Part shown: positions 1 to 64,000 of the stretch, in pieces
Position numbering within the stretch: the first letter of the stretch is position 1
Layout of the letters: every line of letters begins with the position of its first letter
Assembly: GCF_023821985.2 (NCBI RefSeq)
Contig: NZ_CP098805.1
Span: forward strand, 5,261,001 to 5,325,000
Length of the DNA stretch: 64,000 nucleotides
Source of the DNA: Dyadobacter chenhuakuii
GTDB taxonomy: Bacteria > Bacteroidota > Bacteroidia > Cytophagales > Spirosomataceae
Direction of reading: 5' to 3'
Translations under genes and position numbers: made by a program
Notes under the pieces: generated by a model
What the model saw: the letters and a program-made list of their open reading frames with translations, nothing else
What the model was told of the DNA's origin: nothing
Database searches by the model: none

Positions 1-1
1 T

Positions 2-1852
2 TACCAGCGACTAACCGAAAGATCATCGGTTTCCGAGCGGCGCGCGAGTGGGTTAAGCTGGTATCCCATTGCCATAAGAGGCTCGGAAATGAGCCGCGGC
101 GACTATCTAACCGTTGAAATCGAACGCACTACGCACCAGGATCTTTCCCATCAGCTCCGGTTTGGCATGCCGGCTGTTTTGTTTTCCAATCACGAGCCAA
201 AGCAGGATAGGTTAGAAGGCATTATTACGCATCAGAGTGGTAACCGGCTCAAAATCACGCTTCGGACGGATGAGCTTCCCGAATGGTCTCGCGATGGAAA
301 GCTGGGCATCGACCTGCTTTTTGATGACAATAGTTACGACGAAATGCAAGGTGCGATTAAGGCCGCAACTGCATTGCTTGAAAATGAAAAAGAGGGCCGT
401 CTGGTCAAAATCCTGACCGGAGAAAAATCGCCTTCTTTTAACGACCAACTTCCAAAAATAACGATCCCCAAATTGAACAGCTCACAAAATGAGGCTGTTC
501 ATAAAATCCTTTCCGCGTCGGATCTTGCCGTTGTGCATGGCCCTCCCGGGACGGGAAAAACGACCACATTGGTACAGGCGATAAAGGCTTTGATCAAACA
601 GGATCACCAGCAGATCCTGGTAGTCGCGCCTAGTAATACGGCTGTGGATCTGCTAAGTGAAAAGCTGACAGACGAGGGCTTGAATGTGCTGAGGGTTGGT
701 AACCCGGTGCGTGTTTCGGAACGCCTGATGTCGCTCACACTCGATAGTAAAATCTCGCAGCACGTGCGGATGAAGGACATTAAGGCGCTCAAAAAGCAGG
801 CAAACGAATACAAAAACCTCGCACACAAATACAAACGCAATTTTGGGAAAGCCGAACGCGACCAGCGGAAAGCGCTTTTTGATGAAGCCCACAAGATCAT
901 GAAAGAGGTGGGGAGCGTGGAGCAATATGCGATAGAGGATATTCTGGGCAAAGCGCAGGTGATTACAGCCACATTGGTGGGCGCTAACCATTATACGGTC
1001 CGCAATTTGAAATACAAAACTGTGGTGATCGATGAAGCCGGACAGGCACTGGAACCGGCCTGCTGGATCCCGATCCTGAAAGCCGAAAAAGTGGTGCTGG
1101 CAGGTGATCATTTCCAGTTGGCGCCCACCATTAAGTCAGCCGAGGCTGCTAGAAATGGGTTAGCCACTACATTGCTGGAAAAATGCGTCGCGCTGCATCC
1201 GGAATCCGTAACATTACTCGAAGAGCAGTATCGGATGAATGAGGCGATTATGGGTTATTCATCTCAAATATTTTATCAAAACAAACTGAAAGCCAACGAG
1301 GCTGTCGCGCATCACCTGGTTTTTCCCTCGGATAATGCATTGGCTTTTATTGACACAGCAGGCTGCGGTTATGACGAAAAACTCGAAGGAACCAGCTCCA
1401 CGAACCCGGACGAGGCCGTATTTTTATTCAAACATTTGACGCAATATGTGAGCGAATTCATGCAGGCCAAAAGTTTCAACGCTGGCGAGTTTCCAAGCAT
1501 TGCAGTCATTTCTCCCTATAAAGAGCAAATTGGTTTATTGAAAGAGCAATTGGCTCATAATGCTCTTTTACAGCCATTTATATCGAAAATTTCAGTCAAC
1601 ACGATCGATAGTTTTCAAGGTCAGGAGCGCGACATTGTTTACATCAGCATGACCCGCAGCAATCCTGAGGGTGAGATCGGGTTCCTGTCTGACATTCGCC
1701 GTATGAATGTGGCGATGACCCGGGCACGCAAAAAACTGGTCGTGATCGGCGACAGCGCAACCCTCTCGAATTTGCCCTTTTATTCAAACTTTATTTCTTA
1801 CGCTGAAGCGCTGGGCGCCTACCAGAGTGCCTGGGAATTTGCGGATATGTAA
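2..1852 (+). CDS. SF1 DNA/RNA helicase (UPF1/IGHMBP2-like), 5' end cut by window
   Basis: ATP-dependent superfamily 1B helicase. The first ATG in frame is at 89, but the frame is open back to base 2 and the upstream residues (…ERRASGLSWYPIAIRGSE…) read as the normal start of this family, so the true start lies outside the window. Numbered from the Met at 89: Walker A GPPGTGKT at 151-158, motif II DEAG at 315-318, then QYR (motif IV region), DSFQGQE (motif V) and VAMTRARKKL (motif VI). All helicase motifs are present, so it should be active. The role is probably cytoplasmic nucleic-acid metabolism; the exact substrate is unknown. No neighbouring gene suggests a pathway. Confidence 0.93.
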   Translation, partial: YQRLTERSSVSERRASGLSWYPIAIRGSEMSRGDYLTVEIERTTHQDLSHQLRFGMPAVLFSNHEPKQDRLEGIITHQSGNRLKITLRTDELPEWSRDGKLGIDLLFDDNSYDEMQGAIKAATALLENEKEGRLVKILTGEKSPSFNDQLPKITIPKLNSSQNEAVHKILSASDLAVVHGPPGTGKTTTLVQAIKALIKQDHQQILVVAPSNTAVDLLSEKLTDEGLNVLRVGNPVRVSERLMSLTLDSKISQHVRMKDIKALKKQANEYKNLAHKYKRNFGKAERDQRKALFDEAHKIMKEVGSVEQYAIEDILGKAQVITATLVGANHYTVRNLKYKTVVIDEAGQALEPACWIPILKAEKVVLAGDHFQLAPTIKSAEAARNGLATTLLEKCVALHPESVTLLEEQYRMNEAIMGYSSQIFYQNKLKANEAVAHHLVFPSDNALAFIDTAGCGYDEKLEGTSSTNPDEAVFLFKHLTQYVSEFMQAKSFNAGEFPSIAVISPYKEQIGLLKEQLAHNALLQPFISKISVNTIDSFQGQERDIVYISMTRSNPEGEIGFLSDIRRMNVAMTRARKKLVVIGDSATLSNLPFYSNFISYAEALGAYQSAWEFADM

Positions 1853-1868
1853 CTGATCGGAAAAATCT

Positions 1869-1900
1869 GTTGGCATTTTAATGCAACCCGTTTATATTTA
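1869..1900 (+). promoter_or_regulatory. weak candidate promoter for the DUF5686 gene
   Basis: GTTG at 1869-1872, 20 nt, then TATATTTA at 1893-1900, one base off the Bacteroidota -7 consensus TAnnTTTG. It lies 54 nt upstream of the ATG at 1955. The call rests on pattern only. Confidence 0.3.
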
Positions 1901-1954
1901 AATGCATCTTGTTGACATACAACAGGCATCTTACATCCGGGCCCCGATCTTTCT

Positions 1955-4747
1955 ATGCTCCAACGCTACTTTACTATCGTTTTTCTTTTCTTACTAATTG
2001 CTACTCAATGCTTTTCGCAAGGCACTTCGTCGGGCGGGATCAAGGGGATTATCAAAACCAGGAAAGGCGAGCCGCTTCCTTTTGCCGCAATTGTTGTCAA
2101 AGGCACATCCATCAGCACCATTTCCAACGAAGAAGGGCGTTATCAGCTGGATCTGAAACCTGGTTACTACGAGGTCATTTTTCAATATTTAGGTTTCAAA
2201 ACCGGGCAAAAAGCGTTTACGGTCGAAAACAGGATGGAAACCTTTGACCTAACCATGGAAGAACAGGCGCTGAACCTGGGCGAAGTGCGTATAGGAAGCC
2301 GCGACGAAGATCCTGCGTACACCATTATGCGCCGCGCCATTGCCAAAAGTCGCTATCATTTGCTCCAAGTGGATAGTTATAAAGCCAAAGCCTATTCCAA
2401 ATCTTCCATAGTGATCACCGATCTTCCGTTGGAATTTTTGTATAAAAAGGAATTAAAGGAGATGGAAAAGGAAACGAATTTTAAAAAAGGCGTTCCTATC
2501 CTCAATGAAAGCGTTTCTGAAGTAACATTTAAACAGCCTAACACCTACAAACAGAAGGTTATCGCCGCCCGTAACAGTCAGGATAAGGATTTCGCAAACC
2601 CGAATGCCTACTTGCTGACAAGCTTTTACCAGCCCGAAGTTGTTAAGGCCGTTTCCCCGCTGTCGCCCCGGGCATTTGCTTATTATAAGTTTGAATATCT
2701 GGGTGCTTTTCGTGAAAATGGCATTGAAGTAAATAAAATAAAAGTAACTCCGCGCGCTTATGGTGAAGGCGTTTACAAAGGGACCATTCACATTATAGAA
2801 GATGAATGGAGTATTTACAGCCTCGATCTGACGACCGTTAATACGGGTTTTACCATTGATATCAAGCAGGTTTACAGTCCGGTGCAGGGCGTGTGGATGC
2901 CTGTTAATCAGCAGTTTCACGTGCAGGGAGGCATTTATGGGTTAAAAGGAAAAGGGGATTTCGTGATTTCTCAATCGTTCTCCGACATTAAGATCAATCC
3001 TGCATTCAGGCCGGACATTGTTGTGGTGGATGATAAAAAACAGAAGGATGAAGCGAAAAAAGTAAAGCTTACGGGCCGGGAAATCAAGTCGCAGAAATTG
3101 GAGGAGGTGGTCAGTAAGCAAAAGGAATTTTCGGCCAAAAACCTGCGCAAGCTCATGAAGGAATATGAAAAGCAGGACCTGAAAACAAAAGAGGAGAAAG
3201 GAGAGGACATAGACCTGAACTTCACCAGAAACGATACAACGGTGGTGGATTCCATGGCCAGTATGCGCAGCACGGCATTCTGGGATTCCATCCGAACGGT
3301 TCCGTTGACGACGGCGGAGGTGAAAAGTTACACGCGACTGGATAGCATTGTGGTGATGACCAAAGGCACTGAGGAGCAGAAAGACAGTTTGAAAGTTGCC
3401 AAATCCGACACTTCTAAAAACAATAAGAAAGGCGGGGGACTGGGCTTTGTAGGCGATATTTTTACGGGCCACAGTTTCCGGTTGGGCAAGAAAAGCCCGT
3501 GGCGGCTGGATTATGTGACGCCGCTGCTGGGCGCGCAGGTAAACACGGTTGAGGGATTGGTTTTGAATGGGGGCGGTTTTAAGCTGCGTTATAAGGGGGG
3601 CGATCCAAAGAAGAATCAGGAAGTAGTCCAGATTGGTTCTGATGGCGTTAAGCGCTTTTCTGTTCGGCAAGGGCAGGAATTGTCCATTAATGCGCTCACC
3701 CGTTACTTGTTCGCCCGGCAGAAATTAATGGCATTTGGCGGAATTGATTATAGCTGGAAACGCAACAAACTCAACTTATCAGGCGGCCAGAAGGTTTCCC
3801 AGTTCAACGGTGAAAACCCTATGCATCCGTTGCTGAATTCTATTACCACATTGTTTTTGGAGCAGAATTTTATCAAAATCTACGAAAAGAAGTTCGTCCG
3901 GCTCGACTTTGCAACCGCCCGTGAAAACGAACATTTCGAGCTGAAAGCTAACATTGAATACGCTGACCGCAGCCCGCTCCGCAATTTGTACAACACGAAT
4001 CCATATCGCTGGATCGACTGGAAACGCAGGGAATTTACTTCTAATCACCCGTTTACGCGTTACCCGAGTGGAGAATCAGGGGAGACATTCACCCAAATGA
4101 CCAATCACCAGGCCCTGACCATCGGGATTACAGCAAACTACAAACCCTGGCAGAAATACCGCACCAAAAATGGAAGGACAACCTATTACGACGATGATTC
4201 GCCGAAATTAACATTGAACTATCGCAAAGGAATTAATGACATTTTTGGCAGCGACGTGGATTTCGACCTTTTGCAGGTTGGAATCCAGCATGGATTTGAC
4301 ACGGGGATCCGGAGTAAGCTAAGCTATAAACTAAGTGCCGGAAAATTCCTGAACACAAATCACGTCCGCTATCCCGACTTTCAGCATTTCGCAGGAAACC
4401 GGTTTTTCTTTCAGCTCGGCGATCCCGTCGGAACATTCAGAATGCTTGATTATTATCGTTACAGCACGTCGGACCAGTTTTTCGAAGCCCATATCCTGAG
4501 CGAGCTGCGCAAATTCCTGCTCACCCAAATCACCTGGTTCCGCGTCCTGGGCATCAAGGAAAATTTCATGCTGCATTACCTGGCCACCCCAGCCTCCAAC
4601 AACTACACCGAACTAGGCTACGGCCTCGACGTAGGAATCCGCTTCCCCTTCCGCATCGAAGTCGTAAGCAACTTCGAGCGCTTTAAGTATAAAACCACGG
4701 TGTTTAGGATCGGGACTACTATGAACTTTAATTTAGGGCGGAATTAG
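1955..4747 (+). CDS. DUF5686 outer-membrane protein with carboxypeptidase-like regulatory domain
   Basis: 930 aa. A signal peptide (hydrophobic to residue ~22, …QCFSQG) is followed by a CarboxypepD_reg-like beta-sandwich at ~28-105 (GIIKTRKGEPLPFAAIVVKG, then DEEGxY-type motifs). The long DUF5686 region ends in aromatic-rich strands up to the terminal FNLGRN, as in outer-membrane barrels. A Lys/Glu-rich stretch (~355-420) probably forms a linker or periplasmic segment. These proteins are widespread in Bacteroidota and their function is not established; they are TonB-receptor-like in architecture but have no plug. The gene is monocistronic and ends at a strong hairpin shared with the convergent dehydrogenase gene. 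Confidence 0.85.
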   Translation: MLQRYFTIVFLFLLIATQCFSQGTSSGGIKGIIKTRKGEPLPFAAIVVKGTSISTISNEEGRYQLDLKPGYYEVIFQYLGFKTGQKAFTVENRMETFDLTMEEQALNLGEVRIGSRDEDPAYTIMRRAIAKSRYHLLQVDSYKAKAYSKSSIVITDLPLEFLYKKELKEMEKETNFKKGVPILNESVSEVTFKQPNTYKQKVIAARNSQDKDFANPNAYLLTSFYQPEVVKAVSPLSPRAFAYYKFEYLGAFRENGIEVNKIKVTPRAYGEGVYKGTIHIIEDEWSIYSLDLTTVNTGFTIDIKQVYSPVQGVWMPVNQQFHVQGGIYGLKGKGDFVISQSFSDIKINPAFRPDIVVVDDKKQKDEAKKVKLTGREIKSQKLEEVVSKQKEFSAKNLRKLMKEYEKQDLKTKEEKGEDIDLNFTRNDTTVVDSMASMRSTAFWDSIRTVPLTTAEVKSYTRLDSIVVMTKGTEEQKDSLKVAKSDTSKNNKKGGGLGFVGDIFTGHSFRLGKKSPWRLDYVTPLLGAQVNTVEGLVLNGGGFKLRYKGGDPKKNQEVVQIGSDGVKRFSVRQGQELSINALTRYLFARQKLMAFGGIDYSWKRNKLNLSGGQKVSQFNGENPMHPLLNSITTLFLEQNFIKIYEKKFVRLDFATARENEHFELKANIEYADRSPLRNLYNTNPYRWIDWKRREFTSNHPFTRYPSGESGETFTQMTNHQALTIGITANYKPWQKYRTKNGRTTYYDDDSPKLTLNYRKGINDIFGSDVDFDLLQVGIQHGFDTGIRSKLSYKLSAGKFLNTNHVRYPDFQHFAGNRFFFQLGDPVGTFRMLDYYRYSTSDQFFEAHILSELRKFLLTQITWFRVLGIKENFMLHYLATPASNNYTELGYGLDVGIRFPFRIEVVSNFERFKYKTTVFRIGTTMNFNLGRN

Positions 4748-4750
4748 GGA

Positions 4751-4792
4751 AGACTTTTCAAGCATTGGGCTAAACCTGTGCTTGAAAAGTCT
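4751..4792. terminator. bidirectional terminator hairpin
   Basis: A perfect 14-bp inverted repeat (agacttttcaagca at 4751-4764, complement at 4779-4792) with a 14-nt loop. It lies between the convergent stops at 4747 and 4801 and has a T-rich flank on the plus side. Confidence 0.8.
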
Positions 4793-4800
4793 GTTTTAAT

Positions 4801-7782
4801 TTACACCAGCGCTTCCCACAATATCTCTGCCGGGTGCATGGCGTGGCGGCCGGTTCCGTCGTGGATCTGGTGGCGGCAGCTGGTTCCGGGGGCGGCAATG
4901 ATGACTTCTTCGGGTTGCTGGCGGACGGCTGGGAAAAGGACCAGTTCTCCGATCTGCATGGAAATGTCATAATGCTCTTTTTCGTAACCAAACGACCCGG
5001 CCATGCCGCAGCATCCCGACGGAATGAGCTGAACATTGTAGTTTTCTGGCAGCGAAAGCATTTTTTTCGTTGGTATCATGCTCGAAATGGCCTTTTGCTG
5101 GCAATGTCCGTGCAATTTGATCAACCGCTTCTCCTTAGTGAACTGATCTTTGGAAATATGTTTTAACTCAATTTCGCGTGAAATGAACTCGTCAAACTGC
5201 AATGCGTTTTGCGCCAGTTTTTTGGATTCTTCCACAAGTTCATCGCTAACCAGGTCCGGATATTCATCGCGGAAAGTTAGGATTGCCGACGGCTCAATGC
5301 CGACGAGCGGCGTGTCATACGAAATGATGTCTTTGAGCAGGTTAATGTTCTCCTCGGCAATTTTTTTCGCATCCTTCAAAAGTCCTTTCGAAAGCTGGGG
5401 ACGGCCGGAAGGGGCATGTTTTGGAATAATCACTTCATAACCCAGCTTTTCAAGGGTCAGAATGGATTTTTTACCAATTTCAACATCATTATAATTGGTA
5501 AACTCATCACAGAAAAGATACACTCTCCGACCTGTGGATTTTGTTGCTTTGCGCTGGTCATACCACTTTTTCAACGTCGTGCTGTGCAGGAGGGGCATAG
5601 TTCGCTCGGGATGGAAGCCTACCATGGTGTTGGCTATCTTCCGAAGTGGTGCGTTTTTGAAAACCAGGTTATAAGCCCAGGGAACATAGCTAGCAATGCC
5701 TGTCATTTTTGAAAAATTCCCGACCAGCCAGGAACGCAGCGGAATGCCGTTTGCATCGTGATATTGCTGCAAAAATTCCATTTTCAATTTCGCAACATCC
5801 ACATTGGAAGGACATTCTCCTTTGCAGCCTTTGCAAGCCAGGCAGAGGTCATACACTTCCTTAATCTCTTTATTATCAAACCGGTTTTCCTTAGGAGAAC
5901 GCGTCAGCATCTCCCTTAAAATGTTGGCCCGTGCACGGGTTGTGTCCTTTTCGTTGCGGGTGGCCATGAAACTCGGGCACATTGTCCCGCCGCTCATTTG
6001 CGTTTTGCGACAGTCGCCTGAACCGTTGCATTGCTCGGCGTGCTGCAAAATATCCTGGTCCTGAAAGCGGAAATATGTTTTGAATTCGGGTGTTTGCTGA
6101 TCGGCTTCGTAGCGCAGGAAAGTGTCCATCGGGGCCGTATCCACGATTTTTCCCGGGTTGAAAATATTGTTAGGGTCCCACACCCTCTTAATGTCTTTGA
6201 AAAGCTGGTAATTGTGCTCACCAACCATTTTTGGGATAAATTCTCCCCTTAACCGCCCATCGCCATGCTCTCCGGAAAGCGAGCCATCGTATTTTTTTAC
6301 CAGGTTCGCAATCTCTTCCGCGATCATCCTGAATTGGCGGTGTCCTTCGCTGGTTTTGAGGTTAATGATAGGTCTCAGGTGGATTTCGCCTGTTCCTGCG
6401 TGCGCATAATGCACGGCCGACATGCCATGTCTTTTCAAAATTTCATTGAAATCGCGGATATAATCGGGCTGATCGTAAACATCAACAGCCGTATCCTCGA
6501 TCACCGCAACCGCTTTTTCGTCACCCGGAATGTTGCCGAGCAACCCCAGACCTGCCTTTCTTAATGTCCAGATCTTTTTTGTATCGTCACCAAAGAGCAA
6601 CGGAAAATGGAAACCCATGCCCGCATCCTGCAACTCTTTGATCATTTCTGTTGAAAGTGCTTCAACCTCCTCCTTCGTTTCCCGCGATAAATCCACAACC
6701 AGGATGGCCGGATATTTACCGTCAGGTTTGTTCTTCACAAAAAATGCGTTTTTCTTCTGTTCTGCGTTCGTAGCGGCACATTCAAGGACGTAGTCATCTA
6801 TTAATTCAACTGCGTGCGGTTGATATTTCAGGGTTAAAATCGTTGCCCTTAATGCTTCGTCAATCGTATCGCAATGCACACAAACCAATCCCTGCGTTTT
6901 AGGCGGGAGCGGAACGAGGTTTAACTTTATTTCTGTCAGGAAGCACAATGTTCCCTCCGAGCCTGCAATCAAGCTGCACATATTAAATGGCTGTGCTGGC
7001 TCACCAAGGGCATTTTGATTAGAATATGGCTCGGTATGAAGCAACATATCCAATGCGTAACCCGTATTTCTTCTGCCTATGCTGGGCTTTGGAAAGTTTC
7101 TTCTAATCTCATCCTGGTTTACAGGTGATTGTAAAATTTCATTTGTTTTGAGATAGATTTTATCCAAAAGCGTCGCACTTCCGTTTTTCTGTTGCGCACT
7201 TGTCAGCAGATTTCTGAAATCCGCTCCTGTTATATTCTTAAATTCTGCATCGGAACCATCTGCCAGGATTGCTTTCACTTCCAATGTATGCTCTCTGGCG
7301 CTGCCGTAAACGATAGAATTGGAGCCGCATGAATTGTTTCCGACCATTCCGCCGATCATGGCGCGGTTAGCCGTGGAGGTTTCCGGCCCGAAATAAAGTC
7401 CGTACGGTTTCAAAGCCATATTCAGCTCGTCACGCACCACACCAGGCTGCACATGGACCCATTTTTCGGCCGCGTTTATTTCCAGGATTTTTGTAAAATT
7501 CCGTGAAACGTCCACCACAATGCCGTTCCCCACAACCTGCCCTGCAAGAGACGTTCCGGCGGTTCTTGGAATCAGCGAAATGCGTTTTTCGGTGGCATAT
7601 CTGATCAGTGTTTTGATATCAGCTTCTGATTTCGGGATGGCCACGGCAAGTGGCATTTCACGGTAAGCAGAAGCGTCAGTTGCGTACAGGGTGCGCATCG
7701 TATTATCGAAATGCAGTTCACCCTCTAGTTGTTTGGCAAGAAGACTTAAATCACTGTTAGTTACGGAAAGCGGCGCAGTCAT
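4801..7782 (-). CDS. FAD-binding and (Fe-S) D-2-hydroxyacid dehydrogenase (GlcD-GlcF fusion, YdiJ-like)
   Basis: 993 aa, close to E. coli YdiJ. It should oxidise a D-2-hydroxyacid (D-lactate or D-2-hydroxyglutarate type) and pass electrons to the respiratory chain at the membrane. Order of domains: FAD_binding_4 (~40-240; PRTAGTSLAGQ, HVQPGVV, GNNSCGSNS), FAD-oxidase C-terminal domain (~270-560; HAGTGEIHLRP, SGEHGDGR), a dicluster ferredoxin-like region (CNGSGDC…CPSF and CLACKGCKGECP), then a CCG/cysteine-rich domain (HGHCQQK, SGCCGMAGSFG). All cluster cysteines look present, so it is an intact one-piece enzyme. The substrate cannot be read from sequence. It has its own promoter and lies divergent from susC. 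Confidence 0.92.
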   Translation of the reverse strand: MTAPLSVTNSDLSLLAKQLEGELHFDNTMRTLYATDASAYREMPLAVAIPKSEADIKTLIRYATEKRISLIPRTAGTSLAGQVVGNGIVVDVSRNFTKILEINAAEKWVHVQPGVVRDELNMALKPYGLYFGPETSTANRAMIGGMVGNNSCGSNSIVYGSAREHTLEVKAILADGSDAEFKNITGADFRNLLTSAQQKNGSATLLDKIYLKTNEILQSPVNQDEIRRNFPKPSIGRRNTGYALDMLLHTEPYSNQNALGEPAQPFNMCSLIAGSEGTLCFLTEIKLNLVPLPPKTQGLVCVHCDTIDEALRATILTLKYQPHAVELIDDYVLECAATNAEQKKNAFFVKNKPDGKYPAILVVDLSRETKEEVEALSTEMIKELQDAGMGFHFPLLFGDDTKKIWTLRKAGLGLLGNIPGDEKAVAVIEDTAVDVYDQPDYIRDFNEILKRHGMSAVHYAHAGTGEIHLRPIINLKTSEGHRQFRMIAEEIANLVKKYDGSLSGEHGDGRLRGEFIPKMVGEHNYQLFKDIKRVWDPNNIFNPGKIVDTAPMDTFLRYEADQQTPEFKTYFRFQDQDILQHAEQCNGSGDCRKTQMSGGTMCPSFMATRNEKDTTRARANILREMLTRSPKENRFDNKEIKEVYDLCLACKGCKGECPSNVDVAKLKMEFLQQYHDANGIPLRSWLVGNFSKMTGIASYVPWAYNLVFKNAPLRKIANTMVGFHPERTMPLLHSTTLKKWYDQRKATKSTGRRVYLFCDEFTNYNDVEIGKKSILTLEKLGYEVIIPKHAPSGRPQLSKGLLKDAKKIAEENINLLKDIISYDTPLVGIEPSAILTFRDEYPDLVSDELVEESKKLAQNALQFDEFISREIELKHISKDQFTKEKRLIKLHGHCQQKAISSMIPTKKMLSLPENYNVQLIPSGCCGMAGSFGYEKEHYDISMQIGELVLFPAVRQQPEEVIIAAPGTSCRHQIHDGTGRHAMHPAEILWEALV

Positions 7783-7810
7783 GGTGTTGGATAAGCGGGA
7801 AAATCAGCTC

Positions 7811-7818
7811 CAAAGTTA
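7811..7818 (-). promoter_or_regulatory. candidate -7 element for the dehydrogenase gene
   Basis: The minus strand reads TAACTTTG, an exact TAnnTTTG, 29 nt before the ATG at 7782. A TTTG lies 24 nt further upstream (7843-7846), longer than the usual spacing. Confidence 0.4.
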
Positions 7819-7976
7819 CGAACAACGATCAAGGATTTCCAGCAAAATATTTTCAGAAAGCTATATCGGTCCGTTGCCCAAAAAATTAAACTTTAATTAA
7901 AAAAGTCACCGAAACGGGCAGCTTTTGTACTTCTCAAATATAGCGTTTGCACTATAATTATATAATATAACTTTCT

Positions 7977-8002
7977 TGCTTAAAAGTTGATTTATTTAAG
8001 CA
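7977..8002. repeat. inverted repeat upstream of susC
   Basis: TGCTTAAA (7977-7984) and its complement TTTAAGCA (7995-8002) with a 10-nt spacer, about 200 nt before susC. It could be an operator or a leader hairpin; no function is shown. Confidence 0.4.
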
Positions 8003-8205
8003 GGTTTAAAGAAAACCATATTGTATTATCCGGCTCTTTTATATTATTTTGTATGACCGTCATTGAATTACTTTAACTTTTTCATAGTAAAATTCATAAA
8101 AAAGCCCGAATTGAGTGTGATAGGGCATTTTTTACCGAAGATGAACGCAAATGTTAAAATGATACACAGGCGGTGACCAGATTTAACTATTTACTTAACA
8201 GACCT

Positions 8206-11200
8206 ATGATGAATTTATCCTTTCATGTGTTTCGTCGACATGATTCAAGCAATGAAAAGAATGTTGTGACGAAAGCGAGATTAGCAGGGCGCAACACAGG
8301 GCTTTTCGGCTTCCTGATGATCTTGATCGGTTTAAGCACAAATGTTTTTGCACAGGATGTGAATGTATCCGGTAAGGTTACTGACGCCAGAGCTGGTGGA
8401 GTACCAGGGGTTACAGTCACATTAAAAGGGAGTACAAAAGGAACAAATACGGATGTTGAAGGTAACTACCAGATTAGTGTTCCGGGAAATGCAACATTGA
8501 CTTTCAGTGCCATTGGGTATGAGACTCAGGACATTGCAGTTGGTAATAAATCCACCGTCAACGTTACACTCACCGAAGACGTTAAGGCTTTGGAAGAAGT
8601 TGTTGTAGTTGGTTACGGAACGGTAAAGAAAAAGGATGCAACCGGTGCGGTGTCCGCTTTGGGATCGAAGGATTTCCAGAAAGGGATCGTTACTTCTCCT
8701 GAGCAATTGATGCAGGGACGCGTTGCGGGTGTGCAAATTACCCAGTCAAGCGGTGAGCCGGGCGGTGGTATTAACGTGCGTATCCGGGGAACGTCGTCTG
8801 TTTTGGGTGGTAACAACCCGTTATTCGTAATCGACGGTGTGCCTTTGAGCGGCGATAATACTTCGTCAGGTGGTGATAACCAGGGTGTTGGCCGTCAGCC
8901 AGCGAAAAACCCGCTGAACTTCCTGAACCCGGACGATATCGCGAGCATGGACATTCTTAAAGATGCGTCTGCAACAGCGATCTACGGTTCACGCGGTGCA
9001 AATGGTGTTGTTTTAATCACTACAAAAAGAGGAAGAGGAAAAGGATCCTTAGACTATGGGTATTCTCTGGGTGTAAGCAATATCACAAAGAAATATGATC
9101 TTCTGAATGCAGCGGAATACAAAGCAGCAGGCGGACAGGATCAGGGATCGGATACTGACTGGCAGGACCTGCTTTTCAGAACTGCACTAACACATCAGCA
9201 CAACTTGTCTTATGGTGGCGGTGACGCTTCGGGTAACTATCGTTTCTCACTGGGTTACATGAACCAGGACGGTATCGTGCAGACTTCCAATGTTAAACGT
9301 TACAGCGTTGGTTTCAGCGGACAGAAAAAATTCATCGGTGATAAATTGACAGTAGGAAGCAATCTGAACTTTGCAAACACGCAAGATACAGGTGTTCCAA
9401 TTTCTGAAAACATTGGTTTTGAAGGTGATTTGATGGGTAGCATTCTGAAAGCTAACCCTACACGCCCAGCGTATAGAGGCGATACATTGAACCAGTCTAC
9501 AACTACGGAGCCTAACCCGCTTGCGTTTGTTAATCTTTCAAAAGATAATAACAACACGCTTCGCGCGCTGGGTAACATCAATGCTGAACTGGAAATTTTC
9601 AGCGGTTTGAAATTCAAAACGGTTCTTGGTTTTGACAAATCAATGTCTACAAGAAAACAGGCTTATTCAAGAGATCTGGTTGTTGCAGGTATTGGTGGTA
9701 CTCAAGAATCAGACAAAATTGGCCGCGTGTATATTCGCGATGTGGAAAGTAACAACCAGTTGATGGAAAACTACTTTACTTATGACAAGGAAATCGGAAA
9801 CGTTACATTGAATGCGCTTCTGGGTTATTCTTATCAGAGCTTCGAAAATGGAAGCAAGAACGTGGCTGCTGCCAACTTCCGTACCAACGACCTGGATCTG
9901 ATGATCAACAACCTGGGTATTGCAGGAACTGTTGGTGTTAAAGATGCAACATCGCTTTCAAGTGTTGGTTCTGTTATCCAGAATTCAAGCTATGTAAAAG
10001 ATGAGCTTCAATCTTACTTCGGTCGTGTAAACCTTGGTTTCGGAAGCAAATACTTGTTCACTGGTACATTGCGTGTGGATGGTTCTTCTAAATTCGGTGG
10101 TAACAATAAATATGGTTACTTCCCATCAGGAGCGTTCAAATGGAAATTGGTTGAAGAGGATTTTGTTCCTAAAACTGTCTTCACAGATCTTTCTCTTAGA
10201 ATTGGATATGGTGTTACAGGTAACCAGGCGATCCCTCACAATGTATACGACAGACGTGACAGATACAGCGATTACGCGATCAACCAGGGTGCTGATGGCA
10301 TTACAGGTGGTGGTTTGAACGCAGTAGCTTTCAACAACCCGGATCTTAAATGGGAATCAACTGCTGCATTCAACCTTGGACTTGACTTCTCGATCTTGAA
10401 AGGAAGATTGAGCGGAACACTTGACCTTTATAACAAGAGTACAAAAGACCTTCTTTTCAAAGTTGTTGCAGCTCAGCCTGCACCGAACCCATTTGTATTC
10501 CGCAATCTTGACACAGACATTCAAAACCGTGGTATTGAATTGGCTTTGACTGGTGTGATCGTGGACGGCAAGAAATTCTCCTGGGAAATGGTCGTGAACG
10601 GATCTTATAACAAAAACCTTGTTAAAAACCTGATCGGAACATATGATACAGGTGAGATCAACGGTCAGGGTCTTTCGGGTGCATTTGCACAGCGTTTGGC
10701 AGAAGGCCAGCCTTTGTTCGCTTACTTCCTTCGCGAGTTCGGCGGATTTGACGACAACGGAAACTCACTTTATCCAAATGGTGACTTCCAGCAATTCCTG
10801 GGTGGAAAAAGCCCGCTTCCAAAAGTTAACGCCGGTTTAACCAATAACTTAACTTTCGGAGCGTTTGATATGAGTCTGTTCTTCAACGGTGTTTTCGGAC
10901 ATTACATTTACTCAAATACTGCTAACGCATTCTTTACACAAGGTTCGTTTGCCAACGGACGTAACGTAACGAAAGATGTTATCGGAAATAAAGAAGGTGC
11001 TCTGAATGCTCCTGATGTTTCGACCCGTTTCCTTGAAAAAGGCAATTTTGTCCGTCTGCAAAACCTTTCACTAGGCTATCGTGTTCCGATGAAAGCGAAC
11101 AAAGTGCTCAGCAATGCAAGACTTTTTGTGACTGGTCAGAACTTGTTGACATTCACTAAATACAGCGGACAAGATCCTGAGGTGAGCACAAACAAATCTT

Positions 11201-11286
11201 TAAATGACATCCCTTCATTCGGAATTGACTATACCGCTTACCCGAGAGCAAGAACGTGGACAGTTGGTGTTAATGTATCATTCTAA
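8206..11286 (+). CDS. SusC/RagA family TonB-linked outer-membrane transporter
   Basis: Imports a ligand delivered by its SusD partner across the outer membrane, powered by TonB. I chose the ATG at 8206 (MMNLSFHVF); a GTG at 8173 in the same frame is possible. The N-terminus has a long basic leader and then a signal segment (GLFGFLMILIGLSTNVFAQ). Next come a CarboxypepD_reg-like domain (VSGKVTDARAGGVPGVTVTLKG), the SusC signature ALEEVVVVGYG, and the plug (…IRGTSSVLGGNNPLFVIDGVPL, SATAIYGSRGANGVVLITTKRG). The ~22-strand barrel closes with …RARTWTVGVNVSF. Length is normal and the protein is intact. susD follows after 17 nt. The ligand is unknown, since no glycosidase or sulfatase is in the same cluster. 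Confidence 0.96.
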   Translation: MMNLSFHVFRRHDSSNEKNVVTKARLAGRNTGLFGFLMILIGLSTNVFAQDVNVSGKVTDARAGGVPGVTVTLKGSTKGTNTDVEGNYQISVPGNATLTFSAIGYETQDIAVGNKSTVNVTLTEDVKALEEVVVVGYGTVKKKDATGAVSALGSKDFQKGIVTSPEQLMQGRVAGVQITQSSGEPGGGINVRIRGTSSVLGGNNPLFVIDGVPLSGDNTSSGGDNQGVGRQPAKNPLNFLNPDDIASMDILKDASATAIYGSRGANGVVLITTKRGRGKGSLDYGYSLGVSNITKKYDLLNAAEYKAAGGQDQGSDTDWQDLLFRTALTHQHNLSYGGGDASGNYRFSLGYMNQDGIVQTSNVKRYSVGFSGQKKFIGDKLTVGSNLNFANTQDTGVPISENIGFEGDLMGSILKANPTRPAYRGDTLNQSTTTEPNPLAFVNLSKDNNNTLRALGNINAELEIFSGLKFKTVLGFDKSMSTRKQAYSRDLVVAGIGGTQESDKIGRVYIRDVESNNQLMENYFTYDKEIGNVTLNALLGYSYQSFENGSKNVAAANFRTNDLDLMINNLGIAGTVGVKDATSLSSVGSVIQNSSYVKDELQSYFGRVNLGFGSKYLFTGTLRVDGSSKFGGNNKYGYFPSGAFKWKLVEEDFVPKTVFTDLSLRIGYGVTGNQAIPHNVYDRRDRYSDYAINQGADGITGGGLNAVAFNNPDLKWESTAAFNLGLDFSILKGRLSGTLDLYNKSTKDLLFKVVAAQPAPNPFVFRNLDTDIQNRGIELALTGVIVDGKKFSWEMVVNGSYNKNLVKNLIGTYDTGEINGQGLSGAFAQRLAEGQPLFAYFLREFGGFDDNGNSLYPNGDFQQFLGGKSPLPKVNAGLTNNLTFGAFDMSLFFNGVFGHYIYSNTANAFFTQGSFANGRNVTKDVIGNKEGALNAPDVSTRFLEKGNFVRLQNLSLGYRVPMKANKVLSNARLFVTGQNLLTFTKYSGQDPEVSTNKSLNDIPSFGIDYTAYPRARTWTVGVNVSF

Positions 11287-11303
11287 TTCTAACTAATTAT
11301 AAA

Positions 11304-12794
11304 ATGAAAACCAGTCAGATATATAAAATAATGGTTACCGGGGTTTGCATGGCGACGCTGTCGGCTTGTACTGACCTTGTTAACGAGGAAAAGGACTCCG
11401 TGGTAAACGAAGTGGTGGAAGGTAATTTCGCACCGGTGAATGTGGTTGAAGCGCTTTCGTCTGCTTACAAAGATCTTTCTACTTACTCAGATCAGGCGGG
11501 TGTTTACGCCCTTGGCCAGCATACAACAGCAGAAATGATCCCGCCAACACGTGGTGTTGACTGGGGTGATAATGGGGTGTGGCGTACGCTTGACCAACAT
11601 ACCTGGGATGCTTCTCACTCCTATATTCTGAGCGCATGGAACGCATTGAACCAGAGAGCTTATAAAGCAACTGAGATCATCGCATCCAATCCAACCGCTG
11701 TTCAGAAGGCAGAGGCGCAGTTCCTGAGGGCATATAATATGCACTGGGTTATGGATTACTGGGGTTCAGTTCCGGTCAGGGAAGTTACACAAGGTGTTAA
11801 TGATCTTCCAAAAGTGTTAACACGCTCGGAAGCATTTGATTACATCATTAAGGATCTGGAAGAAGCACTTCCTAACCTGCCTAAGAAAGGGCCATCTGTA
11901 AATAACGGAACCGCTTCGAAAGCGGCTGCCAACTTTCTTTTGGCTAAAATGTATCTTAACAAGGCAGTTTACAAAAGCACTACACCAGAAGGGCCCTACA
12001 CATTTGATAAGGCTGATATGGACAAAGTGATTGCTTACGTAGATGCCATTACAGCGGACGGATACGCATTAGAAGCGGATTACTTCGCTGCATTCTCCGC
12101 AACTGCTAAAACTGAGCCAATTTTCAACGTTCAGGAAGGAACTGCTCAGAACCGCTGGATGATGACATTGCACTATGGCCAGAACCCATCGGGATGGAAT
12201 GGTTTCGCTACACTTGCTGATTTCTATGACACTTTCGAAGCAAAAGATACGCGTATCGGAAAGCCTGCGAAAAAAGATGGAACTGAGTTTTCAGGTATCA
12301 GCTACGGTTTCCTGATCGGTCAGCAGTATGATGAAAAAGGTAAGCCGATCATTGATACACGTACGCAGAAGCCTTTGCAATTCACGAAAGACGTTCCTTT
12401 GGCTGGTGCAGCTACCGATAAAGGTATCCGCGTGATCAAATATCACCCTGCAAACTCTGGAAAATATCTTTTGATGCGTTACGCAGATGCTTACCTGATG
12501 AAAGCAGAAGCAATGCTGAGAGGTGGAAATGCAGCCGGTGCCCTTACACAGGTGAACGCACTTAGAAAAGTTCGTGGAGCAACAGCATTGGCATCGTTGA
12601 CGGAGGCTAATCTTTTCGACGAAATCGGTCGCGAGTTGTACTGGGAAGGTGGTAAAAGAACTACTGAAATCCGTTTCGGTAAGTTTACAACCGGAACAGG
12701 AACGTCTGTCAAAGACGCTTATACAGTGCTTTATCCAATTCCTTCTGCTGCCTTGGTTTCCAATGCAAACCTTGAACAGAATCCAGGATATTAA
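11304..12794 (+). CDS. SusD/RagB family surface lipoprotein
   Basis: 496 aa. Lipoprotein signal with lipobox ATLSAC, Cys at about residue 22. It is the lid and ligand-binding partner of the SusC transporter just upstream. The helical TPR-like core is visible (SAWNALNQRAYKATEIIA, AEAQFLRAYNMHWVMDYWGSVPV, ASKAAANFLLAKMYLNK). The typical SusD C-terminus follows (RYADAYLMKAEAMLRGGNAAGALTQVNALR…EIGRELYWEGGKRTTEIRFGKF…YPIP). It is cotranscribed with susC, and a hairpin terminator follows the stop. Confidence 0.96.
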   Translation: MKTSQIYKIMVTGVCMATLSACTDLVNEEKDSVVNEVVEGNFAPVNVVEALSSAYKDLSTYSDQAGVYALGQHTTAEMIPPTRGVDWGDNGVWRTLDQHTWDASHSYILSAWNALNQRAYKATEIIASNPTAVQKAEAQFLRAYNMHWVMDYWGSVPVREVTQGVNDLPKVLTRSEAFDYIIKDLEEALPNLPKKGPSVNNGTASKAAANFLLAKMYLNKAVYKSTTPEGPYTFDKADMDKVIAYVDAITADGYALEADYFAAFSATAKTEPIFNVQEGTAQNRWMMTLHYGQNPSGWNGFATLADFYDTFEAKDTRIGKPAKKDGTEFSGISYGFLIGQQYDEKGKPIIDTRTQKPLQFTKDVPLAGAATDKGIRVIKYHPANSGKYLLMRYADAYLMKAEAMLRGGNAAGALTQVNALRKVRGATALASLTEANLFDEIGRELYWEGGKRTTEIRFGKFTTGTGTSVKDAYTVLYPIPSAALVSNANLEQNPGY

Positions 12795-12816
12795 GACTCA
12801 AATCATATCTTTTGAC

Positions 12817-12853
12817 AAAAATGCTCGATCATTTCGGGCATTTTTGTTTTATT
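12817..12853 (+). terminator. terminator of the susCD operon
   Basis: An 11-bp stem with one G-U pair (aaaaatgctcg at 12817-12827, cgggcattttt at 12835-12845), a 7-nt loop, then gttttatt. Confidence 0.75.
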
Positions 12854-12881
12854 ATTGGCGTACCAATTGAATCCCAGTGTA

Positions 12882-13460
12882 ATGACCCGTTGCTTACTTC
12901 TGTTTTTAGCGCTCTTTGTTTTTAATTGTAATTCAAAAGATTCATCCGAACAGGCCGCAGACGCGCTTTTTCAGACATTGAAAGATAATGAGGCCAAAAT
13001 TGTGGTCAAGATCGGAGGGAAGGAGTTTTACCCAAAAGAAAGCATTTTCTCCGGACAGGCGCTGATCTCGGATAATATGATGAACCTGACATTAACGGAT
13101 CAGTTTGAGGGGAAAACGATCATTAATCTGGGAGGGGAGAAATGGTATGCGGCGCAGCCTATTAGCAAGGCAATCACAGCCAACGGCCCGGTTGAAACAA
13201 GCATTAAAATGGGTAAGATCATTAACAAAGCGCAGATGATCGGCGAGGGTTACATGATGGCTGAGGGCGAGATCACAGCTACCACATTTACAAAAGACAA
13301 AATGGTTTTTCGGATTAAAGGTAAGGTCGGAAAATATAGCGACTTCCAGCAACCCGACAAATATATTCCCGCAGAGGGCTTCATCGTTTATAAAAAGCCC
13401 GCAGTAAGTTTGGGCAACATTACTGAAAAAGAAGTTTTCAGCTCCTCGATTTCGAATTAA
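12882..13460 (+). CDS. small lipoprotein of unknown function
   Basis: The ATG at 12882 gives MTRCLLLFLALFVFNC, a clean lipoprotein signal with lipobox FVFNC (Cys 16). An earlier TTG at 12855 would put polar residues ahead of the signal, so I rejected it. The mature protein is ~175 aa, rich in beta-strand-type alternation (KIVVKIGGKEFYP, MNLTLTDQFEGKTIINLGG, DKMVFRIKGKVGKY), and reads like a single beta-sandwich or lipocalin-like fold. I do not recognise the family. It lies between the susCD terminator and the FG-GAP pair and abuts the next gene with no gap, so it is probably the first gene of that operon. Confidence 0.75.
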   Translation: MTRCLLLFLALFVFNCNSKDSSEQAADALFQTLKDNEAKIVVKIGGKEFYPKESIFSGQALISDNMMNLTLTDQFEGKTIINLGGEKWYAAQPISKAITANGPVETSIKMGKIINKAQMIGEGYMMAEGEITATTFTKDKMVFRIKGKVGKYSDFQQPDKYIPAEGFIVYKKPAVSLGNITEKEVFSSSISN

Positions 13461-16400
13461 ATGATAACAAAATACATGGGCTCCGTGCACACGGCAGCTA
13501 TTTTGACCTTCCTGTTCATTATTTCTTCCTGTAAAGATTCCAGCAAGCCGGACGGCTTGTTCGAGGAAATGGATGCTTCGGCAACGGGGATTGATTTCGT
13601 CAATAAAGTTGAGGACAAAGAAGACGTTAACATTTTCAATTACCGCAACTTCTACAACGGCGGCGGCGTGGCGATCGGGGACATTAACAATGATGGCCTG
13701 CCTGATATTTACTTCACCGCCAACATGGGCGATAACAAACTTTATCTCAACAAAGGCAATTTCAAATTCGAAGACATTACAGCCAAAGCCGGCGTTGCGG
13801 AGCCTGACAAATGGAGCACGGGCGTGGTGATGGTGGACATTAATGGTGATAATTTGCTGGATATTTACGTCTGCAATGCGGGTTACCAGAAATTCGTCAA
13901 CAAGCAAGGCAACTCGCTTTACATTAATAACGGCGACCAGACATTCACCGAATCGGCCGCAAAATATGGCCTGAACGAAACCGGCTACACCACACACGCC
14001 GCATTTTTTGATTATGACCTCGATGGCGACTTAGATGCCTATATTCTAAATAACAGTTTCATCCCAGTAAACACACTCAACTACGCCAACGACCGCAACA
14101 TGCGTGCGAAAGACTGGCCTGTAAAGGATTTTCTCAAAGGCGGCGGCGACAAATTGCTGCGTAATGATAATGGTAAGTTTGTAGATGTGAGCAAAGAAGC
14201 CGGCATTTACGGAAGTCTGATCGGCTTCGGTTTGGGCGTTACCGTAGGTGATATGAATGGCGACCAGTATCCGGACATTTATGTTTGCAACGACTTTTAC
14301 GAAAAGGATTATCTATACATTAATCAAAAGGACGGAACATTCGCCGAGGAGCTCGAAAAACGCGTGAAACACACGAGTCTGGCTTCTATGGGTGCGGATA
14401 TGGGCGACATTAACAACGATGGTTATGCCGAGCTTTTCGTTACGGACATGCTTCCGCGTGACGAATATCGCTACAAAACGACCACTTCATTTGAGAACCA
14501 TTATCTCTTCAATCTTAAAAAAGAAAAGGGTTTTTACAATCAATATATGCAGAACAGCCTCCAATTGAACAATCAGGATGGCACATTCAGCGAGATTTCA
14601 AATTATTCGGGTGTGGCTGCGAGCGATTGGAGCTGGGGGGCTTTGCTTTTTGACGCAGATAATGATGCCAAAACGGACATTTACGTTTGCAACGGCATTT
14701 ACCATGACATTCTGGATCAGGACTTTATCGATTTTTTTGCTAACGAAGTGACGCAGAAAATGGTGATGTCGGGCGAGAAGGAGAATATGCAGAACATTAT
14801 TGATAAAATGCCTTCCAATCCGGTCCCAAATAACTTTTTTCATAATGAGGGCAACTTGCAGTTCAAGGAGCGTGCAGATGAATTTGGGTTAGGCGAAAAG
14901 TCGTTTTCCAACGGCGCAGCTTACGCGGATCTGGACAACGATGGCGATCTGGATCTGGTGGTTAACAATGTGAATCAGAAGTGTTTTGTTTACAAAAACA
15001 AGTCCGAAGCGAAGGCAGAAAAGAACCATTATATCAAGCTCAAACTCGCCGGAGAAGGCAAGAACACATATGCGATTGGCTCTAAAATTGAAGTTTTTGC
15101 AGGCAGCCAGATTTTTAGCAAGCAGGTTAACCCCGCACGCGGCTTTCAATCCAGTACGGAATATCCGATAACGATTGGCTTGGGAAAAACCAGTGTGATT
15201 GATTCCATTCGCATCATCTGGCCAAATCGGAAGGTTACAATGCATTCGAAAATCAATGCGGATACAACATTGAATTTTAAGATTACCAGCACAGGAGCAG
15301 ACTTCAATAATGCGGTTAAGCAGAAAACAATGATGCTGACCGAGGTCGCAGGCAACGGCTTTGATGCGCACCAGGAGGATAAATACGAAGATTTTTACCA
15401 CGAGCGTAACATTCCAATGCTCCTCTCACAGGAAGGTCCAAAGGCGGCCATCGGGGATGTGAACGGCGATGGGCAGGCGGATGTGTATGTGTGTGGCGCG
15501 AAAGGGCAGGGTGGACAATTGTATCTGCAAAAAGGATCGTCATTTATAAAATCAAGCCAAAAAGTGTTCATGGATCTGGCCGGATTTGAAGATACGGCGG
15601 CCACATTCTTTGACGCGGATGGCGACGGCGACCTGGATCTGGTGGTAGGAAGCGGCGGGAATGAAACATTAGTAACCAGCCCCGATTTACCCACAAGACT
15701 TTATCTGAATGACGGAAAAGGCAATTTTGCGATCAATACGCGGGCTTTGCCGCCCAATTCTATGAACACGGCGGTCATTGCGGCACATGATTATGACAAT
15801 GATGGCGACATTGATTTGTTCGTGGGAAGCCGCAGCGTGCCGCGCGAATACGGATCGAGTCCGAGGAGTTATCTTTACCAGAATGATGGAAAGGGCGTTT
15901 TTAAGGAAATTGGCAAAACGATTTTGCCAGAGCTCACCAAGCTGGGCATGGTGCGGGACGCTTCCTGGGCGGATGTGGATGGTGATAAAATCAAAGAGTT
16001 GATCATTGCAGGCGACTGGATGGCGCCCGCGATCTTTAAATATAATGGCGGCAAATTTGAAAAAATAGCGTCTGGCCTTGAAGCTTACACTGGGTTCTGG
16101 GGTTGCCTGAAAGTGGCGGATATGGACGGTGATGGCGATCAGGACATTATTTTTGGCAATATAGGCGAGAATTTTTCTTTGAAAGCTTCGGCTGACACGC
16201 CGCTGAAAATCTGGATTAATGATTTCAATAAGAACGGGACCATTGAAAAAGTAATGACCAAAACCGTCGAAGGCAAGGATATGCCGGTGCTGCTCAAACG
16301 TGAGATCACCACGCAATTTCCCTTCCTGAAAAAGGAGAGTCTTAAACATTCTGAATATGCTAATAAGTCCGTGCAGGATCTGTTTCCGAAGGATTTGTTG

Positions 16401-16817
16401 AAATCTGCGATCGAGAAATCAGTGAATTATCTTAAATCTGCGGTTGCTGTGAATGATGGCAAAGGCCGGTTTGCATTGCAGGAACTGCCTGCGATTGCAC
16501 AAATTTCCTGTCTGAATGCCATTGAAAGCGAAGATGTGAACGGCGATGGCAAACCTGACCTGATCGTTGGCGGTAATTATACGCATTTCATTCCACAGCT
16601 CGGCGCGCTGGACGCATGCCGCGGTAATGTGCTCATTAACAAGGGAAATATGCAGTTTGATGTGCTGCTCAGCACGCAAAGCGGCTATGCCATCGACGGT
16701 GAAGTGAAACAGATCAGTCCGATCAACATTCAGGGCGCGCCTTACCTGATCAATCTGGTGAGCAATGCCAAGCCCGTCCTTTTCAAGATTAACAAGCCGC
16801 AACAGGCCAATTTGTAG
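13461..16817 (+). CDS. FG-GAP/VCBS repeat lipoprotein with ASPIC/UnbV domain (CRTAC1 family), copy 1
   Basis: 1118 aa. Lipoprotein signal with lipobox IISSC (Cys ~24). I count about 13 Asp-rich calcium-loop repeats of the FG-GAP/VCBS type, for example GDINNDGLPDIYF, YDLDGDLDAYI, ADLDNDGDLDLVV, FDADGDGDLDLVV and EDVNGDGKPDLIV. These should fold as one or two integrin-like beta-propellers. An ASPIC/UnbV domain sits mid-protein (~535-610; GSKIEVFAG…RGFQSSTEYPITIGLGK…IRIIWPN). Calcium binding and a surface or periplasmic location follow from the family; the ligand is unknown. The next gene starts 3 nt after the stop and is a full-length paralogue. Confidence 0.92.
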   Translation: MITKYMGSVHTAAILTFLFIISSCKDSSKPDGLFEEMDASATGIDFVNKVEDKEDVNIFNYRNFYNGGGVAIGDINNDGLPDIYFTANMGDNKLYLNKGNFKFEDITAKAGVAEPDKWSTGVVMVDINGDNLLDIYVCNAGYQKFVNKQGNSLYINNGDQTFTESAAKYGLNETGYTTHAAFFDYDLDGDLDAYILNNSFIPVNTLNYANDRNMRAKDWPVKDFLKGGGDKLLRNDNGKFVDVSKEAGIYGSLIGFGLGVTVGDMNGDQYPDIYVCNDFYEKDYLYINQKDGTFAEELEKRVKHTSLASMGADMGDINNDGYAELFVTDMLPRDEYRYKTTTSFENHYLFNLKKEKGFYNQYMQNSLQLNNQDGTFSEISNYSGVAASDWSWGALLFDADNDAKTDIYVCNGIYHDILDQDFIDFFANEVTQKMVMSGEKENMQNIIDKMPSNPVPNNFFHNEGNLQFKERADEFGLGEKSFSNGAAYADLDNDGDLDLVVNNVNQKCFVYKNKSEAKAEKNHYIKLKLAGEGKNTYAIGSKIEVFAGSQIFSKQVNPARGFQSSTEYPITIGLGKTSVIDSIRIIWPNRKVTMHSKINADTTLNFKITSTGADFNNAVKQKTMMLTEVAGNGFDAHQEDKYEDFYHERNIPMLLSQEGPKAAIGDVNGDGQADVYVCGAKGQGGQLYLQKGSSFIKSSQKVFMDLAGFEDTAATFFDADGDGDLDLVVGSGGNETLVTSPDLPTRLYLNDGKGNFAINTRALPPNSMNTAVIAAHDYDNDGDIDLFVGSRSVPREYGSSPRSYLYQNDGKGVFKEIGKTILPELTKLGMVRDASWADVDGDKIKELIIAGDWMAPAIFKYNGGKFEKIASGLEAYTGFWGCLKVADMDGDGDQDIIFGNIGENFSLKASADTPLKIWINDFNKNGTIEKVMTKTVEGKDMPVLLKREITTQFPFLKKESLKHSEYANKSVQDLFPKDLLKSAIEKSVNYLKSAVAVNDGKGRFALQELPAIAQISCLNAIESEDVNGDGKPDLIVGGNYTHFIPQLGALDACRGNVLINKGNMQFDVLLSTQSGYAIDGEVKQISPINIQGAPYLINLVSNAKPVLFKINKPQQANL

Positions 16818-16820
16818 TTC

Positions 16821-19800
16821 ATGCTTTTTCAAAAAATATTTACCAAAATTCTGCTCATTGCTGTCATCCTGGCCGGTTTTTCCTGCGCCAGGGAAAAGGA
16901 CATTGCCGAGTATGATTTTGACCTGCTAACCGCGGAAAAAACCGGGATCGACTTCTCCAACACGCTGAAACCGACCAAGGATTTCAACATATTTTACTAC
17001 ATGTATTTTTACAATGGAGGCGGGGTTGGAGCCGGGGATCTGAACAACGACGGACTGATCGACCTCTGCTTTACGGCCAACCAGGAGCCCAACCGCATTT
17101 ACCTGAACAAGTCGGGCATGAAGTTCGAGGATGTGACGGAGAAGGCGAATTTCAAGGGTGATAAGGGCTGGTCTAATGGTGTCTCGATCGTGGACATTAA
17201 CCAGGATGGCATGCTGGACATTTACATTAGTCAGGTTGGGGATTTTGAGTCGATGAAGGGGCATAACCTGCTTTTTGTATGCCAGGAAATCAAGGATGGC
17301 GTGCCGGTTTATGTTGAAAAATCAAAGGAATATGGGCTCGATCTGGTCGTTTTTGGAACGCAGGCGATGTTCTTTGATTATGATCTGGACGGCGATCTGG
17401 ACATGTTCCAGCTCAATCACTCGGTTCACCAGAATGGCACATTTGGCCGCAGGGCGCTTTTTGAGAATGTATATCATCCGCTGGCTGGCGACAAGTTGTT
17501 CAGAAATGACAACGGAAAATATGTGGAAGTCTCCAAAACAACCGGTATTCACAGTTCTGCGCTGGGTTATGGCCTTGGACTGGGCGTTGGCGACATTAAT
17601 TTTGACGGTTATCCCGACATGTACATTGGTAACGATTTTCATGAAAATGATTATTTGTATATCAATCAGAAAAATGGCGCGTTCCGGGATATGACGGATT
17701 CGTCGCTGATGCATACGAGCCAGTTTTCAATGGGCGTGGACATTGGGGATCTGAACAATGACATTTTTCCTGAAATCGTCTCGCTGGATATGCTTCCGTC
17801 CAACTATGAGATCCTCAAAAAATCGGAAGGGGAGGACATGTACAGCATTTTCAAATACAAGATCCGGCAGGGTTATAATTACCAGTTTGCACGAAATAAT
17901 CTGCAATACAATAACGGAAACGGCACATTTAGCGAGATCGGCATGTATTCCGGCGTGCATTCTACGGACTGGTCCTGGGCAGCTCTTTTCTCCGATTTCA
18001 ATAATGACGGCTTAAAAGACCTCTTCATTTCCAATGGTATTCCGAAGCGGATGAATGATACGGATTACATCAAATTTGTTTCGGATGACGTGGTTCAGGA
18101 GAAGATCCGGAATAAAAACTTCGACGAAAATGATCCGGGCTTAGCAGACAAACTGCCTGAAATTAAGCTGAATAACAAGTTTTTTGCCAATAAGGGCGAT
18201 CTGGCGTTCACGGATATGGACGGCTTGATCCGGAATGATCAGGTTTCGTATTCCAATGGTTCGGTATATGCCGATCTGGACAATGATGGCGACCTGGACA
18301 TTGCGACCAATAACATTAACGAAAAGGCATTTGTTTACGAAAATTTGAATGATAAAAAGGCTGGTAAAGGTGATTTTACAAAGCTTTATCTCAAAGGGAA
18401 ACAGGGCAACCGCAATGCCATCGGCACCAAATGTCTGGTTTTTAAAAAGGACAAAGTGCTGAGTTTTGAGAAATTCCCGGTTCGGGGTTTTCAGTCGAGT
18501 ATGGAAGTGCCTTTGCATCTTGGTTTGGGCAAAAAGACCGATGTGGATTCCGTGTTTGTAATCTGGCCGGATAACCGTTTTCAAGTGCTTAAATCGGCTG
18601 ATTTGAAGGATTCGCTGACATTAACCTACAAAAATGACCTGCCTGTTTTCGATTATCAAACATTCAAAACCAGCAGAGAAACCAAGGATTATACATTCGA
18701 AGACATTGCAGCGCAGCTGGGTGTGGACGTGAAGCATGAGGAAAATAATTTCGTTGAGTTTGATCGTAACTCACTCATTCCCTTTGAAGTAACTGCCGAC
18801 GGACCAGCTTTGGCGATTGCAGACATTAACCACGATGGCCTGGATGACATTTTCGTTGGGTCTTCCAAAAAGCATCGGAATCATCTGTTTTTGCAAACGA
18901 ATGCAGGTGTTTTCAAGGAATCATTACAGCAGGCTTTGCTGAAAGACAGCACTTATGAGGAAGTCAGTGCGGAGTGGGTGGATGTGAACCGGGATGGACA
19001 TGTGGACCTCGTGGTGGCGACGGGCGGGAATGAGTATGTGAACAACTCCGAATTCCAGATGCCGCGGATTTATCTGAATGATGGCAAGGGAAATCTGAGT
19101 GCTAGGGCGGATGCATTTGCCAATATTTACGTGACCGCTTCGTGCGTCATTCCGTTTGATTTTACGGGTGATGGGGTCGTGGATCTGTTCATTGGCGGTC
19201 GTGCTGTGCCGCTCAATTATGGTGAGATTCCGAAGTCTTATCTGCTCAAAAATGATGGTTCGGGGAAATTTACGGATGTTACGAGTCAGTATGGGAAGGA
19301 ACTTTCGAACATTGGTTATGTAAAAAATGCCAAACTGGCTGATCTGGACAAAGACGGGGATCAGGATCTGGTGCTCGCGTTGGAATGGGACGGGATTGTG
19401 ATGATGCAGAACAACGGCAAAAGCTTTTCCAAAAAAATGCTGACGGACAAAAAAGGCTGGTGGAATTTCGTCATGCCTTATGATTTTGATGGCGACGGTG
19501 ACCTGGATATCCTGGCTGGAAACCTGGGTTTGAACAGCCGGTTGAAAGCCAATGCTGCGCAGCCGGTGAAAATGTATATCAATGATTATGACGGAAATGG
19601 CCGTAAGGAACCGCTGCTAACTTATAACCTGAATGGCAAAGAAGCACTTTTTCCGACCAAGCTGGAAATGGAAAAACAAATGCCCGTGATCCGTAAAAAG
19701 TACATTTTCGCAACCGATTTTGCCAGAGCCAACATTGGCGATATAGTAGGCGAAGACAAGCTGAAAGAAGCGCAGGTTTTATCCGCAGATTATTTTGAAA

Positions 19801-20156
19801 ATGCCGTTTTGGTCAATGATGGCAAAGGCAATTTTGAAGTAAAACCATTGGGATACAAAGCGCAATGGACGCCATTTTACGACGCGCAAATCATTGATGC
19901 CAACGGCGACAAACTGCCCGATGTGCTGATTATGGGTAATTTCTATAACTGCAACATTCAAATGGGCCGCTACGACAGCGATTTTGGCACGGTGCTCATC
20001 AACCGCGGCAACTGCAACTTCACGCCCGAATCATTGAAAGGTTTGCAGGTCAAAGGGCAGGTGAAGCATTTGAAAAACATCAAGTTGAAAAGCGGCAATG
20101 CCATCGTGGCTGCGCGGAATGACGACAAGCTCGTGGTGATCCGGCGTAAGAAATAG
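16821..20156 (+). CDS. FG-GAP/VCBS repeat lipoprotein with ASPIC/UnbV domain (CRTAC1 family), copy 2
   Basis: 1111 aa, same architecture and length as the gene before it, clearly a tandem duplication that has diverged. Lipobox AGFSC (Cys ~22). About 13 Asp-rich loops (GDLNNDGLIDLCF, YDLDGDLDMFQL, ADLDNDGDLDIAT, YDFDGDGDLDILA, IDANGDKLPDVLIM). ASPIC/UnbV segment at ~530-605 (GTKCLVFKKDKVLSFEKFPVRGFQ…LGLGKKTDVDSVFVIWPDN). It is translated right behind copy 1 (3-nt gap), so the two are almost certainly made together and may work as a pair. No terminator is visible before the convergent TonB receptor gene 30 bp on. Confidence 0.92.
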   Translation: MLFQKIFTKILLIAVILAGFSCAREKDIAEYDFDLLTAEKTGIDFSNTLKPTKDFNIFYYMYFYNGGGVGAGDLNNDGLIDLCFTANQEPNRIYLNKSGMKFEDVTEKANFKGDKGWSNGVSIVDINQDGMLDIYISQVGDFESMKGHNLLFVCQEIKDGVPVYVEKSKEYGLDLVVFGTQAMFFDYDLDGDLDMFQLNHSVHQNGTFGRRALFENVYHPLAGDKLFRNDNGKYVEVSKTTGIHSSALGYGLGLGVGDINFDGYPDMYIGNDFHENDYLYINQKNGAFRDMTDSSLMHTSQFSMGVDIGDLNNDIFPEIVSLDMLPSNYEILKKSEGEDMYSIFKYKIRQGYNYQFARNNLQYNNGNGTFSEIGMYSGVHSTDWSWAALFSDFNNDGLKDLFISNGIPKRMNDTDYIKFVSDDVVQEKIRNKNFDENDPGLADKLPEIKLNNKFFANKGDLAFTDMDGLIRNDQVSYSNGSVYADLDNDGDLDIATNNINEKAFVYENLNDKKAGKGDFTKLYLKGKQGNRNAIGTKCLVFKKDKVLSFEKFPVRGFQSSMEVPLHLGLGKKTDVDSVFVIWPDNRFQVLKSADLKDSLTLTYKNDLPVFDYQTFKTSRETKDYTFEDIAAQLGVDVKHEENNFVEFDRNSLIPFEVTADGPALAIADINHDGLDDIFVGSSKKHRNHLFLQTNAGVFKESLQQALLKDSTYEEVSAEWVDVNRDGHVDLVVATGGNEYVNNSEFQMPRIYLNDGKGNLSARADAFANIYVTASCVIPFDFTGDGVVDLFIGGRAVPLNYGEIPKSYLLKNDGSGKFTDVTSQYGKELSNIGYVKNAKLADLDKDGDQDLVLALEWDGIVMMQNNGKSFSKKMLTDKKGWWNFVMPYDFDGDGDLDILAGNLGLNSRLKANAAQPVKMYINDYDGNGRKEPLLTYNLNGKEALFPTKLEMEKQMPVIRKKYIFATDFARANIGDIVGEDKLKEAQVLSADYFENAVLVNDGKGNFEVKPLGYKAQWTPFYDAQIIDANGDKLPDVLIMGNFYNCNIQMGRYDSDFGTVLINRGNCNFTPESLKGLQVKGQVKHLKNIKLKSGNAIVAARNDDKLVVIRRKK

Positions 20157-20186
20157 TCACGCAGCATTACAAATTCGTGGTGTTCT

Positions 20187-22577
20187 TCAAAATGTGAAAT
20201 TGTAAGCAACCGTTGCGATCGGCGTTGCGAAAATATTCAGCTTATAGCTTTTGGTAACGGCGTTTTCGGTCTTAAAAAAAACGGAATAAGCGTTTTTGCG
20301 GGCATACAGATTGTAGATCGAGAATGTCCAATGGCCTTGCCAGCGGCGGTTTTTCATCATCGGATTGTAAATGTTCCATGCAAAGTCGAGGCGGTGATAG
20401 TCGGGAATGCGCTTGTTGTTACGCTTGTCGTAGAATGGGTAAACATTGTTTTGGTAATTGATAAAGCCAATCGGCTCAGAATAAGGCCTTCCGGTGCTGT
20501 ACGCGAAGGTGAATCCGAAGGAATTGTGCGTGTCAACCGTAATGTCCAGGGAAGCGTTGAATGTGTGCGGTTTATCGTAATTGGCTGGATACCAGTCGCC
20601 ACGGTTTACTTGTTCGATCAATGCGGCGTCCCGGTCTGCAATGTTCAGTGATCTTGCATAAGTGTAATTGGCCCAGCCTTTAAGTTTCCCTTTCTTTTTA
20701 GAAAGCATCATTTCCAGGCCATAGGACCTGTTTCTGCCCTGGATCATCTGCGTTTCGGGATATTGCTGTAACAGGAAATCCGCGCCTGGCTTGTAGTCAA
20801 TGATGTTTCTGGCATTGCGGTAGTAACCTTCCAGCGTGATCTCATAAATGTCCTCATCAAACGATTGGTAGAATCCAGCCGTAAACAAATGGCTGATCTG
20901 CGGCTTAATGTGCGTATCGCTCGTTTTCCAGCGGGAAGTGGGGATAGGCGTGGCCGTGTTGGAAACCACCTGAATGTATTGCCGCATCAGGTTGTAGCCG
21001 AATTTGAGCGAAGTCCGGTCATTCAGCGCATAGCGCACACCCACACGCGGCTCCGGCCCCCCGTAGGATTTCGAAACTTTACCTTTGTTATAAACGGTTG
21101 AATCCAGAACCGAAAAATCATCCCTCGGCTGGCCGGGCAAATAATTTCTGACAATAGCCTTGCCCGTCGCCATAAAGAACGAATAACGCAATCCGAGCGA
21201 AACGGCCAGTTTTTTGGAGAAATTGATCTCATCATCAGCATACCAGGCCACTTCATTGGCATGCTCAGTGGGCGTTGCAATGTAGTTGACGCTCTTGCTC
21301 AGTCCCGGCTGCAAGGTGCCGGGTGCAATTACATATTGCGTGCCGATAAATCCCGTTTCAAACTTGTGGTTGGCCAATTGATAGTTAATGTTCGACTTCA
21401 CCTGACGTTGCTCCACGGCCGATTCCAGCTTCACGACATTGCCCGTTTCCTTTTCCGCTGTGCCAATGTCAGGCGTGTACTTGGCATAAATGGCAGTCGT
21501 TTGCAATGTAACCTCCGGACTGATCACGTGCAGCCAGCGCAGCATGCCGTTGGTCGTAATGTGCTTGTAATAAGTGTCCGTCCCGACCACATTGGGCAGG
21601 TTAGTCAGCAGGTCTGTTTTGAAATAATCATTGCTGTAATAGCCCATGAATGTGAGCGTATTCTTTTGATTGATCTTCCAAAACGACTTAGCAGAAAGCT
21701 CGCCAAACTTGGCGCTGATGTTATTCAGCTGCTTGTCGAGTTTGGGCAAAATAAAATCATTAAAAGCCCCACGCCCAGCTACATACACACCCAGTTTCCC
21801 CTTGATAATCGGCACATCGACCATTAATCGGTTTGAAATGAGACTGATACCGCCTTCGAGTCTGAGTTTTTCCAGATTAGGATTTTTGGTTGAAATATCA
21901 AGGACGGATGCCACCCGGCCGCCGAAGCGCGCAGGCACATTGCCTTTGTACAAATCAAGACTATTAACTGTATTTGGCGGAATAACCGAAAACAGCCCGA
22001 ACATGTGCGTGGGATTAAAGATCGGTGTATCGTCCAGCAAAATGAGCGTTTGGTCCGTCGTCCCGCCTCTTATATTGACACCGTTGGAGGCTTCACCGAC
22101 GCTGGAAACGCCTGGTAACATTTGCAGGCTGCGCAAAATATCCAGCTCACCAAAGGCGGAAGGCAGCTTTTCGAGCGTCTTGATGTTGATCTGCAAGGCG
22201 CCGAGAATGGGCTGCCGGATGGTTTGGTCAAAACCTTTGCTTGTAATGATAACTTCTTCCAGCTGGCTCGATGTTGTGTTCATTAGCACATCAAAATGCG
22301 CTTTCTGCGTGCCGCTTTTGATAAAAACTTTGAATGCTTCGTAACCCACGTGCCGGATCACGAGCACATGATCGCCATTAGGAAGGTTAATGGTAAAATT
22401 GCCTTTCGCATCCATTTCCGCCGCCGACCAGCTTTTTCGGTAATCGATCACGATGCTGGCTCCCGGCAAAGGCGCGCGCGTAGCCGAATCTCGCACCGAG
22501 CCCGTGACGGTGAGCCCCTGTGCCGAAGCGGTGATAACATTGACCAGTAAGAAAAGAAAAATGTATAATCCCTTCAT
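20187..22577 (-). CDS. TonB-dependent receptor (FecA/carboxypeptidase-domain type, DUF4249 partner)
   Basis: 796 aa. Signal peptide (MKGLYIFLFLLVNVITASAQ), CarboxypepD_reg-like domain ~22-105 (VTGSVRDSATRAPLPGASIVI), then a plug (~115-230; LPSAFGELDILRSLQMLPGV, NGVNIRGGTTDQTLILLDDTPIFNPTHMFGLFS) and a barrel ending in aromatic-terminated strands (…ATVAYNFTF). The family imports large or scarce ligands using TonB energy. It is the last gene of an operon after GH31 and DUF4249, 11 nt behind DUF4249. The context suggests that the cargo is a product or substrate of the GH31 enzyme; that is inference. Confidence 0.93.
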   Translation of the reverse strand: MKGLYIFLFLLVNVITASAQGLTVTGSVRDSATRAPLPGASIVIDYRKSWSAAEMDAKGNFTINLPNGDHVLVIRHVGYEAFKVFIKSGTQKAHFDVLMNTTSSQLEEVIITSKGFDQTIRQPILGALQINIKTLEKLPSAFGELDILRSLQMLPGVSSVGEASNGVNIRGGTTDQTLILLDDTPIFNPTHMFGLFSVIPPNTVNSLDLYKGNVPARFGGRVASVLDISTKNPNLEKLRLEGGISLISNRLMVDVPIIKGKLGVYVAGRGAFNDFILPKLDKQLNNISAKFGELSAKSFWKINQKNTLTFMGYYSNDYFKTDLLTNLPNVVGTDTYYKHITTNGMLRWLHVISPEVTLQTTAIYAKYTPDIGTAEKETGNVVKLESAVEQRQVKSNINYQLANHKFETGFIGTQYVIAPGTLQPGLSKSVNYIATPTEHANEVAWYADDEINFSKKLAVSLGLRYSFFMATGKAIVRNYLPGQPRDDFSVLDSTVYNKGKVSKSYGGPEPRVGVRYALNDRTSLKFGYNLMRQYIQVVSNTATPIPTSRWKTSDTHIKPQISHLFTAGFYQSFDEDIYEITLEGYYRNARNIIDYKPGADFLLQQYPETQMIQGRNRSYGLEMMLSKKKGKLKGWANYTYARSLNIADRDAALIEQVNRGDWYPANYDKPHTFNASLDITVDTHNSFGFTFAYSTGRPYSEPIGFINYQNNVYPFYDKRNNKRIPDYHRLDFAWNIYNPMMKNRRWQGHWTFSIYNLYARKNAYSVFFKTENAVTKSYKLNIFATPIATVAYNFTF

Positions 22578-22588
22578 TCACAATTCAT

Positions 22589-23800
22589 TTATTGCGTCCA
22601 TTTCCAGTCTTTGGGTAAAAACGGCGTGCGCGACCTGCTTTTTTTACAAATCGCCAGCGGAATGTATGGCCGCCCGGCGGAGCGCTCTTCCAGGATCGGG
22701 TCGCGGTTGTGAATGGTTTTGAAAAGCTGGTTCAACACCGCCGCATTCTTGATATTTTTCCGCCAGAGCATTGTCCGGTATTCCGAAACGGAGGAAGCAG
22801 TAAAGAACCCGATGATCAGCTCATTTTTGTCTTTCTGATTGGTAACATTGCCTTGAATGGGCGCGGGCGGCGTGTCTGCCAGTGTTCCTGAATTATTTGC
22901 CTGATCCTGAATGAGTTTCAGGAAGCGATAAGCATTAGGCGTGAGCGAATTCTGTTGCAGGCTTACCAGGCACGGATTGGATTGTAAAAGCGGAATCTGC
23001 GCCACGAGCTTGTCTTTTTGTCCTTGCCCATTGGTGTAAATGTCTGAGAAAATGGTGATGTCTTTGCTGTAAAAAATATCCCAGCAAAGGTCCTCGCAGG
23101 TGTAATCGTAAATGTCGTTGTATTTTAATGTCAGGTCTTTGAAACAGTCGCCATCCACACCGTTTTCCGCATCAAAAAGATAGTATTTTCCCTGATTGCA
23201 GGTTGTGCAGGTTTTTTGCAATTCCCAGAGCGTCCATTGCCAGCGGTAAAAATTCTTCTCGCCCGCAGGATCATCGAAATCAAGATAAATGTCGTTGCTG
23301 GGCGTGAATTCACCGTAATATTCCGAAAGTTTTGGGATTCCTTTGGGGTTAAAAACGTCATACGCCCGGTTTACGGCTGAAACCGGCGGCATGATTTCAG
23401 AGGAAGATTTATAAAATTTTCCTTTTTCTGTTAAAAATTCCAGCTCATAGGCATCGCCTACTTTACCTTTGAAGTTGGCAGGCAACTGATAAATGCCCGG
23501 CTCCGTTTCGGTAAGGTTAAGCACTTGTGTCCCGTTTACGATCACCTTCGCCTTTGCTTTTTCCAGAGGCAATGTGGACAGGCCTTTGGTCCAGACCGTC
23601 TGCGTGAATTCAGAACTTTCGTTGGTTGCTTCCGGATTGGTTTTGGATAAGGAAATAAACTGCGGGACATCCAGATCCGTCAGCACACCGTCCACCACAA
23701 TATATTCCTTCGCCGTCTCAAAAGTGACGCCATATGGCTCCACACAGGCCGTAATGCCGGTGATCAGCAAGGTTAGCAAAAACGAAAGCCTGTAATTCAT
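22589..23800 (-). CDS. DUF4249 lipoprotein, partner of TonB receptor
   Basis: 403 aa. Lipoprotein signal MNYRLSFLLTLLITGITAC (Cys 19), then the typical DUF4249 start (VVDGVLTDLDVPQFISLSKT). An Ig-like N-terminal portion (TEPGIYQLPANFKGKVGDAYELEFL) is followed by a larger domain with paired Cys (CTTC at ~195; CEDLC at ~235) and a basic C-terminus. DUF4249 genes are commonly found next to TonB receptors in Bacteroidota and probably serve as an outer-membrane ligand-binding or lid lipoprotein, though this has not been proved. The start lies 2 nt after the GH31 stop, so translation is likely coupled. Confidence 0.9.
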   Translation of the reverse strand: MNYRLSFLLTLLITGITACVEPYGVTFETAKEYIVVDGVLTDLDVPQFISLSKTNPEATNESSEFTQTVWTKGLSTLPLEKAKAKVIVNGTQVLNLTETEPGIYQLPANFKGKVGDAYELEFLTEKGKFYKSSSEIMPPVSAVNRAYDVFNPKGIPKLSEYYGEFTPSNDIYLDFDDPAGEKNFYRWQWTLWELQKTCTTCNQGKYYLFDAENGVDGDCFKDLTLKYNDIYDYTCEDLCWDIFYSKDITIFSDIYTNGQGQKDKLVAQIPLLQSNPCLVSLQQNSLTPNAYRFLKLIQDQANNSGTLADTPPAPIQGNVTNQKDKNELIIGFFTASSVSEYRTMLWRKNIKNAAVLNQLFKTIHNRDPILEERSAGRPYIPLAICKKSRSRTPFLPKDWKWTQ

Positions 23801-23802
23801 GG

Positions 23803-26544
23803 CTATTGAATAACTATTTTCTTTGTAAAAAACTGCCCCTGCCCATTCCGAAGCCTCACCACATACGCACCGCCCGAAACGCGCAGGTCCAGGCTCAAAT
23901 CCAGCATTTTACCCTTGCTGTGCTGCCCTAATGCACTTTTATAAATTGAAACCCCGGCAACATTGTACACTTCCAGTTCATAGTAGCCGGTTTCAGGAAC
24001 ATTCACTTTTACCGAAACAGGGGACCGGGCCGGATTTGGAAAAACATTCAGCACAAGATCATCCGCTTTCGGCTCGGAGCCGGTAATCACGTCGAGGCCC
24101 ACACGCGTGACTGCAATGTTGGCTGTTGTATTGCAATCCCAGTCAAACTGCACTTGCAGCTGCTTGCCCAGCAAGTCGTAATAAGCCGTGTTGTTCTTGA
24201 ATTCGGAGCTTGTATAAACGACCGGGATCGGTTGACCATTCAGCGTTACGGCAGTTGGATTGGACGTAAAGTTTTTTATTTCAAATATTAAATGTCTCTT
24301 GGCAAGGGATTTATCAAAGTTTTTTATCCGCTGAACCGTCACATTTACCAGATTTTTGGAAACCTTCCCTCCAAATTCGACGAGTTCATATTTTGATTTT
24401 GTCAAAGAATTCGGGTCAATGCCGTCATCGTGGAACATGGTGAATGTAGATGTCGGAACTGAAATGTCCTGGTAAAACCGCACCGTCAGGCTGTCGGAAG
24501 TGTATTGGTCGGTGGATTTTTTGGTCGTGGAAGTGGACATAGGAATAAAGCTGCCGCCTCTGGCATAGACCGGAATGTGATCCACGGTCAGTTTTGGGAA
24601 AATATTCGTGTTGCCATTATGCACTTCGTTATTCCAGAAATTAAACCATTTCCCAGGCGGCAAAACGATTTTTCGAGACGGCATTCCGTGCAGCAGAACG
24701 GGCGCAATCAGCAGATTTTCTCCAAAGAAATACTGATCGCCGAGGTTACCAAGCGCCCTGATATTATTAAAATAGTCCATAGGCAGGCAGATTGGCCTTC
24801 CCGATGTGCTGTTTTTCCAGGCCAGTGAATAAATGTAGGGCAGAAGCTGGTAACGCACGGTTGCATATTTTTTGACCGTGCTGTAAAACGGTTCGCTGAG
24901 GTTAAACGGTTCTATATTCTCGCGCTGACCGGCCACTTTCAAAATCGGCGTGAATGTCCCAAACTGAAACCAGCGCAGATCCAGTTCTTCATCCTTTTCT
25001 GCCTTATCCGACATAGTAAAAGCCCCACCCACATCCGAATGCATATAACCCATTCCCGACATGCCAGCCTGAACCAGCATCGGGATTTGGAGCTTCAAAC
25101 CAGCCCAATAGCGACTCACATCGCCACTCCAGGGCAAAGCCCCATAGCGCTGCGAACCCGCCCAGCCAGAACGTGTCATGTGAAAAATCCGCTTTTCAGG
25201 AAAGTCTTTTGTGAAGTTATTGTAAAAGGTTTTGGACCAAAAAAGAGAATACAGATTATGTATCTGAAAGGCATTGCCCAGCTCGTGCACGGCATTCATC
25301 GGGTGCGGGTCCGGCTCTGTTTTCTCGCTCCACCAGCCCGCAACGCCCTGAGCGGCCAGTTTTTTGTGTTTTTCCCAAAGCCAGGTTTGGGCAGCAGTTT
25401 TGAAAATGTCAAGCAGTCCGGTCGTTGCAGTGCCTACGTTCATTGCGTAGGTTTGGCCGCTGTTAGGAGTTTTTGTAAAAAGAGATTGCGCTTCCGCTGG
25501 TTTGTAACTAATGGACTTGTTGCTAATGTAGGGATCTGCAATTAAAATGGTTTTGACACCTTTATCCAGTAAGCTTTTCACCATTCCCACTGCATTAGGC
25601 CAGTTTTTCGTATCCCAATCCATATTCCCCCGCACATTCTGTCCGCCATACCAATGTGAGTCCAACGCCAAGGCATCCACGGGAAATCCCTGATCTTGCA
25701 ATTTCGTAATGGCCACCGTAGCATCACTCTCATTGGCATAACCCGATTTTGACTGAATGTAACCAAACGCCCAGCGCGGAGGCAGCGGCTGGCGGCCCGT
25801 CAGAAGCGTATAATTAGCCAGAATCTCATCATTATCATTGCCATGGATCAGATAATAAGCCCACTTCCCCGTGCTCGCCGACTCTACGCGCATCAATGTC
25901 GAATCCACAGCGCCCACATACATGCGCATGGAACCAGGTCTGTCGCTATCGAAGAAAAGGCCATATTTGTGGGACGAAACAATGAAAGGCACATTCAGGC
26001 TTTGTGACAAACCTGTTGACTGGTCAAAATATTCGTGTTCCCAGGAGTTATAAAAGTCGAAACCTTTCCTCGCAAGATCCGGGCCGAAAGGGCGACCGCC
26101 CGCGCCATGAAAAACGTCTTTTGGATTAATGTTGAAAAGATAGCTGACCGAATCCTTTGCCTGCACAAAACCCCGCGTTTCCTTGATTTTAACTGCATTA
26201 CCAGACTTCAATGCAACATTAAGCGGGAACTTGCCGATTGCCAGCGTGCACTTTTCAGTCCGGATCTCAATGTTGTCTTTGGTTTCAACGATGTTCAGCG
26301 CAGCTGTTGAAGGCGGCAGAATTACGGAGTAGGAACTGTCCAGACCGGGCGCATTTTTAGCCGGAAGCATTTGCACCTTAAATATTTCCGGGGAGAAACT
26401 CTGAATAAGCAACACACCTTTGCTGCCCTGGACTCTGATACTGCCTTTGCCCTTCTCGTAGCTTATAAAATTGCCTGCTCCCTGGCCGAAAGACAGCTTA
26501 CCCGCAACTACAAAAAGCAAAACAAGGAAGTATTTGTATGTCAT
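23803..26544 (-). CDS. Glycoside hydrolase family 31 protein with T9SS C-terminal sorting domain
   Basis: 913 aa. Signal peptide (MTYKYFLVLLFVVAGKLSFGQ), GH31 N-terminal beta-sandwich (~25-250), catalytic barrel (~250-590; LPPRWAFGYIQSKSGY), C-terminal beta domains, and a T9SS sorting domain (~830-913; VFPNPARSPVSVKV…GGAYVVRLRNG…KKIVIQ), so it is secreted or surface-anchored. The acid/base Asp of GH31 is present (WSGD, Asp475). At the nucleophile site the family motif W-x-D-x-x-E reads W405-S-E407-K-T-E410: the Asp is replaced by Glu. The enzyme may have altered or lost hydrolysis. It would be expected to act on alpha-glucosides or alpha-xylosides. It is the first gene of the operon with DUF4249 and the TonB receptor. 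Confidence 0.92.
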   Translation of the reverse strand: MTYKYFLVLLFVVAGKLSFGQGAGNFISYEKGKGSIRVQGSKGVLLIQSFSPEIFKVQMLPAKNAPGLDSSYSVILPPSTAALNIVETKDNIEIRTEKCTLAIGKFPLNVALKSGNAVKIKETRGFVQAKDSVSYLFNINPKDVFHGAGGRPFGPDLARKGFDFYNSWEHEYFDQSTGLSQSLNVPFIVSSHKYGLFFDSDRPGSMRMYVGAVDSTLMRVESASTGKWAYYLIHGNDNDEILANYTLLTGRQPLPPRWAFGYIQSKSGYANESDATVAITKLQDQGFPVDALALDSHWYGGQNVRGNMDWDTKNWPNAVGMVKSLLDKGVKTILIADPYISNKSISYKPAEAQSLFTKTPNSGQTYAMNVGTATTGLLDIFKTAAQTWLWEKHKKLAAQGVAGWWSEKTEPDPHPMNAVHELGNAFQIHNLYSLFWSKTFYNNFTKDFPEKRIFHMTRSGWAGSQRYGALPWSGDVSRYWAGLKLQIPMLVQAGMSGMGYMHSDVGGAFTMSDKAEKDEELDLRWFQFGTFTPILKVAGQRENIEPFNLSEPFYSTVKKYATVRYQLLPYIYSLAWKNSTSGRPICLPMDYFNNIRALGNLGDQYFFGENLLIAPVLLHGMPSRKIVLPPGKWFNFWNNEVHNGNTNIFPKLTVDHIPVYARGGSFIPMSTSTTKKSTDQYTSDSLTVRFYQDISVPTSTFTMFHDDGIDPNSLTKSKYELVEFGGKVSKNLVNVTVQRIKNFDKSLAKRHLIFEIKNFTSNPTAVTLNGQPIPVVYTSSEFKNNTAYYDLLGKQLQVQFDWDCNTTANIAVTRVGLDVITGSEPKADDLVLNVFPNPARSPVSVKVNVPETGYYELEVYNVAGVSIYKSALGQHSKGKMLDLSLDLRVSGGAYVVRLRNGQGQFFTKKIVIQ

Positions 26545-26747
26545 AGACTTAAATCCGCCGCACCCAGCGCTCTCTCCTAAAATTAAGTCAAATAAAACAA
26601 ATATTCCTGGCTATTGTTTAATTATTTGGGATGTTGATCATCATTGACAATGCTGATAATTGAATGTCGTAGTTCTCTCGATCACAGCAGCTCCTTGCTT
26701 GAAAACGATAACGGCGCCGGTGGGGTAACAGGATGAATTGTTAGGTT

Positions 26748-28049
26748 CTAAAACTTGTAAGTCGCGGCTAGTCCAACACTCACCATTTTGACGTGTTGAT
26801 CATAGAAAGTAAATAAGTGAGAATTGAAAACTCCGAATGAACTATCTGGGACAGTGGTGTCATTCCTGGTTTTTGGTAAAAAACTCCTGTTCATCATTTT
26901 TTGATAAATTCCACCTAAATACTTCACAGAGGCTGTGATCGAAACGCGCTCCGTCACCGTGTAATCCACACCTAATCCAACATTGAAACCAACTAAGTAT
27001 TTCTTCGCGTCCAGTTTTGACCAGCGGTAAAAGTAACCCATCTCCGATTCAGGTGTTTCCTGATAGCCAGCGGCTTGCATTACATCGTTTTTGAGCATAA
27101 ATGCAACGGAAGGGCCTACGAAAACATACGGCTTGATCTTACTTCTGAGATCGCGGTTCAAAGCAATGGTCATGGACAGGTCGAGGTGGAAGGTCCTACT
27201 TGAAAACCCGGTTATTTTAAGATCCTTATCATACTTTTCGGGTATAATAATGGAATTTGGAAATGGAATGGCGTGAAATCCGGTATTGCTAAGCAAGAGG
27301 TTTTTGGCCGTTGTATTGTTTATATAAGCATCAAGGTTGATGCCAATTCTCTTTGATAGGTCAATGTCGACCCGGAGGCCCAGCGGAATGGAATTGCTGC
27401 TTCCATATTCCGTTCGCTTATTAGTTGCTAATCCGGTTGGTGCAGAATTAAGGTCAAAAGCTGTCCTGTTAAACGAATAGCCAGCATATGGCCCTATCCG
27501 TATGGAAGTTTTCATTTGACTCAGGGATTCTTCAAATAACTTGGAATAAGCTCCCTGGGATTGATTGGCGAAAAGTGTCAGATTTTTGAGATAGCGCGCT
27601 GAATATTGGGCTTTAATGTTGGACTTGGCGTAATAGGAGTTCACAAGCTCTTTTCCAAAAATAATGGGCAGCGCCCGGTTCATATGCTGCTGGGAAATAA
27701 CAAGCATCGAATCTCTTTTCTCGATATAAAAGAGCTTGTTTTTCTCATTGAACAACAGGCTGAACGGGCCCTCGACCAGCAACACAAATAATGTGTTATC
27801 CGTCCCTGCGGACTTGTTCACGTAATATTTTCCATTCGCATTCCTAATCTCCACGATGTCAGCAAAGGAGATTAATTGCTTTTTACCGCCGCTATTGACG
27901 GACACTGCGTTCTGTTTATACAAAGGAACTGCTTTGCCGATAACTGGTTTTATCTGATTTTTCAGAAAAACGGAATCAATTTGAGCGAAGGAAAGAATGG
28001 AAATGAGCGAAAAAGTGATGCAGAAGATGAAGAGCCGGAACGGTCGCAC
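26748..28049 (-). CDS. outer-membrane beta-barrel protein of unknown function
   Basis: No ATG is in frame. A GTG at 28049 gives an ideal signal peptide (VRPFRLFIFCITFSLISILSFAQ, first residue read as Met); a TTG at 28085 is possible but would place a strong palindrome inside the coding region. Residues ~25-150 form an N-terminal domain (KQLISFADIVEIRNANGKYYVN…LLVEGPFSLLF). The C-terminal half has amphipathic strands and barrel features (IRIGPYAGYSFN, GLRVDIDLSKRIGINLD, YVFVGPSVAFML, YLVGFNVGLGVDYTVTERVSI) and ends VSVGLAATYKF, a typical OMP C-terminus. Similar proteins are annotated only as outer-membrane beta-barrel. It is probably monocistronic. Confidence 0.8.
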   Translation of the reverse strand: MRPFRLFIFCITFSLISILSFAQIDSVFLKNQIKPVIGKAVPLYKQNAVSVNSGGKKQLISFADIVEIRNANGKYYVNKSAGTDNTLFVLLVEGPFSLLFNEKNKLFYIEKRDSMLVISQQHMNRALPIIFGKELVNSYYAKSNIKAQYSARYLKNLTLFANQSQGAYSKLFEESLSQMKTSIRIGPYAGYSFNRTAFDLNSAPTGLATNKRTEYGSSNSIPLGLRVDIDLSKRIGINLDAYINNTTAKNLLLSNTGFHAIPFPNSIIIPEKYDKDLKITGFSSRTFHLDLSMTIALNRDLRSKIKPYVFVGPSVAFMLKNDVMQAAGYQETPESEMGYFYRWSKLDAKKYLVGFNVGLGVDYTVTERVSITASVKYLGGIYQKMMNRSFLPKTRNDTTVPDSSFGVFNSHLFTFYDQHVKMVSVGLAATYKF

Positions 28050-28054
28050 AAAAA

Positions 28055-28082
28055 ATACATTTGGAGTGGTCTCCAAATGTAT
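28055..28082. promoter_or_regulatory. perfect 12-bp palindrome at the barrel gene start
   Basis: ATACATTTGGAG at 28055-28066 and its exact complement at 28071-28082 with a 4-nt centre. Each arm contains TACATTTG, an exact -7 element, so on the minus strand a -7 lies at 28074-28081. The palindrome ends 5 nt before the GTG start. It looks like an operator over a core promoter, or a 5' leader hairpin. Confidence 0.55.
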
Positions 28083-28124
28083 CAAAGTAAACTCAATTTT
28101 ACTTAATTTTTTATAAAATTAATA

Positions 28125-28913
28125 CTACATACTCTCCGTCCTGCCACCATCAACCGGCAAGTTGATTCCGCTGATGCTTGCTGCCGCCGGGGTGCATAGG
28201 AATGCGACTGCTGCTGCCACTTCTTCGGCTTCGCTGAAACGGCGGATAGGAATGCTGGATTGCAGTTCCTGGGCGACTTCGTCTTTTGATTTACCTGAAT
28301 TTTGGCTGCGCATGTCTAAAACCGAATCGAGGCGGGAAGTGACGGTGTAGCCGGGGAGGACATTATTGGAAGTGATGCCGAACGGGCCCAATTCAAGTGA
28401 TAATGTCTTTGACCAGCTCGCAACGGCGCCGCGGATGGTGTTGGAAACGCCTAATCCCACGATCGGTTGCTTTACCGATGTGCTGATAATGTTCACGATA
28501 CGGCCGTAATGAGCTCTTTTCATGGATGGAACAACAGCCTGCGCCAAAAACTGGTTATTGATGACGTGCATCTGGAAGGTTTTAAGAAACTGATCCGGAT
28601 CGGCGTCAATGATCGGGCCGCCAGACGGACCGCCGGTGTTGTTCACAAGAATGTGGACGTCGGGAACGAGGCGGAGATAATTTTCGATGGCTTCCTTTAC
28701 ATTTTCAGGATCGGCGAAATCTGCTACGACGTAGCGGTGCAGTTGTCCGGCTGATGTATCGAGCGTGTCAACTGCTTCCCTTAATTTTTCCTCATTACGC
28801 GCGACCAATGTTACATTAGCGCCCAATAATGCCAGTTCAAGGGCCGACGCCAGGCCGATTCCCTGCGTGCTTCCGCAAACCAATGCCGTTTTTCCAGTCA
28901 GATCAAGATTCAT
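28125..28913 (-). CDS. SDR family oxidoreductase of the divergent type lacking the YxxxK pair
   Basis: 262 aa Rossmann protein. The nucleotide-binding loop is CGSTQGIG (13-20), with NNTGG at 91-95 and YGRIVNIIS at 136-144. The usual catalytic Tyr-xxx-Lys reads S157-N-T-I-R161, so Tyr is Ser and Lys is Arg. A known SDR subgroup annotated 'BKR-like' has this SN-xx-R pattern and does not match the catalytic tetrad. The protein should still bind NAD(P) but may not be a classical dehydrogenase. The C-terminus (AAASISGINLPVDGGRTESM) is standard SDR. Its substrate is unknown. It is transcribed divergently from purH. Confidence 0.87.
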   Translation of the reverse strand: MNLDLTGKTALVCGSTQGIGLASALELALLGANVTLVARNEEKLREAVDTLDTSAGQLHRYVVADFADPENVKEAIENYLRLVPDVHILVNNTGGPSGGPIIDADPDQFLKTFQMHVINNQFLAQAVVPSMKRAHYGRIVNIISTSVKQPIVGLGVSNTIRGAVASWSKTLSLELGPFGITSNNVLPGYTVTSRLDSVLDMRSQNSGKSKDEVAQELQSSIPIRRFSEAEEVAAAVAFLCTPAAASISGINLPVDGGRTESM

Positions 28914-28997
28914 TGCTTTTGATTTAGGTCTCTTTAATTCGTTCGTTGTCTCTTCGATTTTAGCAGTTTCTGCTTCAAACTTCGTACTTTTTTCGGC

Positions 28998-29005
28998 TAT
29001 CTTTG
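28998..29005 (+). promoter_or_regulatory. candidate -7 element of purH
   Basis: TATCTTTG, an exact TAnnTTTG, 45 nt upstream of the purH ATG. No good -33 TTTG at the usual spacing. Confidence 0.45.
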
Positions 29006-29050
29006 CGGTTTATTTTTCAGTCAGAGAAATCATTAGTCTAACATCCCACA

Positions 29051-30586
29051 ATGTCGAAAAAAATCCAATCCGCTCTTATTTCTGTATACTATAAGGACGG
29101 ACTTGAACCATTGGTTCGCCTGCTGCACAACGAAGGTGTAAAACTTTATTCCACCGGAGGCACGCAGACTTTCATTGAAAACCTGAACATTCCCGTTACT
29201 GCCGCGGAAGAACTGACCGGTTATCCATCTATTTTTGGAGGACGCGTAAAAACATTGCACCCGGCCATTATGGGCGGTATTTTGTATCGCCGCGATGACG
29301 CTGGCGATGTGGCACAGGCGCAGCAATACAACATTCCTGCCATTGATCTGGTGGTGGTGGATCTTTATCCTTTTGAAGAAACGGTTGCTTCGGGCGCCGG
29401 AGAAGAGGATATCATTGAAAAAATCGACATTGGAGGCATTTCGCTGATTCGCGCAACGGCCAAAAATTTTAAGGATACATTAATCGTTTCATCACGCAGC
29501 CAATATGCGGAGGTTGTAGAGTTGCTGACTGCGAAAGCCGGCGCGACTGATCTCGAAGACCGTCGTTTCTATGCAGGCCAGGCTTTTGCGGTTTCTTCTC
29601 ATTATGACGGAGCCATAAATCGCTTTTTCACAGCGGATAAAGAAAAAACAGACAAGGCGCTTTTCGACTTCACAAGCCTGTCGTCTCAAACATTGCGTTA
29701 CGGCGAAAACCCGCACCAGAATGCGACTTACTACGGTGATCTGGAAGGGATTTTCGATAAATTACATGGTAAGGAGCTGTCTTATAATAACTTGGTAGAT
29801 GTTGATGCTTGTGTAAGCCTGATTGATGAATTTGCAGAATCAGGACCGACATTTGCCATCATTAAGCACACCAATGCTTGCGGAATTGCCACTGCATCGA
29901 CCGCAAAAGAAGCTTATGACAATGCACTGGCCTGCGATCCGGTTTCGGCGTTTGGTGGTGTGGTGATTACCAATACAAAGGTGGATCTGGCTACGGCAGA
30001 GGAGCTTAACAAGCTGTTCATGGAAATTCTGATCGCTCCGGAATATGATGAAGATGCATTGCAGTTGTTAAAATCTAAAAAGAACAGGATTCTGCTGAAA
30101 CGCAATGCCGTGGTTTTGCCGCAAATCATGTTCAAGACCATTCTGAATGGCGTTTTGGTGCAGGATAAAGATTTGTCAACCGAAGTTCAGTCTCAATTCA
30201 CAACGGTTACCGAAAAGGCTCCAACAGCAAGCGAGCTTACTGCGCTGGAATTTGCATTGAAAGTCTGCAAGCATACAAAATCAAACACGATCGTTCTGGC
30301 CAAAGAAAACCAGTTACTAGCGAGCGGAACGGGTCAAACCTCCCGCGTGGACGCTTTACGCCAGGCAATTGATAAAGCAAATGCATTCGACTTCGACCTG
30401 AACGGCGCTGTAATGGCCTCAGACGCATTCTTCCCATTTGCAGACTGCGTTGAAATCGCACATTTGGCAGGAATTACCGCTGTTGTACAGCCCGGCGGTT
30501 CTATTCGGGATAAGGAGTCCACGGATTACTGCAATGCCAATGGCGTAGCGATGGTTACCACGGGCGTGAGGCACTTTAAGCATTAA
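29051..30586 (+). CDS. purH: bifunctional AICAR formyltransferase / IMP cyclohydrolase
   Basis: 511 aa, normal length. It catalyses the last two steps of de novo IMP synthesis in the cytoplasm. The N-terminal MGS-like IMP cyclohydrolase domain (~1-190) shows SVYYKDGLEPLVR, LYSTGGTQTFI, GGRVKTLHPAIMGGIL and DLVVVDLYPFEETV. The C-terminal AICAR transformylase domain (~200-511) shows LRYGENPHQNATYY, ELSYNNLVDVDAC, IIKHTNACG, DPVSAFGGVV and SDAFFPFADCVEIA, and ends VTTGVRHFKH. It stands alone with its own promoter and is followed by a very long hairpin. Confidence 0.98.
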   Translation: MSKKIQSALISVYYKDGLEPLVRLLHNEGVKLYSTGGTQTFIENLNIPVTAAEELTGYPSIFGGRVKTLHPAIMGGILYRRDDAGDVAQAQQYNIPAIDLVVVDLYPFEETVASGAGEEDIIEKIDIGGISLIRATAKNFKDTLIVSSRSQYAEVVELLTAKAGATDLEDRRFYAGQAFAVSSHYDGAINRFFTADKEKTDKALFDFTSLSSQTLRYGENPHQNATYYGDLEGIFDKLHGKELSYNNLVDVDACVSLIDEFAESGPTFAIIKHTNACGIATASTAKEAYDNALACDPVSAFGGVVITNTKVDLATAEELNKLFMEILIAPEYDEDALQLLKSKKNRILLKRNAVVLPQIMFKTILNGVLVQDKDLSTEVQSQFTTVTEKAPTASELTALEFALKVCKHTKSNTIVLAKENQLLASGTGQTSRVDALRQAIDKANAFDFDLNGAVMASDAFFPFADCVEIAHLAGITAVVQPGGSIRDKESTDYCNANGVAMVTTGVRHFKH

Positions 30587-30607
30587 GTCAGTATAAGAAG
30601 CTACTTG

Positions 30608-30684
30608 CCCTGTCAGCCTGAGCGGAGCCGAAGGCGCGTTACCAAGCCAGTAACGCGCCTTCGGCTCCGCTCAGGCTGACAGGG
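30608..30684. repeat. perfect 35-bp inverted repeat (REP-like hairpin) after purH
   Basis: Arms at 30608-30642 and 30650-30684 are exact complements over 35 bases, with a 7-nt loop (caagcca). The arm begins ccctgtcagcctgagcggag and is far more G+C-rich than its surroundings. It is followed by aggggg rather than a T-run, so it is more like a mobile intergenic REP/BIME element than a standard terminator. It may still stop purH transcription. Confidence 0.8.
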
Positions 30685-30728
30685 GGAGTACCTTCTTCGC
30701 TTCATCAACCCACAATCCAACCAACTCT

Positions 30729-31604
30729 TTGAACCCCAACAACACTTCCCAGCACCCCTTTTTCAAGCTGGGAAAGCTGTTTGTTATTGGATTCATTGTT
30801 GTTACGGCCAGTCTTTTCTTCCTATATCCACAAATTTTCTACTGTGAATTAATCCGTTTCTCCGGTTTCCGATCTGAGACAGGAACAATTTATTTTAGTC
30901 CGGAGATTAAGCCTATTCATTATAAAAAGCTGAAATCGATCATCACCAGCTCCGAAGCCAGGGTCGACTCTTTCTTTCAGGGCAAAAAATCCAGTCCTAC
31001 CATTATTGTTTGTCGTGATCCGCAGGAATATCAGAAATATTGCAGCAGCACAGAAGGGGCGGGGTGCAGCTTGGGGACGCCTTGGGGCAATTCGTTTGTG
31101 ATCCTTAATGCGCAGGGTATGAATGTGGATGTGATCAGCCACGAAATGAGCCATACGGAACTGCTTGAAAGACTGGGTTGGTGGACCATTGCTACGGAAA
31201 TTCCGCAATGGTTTAACGAAGGCATTGCGCTCATGCTCGACAGGCGGTTTGTGAACAACCCGGATAAAATTGGCCGCTATTTCGATTACATGGACGAATG
31301 GCTCTACTACACAGGCGGTGGTCAGCAGATTTTGGAGCTCAGGGATTTGGCATCGATCAAAGGTTTTTTTAATTCAAATCAAAAGCAGGTGATGCTTGCT
31401 TATATGTCGGCCGGTCTCGAAGTTTCCTATTGGCTTATCCTTTCTGAGGAGGACGGTTTGCATCGGCTGATAGGGGAAATGAAGGCCGGGAAATCATTTG
31501 AAGAGGCCTATCAGCGTGCGGAAGGCAAAAAACGTGCTTACTGGTTTAAGAAACTGCCAACGAACCCGCTCCGATTTCAGGATTCAAAGAAAATATCGGA
31601 ATAA
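30729..31604 (+). CDS. membrane-anchored HExxH putative metallopeptidase
   Basis: 291 aa. The first in-frame ATG is deep inside (residue ~129), so the start is a TTG at 30729. One N-terminal transmembrane or signal-anchor helix (~15-33, VIGFIVVTASLFFLYPQIF). Zinc-binding motif HEMSH at 138-142 and a downstream NEG with Glu164 after IPQWF, the layout of gluzincin ('peptidase MA-like') proteins. The domain therefore faces the periplasm. The later part (KAGKSFEEAYQRAEGK) is helical. Family assignment beyond gluzincin-like is not possible. It follows the long hairpin and no partner gene is apparent. Confidence 0.75.
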   Translation: MNPNNTSQHPFFKLGKLFVIGFIVVTASLFFLYPQIFYCELIRFSGFRSETGTIYFSPEIKPIHYKKLKSIITSSEARVDSFFQGKKSSPTIIVCRDPQEYQKYCSSTEGAGCSLGTPWGNSFVILNAQGMNVDVISHEMSHTELLERLGWWTIATEIPQWFNEGIALMLDRRFVNNPDKIGRYFDYMDEWLYYTGGGQQILELRDLASIKGFFNSNQKQVMLAYMSAGLEVSYWLILSEEDGLHRLIGEMKAGKSFEEAYQRAEGKKRAYWFKKLPTNPLRFQDSKKISE

Positions 31605-31684
31605 ATACATGTCGATTTAACACTTGTAACTATATTTATGAACGCATTTGAAAACAGGACTATTATTCCCATGTCTATTTTCAT

Positions 31685-31717
31685 TTTGCACTATTTTCTG
31701 AAAATAATGTACCTTTC
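31685..31717 (+). promoter_or_regulatory. candidate promoter of the symporter gene
   Basis: -33 TTTG at 31685-31688, 21-nt spacer, -7 TACCTTTC at 31710-31717 (one mismatch to TAnnTTTG), 47 nt before the ATG. Confidence 0.45.
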
Positions 31718-31764
31718 GATTTAAACCAATCAACCTCATACATTCATCTATTTTATTATTTGAA

Positions 31765-33384
31765 ATGCAACAATTACAGAGCCTGGATTATATTGTTTTC
31801 TTCTTTTATTTCATCGTCGTCTCCGGTTACGGTTATTGGATTTATCAACGGAAAAGGTCAACAGTCGAGTCAACCAAGGATTTCTTTTTGGCGGAAGGCT
31901 CGCTGACCTGGTGGGCGATCGGAGCATCATTAATTGCTTCCAATATTTCAGCAGAGCAATTCATCGGAATGTCCGGAAACGGGTTCTCCATGGGTTTGGG
32001 TATTTCAACATATGAATGGATGGCAGCGGCGACACTTGTGATTGTAGCCGTTTTTTTTATGCCCATTTATCTCAAAAACAAGATTTATACAATGCCCCAA
32101 TTCCTGAGCCAGCGTTATAATCCGACGGTGAGCTTAATTATGGCCGTTTTCTGGCTGGCGTTGTACATTCTGGTTAACCTTACTTCTATCCTTTATCTGG
32201 GCGCACTTGCGGTCTCGGGTATTTCCGGATTGGATTTCCAGTTTTGTATGATCGCACTCGCCGTTTTTGCGATCATTATCACCATTGGCGGGATGAAAGT
32301 GATTGGTTTTACGGATGTTATTCAGGTTTTCTTCCTGGTAATCGGTGGTTTGGCAACGACTTATCTGGCTATTAACCTTGTTTCGGGAGAGGCGGGCATT
32401 GATGGTGTAATGACCGGTATCAAAATGATGCGTGAAAATCACGACGACCATTTCCACATGATTTTCCCTAAAACAAGTCCATTTTATATGCAATTGCCTG
32501 GTTTGACGGTTCTCCTTGGCGGGATGTGGATTGTAAACCTGAACTACTGGGGTTGTAACCAATACATTACGCAACGTGCTTTGGGAGCGGATTTGAAAAC
32601 TGCCCGTAACGGGATCCTGTTCGCGGCATTTCTGAAACTTTTAATGCCGGTGATCGTGGTTTTGCCAGGTATAGCAGCCTACGCGCTTTACAGTAAAGGA
32701 ATGTTCCAGGCAGAAATGCTGGATGCAGATGGGCAGATCAATGCAGATAAAGCCTATCCGGTATTGCTTAACCTGCTTCCAGCAGGCTTGAAAGGACTTT
32801 CGTTTGCCGCATTAACTGCCGCTGTTGTGGCGTCGCTGGCTGGTAAGGCAAATAGTATTTCAACGATTTTTACACTCGATATTTTCAAAAATTATATTGG
32901 AAAGAATTCGGACGAAAAAACACTCGTACGCATTGGACGTATCGTAGTTGTAGTTTCTATGATCCTTGCGATCGTGGTTTCTCCTTATATGGGAATTGAT
33001 AAAAAAGGTGGTTTCCAATTTATTCAGGAAATGACGGGGTTGTTATCGCCGGGTATTTTTGCATCGTTTATCATGGGCTTTTTCTGGAAGCGTACCAACT
33101 CCGCAGGTGCATTATTCGCCATTGTGGGTGGTTTCCTTATTGCATTAGCCATGCACAACAATTATTTCCCGTTTGCCGACTGGACGCAAGTTCCGTTCCT
33201 GGACCGTATGGGCTTGGTATTCCTGATATGCGTGGTGGTAATGGTGATTTTAGGCTTGGTAATGCCTGATGAAAAGAAAGGATTGGCGATCGATACGGCC
33301 ATGTTCATCCCGCACCGCAGCTTTATCGTCGGTGCAGCAGTTGTTATCGGCATCATTGTATTCTTATACGCCTACTTCTGGTAA
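31765..33384 (+). CDS. sodium:solute symporter, SGLT type
   Basis: 539 aa, about 14 membrane helices, the length of the Vibrio sodium/galactose transporter. The SSS core is clear: WWAIGASLIASNISAEQFIGMSGNGFSMGL (~45-75), YEWMAAATLV, KIYTMPQFLSQRYNP, NLTSILYLGALAV, ITIGGMKVIGFTDVIQ, WIVNLNYWGCNQYITQRALGA, and FAALTAAVVASLAGKANSISTIFTLDIF. It moves a sugar (glucose or galactose class) or a related polyol across the inner membrane with Na+. Specificity is not determined by what I can see. The gene is monocistronic and ends at a strong bidirectional hairpin. Confidence 0.93.
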   Translation: MQQLQSLDYIVFFFYFIVVSGYGYWIYQRKRSTVESTKDFFLAEGSLTWWAIGASLIASNISAEQFIGMSGNGFSMGLGISTYEWMAAATLVIVAVFFMPIYLKNKIYTMPQFLSQRYNPTVSLIMAVFWLALYILVNLTSILYLGALAVSGISGLDFQFCMIALAVFAIIITIGGMKVIGFTDVIQVFFLVIGGLATTYLAINLVSGEAGIDGVMTGIKMMRENHDDHFHMIFPKTSPFYMQLPGLTVLLGGMWIVNLNYWGCNQYITQRALGADLKTARNGILFAAFLKLLMPVIVVLPGIAAYALYSKGMFQAEMLDADGQINADKAYPVLLNLLPAGLKGLSFAALTAAVVASLAGKANSISTIFTLDIFKNYIGKNSDEKTLVRIGRIVVVVSMILAIVVSPYMGIDKKGGFQFIQEMTGLLSPGIFASFIMGFFWKRTNSAGALFAIVGGFLIALAMHNNYFPFADWTQVPFLDRMGLVFLICVVVMVILGLVMPDEKKGLAIDTAMFIPHRSFIVGAAVVIGIIVFLYAYFW

Positions 33385-33399
33385 TAGAAGAGGAAGGGC

Positions 33400-33439
33400 A
33401 AAAAAGAAAGGCTTGGAGCGATCCAAGCCTTTCTTTTTT
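33400..33439. terminator. bidirectional terminator hairpin
   Basis: A perfect 18-bp stem (33400-33417 with 33422-33439), tetraloop gcga, with A-run and T-run flanks, between the convergent symporter and cyclophilin genes. Confidence 0.9.
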
Positions 33440-33455
33440 TGAGACGATCAGGAGA

Positions 33456-33899
33456 TTAAGCCTGCTCTTCGATAATGGTAATTTTCTGGATTTTATCACC
33501 CTGACGAAGCAAGTCCACTGTATCAACGCCTTCCACCACTTTGCCGAAACAAGTATGGTTTCCGTCCAGATGTGCTGTGTTTTTGCGGCTATGGCAGATA
33601 AAGAACTGCGATCCGCCGGTGTTACGTCCTGCATGTGCCATGGAAAGAACGCCACGGTCATGATATTGGTTACCGCCATTCAGCTCGCAATCAATTTTAT
33701 AGCCAGGACCTCCACGACCGGTTCCGGTTGGATCGCCGCCTTGCACCATAAAATCAGGTATAACCCTGTGGAAGATCAGTCCGTCGTAAAATCCTTTTTT
33801 TGAAAGATCAACAAAGTTTTTCACCGTTCCGGGTGCGTCCGCATCGTAAAACTCAATCAGCATCGTGCCTTTATCGGTGATCATTTCTGCTTTTGTCAT
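33456..33899 (-). CDS. cyclophilin-type peptidyl-prolyl cis-trans isomerase
   Basis: 147 aa single-domain cyclophilin without a signal peptide, so cytoplasmic. It speeds cis-trans isomerisation of prolyl bonds in protein folding. Motifs: FHRVIPDFMVQGGDPTGTG (43-61, with catalytic Arg45), GSQFFI (96-101), HLDGNHTCFGKVVEG. His stands where human cyclophilin A has Trp121, as is usual in bacterial forms that bind cyclosporin weakly. It is a separate unit ending at the shared terminator. Confidence 0.95.
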   Translation of the reverse strand: MTKAEMITDKGTMLIEFYDADAPGTVKNFVDLSKKGFYDGLIFHRVIPDFMVQGGDPTGTGRGGPGYKIDCELNGGNQYHDRGVLSMAHAGRNTGGSQFFICHSRKNTAHLDGNHTCFGKVVEGVDTVDLLRQGDKIQKITIIEEQA

Positions 33900-33974
33900 A
33901 TTGATTAAAAAGAGAATTTGAATAAAAATTGAAGTTGTTTCCGGTCAGTCGAACTGACGTTTCATAACAACACA

Positions 33975-34001
33975 AAGAAAAGGATAATGTATCCTTTTCT
34001 T
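33975..34001 (-). terminator. terminator of the lytic transglycosylase gene
   Basis: A perfect 12-bp stem (aagaaaaggata and complement) with a 3-nt loop, 27 nt beyond the stop at 34029. The minus-strand side ends in ttttctttg. Confidence 0.65.
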
Positions 34002-34028
34002 CAACTATATGCCAAAATAAATGATTAA

Positions 34029-34811
34029 TCAGGAGTCAGTGAGTGGCTTCTCAATTTGTTTTGCCAACTGAACGTCTGCTTTTTTCTGCTCCACCTTGAA
34101 TTCAGCCAAACGGTCTACCACGTCTCCGCTTACCCATTCTTTGCTTCTTTCGGGGTTGTTAAACCATTCTTTGACAGCCAGTAACTTATAGATGTAACGG
34201 GTTGTTTCTGAGTTTAAACGCAATTTGAAATAATCGTCCTTGTTCTGAGCATCCAGTTTATTCTGAATGTGCGTAGGCCCTGCATTATAAGCAGCGGCTA
34301 CAAGGGTCCATGAACCAAGCTGACGATAAAGGTTGCGCAGATATTTTCCTGCGGCATGCGTTGATTTGACGAGGTGTTTGCGATCGTCCCTGGTTTCATT
34401 AACGACCAGTCCAAGAGATTTAGCTGTTGCCGGCATCAGCTGCCAGTAGCCTCCCGCGCCACGGTGCGATTTTGCGTCGTCATTCATTGCGCTCTCTATC
34501 AGGGGAAGATATTTGAAATCGGCTGGTACTCCATACTTTTTAAGAATCGGTTCTATAATCTTGATTCTTTTTTGGGTCTTAGTCATCAGCTTACGAAAGG
34601 TGGGGTTGTCGTAATTTCTGATCATTTTTTGATATCGCTCAGCGATTCGAAGCTCTGATAATGGAATGGCCTCGCCACAGAAGTCAATAGCAAGAAGATC
34701 TGAATCTATAATTGTTGTCTCTTTCAGTTCCTTCTTTTCCACCCCCACCTCGCTCACTGGTTCATTACCCATTATTGCGATTGAGAGGGCCATAAAGATA
34801 AGTTTAATCAT
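34029..34811 (-). CDS. lytic transglycosylase, SLT domain (MltD-like)
   Basis: 260 aa. A short hydrophobic N-terminus (MIKLIFMALSIAIMG) is the export signal. The SLT domain runs ~85-215: LPLIESAMN with catalytic Glu106, GAGGYWQLMPATAKSLGL, and AYNAG at 174-178. It cleaves the glycan strands of peptidoglycan in the periplasm with formation of anhydromuramyl ends. No LysM repeats follow, unlike E. coli MltD; the C-terminus is a short charged tail. A TATCTTTG -7 element lies 47 nt upstream. Confidence 0.92.
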   Translation of the reverse strand: MIKLIFMALSIAIMGNEPVSEVGVEKKELKETTIIDSDLLAIDFCGEAIPLSELRIAERYQKMIRNYDNPTFRKLMTKTQKRIKIIEPILKKYGVPADFKYLPLIESAMNDDAKSHRGAGGYWQLMPATAKSLGLVVNETRDDRKHLVKSTHAAGKYLRNLYRQLGSWTLVAAAYNAGPTHIQNKLDAQNKDDYFKLRLNSETTRYIYKLLAVKEWFNNPERSKEWVSGDVVDRLAEFKVEQKKADVQLAKQIEKPLTDS

Positions 34812-35271
34812 TCATTTTTCATTTCGTGGAACATAGTATTAAGGCTTAAAGCCGGAGCAAAGATAACGCGGTTTGAATTAAAAATATTTCATTTTTCTGT
34901 AAAACTTTGATTTATAGACAATTATGTAACCGCTGTGTAGTATTAATTCAAGACATTCGCATTTGGTGTTTCACGCTCATTTCCTGGGTTTCCTTTGTAA
35001 AAAAGCATAAAACCAAAATTTAACCTGCGCTCAACGCCGAATTACCAAACGCGAAAATTTACAATTCATATCACTTAATATAGAAATAATTGTAAAAACG
35101 TGACATCAATTACTGATAATCAAAGTTTTAGCATCATTGTTAAAACCGTTATTCAGACTAATCACGTTGTGCCGGACTAAAATTCACAAATTCCTTGCCA
35201 ATGGTACATTGTTTTAAACTTTCAGAATTGCAGAAATAGTAACTTGCGTTTTTGCACTATTTTGCGAGATT
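34812..35271. other. 460-bp AT-rich divergent intergenic region
   Basis: Between the lytic transglycosylase (minus) and moeA (plus). I see no ORF of credible length, no tRNA, no strong hairpin and no recognisable Moco-type riboswitch. Apart from the minus-strand -7 element, the only promoter-like string for moeA is a near match (tattttg at ~35258) very close to its ATG. Confidence 0.6.
34858..34865 (-). promoter_or_regulatory. candidate -7 element of the lytic transglycosylase gene
   Basis: The minus strand reads TATCTTTG, an exact TAnnTTTG, 47 nt before the ATG at 34811. No TTTG at the right distance. Confidence 0.4.
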
Positions 35272-36462
35272 ATGGTCACAGTTAAAGAGGCGAAACAAAA
35301 GATTCTGGAAAATGTCAAGGTGCTGCCCGCTCATATTGTGGAGATCGGAAACGCTTTGGGGCATGTTTTGGCGACTGATATATCGGCACCGCTGGCATTA
35401 CCTTCATTCCGCCAGTCGTCCATGGATGGCTATGCGGTCATACACAGCGATATAACTGAAACAGCAACTGTTCTGAAACTAGAGGGGGAATCAAAAGCGG
35501 GGCAAACTTCCACACAGGTACTAAGATCGGGATCTGCGATGCGCATTTTTACGGGAGCGCCTGTGCCTGACGGCGCAACTGCCGTAATCATGCAGGAAAA
35601 TACTTCGGCAGAAAACGGAAGTGTAATGATCCAGGAATTTCCGGTTCCGGAAGGTAAGAATGTCAGAAATATTGGTCAGCAGATTCAGCAAGGCGCTGTT
35701 GCACTGGAAAAAGGCACTTTCCTGTCGCCGGGAAGTATTGGATTTTTGCAGGGAATGGATGTTCGCGAAGCTAATGTTTATAAAAAGCCCAAGATCGGAT
35801 TGCTGATTACGGGCGACGAACTGCTGCATAAGGGCGATTCGCTGGTCCATGGTAAAATTTTTGAATCCAATTCAGCCATGCTTGCCGCAGCATTGCAGCA
35901 GGAAGGAATAGCAGATTTTGAAATAAAATATGCGGCAGATGATCTGGAATCAACAATCAACGGACTTAACGAGCTGGCAGAATCCAATGATGTTGTACTT
36001 GCTTCTGGCGGAATTTCGGTGGGTGATTATGATTTTGTGGGGAAAGCCGTGGCTGCATTGGGCGCCGAAACGGTGTTTTATAAGGTGCGTCAGAAGCCCG
36101 GAAAGCCCTTACTATTTGCAAAAAAGGATGATAAGCTGTTTTTTGCATTGCCAGGAAATCCGGCCTCTTCGCTGGTTTGTTATTACGAGTACGTGTTACC
36201 AGCTTTGAGAATAATGTCGGGCCGGAAAGATCCGTTTTTAACAACATTAAAAATGCCTGCGAAATATGCTTATTCGTTCAATGGCGAGCGGGATGAATTT
36301 CTGAAAGGCTTGATTGTAAACGGGGAAGTGATACCGCTGGACGGCCAGGAATCGTTTGCATTGCGCTCCTTTGCCATCGCTAATGCCATTATTTATCTGC
36401 CCTTAACACAAAATGTGGTGAATGCAGGCGATTTGGTTGAGGTTCATTTGCTTCCCGGCTGA
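35272..36462 (+). CDS. moeA: molybdopterin molybdotransferase MoeA
   Basis: 396 aa. It inserts molybdate into adenylylated molybdopterin, the final step of Moco synthesis in the cytoplasm. Family motifs in order: SFRQSSMDGYAV (~43-54), RIFTGAPVPDGATAVIMQE, GSIGFLQGMDV, IGLLITGDELL, ESNSAMLAAALQQ, LASGGISVGDYDFV, VRQKPGKPLLFA, and ALPGNPASSLVCYYEYVLP (~294-312). Full length. It is the first gene of the Moco operon, 49 nt ahead of moaD. Confidence 0.97.
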   Translation: MVTVKEAKQKILENVKVLPAHIVEIGNALGHVLATDISAPLALPSFRQSSMDGYAVIHSDITETATVLKLEGESKAGQTSTQVLRSGSAMRIFTGAPVPDGATAVIMQENTSAENGSVMIQEFPVPEGKNVRNIGQQIQQGAVALEKGTFLSPGSIGFLQGMDVREANVYKKPKIGLLITGDELLHKGDSLVHGKIFESNSAMLAAALQQEGIADFEIKYAADDLESTINGLNELAESNDVVLASGGISVGDYDFVGKAVAALGAETVFYKVRQKPGKPLLFAKKDDKLFFALPGNPASSLVCYYEYVLPALRIMSGRKDPFLTTLKMPAKYAYSFNGERDEFLKGLIVNGEVIPLDGQESFALRSFAIANAIIYLPLTQNVVNAGDLVEVHLLPG

Positions 36463-36511
36463 ATCGGTTTTTGAAAAAATGTGTTAGGCTTTAAAATAGA
36501 AAATATAAGCA

Positions 36512-36751
36512 ATGAGCATTCAGGTATCCTATTATGGAATGTTAGCAGAGATTACCGGCCAGGCGAACGAGGTTTGGGTTGCTGATCAAAATCTGACTGT
36601 GGGTGATTTTCGTAACCAGATTATCGAGCGATATCCTGCTATGCGGGAGAAAAAATTTAAAATTGCAGTGGATCAAAAGATTGCGCAAGATTACGTCTCT
36701 ATTGATAATGCATCCGAAATTGCACTGCTTCCGCCATTTGCAGGAGGCTGA
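36512..36751 (+). CDS. moaD: molybdopterin synthase small (sulfur carrier) subunit MoaD
   Basis: 79 aa ubiquitin-like sulfur carrier ending in the required Gly-Gly (PPFAGG). The C-terminal glycine is thiocarboxylated and donates sulfur to cPMP in the MoaD-MoaE complex. It is followed after 35 nt by moaE. No MoeB adenylyltransferase is in this cluster, so activation must be encoded elsewhere. Confidence 0.93.
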   Translation: MSIQVSYYGMLAEITGQANEVWVADQNLTVGDFRNQIIERYPAMREKKFKIAVDQKIAQDYVSIDNASEIALLPPFAGG

Positions 36752-36786
36752 AACATTATACGGGCCTAAACCCCAAGAACCATTTC

Positions 36787-37236
36787 ATGGAAAAAGCGCA
36801 TAAGCATAAAAAAGTTTTCGTTCAGGGACCGATCAGTCCTGATTTTGTTTCCAAATCGATCGCAAGCCACCAGTCGAAAACAACTATTGGCGCACATGCT
36901 ATATTTTTAGGGCAGATCCGGGCAGACCAGAAAGCAGAGGGAACAGTAACCGGCATCGAATATTCAGCTCACGAAGAAATGGCCGAAAATGCATTCCACG
37001 AGATCAGGGAAGCTGCTTTTGAGCAGTTCGAGCTTACATGCATGCATATATATCATAGCCTGGGCATTGTGCCCACGGGCGAAATCAGCCTGTTTGTTTT
37101 CGTTTCTTCACCTCATCGCCGCGCCGCTTTTGAAGCTTCCGAATATATTGTAGAGGAAATCAAAGCCAATGTTCCGATCTTCGGAAAAGAGCTGGTAGGC
37201 GAAGGAGGAACATACGTATGGAAGGAAAACAACTGA
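36787..37236 (+). CDS. moaE: molybdopterin synthase catalytic subunit MoaE
   Basis: 149 aa. With MoaD it converts cyclic pyranopterin monophosphate to molybdopterin. Motifs: GAHAIFLGQIRADQKAEGTVTGIEYSAHEEMA, HSLGIVPTGEISLFVFVSSPHRRAAFEAS, IVEEIKANVPIFGKE with the conserved Lys of the active-site loop, and a terminal TYVWKEN. Full length. Confidence 0.96.
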   Translation: MEKAHKHKKVFVQGPISPDFVSKSIASHQSKTTIGAHAIFLGQIRADQKAEGTVTGIEYSAHEEMAENAFHEIREAAFEQFELTCMHIYHSLGIVPTGEISLFVFVSSPHRRAAFEASEYIVEEIKANVPIFGKELVGEGGTYVWKENN

Positions 37237-37266
37237 GAAGCATAACCGCTCAAAATTTGCTAGAAA

Positions 37267-37294
37267 TCATTCACTCATTCACTCATTCACTCAT
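37267..37294. repeat. short tandem repeat upstream of moaCB
   Basis: 3.5 copies of the 8-mer TCATTCAC in the moaE-moaCB gap, ending 44 nt before the TTG start of moaCB. Confidence 0.8.
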
Positions 37295-37338
37295 TTAATT
37301 ATTCATCGCACCGGCGACCCGGTCATTCAAAATTACAA

Positions 37339-38247
37339 TTGGTAGACATTACGCATAAAAGCAACACATTACGCATTGCAACCGCCCAGGCCATTGTGCA
37401 GGTTAGCAAAGCAGAGACCATAGCGGCCATCCGGGAGCGGAATGTTCCAAAAGGGGATGTTTTCGAAATGGCGAAAGCAGCCGGATTTCTCGCTGTGAAA
37501 AAAACGCCGGACCTGCTGCCCGATTGTCATCCGATCCCGGTCGAATATACGGGCGTGAATTACCGCATTGAAGATCTGACTATTGTCATTGAGTTGACTG
37601 TCAAGACAATATATAAAACAGGCGTCGAAGTGGAGGCTATGCACGGCGCTTCGGTGGTTGCGCTCACCATGTATGATATGCTGAAACCAATCGACAAAGG
37701 CGTTGAGATCAGGAATATCAGGTTATTGGAGAAAAAAGGTGGAAAGAGCGATCGGAAAGCTATACCGGAAAACCTGAAAACCGCAGTAATTGTTTGTTCG
37801 GACAGCATTTCAAATGGAATTGGTGAAGATAAATCGGGCAAAAAAATCATTGAAAAACTGGAAACGCTCAAAATTGCGGCCAGCGATTACAGCATAGTTG
37901 CCGATGATAAGGCCGGCATTCAGGAGAAAATCAAAAGCCTTTGCCTGGCAGATTATCAGCTTATTTTGATCACAGGCGGAACCGGGTTGTCTCACCGGGA
38001 TGTTACACCGGAAGCAGTATCAGAATTAATTGAAAAAGAGATTCCGGGAATTGCGGAAACAGCCAGGAATTACGGTCAGGACCGTATGCCCACAGCCATG
38101 TTATCACGATCTGTTGGCGGCTTAATTGGTGAAACACTGGTTATTACAATGCCGGGAAGCACAGGCGGCGTTGCAGAATATATGGATGCATTGTTCCCGC
38201 AAGTCCTGCATGTTTTTAGTGTCATTGAAGGAAAAAAGCACGATTAA
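37339..38247 (+). CDS. moaCB: bifunctional Moco protein: MoaC (cPMP synthase) fused to MoaB/MogA-like domain
   Basis: 302 aa. It starts at TTG, giving MVDITHKSNTLRIATAQAIV, the normal MoaC beginning. The MoaC domain (~1-150) shows LLPDCHPIPVEYTGVNY, VEVEAMHGASVVALTMYDMLKPIDKGVEI and LLEKKGGKSD, the motifs that convert the MoaA product to cPMP. The MoaB/MogA domain (~152-302) shows VIVCSDSISNG, ITGGTGLSHRDVTPEAV and MPGSTGGVAEYMDALFPQVLHV, and normally adenylylates molybdopterin. MoaCB fusions are known in several phyla. It gives one polypeptide for a step on each side of MoaDE. moaA follows after 9 nt. Confidence 0.95.
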   Translation: MVDITHKSNTLRIATAQAIVQVSKAETIAAIRERNVPKGDVFEMAKAAGFLAVKKTPDLLPDCHPIPVEYTGVNYRIEDLTIVIELTVKTIYKTGVEVEAMHGASVVALTMYDMLKPIDKGVEIRNIRLLEKKGGKSDRKAIPENLKTAVIVCSDSISNGIGEDKSGKKIIEKLETLKIAASDYSIVADDKAGIQEKIKSLCLADYQLILITGGTGLSHRDVTPEAVSELIEKEIPGIAETARNYGQDRMPTAMLSRSVGGLIGETLVITMPGSTGGVAEYMDALFPQVLHVFSVIEGKKHD

Positions 38248-38256
38248 AATAAAATA

Positions 38257-39249
38257 ATGTCCTTACCCATTGTAGATACATTCGGTCGCAAGCACACTTA
38301 TCTGCGAATTTCGCTGACTGATAAGTGCAATCTGCGCTGTACCTATTGTATGCCGCAGGAGGACATGCAGTTTATGCCTTCCAAATGGCTAATGCAAGCC
38401 GATGAAATCAAAGCGCTCGCCGAGATATTCGTTGAGATGGGTGTTGATAAAATACGTTTAACGGGTGGAGAACCATTAATCCGCAAAGACGTAGGTCAGA
38501 TTGTCTCCGACCTCGGCAAGCTGCCCACTTCGCTGACGCTGACCACCAATGCTGTTTTCATTGATCAGTTTATTGATAATCTGAAAGAAGCAGGTGTCAA
38601 TTCGCTGAATGTCAGCCTGGATACATTGCGGGAAGACAGGTTCAGAGCGGTCACGAAGCGGGACCATTTTACCAAAACCCTGGGAAATATCAGGTTGCTT
38701 TTGGCAGAAGGATTCGTGGTTAAGATCAATATGGTGGTGATGAAGGGCATTAATGAAGACGAAGTCAATGATTTCGTCAGGATGACCCTCGAACAACCCA
38801 ATCTGCACGTCCGGTTTATTGAATTTATGCCATTTAAGGGCAATCAGTGGGATATGTCAAAGATCGTTTCCTACAACGAGCTCCTTTCCGATATCAATAA
38901 TGAATTTGATTTTCAACAATTAACTGGTGAATTGCAGGATACAGCACATCGTTTCCAGGTAACCGGCGGCGCGGGTACTTTTGGGATTATCGGGACGGTG
39001 ACACATCCATTCTGCTCCGGCTGCAACCGCATCAGGCTCACTGCCGACGGAAAGCTTAAAAACTGCCTCTTCGACACTTCCGAAGCAGATCTGCTGACTC
39101 CTCTCCGCGCCGGCCAGGACGTCCGCGCCCTCATCCACGCCCATTTCCACAAAAAACACTTCGCCCACGGCGGCCACGTAAACTTCACCGAAAAACAAGC
39201 TAAATCAGATTACGAACAAAACCGGAATATGATTGCTATCGGGGGGTAG
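38257..39249 (+). CDS. moaA: GTP 3',8-cyclase MoaA (radical SAM)
   Basis: 330 aa. It starts Moco synthesis by cyclising GTP with S-adenosylmethionine radical chemistry. N-terminal radical SAM cluster C24-xxx-C28-xx-C31 (CNLRCTYC); LTGGEPLIRKD; GVNSLNVSLDTL; KINMVVMKGINEDEV. C-terminal second [4Fe-4S] cluster: CSGC (C253, C256) and C270 with NRIRLTADGKLKNC. It ends in the Gly-Gly tail that is essential in this family (MIAIGG). It is the last gene of the operon and abuts the convergent toxin gene with no spacer. Confidence 0.97.
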   Translation: MSLPIVDTFGRKHTYLRISLTDKCNLRCTYCMPQEDMQFMPSKWLMQADEIKALAEIFVEMGVDKIRLTGGEPLIRKDVGQIVSDLGKLPTSLTLTTNAVFIDQFIDNLKEAGVNSLNVSLDTLREDRFRAVTKRDHFTKTLGNIRLLLAEGFVVKINMVVMKGINEDEVNDFVRMTLEQPNLHVRFIEFMPFKGNQWDMSKIVSYNELLSDINNEFDFQQLTGELQDTAHRFQVTGGAGTFGIIGTVTHPFCSGCNRIRLTADGKLKNCLFDTSEADLLTPLRAGQDVRALIHAHFHKKHFAHGGHVNFTEKQAKSDYEQNRNMIAIGG

Positions 39250-39558
39250 TTACTGAAAATTTTTCCAGGCTGTATAAGGGTTCTCGAATTGGCAGAGAAT
39301 GGCATGTATCTGCACAATTTGTGTTTGCTCATTGATTGAGAAATGAATGGCATAAGGAAAGACATCCAGCAGCGCAAACCTTACTTCACCATATCTAAGC
39401 GTGTATATTCGTGGGATTTCTTTGATCAATTTCAGTTTTCGCTTAACTTCAGATCGAAACCTTTTGCCAAGGCCTTGCTGGCACTCATCATAATATTCAG
39501 CAGCACCAGCAATATCTTCAATTGCCTCAGGTGTAAATTTTAGCTTGTACAATGCCAT
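39250..39558 (-). CDS. type II toxin, RelE/ParE superfamily
   Basis: 102 aa. The fold signature is clear: LKFTPEAIEDIAGAAEYYDECQQGLGKRFRSEVKRKLKLIKEIPRIY…VRFALLDVFPYAIHFSI. Members act as ribosome-dependent mRNA nucleases (RelE) or gyrase poisons (ParE); the sequence alone leans to the ParE-like side but does not settle it. The antitoxin gene lies 3 nt upstream in the same direction. The stop codon abuts the moaA stop tail to tail. Confidence 0.88.
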   Translation of the reverse strand: MALYKLKFTPEAIEDIAGAAEYYDECQQGLGKRFRSEVKRKLKLIKEIPRIYTLRYGEVRFALLDVFPYAIHFSINEQTQIVQIHAILCQFENPYTAWKNFQ

Positions 39559-39561
39559 AGA

Positions 39562-39783
39562 TCAGGCATCCAGCATTTTGAAGACCTCCTCTTCGTCTAT
39601 AAGCAGCTCAGGATGATGTTGATACTTATTTACCCGTGCATTCACTTCGTCCATCTGCGCTCTCGTAACGACGAAATTTTCATCGTTTTCTTTAATCAAA
39701 TCAATTGCATCAACTTTTTGCAAATCTTCAATAAGAGATGCTGCATAATCTTTTTTGATAGTGATGTGATAAGTAACTGCCAT
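39562..39783 (-). CDS. antitoxin partner of the RelE/ParE-type toxin
   Basis: The ATG at 39783 gives a 73-aa protein (MAVTYHITIKKDYAASLIEDL…). A frame extension to 39813 exists, but it would overlap the -7 element at 39811-39818, so I prefer the shorter form. The N-terminal half (residues 1-30) looks like a small dimerising alpha/beta module, and the C-terminal part is acidic and probably the toxin-binding tail (ELLIDEEEVFKMLDA). It is transcribed ahead of the toxin, the usual order, and likely autoregulates. The family name is not recognised. Confidence 0.8.
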   Translation of the reverse strand: MAVTYHITIKKDYAASLIEDLQKVDAIDLIKENDENFVVTRAQMDEVNARVNKYQHHPELLIDEEEVFKMLDA

Positions 39784-39810
39784 ATGTATGGGATCTAAGT
39801 TGTTGCTTAC

Positions 39811-39818
39811 CAAAGATA
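39811..39818 (-). promoter_or_regulatory. -7 element of the toxin-antitoxin operon
   Basis: The minus strand reads TATCTTTG, an exact TAnnTTTG, 27 nt before the ATG at 39783. This decides the start of the antitoxin. No clear -33 element. Confidence 0.5.
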
Positions 39819-40016
39819 ACGAGGATTAGGTAACTTTTTATCTTCGTTTCACAAATCCTCCCCTTCAAAACGTCACCAATCCATCTGATTAATATACTTA
39901 AAACCATTCAACACTAATTTCTGCCGTTTAAATAATGCGTGCAACATTGGCGGTTGCGGGGATATCATTGGTAAAAATCTTCAAAAAGTATTTACTCAAA
40001 GTAACCTTCAAAAGCC

Positions 40017-40430
40017 ATGAGAAACGTGATGAAAATGATTGCCGCCGCAGCGTTTACCCTTCTGCTAGTAACCAATGTATCCGCAACACCGCGCGTTGAA
40101 CCAAAAGCGGAATGCAAAAATAACTCCTGCGAAAAGTTTAAAATCGGCATGTACAGGGTCAAAAACACAACTTCTATGAATCTGCTGATGGAAAAAGAAA
40201 AAGGCGAACGCGTGGTAATCCGCCTGATGAACGCCAAAGGCAAAGTCCTCCATGAAGAATATGTTCCCAGGCATCTCAGCAAATATGGACGCAAGCTGAA
40301 TTTCGAAGAGATCAACGACGGAGTTTACACCCTGGAAGTTTCCAATGATTATGAAAAGATTGTGAAAAGTATTTACCTGGCTACGAACGAAATAAGAGAA
40401 GTCGAGCGGACATTAGTCGGCATAAATTAA
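40017..40430 (+). CDS. small secreted protein of unknown function
   Basis: 137 aa. Signal peptide (MRNVMKMIAAAAFTLLLVTNVSA), then CKNNSCEKF with two Cys that could pair. The rest is a single beta-sandwich-like domain (KIGMYRVKNTTSMNLLMEKEKGERVVIRLMNAKGKVLHEEYV…DGVYTLEVSNDYEKIVKSIYL). The G-V-Y-T-L-E-V pattern resembles the fold of T9SS sorting domains and DUF3244 proteins, but there is nothing C-terminal to call it a sorting signal. Monocistronic, with its own terminator. Confidence 0.7.
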   Translation: MRNVMKMIAAAAFTLLLVTNVSATPRVEPKAECKNNSCEKFKIGMYRVKNTTSMNLLMEKEKGERVVIRLMNAKGKVLHEEYVPRHLSKYGRKLNFEEINDGVYTLEVSNDYEKIVKSIYLATNEIREVERTLVGIN

Positions 40431-40444
40431 GGTTCAACAATGTG

Positions 40445-40486
40445 GCGTTACGGGCATGCAGCCGCAGCATTCCTGTAACGCTTTTT
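40445..40486. terminator. bidirectional terminator hairpin
   Basis: gcgttacggg (40445-40454) pairs with cctgtaacgc (40472-40481), with one G-U pair, then ttttt. It lies between convergent genes; the minus-strand gene's stop at 40485 overlaps the T-run. Confidence 0.75.
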
Positions 40487-41672
40487 ATTTTTCTGCCGGT
40501 TGTTCCTCTGTCCTGGGTAAAAGCTTCACGAATAACAGGTCGTAGGTTATTTTAGCCCAAATTAAAATACACGGAACGGCCTTTACAACATAAGGTTTCA
40601 TCCATTCATTTCTGATAAATCTTGGAAAAAGGTCGGTAGGAGATAAGGCTGTGAAAACGAAGGCCAGCACAAGCAGCACATAATTTTCCGGCTTTTGCTG
40701 CTGCGCATAATACCAAAGCGCAACGCCTGTAATGGCAATAATGAATGTGGGCGACTCAGCCCGGTGATTGAAAATAACCACCCATATCATGATCGAGGCC
40801 AGTAACAACATTCTGAATGTGAAATTGCTATACTGGTTGATCCGTAAAAGCGGAATGCAAAACAGGATTGCGCCCGCAACGCTGACGTAAGTTTTGTTCA
40901 CTTGAAGCCCGAACCAGGTTTTCAACCAGCCGATTACAGACAAGCCGTCAGAAATGGAATGGTCATTGGAAAGCAAATTTGCCCAGCTTTTATAAAGAAA
41001 GACGAATTGATCCACATTCACGACCAACAGTGGAAGCGCCGTAAAAACGATCACCCAAACGGCAGTTGTGTAGGTAAGTTTTAGTTTATTCGGATATAAA
41101 AGAAATAAAGCAAGCCCCACAATGCCGAACAGCTTTATGAAAATAGTGGAAACGAGGCAAAACGATGCCACCCAATATTTTCCCCGCTCTAAAAAGCCAA
41201 AAGTAAACAGGAACAGCCCGGCAATCAGCGCATTACTTTGCTCATTCTGAGTGGCGGTAAGCATTTCCACGATCACAAAAACCAAGATCAAACCTTTGGT
41301 CCTAAGATCAATGCGCGGGAGATAATAGACGGAGTAGAACAGCACCGTCACATTCAGAATGTTCCATAAAGACAGTCCCAGCACATCAGGAAGGATGGCC
41401 AGGATGCCAAAAATCAATGCAAATGCGGGACTGTATTTAAACAAATCACCCTGTTCCTCCACAAACGAATCATACAGATCCTTCGATTCGATCAGGTGGA
41501 AAAAGGACTGTTTGAATATAATGTAGTTGTTGTAAGTCGTATAAAGCCTGCCGCCTTCAACAAAGCTTTTCATTCCGCCAAAGTAGGACTGCAAGCTGGC
41601 GAAGATCGCCACGCCCAGAAACAGGATGAGCAGGTATTTTTGATTTACTAAAAAACGATTTACAGCACGCAT
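40485..41672 (-). CDS. GT87/DUF2029 family integral-membrane mannosyltransferase-like protein
   Basis: 395 aa with about 10 hydrophobic helices. The GT87/DUF2029 signature appears early: acidic residues after the first helix and LFKYSPAFALIFGILAILP (~75-95). Further evidence is the periplasmic loop pattern and WNILNVTVLFYSVYY. In actinobacteria, relatives are polyprenyl-phosphate-dependent alpha-mannosyltransferases building envelope glycans; in Bacteroidota the acceptor is unknown. A C-terminal cytoplasmic tail (LLPRTEEQPAEK) is present. Monocistronic, with a TAGTTTTG -7 element upstream. Confidence 0.82.
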   Translation of the reverse strand: MRAVNRFLVNQKYLLILFLGVAIFASLQSYFGGMKSFVEGGRLYTTYNNYIIFKQSFFHLIESKDLYDSFVEEQGDLFKYSPAFALIFGILAILPDVLGLSLWNILNVTVLFYSVYYLPRIDLRTKGLILVFVIVEMLTATQNEQSNALIAGLFLFTFGFLERGKYWVASFCLVSTIFIKLFGIVGLALFLLYPNKLKLTYTTAVWVIVFTALPLLVVNVDQFVFLYKSWANLLSNDHSISDGLSVIGWLKTWFGLQVNKTYVSVAGAILFCIPLLRINQYSNFTFRMLLLASIMIWVVIFNHRAESPTFIIAITGVALWYYAQQQKPENYVLLVLAFVFTALSPTDLFPRFIRNEWMKPYVVKAVPCILIWAKITYDLLFVKLLPRTEEQPAEK

Positions 41673-41708
41673 TGGAGGTCAGAATTATCCATTATCTTGA
41701 TTGAAAAC

Positions 41709-41716
41709 CAAAACTA
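41709..41716 (-). promoter_or_regulatory. candidate -7 element of the GT87-like gene
   Basis: The minus strand reads TAGTTTTG, an exact TAnnTTTG, 37 nt before the ATG at 41672. Confidence 0.4.
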
Positions 41717-41740
41717 GGGATAAATCAGCGTTTTTATGAT

Positions 41741-42673
41741 TCAATTCTTTGCATAACCCATCGATTTCAACCATCCGTCCATAGCAGCCGGCCAGCCTGC
41801 CAGAGAGCCTTTTCCTTCTGTGCGCATACCGTAGCCATGCCCGCCTTTGGGATACAAATGCATTTCAGCAGGGATTTTTTTGGCTTTGAGTGCCAGGTAA
41901 TAGGCAATGCTGTTTTCGGGGGGGACGCCGGTGTCGTCCATCGCATGTACAAGAAATGCGGGAGGCGTTTCGGGGCTTATTTGGAGTTCGTTGGAGTAAT
42001 ATTTGATCAGTTCGTCGGATTTTGCAGCACCTAATAAGTTGTCGCGCGAACCGCCGTGGGCAAGTTCGGGCGTCAGGGAAATTACCGGGTAAATCAGGAT
42101 CGAGAAATTGGGCTTTCCGTCCGGAGAAGCTGTTTTACCCATATTGAAATGCGTGGACAATGTGGCTGCCAGGTGACCGCCCGCCGAGAAACCCATCACA
42201 CCGATTTTGTTCACATCAATATTCCATTTGCCAGCGCTCTGGCGGACCAGCTTCATGGCCTGCATGGCGTCCATCAACGGCACTTCATGCTGCGTAGTCA
42301 TCGTTTTTTCGCTTGGTAATCTGTATTTCAGCACAAAAGCCGAAATTCCGCGATCATTAAACCATTTTGCAAAATCACTTCCCTCGTGCGACGCCGCCAG
42401 AATCCCATAACCTCCGCCAGGGCAAATCACCACCGCCGCGCCGGTTGCTTTTTCTTTAGCAACGATGTAAGCCGTCATCGTCGGAACGGAAACGCCGCTG
42501 ATCCTGAGAATGTTGTCATCGCCGGTTACAGACTTTTCCTCAACCGTATTCGCTTTAAAATTGGGAACCTTGCCTTCCGGCCACAGATTAATTACTTCGT
42601 TTTGAGCCATGGATTTATCAGGTGCAGCGTATAGTGCCAATGCAAGCAGGAGACCGGTTATTTTCTTCATCAC
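41741..42673 (-). CDS. secreted alpha/beta-hydrolase (esterase, BD-FAE/acetylxylan esterase-like)
   Basis: 310 aa. Signal peptide (KKITGLLLALALYAAPDKSMAQ). Alpha/beta-hydrolase fold with oxyanion motif CPGGGYG (84-90), nucleophile Ser163 in GFSAGG, a likely Asp in MDDTGVPPENS and the His in GGHGYG near the C-terminus. The triad is complete. Proteins of this type deacetylate xylan or hydrolyse small esters in the periplasm or outside the cell. The start NLWPEGKVPNF is typical of this group. Monocistronic; the neighbours give no substrate hint. Confidence 0.88.
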   Translation of the reverse strand: MMKKITGLLLALALYAAPDKSMAQNEVINLWPEGKVPNFKANTVEEKSVTGDDNILRISGVSVPTMTAYIVAKEKATGAAVVICPGGGYGILAASHEGSDFAKWFNDRGISAFVLKYRLPSEKTMTTQHEVPLMDAMQAMKLVRQSAGKWNIDVNKIGVMGFSAGGHLAATLSTHFNMGKTASPDGKPNFSILIYPVISLTPELAHGGSRDNLLGAAKSDELIKYYSNELQISPETPPAFLVHAMDDTGVPPENSIAYYLALKAKKIPAEMHLYPKGGHGYGMRTEGKGSLAGWPAAMDGWLKSMGYAKN

Positions 42674-42740
42674 ATTATTTTTTAATCCAATAAGTCGGTC
42701 TCCAAGCTAATATACCATGCGTTAATGCCGGAAAATGTTA

Positions 42741-43331
42741 CTAAGGCTTTGCAGGATTGATCATAATGTGCGCCCTGTGCGTTCCCGGGTCCATGATCCA
42801 CGGCATGCCGGCAACATCTGGTTTAAGCGGTAGTCCGGTGCTTTCTGCCGTCGCAAAGGGAATGTAAACGACATAGCGGAGATAACCGTTTTTCAGCTCA
42901 CCGCTGGCCATATCATAATTATCCTTCGTTCCCGACAATGCGAAAAGCGTAGAGGATTGCTTCGGCATCATCAATTTGCCATCCTTTACTTCCTTCTCCC
43001 GAATGTCGAAAATCTCCTTCGGGTTTTTTCCTTCCTTAGCCAGCACGCGGCCTCTTTCCATAAATGCATCCAGTCCGGCAAAATAGCAGGAAACGTTTAC
43101 GTCTTCCTTTTTTGGATCGTCGGCAATGCAAACCATATCATTGTTGCCGGCGCGAAGGACTTTGAAAGAACCGTCGGGCGCGTAACCGTAAACCTTGGCG
43201 CCTTCGCGCTTATCTGCGGGCGCGGCCAGAACAGCTGTTTTGATTTGAATTTCAGGGGATAAAACGGCAGTTTGGCCCATTGCCTCAGCAGCCAGACAAA
43301 GTGCGATTGCGGAAAAAAAAGTCTTGTTCAT
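42741..43331 (-). CDS. secreted protein of unknown function
   Basis: 196 aa with a signal peptide (MNKTFFSAIALCLAAEAMGQ). Mature protein: KVYGYAPDGSFKVLRAGNNDMVCIADDPKKEDVNVSCYFAGLDAFMERGRVLAKEGKN, then LMMPKQSSTLFALSG and a C-terminal AGMPWIMDPGTHRAHIMINPAKP. Two Cys (CIAD, SCYF) could form a disulfide. I do not recognise a named domain. It is divergent from the haem-containing PVC-type protein, and a 20-bp palindrome lies between them, so both may answer to the same regulator. Confidence 0.75.
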   Translation of the reverse strand: MNKTFFSAIALCLAAEAMGQTAVLSPEIQIKTAVLAAPADKREGAKVYGYAPDGSFKVLRAGNNDMVCIADDPKKEDVNVSCYFAGLDAFMERGRVLAKEGKNPKEIFDIREKEVKDGKLMMPKQSSTLFALSGTKDNYDMASGELKNGYLRYVVYIPFATAESTGLPLKPDVAGMPWIMDPGTHRAHIMINPAKP

Positions 43332-43377
43332 GGTAGTAAATGACAGGTGGTTTGTCTCTTATATGCTTAAAATTAGT

Positions 43378-43407
43378 AATCTTTATTAAAGATTTGTACA
43401 AATCTTT
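43378..43407. promoter_or_regulatory. overlapping palindromes between divergent genes (candidate operator)
   Basis: 43388-43407 is a perfect 20-bp palindrome centred on TTTGTACAAA (half-site AAAGATTTGT). Its left half also pairs with 43378-43385 (aatcttta), giving three alternating AATCTTT/AAAGATT half-sites in 30 bp. It lies 31 nt before the ATG at 43439 and 46 nt before the divergent ATG at 43331. Confidence 0.5.
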
Positions 43408-43438
43408 TCCGCATTACCGACTGTAATTAACAATCCCC

Positions 43439-46400
43439 ATGAACTTAAAAAAAACGCTGGCACTGTTTCCCGCAGGATGTTTGTTGGCAACCCTGATGGT
43501 CGCTTCTTACCAGCACGTTAACCCAAGCACTTTCCAAAGTTCGAAACTCGACAGCCTTTATAAAGACCTCACCGACGCCCAGAAGCGCTCGCCTAAATAT
43601 GCGGTTGCAGGATTATCTGTAACCAACGGACTGGAAGCAACATTGTTCGCCTCGGAACCCACCATTACCAACCCCACCAACATTGATGTAGACCATTTGG
43701 GCCGGGTTTGGGTTTGCGAGGCATATAATTACCGCCCTGCGATCAATGGTAACCCTACCAAAGACGAAGGCGACCGCATTCTGATCATGGAGGATACGAA
43801 TGGCGATGGGAAATCGGACAAAACCACTGTTTTTTATCAGGGGAAAGAAATTAATTCTCCGCTTGGGATTTGGGTGATGGGCAATCGTGTGGTGGTTTCT
43901 CAAAGTCCTTATGTCTGGCTTTTTATGGATGAAAACAATGATGGAAAAGCAGATAAAAAGGAAGTTATTTTCGAGGGCGTAGGCGGTGAGCAGCACGACC
44001 ACGGCATGCACGCATTCATTTTCGGGCCGGATGGAAAGTTGTATTTCAATTTTGGTAACGAGGGAGGACATTTACTGGACGGAAAAGGAAGTCCGGTGAT
44101 TGGAAAAGATGGCCAGCCTATTGATTTCAAAAAGTTAAAACAGGGAATGGTGTTCCGCTGCGATCCTGATTTTAAGAACATTGAGGTTTTGGGAAATAAT
44201 TTCAGGAACAACTATGAAGTCGCGGTGGATAGTTACGGAACAATGTGGCAGTCCGACAATGATGACGACGGAAACAAAGGCGTGCGGATCAATTACGTGA
44301 TGCAATATGGCAACTACGGCTATACCGATGAGGTTACCGGTGCAGGCTGGCGTGCAAACCGCACGAATATGGAAGATTCCATTCCATTCCGTCACTGGCA
44401 TTTGAATGACCCGGGCGTGGTTCCGAATTTGTTGCAGACAGGCTCCGGATCGCCCACGGGAATGGTCTTGTATGAAGGCTCAATGTTGCCGAAAGAATTT
44501 CAAAATCAAATGATCCATTGCGAGCCGGGGCATAATGTGGTGCGTTCGTATCCGGTCCAGAAATCCGGCGCAGGTTATACAGCCAAGATCGTGAACTTGG
44601 TCGATGGTAAAAGGGATCAATGGTTCCGCCCGTCAGACGTTTGTGTGGCTCCCGATGGTTCACTCATCGTTTCCGACTGGTATGATCCGGGCGTCGGCGG
44701 CCACCAGGCCGGTGATCAGAACCGCGGCCGTTTATACCGAATAGCACCTGCAAACACGCCTTATCGCATTCCAAAAACAGACCTGACAACGGCAACCGGC
44801 GCAGTGGAAGCATTGCAAAGCCCAAATCTTTCCGTTCGTTACCAGGCGTGGATGGCTTTGACCGAAATGGGTGAAAAAGCGATTCCGTCATTGGAAAAGT
44901 TATTTAAAGATAAAAAGGCAAACGACCGCATGCGTGCAAGGGCATTGTGGGTTTTGAGCAAATGGCCGACTTCTGGCAAGAAAAACATTGATATCGCCAT
45001 CAAGGACGCAAATCCTGACATGCGGATAGCAGCATTACGCGCGGCCAGTGAGCTGAAAGATGTAGACATTACCAGTTATATTAGTCTATTGGTAAAAGAT
45101 GCTGAGCCTCAGGTGAGAAGAGAATGTGCATTGATCCTGCATCATAACAAATCGCCGAAGGCTCCTGCACTATGGGCGGAACTGGCAATGCAATACGATG
45201 GCAAAGATCGCTGGTATCTGGAAGCATTGGGCATTGGCGCAGACGAGCAGTGGGATTCGTTTTTCAAAGCGTGGCAAGCCAAAGTTGGTTCCAATGCCAT
45301 TGCAACGCAGGCTGGCAAAGACATTGTCTGGCGTTCACGCGGTAAGGAATCGGTTCCGTTGCTGGCTTCACTCGCTGGTGATTCCAAAACCGATTTGAAA
45401 AGCAGGCTCCGTTACTTCCGCGCTTTTGATTTTAATACTGCTGCCAATGAAAAATCAATGGCGCTCTTGCAGATCATGAAAGGGAATTCTCCCGAGCAGA
45501 CAAAAGTAAATGAGCTGGCATTAAGACATTTGGACCCGGCATTTGTTAAACAAAATGCAGAAGCAATGGCAGCGCTCAAAAAGTTGCTCGATTCCTCATT
45601 CGGAACCCCTGCTTATCTTGAATTAGTAAGTAAATACGAATTGGAGTCAGAAAATCCAAGGTTACTGGATATGGCCATCAGCCAGGCGTCAACCCGGACA
45701 GGGCCGGCGGCTGCGATGCAGTTGATGAAACAGGGTGGTGGAAAAATGGTCTGGGGTGTTATCAAAGGATCCGATGCCTCTAAAAGTGAGGGGATTGTTT
45801 CAGCATTGAGAGGCGTAGGAAGCAAAGAATCATTGGAAATCCTGCAAACCGTTGCATTGGACGATAAATATCCGGCTAGCTTGCGCACGATTGCCGCCAG
45901 GTCATTGGGCGGGACGATGAATGGTGAAGATCAGGTTATAGCATTATTAAAAGACGGAAAACTAAGCGGTGAACAGAAAGCCGCAGCTGTGAAAGGATTA
46001 AGCGGCGCTTGGAGAAAATCAGTCAAAATGGAAGCGGCAAAATACACAGATGGCGGAACCGTAGCAGTTTCAAAGCATCCGCAAGTGAAAGACCTGATCG
46101 GTATGAAAGGCGATTTGTCGAAGGGGAAACAGGTGTTTACGTCCTATTGCTCGGTTTGCCATCAGGTGAATGGGGAGGGAATGGATTTTGGTCCAAAACT
46201 TTCTGAAATCGGAAGCAAACTGCCAAAGGAGGCACAGTATGCAGCCATTTTCGAGCCCAGCGCGGGAATTGGCTTTGGATATGAGGGTTTCGAGGTAACA
46301 TTAAAAGACGGATCAACCGTCTCCGGCATCGTCGCCAGCAAAACCGAAACCGACCTGATCCTGAAATTCCCTGGCGGCTCGACCCAGGAATACAAAATGT

Positions 46401-46522
46401 CGCAAGTAAAGTCCATCAAACAACTCAACGATTCCATGATGCCCGCTGGCTTGCAGGATGCCATGAGCACCGAGGAGCTGGTTAGTCTGGTTGATTATTT
46501 GAGTGGGTTGAAGAAGAAATAG
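43439..46522 (+). CDS. PVC-type 'membrane-bound dehydrogenase' domain protein with C-terminal cytochrome c domain
   Basis: 1027 aa. Signal-type N-terminus (LALFPAGCLLATLMVASYQ); a beta-propeller of the putative membrane-bound dehydrogenase family (~45-430; GLEATLFASEPTITNPTNIDVDHLGRVWVCEAYNYRP, NRVVVSQSPYVWLF, FRPSDVCVAPDGSLIVSDWYDPGVGG); HEAT-like repeats (~450-880); and a haem c domain with CSVCH at 904-908 (TIGR02603-like: GKQVFTSYCSVCHQVNGEGMDFGPKLSEIG) plus the typical MPAGLQDAMSTEELVSLVDYL end. It is probably a periplasmic or outer-membrane sugar or alcohol oxidising electron-transfer protein. The substrate is not known. A close paralogue without haem lies at 47364. Confidence 0.92.
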   Translation: MNLKKTLALFPAGCLLATLMVASYQHVNPSTFQSSKLDSLYKDLTDAQKRSPKYAVAGLSVTNGLEATLFASEPTITNPTNIDVDHLGRVWVCEAYNYRPAINGNPTKDEGDRILIMEDTNGDGKSDKTTVFYQGKEINSPLGIWVMGNRVVVSQSPYVWLFMDENNDGKADKKEVIFEGVGGEQHDHGMHAFIFGPDGKLYFNFGNEGGHLLDGKGSPVIGKDGQPIDFKKLKQGMVFRCDPDFKNIEVLGNNFRNNYEVAVDSYGTMWQSDNDDDGNKGVRINYVMQYGNYGYTDEVTGAGWRANRTNMEDSIPFRHWHLNDPGVVPNLLQTGSGSPTGMVLYEGSMLPKEFQNQMIHCEPGHNVVRSYPVQKSGAGYTAKIVNLVDGKRDQWFRPSDVCVAPDGSLIVSDWYDPGVGGHQAGDQNRGRLYRIAPANTPYRIPKTDLTTATGAVEALQSPNLSVRYQAWMALTEMGEKAIPSLEKLFKDKKANDRMRARALWVLSKWPTSGKKNIDIAIKDANPDMRIAALRAASELKDVDITSYISLLVKDAEPQVRRECALILHHNKSPKAPALWAELAMQYDGKDRWYLEALGIGADEQWDSFFKAWQAKVGSNAIATQAGKDIVWRSRGKESVPLLASLAGDSKTDLKSRLRYFRAFDFNTAANEKSMALLQIMKGNSPEQTKVNELALRHLDPAFVKQNAEAMAALKKLLDSSFGTPAYLELVSKYELESENPRLLDMAISQASTRTGPAAAMQLMKQGGGKMVWGVIKGSDASKSEGIVSALRGVGSKESLEILQTVALDDKYPASLRTIAARSLGGTMNGEDQVIALLKDGKLSGEQKAAAVKGLSGAWRKSVKMEAAKYTDGGTVAVSKHPQVKDLIGMKGDLSKGKQVFTSYCSVCHQVNGEGMDFGPKLSEIGSKLPKEAQYAAIFEPSAGIGFGYEGFEVTLKDGSTVSGIVASKTETDLILKFPGGSTQEYKMSQVKSIKQLNDSMMPAGLQDAMSTEELVSLVDYLSGLKKK

Positions 46523-46540
46523 ATCAACTTAAAGAATTGT

Positions 46541-46575
46541 AAGGAGCATATGTGAGCGCATATGCTCCTTTTTTT
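46541..46575. terminator. bidirectional terminator hairpin
   Basis: A perfect 12-bp stem (aaggagcatatg at 46541-46552 and complement at 46559-46570), a 6-nt loop, then a T-run. It lies between convergent genes. Confidence 0.9.
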
Positions 46576-46576
46576 A

Positions 46577-46993
46577 TCATTTGTAGGGAACAGCCTTAAT
46601 AAGCCGAAGATTATTCAACTGGCTGATATTAAGAATATTTTCTTCCGGGATAATGTTTCTGCTAATCCAGTTGTTAATGATCATTGTATTCTTCAATCCA
46701 AATCGTCTGCAATATTCCTTCATCGTAACCCACTCACTAAGCGGATATTTCTGACCGTTTATTTCAATGTTGACGTCTTTGGATTTATGATATTCTGCGA
46801 TTAAAGCATCTGCTTTTTTGCGGGTCTCTCTAGATTGTGCAAGCAATTCTTCTGCCTCTTGAACCATGAACTTTCCAATCACCTCCCGTTCGGCCTCTGT
46901 TGCGGTTTGAAAATAGTCCAGGCACTCATTACTTGCTGCTTCATATTCAGCTAGACTGCCCGCTTCTCTCATTCGTTTAAATATATGTTCCAT
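46577..46993 (-). CDS. small cytoplasmic protein, possible helix-turn-helix C-terminus
   Basis: 138 aa, no signal. The N-terminal two-thirds is charged and helical (AEYEAASNECLDYFQTATEAEREVIGKFMVQEAEELLAQSRETRKKADALIAEY), likely coiled coil. The last ~55 residues (SEWVTMKEYCRRFGLKNTMIINNWISRNIIPEENI) read like an excisionase or MerR-like helix-turn-helix ('MKEYCRRFGL…NWISRNII'). It could therefore be a small DNA-binding protein; this is inference. It is the second gene of a two-gene unit, 18 nt after the 61-aa gene, and visibly more AT-rich than both flanking genes. Confidence 0.65.
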   Translation of the reverse strand: MEHIFKRMREAGSLAEYEAASNECLDYFQTATEAEREVIGKFMVQEAEELLAQSRETRKKADALIAEYHKSKDVNIEINGQKYPLSEWVTMKEYCRRFGLKNTMIINNWISRNIIPEENILNISQLNNLRLIKAVPYK

Positions 46994-47011
46994 ATCGAGT
47001 ATTCGTTGATT

Positions 47012-47197
47012 TTAAAGTGACTTGTAGATGTCCTCCAGTTGTTGGATCTTCTGATTAACGTCCAATAGTTCATCTAGAACAATATTTTGTAACTCATCTG
47101 AAGGACTTGTCATAGTGCTCAAGTTTTTGAGTCTGATTTTTAATTCGCCTCTACGGATTAAATGCTCAGCTATAAGCTGTTTAAGTATATGCTTCAC
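47012..47197 (-). CDS. 61-aa coiled-coil protein of unknown function
   Basis: MKHILKQLIAEHLIRRGELKIRLKN… then DELLDVNQKIQQLEDIYKSL: almost all helix with leucine spacing of a coiled coil. It is too short for a family call. I accept it as real because a textbook promoter (TTTG, 19 nt, TAACTTTG) lies just upstream and the next gene follows closely. It may be a partner of the 138-aa protein. Confidence 0.55.
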   Translation of the reverse strand: MKHILKQLIAEHLIRRGELKIRLKNLSTMTSPSDELQNIVLDELLDVNQKIQQLEDIYKSL

Positions 47198-47257
47198 TAT
47201 TTATGAGTGTATAGTATGTGAAAAAAGCAATCTTGTGTGTTTTGTAATATAACAAAA

Positions 47258-47288
47258 CAAAGTTAGTAATATCTTTTATTCTTTCAAA
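47258..47288 (-). promoter_or_regulatory. consensus promoter for the small two-gene cassette
   Basis: On the minus strand: -33 TTTG (47285-47288), 19-nt spacer, -7 TAACTTTG (47258-47265). This is an exact match to the Bacteroidota vegetative promoter, 60 nt before the ATG at 47197. Confidence 0.65.
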
Positions 47289-47363
47289 CTTCATTTCCTA
47301 ATCCCGGAAACATCAGGTATTTTTATACGTTATTAGGATATTCTGCATCATCAAATTTTTGTT

Positions 47364-50057
47364 TTGAAACAATTTAATTCTACTAAATCTGCATTCTTAA
47401 TTGCAGGTTTTACAACTCTTCTCAACTTCTTCGGTTTTTGTCAACTTCCTGATTCACTAGTCGTTACTGATCCTGATAGCTTGTATGCTACGTTTTCGGA
47501 GCCTGAAAAGCGATTTTCCCGGAATGCGGTGCTTGGCCTGAAAGTGGCCGATGGCCTGCAAGCAACGCTTTTTGCTTCGGAACCGGACGTTATCAATCCC
47601 ATTAACATTGATGTGGACCATCGGGGAAGGGTTTGGGCCTGCGAAGCCTATAATTATCGTCCCGCTGTGAATGGTAAGTCGGAGCTGGGGCAGGGGGATC
47701 GCATTGTGATCATGGAGGATAAAAATGGCGATGGGAAGTCGGATGTTACCAAGGTCTTTTACCAGGGGCCGGAGCTGAATTCGCCTTTGGGAATTTGGGT
47801 GATGGGTAACAAGGCTGTTGTTTCGCAGAGTCCGTATGTATGGCTTTTTACCGATACAAATGGTGATGATAAGGCCGATAAAAAGGAAATTTTATTCAAG
47901 GGAATTGGCGGCTCGCAGAATGACGCCGGCGTTCACGCATTCGTTTTCGGGCCGGATGGGAAATTTTATTTCAATTTCGGCAATGCAGGAAGGCAGCTAG
48001 TTGATGGTCAGGACAGGCCATTGCTTGATAAATATGAAAGGCCGATCGATTTCAGGCAGTTCAAACAAGGTGTCGTTTTCAGATGTGATCAGGATTTTAC
48101 CAAAGTTGAAATATTAGCACAAAATTTCCGGATCGGCTTTGAAGTTGCCGTCGATAGCTTCGGGACTATGTGGCAGTCGGATCAGGAAGAGCCTGGCAAT
48201 GGCGGCGACCGCGTTTCCTATGTGATGGAAAACGGGAATTTCGGATACATTGATGAAATGACGGGTGCAAGCTGGCGTCTGAACCGCACCAATCTGGAAG
48301 ACGAAATCCCGCGCAGGCACTGGCATCAGAATGATCCGGGCGTTGTTCCTAACCTCATTGAAACGGGCTCAGGTTTTCCGATGGGTATGACCATCTATGA
48401 AGGTGATTTACTGCCCCGGCGTTATCAGAATCAAATTCTACTCGCCGATGCAGGCCAGCAAAGCGTGAGCGGATTCCCGGTCGTGAATGATGGTGCAGGA
48501 TATAAGTCCACCGGCATTCTTCCTATCGTCGAAGGAACACGCGATAAATGGTTCAGGCCAACGGATGTATGCGTAGCGCCTGACGGTTCACTGATCATTT
48601 CCGACTGGTATGATCCTGTAATTGGTTCGCATAAAATGAAGGACAGGAGCCGTGGCCGGATTTTCCGCGTTGCGCCCAAGGACTCACTGTATAAAATCCC
48701 TGTATTTGACCTCTCCATTCCCGAGCAGGCAGTAAAAGCGTTGCAAAGTCCCAACTTATCCATGCGTTATATGGCCTGGAATGCTTGTGTAAAGCATGGC
48801 TGGCAGGCTGAACCCTATCTGGAAGAGCTCTTTCGGTCAATAGTTGTCAATCCACGGGTCAGGGCGCGTGCATTGTGGGTTTTGAACCGGATCGAAGGTT
48901 TTAATTACAGGAGCCTGGACATTGCATTCAGGGAAATGAACCCAAATCTGCGGATCACAGCATTGCGCGCGGTAAGACAGCGCAACAGCGATCCTACGGA
49001 ATATATCAAGCGCCTTACCGCTGATCCTGACCCGCAAGTGAGAAGAGAATGCGCTTTGGCGATCAATCATAACCATACTTACGAAGCATTGGACGTTTGG
49101 TTGCAGTTGGCAAGACAATACAAAGGAAACGATCGCTGGTCGGTGGAAGCATTGAGCATAGGTGCCTTTGACCAATGGGAACGGATTTTCCCGGCGTGGC
49201 TTGCGCAGGCAGGCGCTAATCCTGTGGCCACGAGTGCAGGAAAAGACATTGTATGGCTGGCAAGAACACGGCAGGCAATTCCGTATCTGACCACGGCTGC
49301 TTCGGATACCAGTGTGAATTTCAAAAGCAGGCTTCGCTACTTCCGCGCATTCGACTTCTTCCATGCAGGTTATGAAAAATCGCAGGCACTGCTGAATGTG
49401 ATGAATGTCAATTCTTCGGACCGAATTGAAGTAAGCAAGCTTGCATTGCTGCATTTGGATAAATCATTTGTTACGAACTCCCAGCAAGGGCTCACCGCAT
49501 TAAACAAGCTTCTCGACGAAACTTATGGAACGGAACATTACATTGATTTAATGACCCGCTATGAGCTGGATTCCGAGATGGACCGGTTGTTTAAAATGGC
49601 TTTGGATAAATCGGATGAAGTTGTGGGACGGGATGCCGGGGCATTATTGCTGGAACAGGCTGGCATTTCGTACGTGACGCAAAAACTCGCTGGTTTAAAT
49701 GAAGAGAAAAAATCTTCGCTTCTGGCGTCGATACAAACAGTAGGCAGTCCCGAGTCCGTTTATTTATTAAGGAACACAGCTTTGAATTCCAATGAGCCTA
49801 TGTCTGTGCGTAAAAACGCGGCCAAATATCTGGGGGCGAGCTGGCCGGGAGAAGAAGCAGTGGTGAAAATGCTTCGCGATGATCAAATGGCTGGCGATGT
49901 GAAAGAGGCCGCATTGGAAGGTGTGAGAAATGCGTTCAGAGAAGAAATCAAGGTGCAGCTTGCTCCCTATTTCCCTCAGCTGACCGATGATAAACTGGCC
50001 GAGCCCTCGAAGTCAGACAGCAAGAAAGAAAGGAAGAGAAAACGCAGGAGAGGCTAG
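47364..50057 (+). CDS. PVC-type 'membrane-bound dehydrogenase' domain protein lacking the haem domain
   Basis: 897 aa, a paralogue of the protein at 43439: same propeller motifs (GLQATLFASEPDVINPINIDVDHRGRVWACEAYNYRPA, FRPTDVCVAPDGSLIISDWYDPVIGS) and HEAT-like middle (PQVRRECALAINHNH). It stops where the partner continues into cytochrome c; there is no CxxCH anywhere. Instead it ends in a very basic tail (SDSKKERKRKRRRG). The start is TTG (MKQFNSTKSAFLIAGFTTLLNFFGFCQ, a signal peptide). It may act with the haem partner or bind the same substrate without redox activity. The downstream sugar isomerase-like gene has its own -7 element. Confidence 0.9.
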   Translation: MKQFNSTKSAFLIAGFTTLLNFFGFCQLPDSLVVTDPDSLYATFSEPEKRFSRNAVLGLKVADGLQATLFASEPDVINPINIDVDHRGRVWACEAYNYRPAVNGKSELGQGDRIVIMEDKNGDGKSDVTKVFYQGPELNSPLGIWVMGNKAVVSQSPYVWLFTDTNGDDKADKKEILFKGIGGSQNDAGVHAFVFGPDGKFYFNFGNAGRQLVDGQDRPLLDKYERPIDFRQFKQGVVFRCDQDFTKVEILAQNFRIGFEVAVDSFGTMWQSDQEEPGNGGDRVSYVMENGNFGYIDEMTGASWRLNRTNLEDEIPRRHWHQNDPGVVPNLIETGSGFPMGMTIYEGDLLPRRYQNQILLADAGQQSVSGFPVVNDGAGYKSTGILPIVEGTRDKWFRPTDVCVAPDGSLIISDWYDPVIGSHKMKDRSRGRIFRVAPKDSLYKIPVFDLSIPEQAVKALQSPNLSMRYMAWNACVKHGWQAEPYLEELFRSIVVNPRVRARALWVLNRIEGFNYRSLDIAFREMNPNLRITALRAVRQRNSDPTEYIKRLTADPDPQVRRECALAINHNHTYEALDVWLQLARQYKGNDRWSVEALSIGAFDQWERIFPAWLAQAGANPVATSAGKDIVWLARTRQAIPYLTTAASDTSVNFKSRLRYFRAFDFFHAGYEKSQALLNVMNVNSSDRIEVSKLALLHLDKSFVTNSQQGLTALNKLLDETYGTEHYIDLMTRYELDSEMDRLFKMALDKSDEVVGRDAGALLLEQAGISYVTQKLAGLNEEKKSSLLASIQTVGSPESVYLLRNTALNSNEPMSVRKNAAKYLGASWPGEEAVVKMLRDDQMAGDVKEAALEGVRNAFREEIKVQLAPYFPQLTDDKLAEPSKSDSKKERKRKRRRG

Positions 50058-50085
50058 GAATGCAAGTTTCCAAGGCCGTTTGCGG

Positions 50086-50093
50086 TATATTTG
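50086..50093 (+). promoter_or_regulatory. candidate -7 element of the isomerase-like gene
   Basis: TATATTTG, an exact TAnnTTTG, 44 nt upstream of the ATG at 50138 and 28 nt after the preceding stop. Confidence 0.4.
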
Positions 50094-50137
50094 ACAACGC
50101 TACAACTTTACATTCCTAAACAAAACATTAAAAAAAT

Positions 50138-51058
50138 ATGCTCCGCAGAAATTTTGTAAAATCTTCCCTTGGTCTGGCTGGTGCAGCAATTGCAGCAGGA
50201 GATGCTTTCGCAACGGCGCCAACGGCTAAAAATAAATTCAAGCTTAAATACGCATCCCACTTCGGCATGTTTCAGAACAGCGCCGGAAAAGATGTGATTG
50301 ATCAGCTGAAATTTATGGCTGACCAGGGTTTTATGGCATTGGAAGATAACGGCATGATGGGCCGTCCGAAGGAGCAACAGGAAGCCATAGCCAAGGAAAT
50401 GACGCGCCTGGGCATGGAAATGGGCGTTTTTGTGGTGGATAAGGGTGGAAACGGAGCCAATACATTAGCGGCAGGCAAGCAGGAGTACATTGATATTTTC
50501 TTAAATGGCTGCAAAAAAGCAGTGGAAACAGCCAAGCGCGTAAATGCGAAATGGATGACGGTTGTACCGGGAGATTTTGAAAGGAATTTACCCATCGGCG
50601 TGCAAACCGGCCATGTGATCGATGCATTGCGCCGCGGTGCAGAAATCCTTGAACCGCATGGATTGGTAATGGTTTTAGAGCCGCTAAGCGATTCGCCTAA
50701 CCTCTTCCTGAGAACTTCCGACCAGACTTACGAAATCTGCCGCGGTGTGAACAGCAAGTCCTGCAAGATCTTGTACGACATTTATCACATGCAGAAAAAC
50801 GAAGGACGCCTGCTTTACAACATTGACCGGACTTGGAGCGAAATCGATTATTTCCAGATTGGGGATGAGCCAGGCCGCAAAGAGCCGACAACAGGAGAAA
50901 TTAACTATAAGAATATTTTCAAATACATTTACGACCGCAGCAAGAAAGAAAACAAGTCGTTCATTATGGGCATGGAGCACGGCAATTTCTCACCGGGCAA
51001 AGAAGGGGAGGAAGCGCTTATCAAGGCTTATGTAGAGAGCGACAGCTTTACGATCTAA
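50138..51058 (+). CDS. Tat-exported sugar phosphate isomerase/epimerase-like TIM barrel (hydroxypyruvate isomerase-like)
   Basis: 306 aa. A Tat-type signal (LRRNFVKSSLGLAGAAIAAGDAFA) carries the RRxFxK motif, so it is folded before export to the periplasm. The rest is an AP-endonuclease-2/xylose-isomerase-like TIM barrel with metal-binding acidic and His residues (GFMALEDNGMMG, MVLEPLSDSPN, ILYDIYHMQKNEG, YFQIGDEPGRKEPTTGEINY, GMEHGNFSPG). It resembles hydroxypyruvate isomerase (Hyi). A periplasmic form beside two PVC-type dehydrogenase-like proteins fits oxidation and isomerisation of sugars outside the cytoplasm, which is inference. Confidence 0.88.
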   Translation: MLRRNFVKSSLGLAGAAIAAGDAFATAPTAKNKFKLKYASHFGMFQNSAGKDVIDQLKFMADQGFMALEDNGMMGRPKEQQEAIAKEMTRLGMEMGVFVVDKGGNGANTLAAGKQEYIDIFLNGCKKAVETAKRVNAKWMTVVPGDFERNLPIGVQTGHVIDALRRGAEILEPHGLVMVLEPLSDSPNLFLRTSDQTYEICRGVNSKSCKILYDIYHMQKNEGRLLYNIDRTWSEIDYFQIGDEPGRKEPTTGEINYKNIFKYIYDRSKKENKSFIMGMEHGNFSPGKEGEEALIKAYVESDSFTI

Positions 51059-51095
51059 TGTTCTTCGCAAGCCGTTTTTGATATAATATAAAAGC

Positions 51096-51136
51096 AAAAA
51101 ACACCGTAGAGTAGCAATTACTTTACGGTGTTTTTT
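51096..51136. terminator. bidirectional terminator hairpin
   Basis: aaaaaacaccgtagag (51096-51111) pairs with ctttacggtgtttttt (51121-51136), with one G-U pair and a 9-nt loop. It lies between convergent genes. Confidence 0.88.
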
Positions 51137-51158
51137 GTGCCCTGGAGCAAATAGTAAA

Positions 51159-51470
51159 TTACAATACAACAACTGAATTTTCAGCAGTTGCGTCAACGCC
51201 GGCAGCTACGTATTTGTCTGCTTCCCAGTCATTTTCCCACTTCTCGTCGTCAAGGATATAACGGAACTGATACTCACCTGAAGCAAGTTCAAGACTTGTT
51301 TTGAATGAGCCGTCTTTTTGCTTTTTCAATGCGATTGCTTCCTCAGGATTCCATCCGTTAAACTCGCCAACCAACGCAACTTTTTTTACTTCAACTGCTG
51401 CTTCTGCGGGAACTGTAAATGTTACTTTATAAAGTGATTTACTCTTTACAAATTGCTTTGTTAATGCCAT
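51159..51470 (-). CDS. isoamylase early-set / CBM48-like small protein
   Basis: 103 aa single immunoglobulin-like domain: VTFTVPAEAAVEVKKVALVGEFNGWNPEEAIALKKQKDGSFKTSLELASGEYQFRYILDDEKWENDWEADKYVA. The VALVGEFNGWNP and YQFRYILDD motifs are those of the AMPK beta/glycogen-binding CBM48 group. No signal peptide and no catalytic domain, so it is a stand-alone cytoplasmic carbohydrate-binding or protein-interaction module. Its role is not established. It has its own promoter and terminator. Confidence 0.85.
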   Translation of the reverse strand: MALTKQFVKSKSLYKVTFTVPAEAAVEVKKVALVGEFNGWNPEEAIALKKQKDGSFKTSLELASGEYQFRYILDDEKWENDWEADKYVAAGVDATAENSVVVL

Positions 51471-51499
51471 GATTATGTAGTGTTAAATAGTTGATGGAA

Positions 51500-51530
51500 C
51501 AAATATACAATCAAAAATTATTCAAATCAA
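51500..51530 (-). promoter_or_regulatory. candidate promoter of the CBM48-like gene
   Basis: On the minus strand: TTG at 51528-51530, 20 nt, -7 TATATTTG (51500-51507), which is an exact TAnnTTTG 29 nt before the ATG. Confidence 0.5.
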
Positions 51531-51619
51531 TGAATATCAATATTATAAAGGAATTTCATCTTTGAATAATCATAATTAAACGTAGTAATACGTGTGTTTA
51601 TTTTCCATTTCAACCATAT

Positions 51620-53881
51620 TTACCGCAATGTATAGCGCATGCCGAGAAAGCCTCTGATGCCCTGATTAGGCGCAAAAACATAAGATGGATCGAATGTCAG
51701 CCGGTAAGGATTGTCAGGCGTTGCGATCACCTGGCCGCTGTCATCAAACTTTACATTTTTGTCAAAAGGATCATTCGATCTTGCAATGGAATTGGCGGGA
51801 GGAGTGAAATTGAGCAGGTTTTTTACTCCGCCGTAGATTTCAAGGCCATTGTCAAACTTCTTGGTGACCTGTATATTTTGTAATGACCAAACCGGTGAAA
51901 TCTTTGCGCGCGGATCTTCTTCACTCAGCACCGGCAGCCGCATAGGACCGTAAATATTGCCTGTATAGTCAAATGATATGCCCGACTTTTGAAACTCATA
52001 AGAAACAGACCAGACACCTGTATATTTTTCTGTCAGCACAGGCCTGAACCGGACTCCGTTTTCCTTCTGAAAATTTTCCATGTAAGTCGCCCCAGCAATG
52101 ATCTTCAAAGGAAAAGGAAAGTTGAAATCCAGATTCAGGTTAACGCCTTTTGAAACAGCATAACCATCCAGATTATCATAAATGATCTCATTTGGATTCG
52201 TGTCGTAGTCTGGCAGGATGCGGTTTGTAAAATGAGTGTAGAAAACGGAGGCGTCCAGGCCAATGAAAGAACTTCCCGTTACAATCTTTTTCACATAATT
52301 TACATTCACATTCCAGCTTTGCTCAGGATTAAGCGCTTCTTTCACAATCACTTGCCGTGAACCGGTGAGCGCAGCGTGGTCCTCCGTGAAGAGGTTTACA
52401 ATGCGGAAGCCGCGGCCAATGTTCAGTCGGGCCACATCCGTTTGGTTGAACTTGTATTTATAGGCAAGCCTGGGCGTGAAAATGCTTCCGTGGCGGCTGT
52501 TATAGTCATACCGGGCGCCCAGCAGCAGGGAATGCGGCCCGGCTTTGATCTCATCCTGGACAAAAATACCAGGTAGCAAAATTTTGTCGGGATGGTCTTT
52601 GCCGTCGAGGAAGCGGGTTGCGGTGGTGTTGTCATTGTAAAAAGTATAGCGGAATGGGGTTCCGAAAAGCAGGTTATGCCTGCCGACTTCTTTATCCCAT
52701 AACAGCTGCGCAAATGCTATTTTCTGATCTGCATTGAACATTACATGGCCATAGGTCGAGTTCTGGTTGTGCGAGCTGAAAGAATACTGCAATGTCACTT
52801 TTTCGGCCATAGGAAGCTGATAGTTGCCTAAAACTTCGAAGCGTTTGGTGTAAATGCTTTCCCCGTAAACCTCCGTTCCGCCGCGATATGTTTTGTTCCA
52901 GTTCATTTGCCCACCCCAGCGGTCCTCATAATAGTAACGCGCCGCAATGTTCGCCTGGCGATTATTTTTACGGTTAAACGACCATTTATTAAAGACAGAA
53001 ATGCGGTTCTGCAATGTCAGGTCTGTGAAACCATCCTTATTGTTGTCAATCGGGTTTTGGTAATTAAAATAACTCACACCAAGGAGCGAACTTGCTTTGG
53101 AACCTGCGGTAAATTTCACGCCAAGGTCGATATTATAATCCAGCCACGATGTGCTGAATGCATCCGCGGAGAATATGGGTGCTTTTGAAGGGTTTTTTGT
53201 GATAATGTTGATCAATCCACCCACGGCTTCCGATCCGTAAAGGGTTGAAGCAGGGCCTTTTACAATTTCGACCCGGTCAATCAGGCTGTTTGGGATTCCT
53301 GACAGGCCGTAAACAGTGGAAAGTCCGCTTACCATGGGCATGCCGTCGATAAGCACCATGGTGTACGGTCCTTCGAGGCCGTTGATATGGATGTCGCCGG
53401 TGCTGCATACATTGCAATTAAGCTGCGGGCGCACGCCATTAACATAGCTAAGGCCTTCAAAAATGCTTGGAACGGGGTTTTTGTAAATGAATTTAGCCGT
53501 GATAATGTCTACGGGAACTGGGCTGTCCAGCTTTGAAACCTCTTTCATCGTGCCTGTAACCACCACTTCATCCAAAGCATTAGCACCGGATTTTAGCACG
53601 AAATCACGCACGACGTCCTTTTCAATCCGCACGCTTTTTTCGGTAGTGTTCGGCATAGAGATGAAGCTGACCCGTAGCGAATAACTTCCATTTGGAATTC
53701 CCGAGATCTTATAATGTCCCAGCGAATCAGCAGTCGCTCCGATCTTTAATTCGTTAATATAGACCGATGCGCCAAACGCCGGGCTATTTCCTTCTTCCAG
53801 GATTATTTTCCCGGAAAGCGAATGTTGCGCCAGTGCTGGCAGGCTGAGTGTATATAACAGCATTAGTATGAGTAACTTCAT
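51620..53881 (-). CDS. TonB-dependent receptor with Cys-x-x-Cys plug (probable metal/siderophore uptake)
   Basis: 753 aa. Signal peptide (MKLLILMLLYTLSLPALAQ), CarboxypepD_reg-like domain (~20-95), TonB-box-like DEVVVTGT (~104-111), and a plug (~118-225) with IHINGLEGPYTMVLIDGMPMVSGLSTVYGL and IDRVEIVKGPASTLYGSEAVGGLINIIT. The barrel has the BtuB/CirA-like end (…FLGMRYTLR). In the plug lies the pair C156-N-V-C159, which could bind a metal or form a disulfide at the ligand face. A DtxR/MntR-like palindrome over its -7 element suggests control by a metal ion. Ligand not known. The gene is monocistronic and divergent from DoxX. Confidence 0.93.
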   Translation of the reverse strand: MKLLILMLLYTLSLPALAQHSLSGKIILEEGNSPAFGASVYINELKIGATADSLGHYKISGIPNGSYSLRVSFISMPNTTEKSVRIEKDVVRDFVLKSGANALDEVVVTGTMKEVSKLDSPVPVDIITAKFIYKNPVPSIFEGLSYVNGVRPQLNCNVCSTGDIHINGLEGPYTMVLIDGMPMVSGLSTVYGLSGIPNSLIDRVEIVKGPASTLYGSEAVGGLINIITKNPSKAPIFSADAFSTSWLDYNIDLGVKFTAGSKASSLLGVSYFNYQNPIDNNKDGFTDLTLQNRISVFNKWSFNRKNNRQANIAARYYYEDRWGGQMNWNKTYRGGTEVYGESIYTKRFEVLGNYQLPMAEKVTLQYSFSSHNQNSTYGHVMFNADQKIAFAQLLWDKEVGRHNLLFGTPFRYTFYNDNTTATRFLDGKDHPDKILLPGIFVQDEIKAGPHSLLLGARYDYNSRHGSIFTPRLAYKYKFNQTDVARLNIGRGFRIVNLFTEDHAALTGSRQVIVKEALNPEQSWNVNVNYVKKIVTGSSFIGLDASVFYTHFTNRILPDYDTNPNEIIYDNLDGYAVSKGVNLNLDFNFPFPLKIIAGATYMENFQKENGVRFRPVLTEKYTGVWSVSYEFQKSGISFDYTGNIYGPMRLPVLSEEDPRAKISPVWSLQNIQVTKKFDNGLEIYGGVKNLLNFTPPANSIARSNDPFDKNVKFDDSGQVIATPDNPYRLTFDPSYVFAPNQGIRGFLGMRYTLR

Positions 53882-53920
53882 ATATACTTAATCTTATATT
53901 TAACTAATCCTCAATATTAA

Positions 53921-53936
53921 TTTAGACAAATCTAAA
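53921..53936 (-). promoter_or_regulatory. candidate metalloregulator operator over the TonB receptor -7 element
   Basis: TTTAGA-CAAA-TCTAAA is a perfect 6-bp palindrome with a 4-nt centre. The minus-strand -7 element TAGATTTG (53927-53934) lies inside it, 46 nt before the receptor ATG. The half-site pattern TTTAGA..TCTAAA resembles DtxR/MntR-family operators. Confidence 0.45.
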
Positions 53937-54069
53937 AATTAAACTTGATAAACAACAACTATTAATTTGATCGCCTGAAAAAATTATTGAAACTAACTAC
54001 ACGTTTTTTAGGGTTAGGGAGATTACACCGGATGAAATGATTTTCACCGGCTATGGATAACCTATAAAA

Positions 54070-54486
54070 ATGATTATGCTGAAAAAATTTTTGAAACCAA
54101 TCAAGCTTCCGGCGTCCGCCGACTGGGGCGTGCTGATTTTACGGGTCGGAATTTCGTTACTCATGCTCACGCATGGCTATGCAAAGCTGCAAAACCTGTT
54201 AAAAGGTGACCATTCATTTGCTGATCCGATCGGGATTGGAGAGGAGTTATCACTTTATCTGACGATTGGCGCAGAGTTTGTTTGCTCCATTTTGGTGATT
54301 CTTGGTTTGTTCACCAGGGCGGCACTCATTCCGTTGATCATCACCATGACCGTGGTTTTCTTTATTGTACACGGCCCTGATCCGCTGGCCGACAAGGAAC
54401 ACGCTTTGACGTTCCTGATTGTATATGTCACATTGTTTCTGACCGGCCCGGGCAAAATGTCCGTGGATAACGGTCTTTATAAATAA
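54070..54486 (+). CDS. DoxX family membrane protein
   Basis: 138 aa with four hydrophobic helices. The DoxX pattern is clear: WGVLILRVGISLLMLTHGYAKLQNLL, YLTIGAEFVCSILVILGLFTRAALIPLIITMTVVFFIVHGPDPL, and EHALTFLIVYVTLFLTGPGKMSVD. Inner membrane. Related proteins take part in quinone or thiosulfate redox and membrane stress responses, but no activity can be assigned here. Ends at a strong hairpin. Confidence 0.9.
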   Translation: MIMLKKFLKPIKLPASADWGVLILRVGISLLMLTHGYAKLQNLLKGDHSFADPIGIGEELSLYLTIGAEFVCSILVILGLFTRAALIPLIITMTVVFFIVHGPDPLADKEHALTFLIVYVTLFLTGPGKMSVDNGLYK

Positions 54487-54489
54487 TAA

Positions 54490-54522
54490 AAAAAGGCGTT
54501 TCCACATTGGAAACGCCTTTTT
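54490..54522. terminator. bidirectional terminator hairpin
   Basis: A perfect 15-bp stem (aaaaaggcgtttcca at 54490-54504 and complement at 54508-54522) with a 3-nt loop. The stop of the convergent aldo/keto reductase is 4 nt away. Confidence 0.92.
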
Positions 54523-54526
54523 AATG

Positions 54527-55498
54527 CTATTGCGACCATTGGGTTGGAGAGCGGTCCCAGCGGTGTACTTTCAGTTTCTCTGCGAGCTTCGGATCCAGCA
54601 GTTTACCATCACTGGCTGAAACATTGGATCTTACGTGCGGCAGTTTGCGCATGCCCGGGATGGTGGTATGCACATCCGGATTGTTCAATATGAACCGCAA
54701 TGCAAGCTCCGGCATTGTCATTCCCTCCGGAATGTCAGCTTTCAGCGCCTCAGCGTGGTCTACACTGGAATTCAGGTTTTCCGGCACAAAGTAAGTCGAC
54801 CGCCAGTCGTCGGCCGGGAAAGTTGTTTCTTTCGTAAATGTGCCTGTTAATGTTCCTTCATCAAACGGAACACGTGCAATGACGCCGATATCGAGCTTTT
54901 TGCAAAGCGGAAAGAGGTTGTCCTCCGGCGCCTGGTCAAAAATATTGTATATCACCTGAACAGCGTCTATTAATCCCGTTTCAAGGGTTTTTAAGACATT
55001 ATCCGGCTCCCAGCGGTTAACGCTGATGCCCCAACGTTCCACTTTTCCTTCCTGCGTCAATTTTTGAATCGCTTCTTTCCACTCGTCTTCCTGCGACCAG
55101 CTGTCTTCCCAAACATGGAATTGAAGCAGGTCAATGCGCTCCGTGCCCAGGTTTTTAAGGCTTTTCTCTGTGTATTCGATAATGTAATGGGCAGGGAAAA
55201 CTTCCTGTAACGAAGAGTCCGCTTTGGATGGCCACTGGCGGTTTTTAGGTGGAATTTTGGTGGCCGCATATAATTTGCGGTCCGGGTAACGGCGGATCAG
55301 GTCGCCGAGAATGCGCTCGCTGAGGCCTTCACCATAACCCCAGGCCGTGTCAAAGAAGTTAACGCCTGATTCAACTGCCAGATTAAGAGAGTCATCTGTT
55401 TCCTTACGGTCGGAGCCCGTCCAGCCTGCAAGTCCCCACATTCCGTAACCTATTTCGCTGATCTGCCAGCCACTACGCCCAAAACGACGGTTTTGCAT
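54527..55498 (-). CDS. aldo/keto reductase
   Basis: 323 aa TIM-barrel NADPH-dependent oxidoreductase, cytoplasmic. The catalytic tetrad is complete: Asp50 and Tyr55 (FFDTAWGYGEG), Lys81 (AATKIPP), His128 (LLQFHVWED). The cofactor end shows IPGMRKLPHVRSNV. It reduces aldehydes or sugar ketones; the substrate is not known. Monocistronic. Confidence 0.94.
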   Translation of the reverse strand: MQNRRFGRSGWQISEIGYGMWGLAGWTGSDRKETDDSLNLAVESGVNFFDTAWGYGEGLSERILGDLIRRYPDRKLYAATKIPPKNRQWPSKADSSLQEVFPAHYIIEYTEKSLKNLGTERIDLLQFHVWEDSWSQEDEWKEAIQKLTQEGKVERWGISVNRWEPDNVLKTLETGLIDAVQVIYNIFDQAPEDNLFPLCKKLDIGVIARVPFDEGTLTGTFTKETTFPADDWRSTYFVPENLNSSVDHAEALKADIPEGMTMPELALRFILNNPDVHTTIPGMRKLPHVRSNVSASDGKLLDPKLAEKLKVHRWDRSPTQWSQ

Positions 55499-55562
55499 TG
55501 TTAAGTAAATTTAGTGTTCGTGGATTAAAGCCTCGGATTGTGTCTTTTTAATGTATTAGAAA

Positions 55563-55570
55563 TACATTTG
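55563..55570 (+). promoter_or_regulatory. candidate -7 element of the M23 peptidase gene
   Basis: TACATTTG, an exact TAnnTTTG. ATTG lies 22 nt further upstream (55537-55540). It is 71 nt before the ATG at 55642. Confidence 0.4.
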
Positions 55571-55641
55571 TAAGATATTAAGTTCAGAAAAACTCGTAGA
55601 ACGTTCTTCAATTAAACGGATAGGTGAGAGATAAAGGGTTG

Positions 55642-56424
55642 ATGGTAAATGCATTGTTGATGACGATAAAAAGAATCGCCGGAATGGTCCTGATCCTCAG
55701 CATTTGCGGCTGGGTCAATGAGGATAAACCTTCGGAAAAATTAAATGAATATTGCGCCACATTCAACCAGCTCCAGCTGGATATCCGTGACAATGTAATT
55801 TCCCCCGACTCCGGGCGGCTTGCTTTCCGCACGATCATGCAGCAGATCAGAAGTGAGTTCAAAAGGGACACCTGCCGCGTCATTGACTCGTCTTATTTTG
55901 CTTATCCGATTAAAGGCTATACGCCCCGCGAATCCATAGGAGGCCGCGGAAGAGGTTACCGCGGTGAAGGTTTCGACCTTTTCGACAACAATGTGCGCGG
56001 AAGCCATCCTGCACACGACCTTTTTGTAAAGGATAAGGATCAGGACAATCTGGATGACAGAACCTGGCAGCCCGTTGACGTGATGGCATTTACTTCCGGG
56101 ATCGTTCTGGCAACGGAAACAGGCTGGAAATACAACAGTGAATTCCGGGGCGGTAACTGGATCTGGATTTACGATCCCTGCCTGGACGGCCTTTTCTACT
56201 ACGCGCACAACAATATGATCGAAGTCCAGCCCGGACAATGGGTGAATGCCGGTGATAAAATTGCCGAAATGGGCCGCTCCGGCTATAATGCTTATCAAAA
56301 ACGTTCGCCAACGCACCTGCACCTGATGTATCTGCAACTGGACGAATACGCCATGCCGCTTCCTGTGAACACTTATGAATGGTTGCTGATGTCAACCGTA
56401 AAGGATGGTTACGTTACGGAATGA
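55642..56424 (+). CDS. M23 family (LytM-type) metallopeptidase, exported
   Basis: About 260 aa. The start is uncertain between GTG 55624, ATG 55642 (aaaggg just upstream, my choice) and ATG 55660; all keep the hydrophobic export segment (RIAGMVLILSICGW). The zinc ligands of M23 are visible: the HPAHD motif (His codon 56005, Asp codon 56017) and HLH (56314-56322). Between them lie VDVMAFTSGIVLATE and YYAHNNMIEVQPGQWVNAGDKIAEMGRSG, typical of the family. It should cut peptidoglycan cross-bridges or act as a LytM-like periplasmic factor. An unusual N-terminal ~100 residues (helical) precedes the catalytic domain. Confidence 0.88.
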   Translation: MVNALLMTIKRIAGMVLILSICGWVNEDKPSEKLNEYCATFNQLQLDIRDNVISPDSGRLAFRTIMQQIRSEFKRDTCRVIDSSYFAYPIKGYTPRESIGGRGRGYRGEGFDLFDNNVRGSHPAHDLFVKDKDQDNLDDRTWQPVDVMAFTSGIVLATETGWKYNSEFRGGNWIWIYDPCLDGLFYYAHNNMIEVQPGQWVNAGDKIAEMGRSGYNAYQKRSPTHLHLMYLQLDEYAMPLPVNTYEWLLMSTVKDGYVTE

Positions 56425-56491
56425 TTGGGATTGATGCTATTAATTAATAAATTGTAGCTCACTCGATTACTATTCCTATAAACCATTTTTT

Positions 56492-57778
56492 ATGAACAAT
56501 CGCCGGTCCTTTTTCCGAAAGAGCGCGGCCATCGGCCTTGGTGCCTTCGGCCTGAACAGTCTTTATAACGAATTGCACGCAGAAAGTTTTAGTGAAGCCG
56601 AGAAGCTTTGGAACGATAACAGTGCAGACAATGAAGATTACTGGTCGGTAATCCAGGATGCTTACACGGCGAGTAAAAGCGACATTATTATCCTCAACAA
56701 CGGCGGCGTCTCGCCTTCGCCCATTGCCGTGCAGGAAGCTTTGGAAAAATACAACAAAGCTGCTGCGCAAGGTCCTTCTTACTACATGTGGCGGATTATG
56801 GATAAAGGCCGCGAGCCGCTTCGGCAGCATCTGGCCAAACTGGCCGGTTGCGATGCAGAGGAAATTGCCATTAACCGGAATGCTACGGAAGCACTTAACA
56901 CCATTATTTTTGGCCTACCACTCGAAAAAGGCGACGAGATCATTGGCACTATTCAGGATTATCCCAACATGATCCAGGCCTGGAAACAAAGGGAAATGCG
57001 CGATGGACTGGTTTACAAACAATTATCATTTGATTTCCCTATTGAAAATGACGAGCAGATTGTGAAAGCTTTTGCCGACGCTGTTACACCCAGGACCAGG
57101 ATCATTCACGTAACCCACATTATCAACTGGGTAGGGCAGATTATGCCGGTGAAAAAGATTTGTGATATGGCGCATAGCAAAGGCATCGAGGTGGTTGTGG
57201 ACGGCGCGCATACATTTGGTTTGCTGGATTATAAAATCCCTGATCTGGATTGCGATTATTTCGGAACGAGCTTGCACAAGTTTTTGAGCGCTCCGGTGGG
57301 AAGCGGTATGATGTGGGTAAAGAAGGATAAAATAGAAAAAATATGGCCATTGTTATGCAACAGCCAGCCTAAGAGCAAAGACATCCGCAAATTTGAAACA
57401 TTGGGGACACGCAGTTTTTGCATAGAGCAAGCCATTGGTGAAGCCATCAATTTCCAGGAAGGCATCGGTTCCAAAAGAAAGCAGGAAAGGGTGCATTATT
57501 TGAAAAAATTCTGGGCTGAAAAAGCACTGCAGATTCCCGGTGTGAAAATCCATACATCACTAAAACCTGAATATTCCTGCGCCATTGCCGGTGTGAGCAT
57601 TGATGGAATGAAACCAGAAGAGCTGGACAGCAAGCTCATGAAAGATTACCAGATCCACACTGTCGGAATCAACTGGGAAAACATTCATTGTGTGCGGGTT
57701 ACGCCTCATGTTTATACCAAAATCAGTGACCTGGACAAGCTTGTGGGAGCTTTGGAAAAGATCGCTAAAAAAGCCTGA
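56492..57778 (+). CDS. Tat-exported class V aminotransferase-fold PLP enzyme
   Basis: 428 aa. Tat signal NNRRSFFRKSAAIGLGAFGLNSL (RRxFxK motif), followed by a PLP fold type I enzyme related to isopenicillin N epimerase and cysteine desulfurases: NRNATEALNTIIFGL (~128-142), VTHIINWVGQIMPVKKIC, PLP-binding VVVDGAHTFG (Asp237) and the Schiff-base Lys263 in FGTSLHKFLSAPVGSG. Complete active site. A PLP enzyme exported by Tat must carry its cofactor across folded. Substrate unknown; no partner in the neighbouring genes is obvious. Confidence 0.9.
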   Translation: MNNRRSFFRKSAAIGLGAFGLNSLYNELHAESFSEAEKLWNDNSADNEDYWSVIQDAYTASKSDIIILNNGGVSPSPIAVQEALEKYNKAAAQGPSYYMWRIMDKGREPLRQHLAKLAGCDAEEIAINRNATEALNTIIFGLPLEKGDEIIGTIQDYPNMIQAWKQREMRDGLVYKQLSFDFPIENDEQIVKAFADAVTPRTRIIHVTHIINWVGQIMPVKKICDMAHSKGIEVVVDGAHTFGLLDYKIPDLDCDYFGTSLHKFLSAPVGSGMMWVKKDKIEKIWPLLCNSQPKSKDIRKFETLGTRSFCIEQAIGEAINFQEGIGSKRKQERVHYLKKFWAEKALQIPGVKIHTSLKPEYSCAIAGVSIDGMKPEELDSKLMKDYQIHTVGINWENIHCVRVTPHVYTKISDLDKLVGALEKIAKKA

Positions 57779-57830
57779 TGAAAGGATTTTTGCGTTATCT
57801 TTAAGATCATCAGCTTAAAAACCCAATCAC

Positions 57831-58442
57831 ATGACCCAATTACGAAAGGGCTCTTTCCTCAAAAGGGCCAAAGATATAAGCATTAGCAGCGCCTTGGCAA
57901 TCACCATTTTATCATCCGGAATCGGGATGACGGGATGCGGTTCCAGCGAAGATGAAGAAGCTTATAGTTACGAAGAAACCACCTATTCCAAAGGCATCCG
58001 CTCGCACATTAAGGAGGTTAAGCCCGGAGAATTTAAGATTACCGACGAAGAAAGCGTAGATGCGGACAAGTCCGTTGCCATTGTCACTTACCTCGACGGC
58101 CACACCGACTCGCTCAGCACAACTGCCGCCAAGGCATTGATCGATGACGAGATCCGCAATAACCAATCATCTGTGGGGCACCATAGTGGCTTGTCTACCA
58201 TGCTGTTATACGGAGGAATGGGTTATATGCTCGGCAGAAGCTCCAACAATGCATACATGAACAATTATCGTGGGAACGGCAGTGCGGCCAGAGGCTTTTA
58301 CAGCGATCCGAATGTTTATAACAAATCGCAAAGCGCTGTTCAGCAAGCAAATGCTTCCCGCAGCACGCGCATGGTGACGTCCCGTCCTAAGGGCGGCAGA
58401 AATGGTTTCTTCGGACGTTCCGCAGGCAGAAGCGGAGGTTAA
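57831..58442 (+). CDS. YgiB-like (DUF1190-type) lipoprotein
   Basis: 203 aa. The N-terminus is basic (RKGSFLKRAKDI) with a lipobox-like GMTGC (Cys ~36). The low-complexity C-terminus is Ser/Asn/Gly/Arg-rich (SSVGHHSGL…MLGRSSNNAYMNNYRGNGSAARGFYS…GRSAGRSGG), as in enterobacterial YgiB/YjfM (DUF1190). The assignment is supported by the next gene, a YgiC-type enzyme 11 nt downstream, the same order as ygiBC and yjfMC in E. coli. A weak TATCTTTA lies ~28 nt upstream. The role of YgiB is unknown. Confidence 0.75.
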   Translation: MTQLRKGSFLKRAKDISISSALAITILSSGIGMTGCGSSEDEEAYSYEETTYSKGIRSHIKEVKPGEFKITDEESVDADKSVAIVTYLDGHTDSLSTTAAKALIDDEIRNNQSSVGHHSGLSTMLLYGGMGYMLGRSSNNAYMNNYRGNGSAARGFYSDPNVYNKSQSAVQQANASRSTRMVTSRPKGGRNGFFGRSAGRSGG

Positions 58443-58453
58443 ATTTATAAAAC

Positions 58454-59626
58454 ATGATTCAATTAAAATCGCTAGCCAATCATCCGGAAAAAGCGCTGCA
58501 AAAAGTAGGCTGGGACTGGATGCTTGGCGCCGACACGGCTCCTTATGTGGTCAGTGACGTTGTGGTTGTCAGCGAAGAGCAGGCAATCCAATATTACGAA
58601 GCGGCGGGGACGTTATATGAAATGCTCATCGAGGCTGGGCAATATGCTATTGATAACCAGCTTTTTAAAGAAATGGGCATTCCTGAAAACCTGGTAGAGC
58701 TTATCCAGCTTTCGTGGCAGGACGACCGCCACATCCATCTTTACGGCCGCTTTGACCTCGCTGGCGGAATCGATGGTGAACCAGTCAAGCTGATCGAGTT
58801 TAATGCGGACACCGCAACCTGCATTCCCGAGACCGCTGTTGTGCAATGGGCGCATCTGCGGATGAACGGGCTTGATGAATCGCAGCAGTTTAATACCCTT
58901 TACGAAACGTTGGTTAATCAGTTCCGCTATCTCAAAGAGGCTAACAATGACCTGGATGCTTCTATTTTGTTTTCAACAATGCGCGGTTATCCCGAAGATG
59001 ACACCAATGTTGCCTTACTGACCGAGGCTGCGCGGGAAGCAGGATTTGACACGGATTTCGCTTATGTCGAGGAAGTTGAATTTTCGAATGGAGAAGGCAT
59101 TTTTAAAATGGTGCCTGATTCCAACGATTTTCTGCGGTTCGATTTCTGGTTCAAGCTTGTCCCCTGGGAATATATCGGAAATGACGAGCCGGAACTCGCC
59201 GGAATGCTGACAGAAATTGTCAAAAACCGGAAAGCAGTTATTCTCAATCCTGCCTATACATTGTTATTTCAGTCAAAATATATACTGAAAGTCTTGTGGG
59301 ACCTTTATCCATATCATCCGCTGTTGCTCCAAACCGAGCGCTATGCATTGCCTCATAAAAAGTCGGTGCGTAAAGTGCTCTTCGGCCGCGAAGGGGCTAA
59401 TGTTTCTATTTTGGAAAAAGGCGGAGAAGTGCTGGAAACGGTTGAGGGTGAGTATGATGACCAGCCAAAGATCTATCAGGAATATCTTGATTTTCCCACC
59501 GATGGCGCTGGAAATTCTTATCAGGCCGGCGTCTTTTATGCAGGTGAAGCTTGTGCGCTGGGCTTTCGACGAGGCGGCAGGATCCTGGATAACAAGGCAC
59601 AATTTGTGGGCCATTTGGTAAGCTAA
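58454..59626 (+). CDS. glutathionylspermidine synthase-family ATP-grasp protein (YgiC/YjfC-like)
   Basis: 390 aa ATP-grasp ligase. Motifs match the C-terminal synthetase domain of Gsp synthase: HIHLYGRFDLAGG, VKLIEFNADTATCIPETAVVQWAHL (~112-135), DTNVALLTEAAREAG, FRFDFWFKLVPWEYI-type region, ILNPAYTLLFQSKYILKVLWDLYPYHPLLLQT and a C-terminal YQAGVFYAGEACALGFRRGG. No amidase domain, as in YgiC. It probably ligates an amine to a peptide or carboxylate; the glutathione link is doubtful for Bacteroidota. It is cotranscribed with the YgiB-like lipoprotein. Confidence 0.9.
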   Translation: MIQLKSLANHPEKALQKVGWDWMLGADTAPYVVSDVVVVSEEQAIQYYEAAGTLYEMLIEAGQYAIDNQLFKEMGIPENLVELIQLSWQDDRHIHLYGRFDLAGGIDGEPVKLIEFNADTATCIPETAVVQWAHLRMNGLDESQQFNTLYETLVNQFRYLKEANNDLDASILFSTMRGYPEDDTNVALLTEAAREAGFDTDFAYVEEVEFSNGEGIFKMVPDSNDFLRFDFWFKLVPWEYIGNDEPELAGMLTEIVKNRKAVILNPAYTLLFQSKYILKVLWDLYPYHPLLLQTERYALPHKKSVRKVLFGREGANVSILEKGGEVLETVEGEYDDQPKIYQEYLDFPTDGAGNSYQAGVFYAGEACALGFRRGGRILDNKAQFVGHLVS

Positions 59627-59764
59627 ACCATTGAATATGACCGCAGACTAAACGGATCGACCGTTTGATAATCATTGTGTGTAAATATCGTTTTGTCTGA
59701 CAAAGTTTGTGAGATCGTTAGAGCAGCATCAGCGCATTCCGATAATTCTTAAACAAAACCAGTC

Positions 59765-60097
59765 ATGATACACGAGAAAATTTTTAAACTTAAAAGTGGA
59801 CGGGAAGTCAAGGTCATAGTAAAAGGCTACTTTCTGCACGACAATCCGCAACGCAGCACAGAATATGAGATATTGATCAGGGAGCCGAAAGAAAAATACT
59901 TCCGTGCACCGATCGGGATTAATCATCCGCAGTTTTGGAAACTCAAAAGATTGTCGTCGCAACAAGCGAAATTACTTGTCTTAGAATATAGCGGGATCTC
60001 CCAGCGGCAAGTCAATCAGGCAGTTGCAGAATTTAATACCGTATTAAGTTTCCCTGCGGCGCAGATAGGCTTACAGTTTGAAAGGGAATTAGTTTAA
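59765..60097 (+). CDS. conserved hypothetical protein, 110 aa
   Basis: 110 aa, soluble, no signal peptide. The sequence mixes beta (VKVIVKGYFLHDN, YEILIREPKEKYF) and helix (QQAKLLVLEYSGISQRQVNQAVAEFNTVLSF). I do not recognise a domain. It has its own region between the YgiC-like gene and the classical SDR and ends with a hairpin. Confidence 0.6.
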   Translation: MIHEKIFKLKSGREVKVIVKGYFLHDNPQRSTEYEILIREPKEKYFRAPIGINHPQFWKLKRLSSQQAKLLVLEYSGISQRQVNQAVAEFNTVLSFPAAQIGLQFERELV

Positions 60098-60172
60098 AAC
60101 TCAATTGCATTGCCGGATTTGTAAAAACAACACAGTTTAAGCAAATCAATTTCACATCGGATTTTCACTTAC

Positions 60173-60220
60173 AAAGCGGGCAGATAACTTTCATTTAAAT
60201 GAAGTTATTTTGTCCGCTTT
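60173..60220 (+). terminator. imperfect long hairpin, probable terminator
   Basis: aaagcgggcagataactt (60173-60190) pairs with aagttattttgtccgcttt (60202-60220), with G-U pairs and one bulge, around an inner palindromic tcatttaaatga. The outer arm ends in ctttt. It lies 75 nt after the stop at 60097. Confidence 0.6.
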
Positions 60221-60296
60221 TATATTGTTAAGTCGTTCCGTTTTAAGATAATCGCCACATTTCCTACTTTTAAAACCTTTCTCTCTAATTGTGCTG

Positions 60297-60371
60297 TAAC
60301 GTTAATATTTTAGGTTAAAAAGCATATAAGAATTGCTTTTAAGATAAGCTCAACGACATTACTTAACGTTA
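60297..60371. promoter_or_regulatory. pair of TAACGTTA palindromes upstream of the SDR gene
   Basis: Identical 8-bp palindromes at 60297-60304 and 60364-60371, 67 bp apart start to start. The second ends 9 nt before the ATG at 60381. They are candidate operator half-sites for an unknown regulator. Confidence 0.3.
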
Positions 60372-60380
60372 TTAAAAATC

Positions 60381-61127
60381 ATGCAAACCGGTTTTAATGC
60401 ACAAGTCGCAATCATTACAGGCGCCGCCTCGGGCCTTGGACTTGTAATCGCTCACAAATTATTGAATGAAGGGGCCTATGTTGGTCTTTTTGATGTGAAT
60501 ATAGAAGCCCTCCGGGAGGAATTTATTGGCAATCCAGACAAGGAAGAATTTGTGAGCGTGGATGTGACCGATCCGGCAATGGTTGAAAAAGGTGTGGAGC
60601 AGATTGTTGCCCGCTTTGGCAAGATTGATATACTGATCAACTGCGCGGGCATTACAGGTGCCACAAATATAAAAAGCCATGAGGTGGATCCGGAGAACAT
60701 GAGAAAGGTTTTTGAAATCAATTTCATGGGCAGTTTTAATACTTCAAAAGCCGTTTTGCCCCACATGCTCGCCAACGGTTATGGCCGCATTTTACACATT
60801 GCATCCATTGCGGGAAAAGAAGGAAATGCAGGGATGCTCGCTTACTCGGCCTCCAAAGCAGCCGTCATAGGCATGGCTAAAGTGCAAGGGAAAGAATATG
60901 CGGAAACCGGAGTCACCATCAATGCATTAGCCCCGGCAGTAATAAGAACGCCGCTCGTGGAGGCTATGCCCGACACGCAAGTGCAGTACATGACCGACAA
61001 AATTCCCATGCGCCGCTGCGGAACGCTTGAAGAAGCCGCTAATATGGCTGCATTCATTGTTTCAGCAGAAAACAGTTTCACCACCGGCTTTACATTCGAT
61101 CTCTCGGGAGGAAGGGCCACTTACTGA
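60381..61127 (+). CDS. classical SDR family oxidoreductase
   Basis: 248 aa, intact. NAD(P)-binding TGAASGLG (13-20), NCAG near 87, catalytic Ser142 (HIASIAG), Tyr155 and Lys159 (YSASK), and a C-terminal TGFTFDLSGGRATY. The Asp after the second beta-strand (FDVN) suggests NAD rather than NADP. It resembles sugar and 3-oxoacyl dehydrogenases. Substrate not known. Confidence 0.94.
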   Translation: MQTGFNAQVAIITGAASGLGLVIAHKLLNEGAYVGLFDVNIEALREEFIGNPDKEEFVSVDVTDPAMVEKGVEQIVARFGKIDILINCAGITGATNIKSHEVDPENMRKVFEINFMGSFNTSKAVLPHMLANGYGRILHIASIAGKEGNAGMLAYSASKAAVIGMAKVQGKEYAETGVTINALAPAVIRTPLVEAMPDTQVQYMTDKIPMRRCGTLEEAANMAAFIVSAENSFTTGFTFDLSGGRATY

Positions 61128-61142
61128 TTTTCAGTATTTTTT
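61122..61142 (+). terminator. weak terminator after the SDR gene
   Basis: tactga/tcagta 6-bp stem with a 3-nt loop over the stop codon, then atttttt. The T-run also overlaps the -33 element of the next gene. Confidence 0.35.
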
Positions 61143-61170
61143 GCTATTCGTATTGCTTTTTATACATTTG
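61140..61170 (+). promoter_or_regulatory. consensus promoter of the exported protein gene at 61202
   Basis: -33 TTTG at 61140-61143, 19-nt spacer, -7 TACATTTG at 61163-61170. This is an exact match to the Bacteroidota vegetative promoter, 31 nt before the TTG start. Confidence 0.65.
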
Positions 61171-61201
61171 CATATTCCCACTGAATTTTAATATTACAAC
61201 A

Positions 61202-61756
61202 TTGCGCAGGATTTTATCCATACTGCTTCTTGGGTTGCTGCTTTACAACATGGTAGGCTATTCGATAGTTTACCTGTCGGAAGAAACGCATACCATTAGC
61301 GAGCGTGGAAAAGACCTGATTCAGCAGTCGGATCATTCACAGGACATTGTCATTAAAGTGCCGGTTGCTGTTCCTTACCAGACCAATTGGGACGCACCGG
61401 AACAAGTGGAAGGCCAGATTTTGCATGAAGGGCAATATTATCAGATGAAAAGCCGACAGCTGATCAATGACACCATGTATGTGCATTGCGAGTACGACCA
61501 GGGAGCGCGTGAGCGTTTCAGTGACCTGGCTACCAAAATCAATGATCAGGTAACAGGCAATGCATCTAATCCACAGAAGGATTCACATTCGACCATCCTC
61601 AAAAATTTTGTAAAAGAATACATGTCCCAAGACAGGAAACATGTGTTTTATTTGCTTGAATGGGCACCCGCCCGCGAAGTTGCCGTTTCTTCGGTGCAAC
61701 TTCATTTTTCAGAAAGACAATTTACAATTCCCTCGCCGCCACCCGATCTGGCTTAG
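61202..61756 (+). CDS. exported or membrane-anchored protein of unknown function
   Basis: 184 aa. The start is TTG (MRRILSILLLGLLLYNMVGYSIVYL), with a signal or N-terminal anchor. The mature part is polar, with a beta-rich portion (QTNWDAPEQVEGQILHEGQYYQMKSRQLINDTMYVHCEYDQ) and a Pro-rich end (TIPSPPPDLA). I do not recognise a domain. Its perfect promoter and placement just before the AhpD-like genes are the only context. Confidence 0.65.
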   Translation: MRRILSILLLGLLLYNMVGYSIVYLSEETHTISERGKDLIQQSDHSQDIVIKVPVAVPYQTNWDAPEQVEGQILHEGQYYQMKSRQLINDTMYVHCEYDQGARERFSDLATKINDQVTGNASNPQKDSHSTILKNFVKEYMSQDRKHVFYLLEWAPAREVAVSSVQLHFSERQFTIPSPPPDLA

Positions 61757-61900
61757 TAATATCATTTCATTATCTCCTTTTTGACCGCATTTCATCAGAA
61801 ATGCAGATGTCGGCTTTGAACCGAAATCAGCGCCTATATGCTGTTTTGGGCCATTGAACCAGGAGAAGAAATCTTTTACTAACAACAGATTTTCTTAAAA

Positions 61901-62458
61901 ATGGCGCATATCACATTGCCCGACGAATCGCTTCCTGGGATCGTTGGCCTGTTTAATTTCCGTCCCGAAACGGCTTCTTCCCTTCGCTGGCTGGCAGACA
62001 CCTTGTTACGGGGCGAATCCCCACTTACCAGCGGCGAACGCGAACTCATTGCCGCTTACGTTTCCCATCTGAACGACTGCCGGTTCTGCCACATGTCGCA
62101 CGCCTCGGCTGCGATGGCGCATTTGTCGTGTGATCTCGACCAGATCGCAGATATCCGCAATGGTTTTCAGGAAATTCCGGTCACGCCTAAACTGCGCGCG
62201 CTACTCCAAATCGCTGCCAAAGTGCAGCAAAGCGGTAAGGAAGTTTCCGAAGAAGACGTTGCTGCGGCAAGAGCCGAAGGGGCCATTGACCGCGAGATTC
62301 ATGACACGGTTTTGATCGCAGCGTCATTCTGCATGTTCAACCGCTACGTAGACGGATTGGGCACATGGGCGCCTCGGGAAAACGAAGATTACCGCGCAAT
62401 GGGACAACGTATGGCCTTCAAGGGTTACATTCCTTCGGTTGAGCAAACAGCTGAATAA
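61901..62458 (+). CDS. carboxymuconolactone decarboxylase / AhpD-like peroxidase-related protein, copy 1
   Basis: 185 aa. The AhpD-like fold has the active-site pair C60-x-x-C63 and His67 (CRFCHMSHASAA) and the conserved GERELIAAYVSHLNDC start. The later half has EIHDTVLIAASFCMFNRYVDGLGTWAP. Likely a thiol peroxidase or redox enzyme of the cytoplasm. 29 nt upstream of a paralogue and in line with the TonB receptor, so the three probably form one operon. Substrate not known. Confidence 0.88.
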   Translation: MAHITLPDESLPGIVGLFNFRPETASSLRWLADTLLRGESPLTSGERELIAAYVSHLNDCRFCHMSHASAAMAHLSCDLDQIADIRNGFQEIPVTPKLRALLQIAAKVQQSGKEVSEEDVAAARAEGAIDREIHDTVLIAASFCMFNRYVDGLGTWAPRENEDYRAMGQRMAFKGYIPSVEQTAE

Positions 62459-62487
62459 TTTATCTAAACCATTTTCACTCAATAGCA

Positions 62488-63060
62488 ATGCCACATATAC
62501 CATTGCCGGAACATTTGCCGGGAATAACAGGTCTGCTCGAATACAATAAGGAAACCGCCGCGCCGATCCGTGCGCTAACGCAATTCCTTTTGCGCGGTGA
62601 ATCCACATTAACACCCGGAGAAAGGGAGCTGATCGCGACCATCGTCTCGCACAACAATGCATGCAAGTTTTGCACTGCTGCACACACTGCCGCCGCTGAT
62701 CTGCTGATCGGCAACACCGAAACCTGCGAAATCATGAAGCAGGACATTGACGCTGCGCCGGTAAGCGACAAAATGAAAGCACTATTAAAAATCGCCAGAC
62801 AAGTGCAGATAAGCGGGAAGGCCGTAACGCCCGAAGCCATTGCAGCTGCGAAAGACAACAGTGCTACGGATCTCGAAATCCACGACACCGTGCTCATTGC
62901 CGCCTTGTTTTGCCTGTACAACCGCTATGTAGACGGAATGGCCACAATAGCGCCATCCAATCCTGATTTTTACCAAGGCCTCGGCCAGCGGCTGGTCGAC
63001 CATGGCTATAACCGGCTGGCCAATGGATACGATCATTTGAAACAACAACAACCCTCTTAA
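62488..63060 (+). CDS. carboxymuconolactone decarboxylase / AhpD-like peroxidase-related protein, copy 2
   Basis: 190 aa paralogue of the preceding gene, with C59-x-x-C62 and His66 (CKFCTAAHTAAA), LRGESTLTPGERELIATIVSHNN and EIHDTVLIAALFCLYNRYVDGMATIAP. Catalytic Cys and His kept in both copies. The C-terminus (GYNRLANGYDHLKQQQPS) is longer than in copy 1. The TonB receptor starts 13 nt after the stop, so translation is probably linked. Confidence 0.9.
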   Translation: MPHIPLPEHLPGITGLLEYNKETAAPIRALTQFLLRGESTLTPGERELIATIVSHNNACKFCTAAHTAAADLLIGNTETCEIMKQDIDAAPVSDKMKALLKIARQVQISGKAVTPEAIAAAKDNSATDLEIHDTVLIAALFCLYNRYVDGMATIAPSNPDFYQGLGQRLVDHGYNRLANGYDHLKQQQPS

Positions 63061-63073
63061 ATCTGACTCCTCT

Positions 63074-64000
63074 ATGAAAAGAACTTTACTTTTGATGTTT
63101 TCAATCCTCTGCGTTTTGTTCATGCAAAATGCAAAGGCACAATCCACGCAGCTTTCGGGGCGCATTACGGATAACGGCACCCAAAAGCCACTTTCAGGCG
63201 TTTCTGTGTCGGTTAAGGGGAAAAATACAGGTGCTATCACGAACGGTGACGGCCTGTTTGAATTAAAAACCAATGTGCCTGCCACGCTGGTGATTTCGCT
63301 GATCGGTTATGCGCGTCAGGAAGTGGAAGTTGCTTCTGCGCAGGCTATTAATGTGAATCTTGTTCCGGCTGCGGAAGAGCTTAACCAGGTTGTGGTTTCG
63401 GCCTCACGGGTGGAAGAGAGCATATTACGTTCGCCGGTGAGCATTGAAAAAATGGACTCCCGAGCGGTGCAGCAAACACCTTCCGCCAATTATTTTGACG
63501 GGCTGGTCAATATGAAATCACTGGATATGGTTACCAGCAGCCTTACTTACAAGCAGATTAATACACGTGGATTCAACTCAACGGGTAACAGCCGTTTCCT
63601 GCAACTGGTGGATGGCGTTGATAACCAGCCTTCCGGACTTGGTTTTGCGATGGGAAATCTTTTTGGCCCGCATGACATCGATGTGGAAAGCGCAGAGCTG
63701 ATTCCAGGCGCGGCATCCGCGTTGTATGGCCCTATTGCTTTTAACGGCATGCTCAATACACGCACCAAAAATCCATATGAATATCAGGGACTGAGCGCAC
63801 AGACAAAATTCGGCGTCAACCACATTGGCGACGGAACGGGCATGGGAGCGAAACCCATGTATGACCTGGCCGTTCGTTATGCCAAAGCATTTAACAACAA
63901 GTTTGCCTTCAAAGCTGCTGCTTCCTACCTGAAAGGAACCGACTGGTATGCAAATGATTACACCGACATTGACCCGAACACACCAGCAGCAAACCGAGGC
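63074..64000 (+). CDS. TonB-dependent receptor, 3' end beyond the window
   Basis: The first 309 codons are visible. ATG at 63074 with a signal peptide (MKRTLLLMFSILCVLFMQNAKAQ), CarboxypepD_reg-like domain (LSGRITDNGTQKPLSGVSVSVKGKNTG), TonB-box-like ELNQVVVSASR, and plug (INTRGFNSTGNSRFLQLVDGVDNQPSGLGF, DVESAELIPGAASALYGPIAFNG), then the first barrel strands. It follows the two AhpD-like genes by 13 nt, so the importer and the redox proteins are likely made together. The cargo is unknown. Confidence 0.93.
   Translation, partial: MKRTLLLMFSILCVLFMQNAKAQSTQLSGRITDNGTQKPLSGVSVSVKGKNTGAITNGDGLFELKTNVPATLVISLIGYARQEVEVASAQAINVNLVPAAEELNQVVVSASRVEESILRSPVSIEKMDSRAVQQTPSANYFDGLVNMKSLDMVTSSLTYKQINTRGFNSTGNSRFLQLVDGVDNQPSGLGFAMGNLFGPHDIDVESAELIPGAASALYGPIAFNGMLNTRTKNPYEYQGLSAQTKFGVNHIGDGTGMGAKPMYDLAVRYAKAFNNKFAFKAAASYLKGTDWYANDYTDIDPNTPAANRG

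Follow-up and report, generated by a model that had tools for sequence, protein, structure and literature searches.

At one conserved locus of Dyadobacter and other genera, GH31 proteins have, as judged from the orthologs and their tree, lost their catalytic residues at least four times independently, while the gene persists with an open frame, its neighbors remain and purifying selection continues. One of the altered orthologs lies in the window, by which we mean the whole 64,000-nucleotide stretch of Dyadobacter chenhuakuii DNA analyzed here. The reading that we favor, with some reservation, is that this locus can do without GH31 catalysis and that the T9SS-secreted protein of the window is a pseudo-glycosidase or a component that binds glycans, with weak activity at most.

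The window GH31 protein (23803 to 26544, minus strand; 913 amino acids) comprises a GH31 barrel (PF01055, 1e-76), a proximal C-terminal domain (PF21365, 2.9e-17) and a T9SS tail, and passes the family threshold. A first-pass annotation had read a T9SS signal on it, and both Pfam and NCBIfam place a type A sorting domain (Por_Secre_tail) at 23806 to 24045 (minus strand), which together with a signal peptide, recognized by eye only, marks the protein as T9SS cargo. Relatives at 86-94% identity are D. alkalitolerans and two Dyadobacter strains. The closest solved structure is that of CjAgd31B, a GH31 oligosaccharide 4-alpha-glucosyltransferase from Cellvibrio japonicus (PDB 4b9y and 5i23), with a phmmer match at E 1.7e-139 aligned over residues 70-803; relative to it, the T9SS tail is extra. 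In that alignment, GWWSEKTEPD of the window protein pairs gaplessly with GWWGDLGEPE of CjAgd31B, such that E407 corresponds to D412 and D475 to D480. D412 is the nucleophile and D480 the acid/base of CjAgd31B (PMC9389588); Glu407 is therefore at the nucleophile position and Asp475 is the acid/base. The nucleophile motif, W404-W405-S-E407-K-T-E410-P411, spans 25312 to 25335 on the minus strand (W405 to E410 at 25315-25332), with Glu407 encoded by GAG at 25324 to 25326. Two claims of the first-pass annotation are thereby borne out: where the GH31 motif WxDxxE has its nucleophile Asp the window protein has Glu407, and the Asp of WxGD is intact as Asp475. A different Asp filling the nucleophile slot, the case against which the annotation had proposed an alignment, is ruled out by the gapless pairing, and a frameshift or sequencing error behind Glu407 is ruled out by the agreement of six genomes. 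We place the window protein in GH31 on fold and ancestry only.

The annotation had also described the rest of the fold as normal in appearance, which does not hold for the active site: replacements affect the invariant His of the -1 subsite and a further two residues of the pocket. Ala538 (24931 to 24933, minus strand) stands in place of the His, Ala508 (25021 to 25023, minus) in place of the Phe or Tyr of the SDxGG[FY] motif, and Ser296 (25657 to 25659, minus) in place of the Leu beside Asp295, a position occupied by Gln in four species of the Glu clade, as we call the Dyadobacter orthologs with Glu at position 407. CjAgd31B and the window protein thus have in common the acid/base (Asp475; 25120 to 25122, minus), the sugar-binding Arg (Arg458; 25171 to 25173, minus) and the Trp and Asp of the pocket, but differ at D412 (Glu407), H540 (Ala538), F513 (Ala508) and L300 (Ser296). 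In a 45-sequence alignment, the Glu clade carries H538A (the His of the RxH motif), F508A, L296S/Q and usually R536K, and the Dyadobacter ortholog G022 has Ser, Thr and Met at positions 538, 508 and 296, with Asp407 retained. Asp475, Arg458, Asp295, Asp504 and Trp405 are retained in all six Glu-clade sequences. Hydrogen bonds to the -1 sugar in human GAA come from D404, D518, R600, D616 and H674, and further ligand contacts include W516, W613 and F649 (PMC5653652). Matched by motif position and conserved spacing rather than by direct alignment of GAA, these eight residues would correspond to D295, E407, R458, D475, A538, W405, W472 and A508 of the window protein; by motif position, the equivalents of D518 and H674 are altered in the Glu clade. 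The His of alpha-glucosidase II sits at the sugar 4-OH according to a report on MYORG (PMC9491548), and the equivalent -1 residues given for CtGII, another GH31, include His691 (PMC9061262).

Among 48 Dyadobacter genomes searched, 13 encode a GH31 ortholog at ≥60% identity; position 407 is Glu in 6 of these, always encoded by GAG, and Asp in 7. The next closest ortholog (G022, 76% identity) carries Asp407. Across 222 genomes of the family (presumably Spirosomaceae, going by Dyadobacter), the pattern GWWxE..EP matches in 7 genomes and GWWxD..EP in 15; six of the GWWxE..EP genomes are those of the Glu orthologs, and the seventh match, in G211, is a chance one within a 21-amino-acid frame. An intact close copy elsewhere in the window genome was also sought, and only a paralog of 28% identity was found.

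By protein search, 30 of the 222 family genomes have a GH31 match at E≤1e-60, and in 24 of them it is an ortholog at ≥44% identity; the matches of the other six (G088, G090, G141, G146, G147 and G210), at ≤32% identity, lie outside the catalytic-residue census. None of the 24 ortholog genomes has a second GH31 match at E≤1e-60; therefore, no intact close copy takes over. The 24 locus orthologs form one clade in the tree and span five pocket states: intact in 11, loss of the His group only in one (G022), Glu in 6, loss of all five sugar-contacting residues in 4, and loss of the acid/base in 2. The four orthologs in which all five are lost, a fully dead clade from genus g29 (G161, G162, G165 and G167), carry D295N, W405A, D407V/I, R458S, D475N and H538N and have clearly lost the catalytic residues of a glycosidase within a retained GH31 fold. 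By the same measure, the nucleophile of the window protein has become another carboxylate and its -1 His is lost, with the acid/base retained. The two orthologs lacking the acid/base are G126 (D295N, W405V, D475T, H538N) and G145 (W405Y, D475H, D504S, H538D), each represented by one genome (66% and 97% complete, respectively) in which assembly errors are possible. Their GH31 frames, of ~920 amino acids, are open and have no ATG near the start, which may reflect an alternative start codon or an assembly flaw.

The count of at least four separate losses follows from the presence of intact relatives of the altered lineages in the tree, where the g29 clade is sister to G171/G172 and G126 is sister to G101/G108. 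Trees disagree on where G145 sits at the root, and one of them groups it with G117 at a support of only 46; in either tree its loss would be separate if the ancestor was intact. Outside the locus, D407, D475, H538 and R458 were retained in 123/123 other GH31s, with zero losses; these comprise 17 genus paralogs and 106 of the listed matches, only part of which were taken, after two duplicates were dropped. The -1 His was thus present in all 123, versus 11/24 locus orthologs, and Glu at position 407 occurred in 6 of the 147 sequences examined, all of them in the Dyadobacter Glu clade. The locus subtree makes up a fraction of 0.090 (9%) of the tree branch length, giving P 6.7e-5 for all four losses falling there in a test framed post hoc. 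An ordinary GH31 alpha-glucosidase that simply tolerates Glu would fit the high overall similarity to CjAgd31B, but the invariant -1 His and Phe are also gone and the 123 other GH31s all keep both Asp and His, and we consider this reading very improbable.

Where changes fall within the protein bears on whether the gene is merely decaying. In 98 reference GH31s (87 Agd31B-like proteins and the 11 intact orthologs), 36 positions are invariant. The dead clade departs from them at six, each an active-site residue; every Glu-clade member departs at D407 and H538, with variation inside the clade at a further two; two intact groups match at all 36. A smaller test run beforehand had found 0 of its 64 positions broken in the nine Asp orthologs apart from G022. 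On these comparisons, the change is targeted to the active site. Ongoing decay, with a GH31 gene that is losing function and is a future pseudogene, would explain why its dN/dS in the Glu clade is 2-3 times that of most neighboring genes (0.097 vs 0.018-0.046). However, that ratio lies well under 1 and intact copies show a similar one, GH31 reading frames are open in 24/24 orthologs with the T9SS tail and fold residues retained, and changes at invariant positions sit in the active site rather than at random, all of which leaves decay with only a slim chance. The dN/dS values are pairwise Nei-Gojobori estimates; saturated pairs without dS, which included some D-clade pairs and all G022-D pairs, were excluded from the means, and the within-D value of 0.064 is biased for that reason. 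The Glu-clade mean of 0.097 (range, 0.080-0.127; 15 pairs) compares with 0.034 for DUF4249, 0.032 for the TonB receptor, 0.036 for FG-GAP, 0.046 for the SDR gene and 0.018 for purH, and the dead pair G162-G165 (0.095) resembles the intact pair G171-G172 from the same genus (0.114). GH31 outpaces its neighbors whatever its catalytic state, yet is under clear purifying selection. Variation in the pocket region relative to the rest of the protein was 0.16-0.67 in the Glu clade (four pairs), 0.49-0.95 in intact pairs and 0.38-0.96 in dead pairs; the less variable Glu-clade pocket argues that it is still in use, for binding or for altered chemistry.

The company that this gene keeps is conserved. 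GH31, a DUF4249 lipoprotein-like gene (22589 to 23800, minus strand; 403 amino acids) and a TonB-dependent receptor gene with a carboxypeptidase-regulatory-like domain (20187 to 22577, minus; 796 amino acids) are contiguous in 24/24 loci, which upholds the first-pass description of GH31 as the head of this gene string. In the window, a TonB receptor gene that is SusC-like by position and domains (8173 to 11286, plus strand), a SusD-like gene (11304 to 12794, plus), g200 (12855 to 13460, plus; a ~200-amino-acid protein of the locus with no Pfam match) and the FG-GAP/ASPIC-UnbV gene FGGAPa (13461 to 16817, plus) lie upstream of the GH31-DUF4249-TonB receptor block and of a second FG-GAP/ASPIC-UnbV gene, FGGAPb (16821 to 20156, plus). 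With SusC/SusD at 8173-12794 and a glycoside hydrolase, this is a polysaccharide utilization locus of the SusCD type. SusC and SusD adjoin the block in 10/11 non-Dyadobacter loci, where the genes form a single-direction string (SusC-SusD-g200-FGGAPa-GH31-DUF4249-TonB receptor) followed in nine by FGGAPb; the tenth (G126) stops at a contig edge. The remaining locus, of G145, has GH31-DUF4249-TonB receptor, the rest being absent within the 18.8 kb examined. Dyadobacter loci carry the GH31-DUF4249-TonB block in inverted orientation with respect to the FG-GAP genes. The full arrangement from SusC to the second FG-GAP gene is conserved across several genera, and the genus with the fully dead GH31 has an additional FG-GAP gene after the locus. 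Between GH31 and the SDR gene (26748-28085 of the window), small outer-membrane-type genes vary in number and kind among closely related species.

GH31 and DUF4249 may also share a history of exchange. Trees of neighboring genes place G022 among the Glu species (support of 91 with G009 and of 59-63 deeper), and the GH31 tree places it outside them. Synonymous divergence between G022 and the Glu clade is 1.2-1.6 fold higher over GH31 and DUF4249, ~1.2 where the TonB receptor gene begins, and near 1.0 (0.92-1.14) in the other flanks. Recombination probably transfers these two genes as a unit, a hint that they are functionally coupled.

How the window protein might work follows from what it has kept (its fold, the tail for secretion and, within the pocket, the acid/base, Arg and Asp) and what it has not. 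Loss of normal retaining alpha-glucosidase chemistry is suggested by D407E together with the replacement of the sugar-binding His and a contacting Phe by Ala. The protein, whose tail is observed, would be secreted by the T9SS and remain at the surface with a sugar pocket formed by Asp295, Arg458, Asp475, Asp504 and Trp405. Canonical double displacement would be blocked or slow, with a nucleophile one carbon longer and the His absent, and gene order suggests that oligosaccharide bound at the cell surface may then be passed to the DUF4249/TonB-receptor pair. The main rival is an active retaining enzyme that uses Glu407 as its nucleophile on a different -1 sugar: His to Ala and Phe to Ala would enlarge the pocket, the other sugar would lie farther from the barrel by roughly the length of one carbon-carbon bond, and the longer Glu would reach C1. 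Glu is the nucleophile in retaining alpha-glucan enzymes of GH57, and the earlier statement that a retaining alpha-glycosidase needs the shorter Asp was accordingly too strong. The strongest point for such an enzyme is a Glu-clade pocket more conserved than the rest of the protein; the acid/base, Arg, Asp295, Asp504 and Trp are unchanged throughout that clade, the changes arose as a set in the -1 pocket, and changes in this pocket alter GH31 sugar specificity in MYORG (PMC9491548). The unchanged residues and the less variable pocket count against the loss of catalysis, as they also fit a working, retuned enzyme. On the other hand, no census GH31 outside the clade has Glu here, and the locus does not require catalysis, since orthologs at the same place have lost the acid/base outright. 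We regard the active Glu407 enzyme as unlikely, although it deserves to be taken seriously. An inverting enzyme with Glu as the general base has far less to recommend it. GH97 has inverting and retaining members, with Glu as the base of the inverting ones, but that base lies ~1.6 Å further from the anomeric center than the Asp nucleophile of GH27 (PMC2670981). Lengthening the side chain on an unchanged backbone position would instead bring the carboxylate nearer, with no obvious room for water.

The first-pass annotation had offered a binding protein, a weak enzyme or a variant of new specificity. All three were sensible, and the balance shifts toward the binding protein because orthologs at the same locus have lost catalytic residues independently. 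The window protein has most likely been retained for oligosaccharide binding at the cell surface. Catalysis may have survived the first step, given that G022 has lost the His group and kept both catalytic Asp residues. Whether the GH31 of this locus went from enzyme to surface sugar receptor on at least four independent occasions, with the Glu clade part-way and G022 an intermediate that has lost only the sugar-binding His group, seems to us evenly balanced. If so, selection at the locus would favor sugar binding, alongside hydrolysis or in its place. Annotation of GH31 proteins as alpha-glucosidases or xylosidases goes by their fold. The close orthologs of this single locus span intact, His-less, Glu-nucleophile and fully dead states, making a route from glycosidase to receptor testable on few proteins. 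The same comparison would offer a first lead on the function of the DUF4249/TonB-receptor pair, which is always found with the GH31 of this locus.

Judged by titles and the openings of abstracts, the open-license literature yielded no GH31 pseudo-enzyme and no natural Asp-to-Glu nucleophile in GH31. Human GAA and other GH31 retaining alpha-glucosidases share the fold and, by motif, the active-site layout of the window protein, but of the five hydrogen-bonding residues of GAA, matched by motif position, two are replaced in the window protein and all five in the g29 orthologs. The nearest precedent appears to be a set of six GH97 outlier sequences described as lacking both nucleophile and base and as possibly inactive or using other apparatus (PMC2670981). 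Like the GH31 of this locus, they are natural members of a Bacteroidetes alpha-glycosidase family without catalytic residues; they belong to another family and form a single group, whereas the GH31 losses recur at one syntenic locus with intact relatives. YKL-39 (GH18), klotho (GH1) and CyRPA (GH33) are pseudo-glycosidases whose folds were retained for binding after catalysis was lost (PMC7828330), and the window protein would resemble them if it binds sugar. Unlike the window protein, none of these three examples is a GH31 or sits in a bacterial SusCD-type locus. In SusCD utilisomes, surface glycoside hydrolases and glycan-binding proteins cooperate with SusCD complexes (PMC7618045); compared with the systems described there, the window GH31 adjoins DUF4249 and a second TonB receptor, and it is the hydrolase itself that has been altered.
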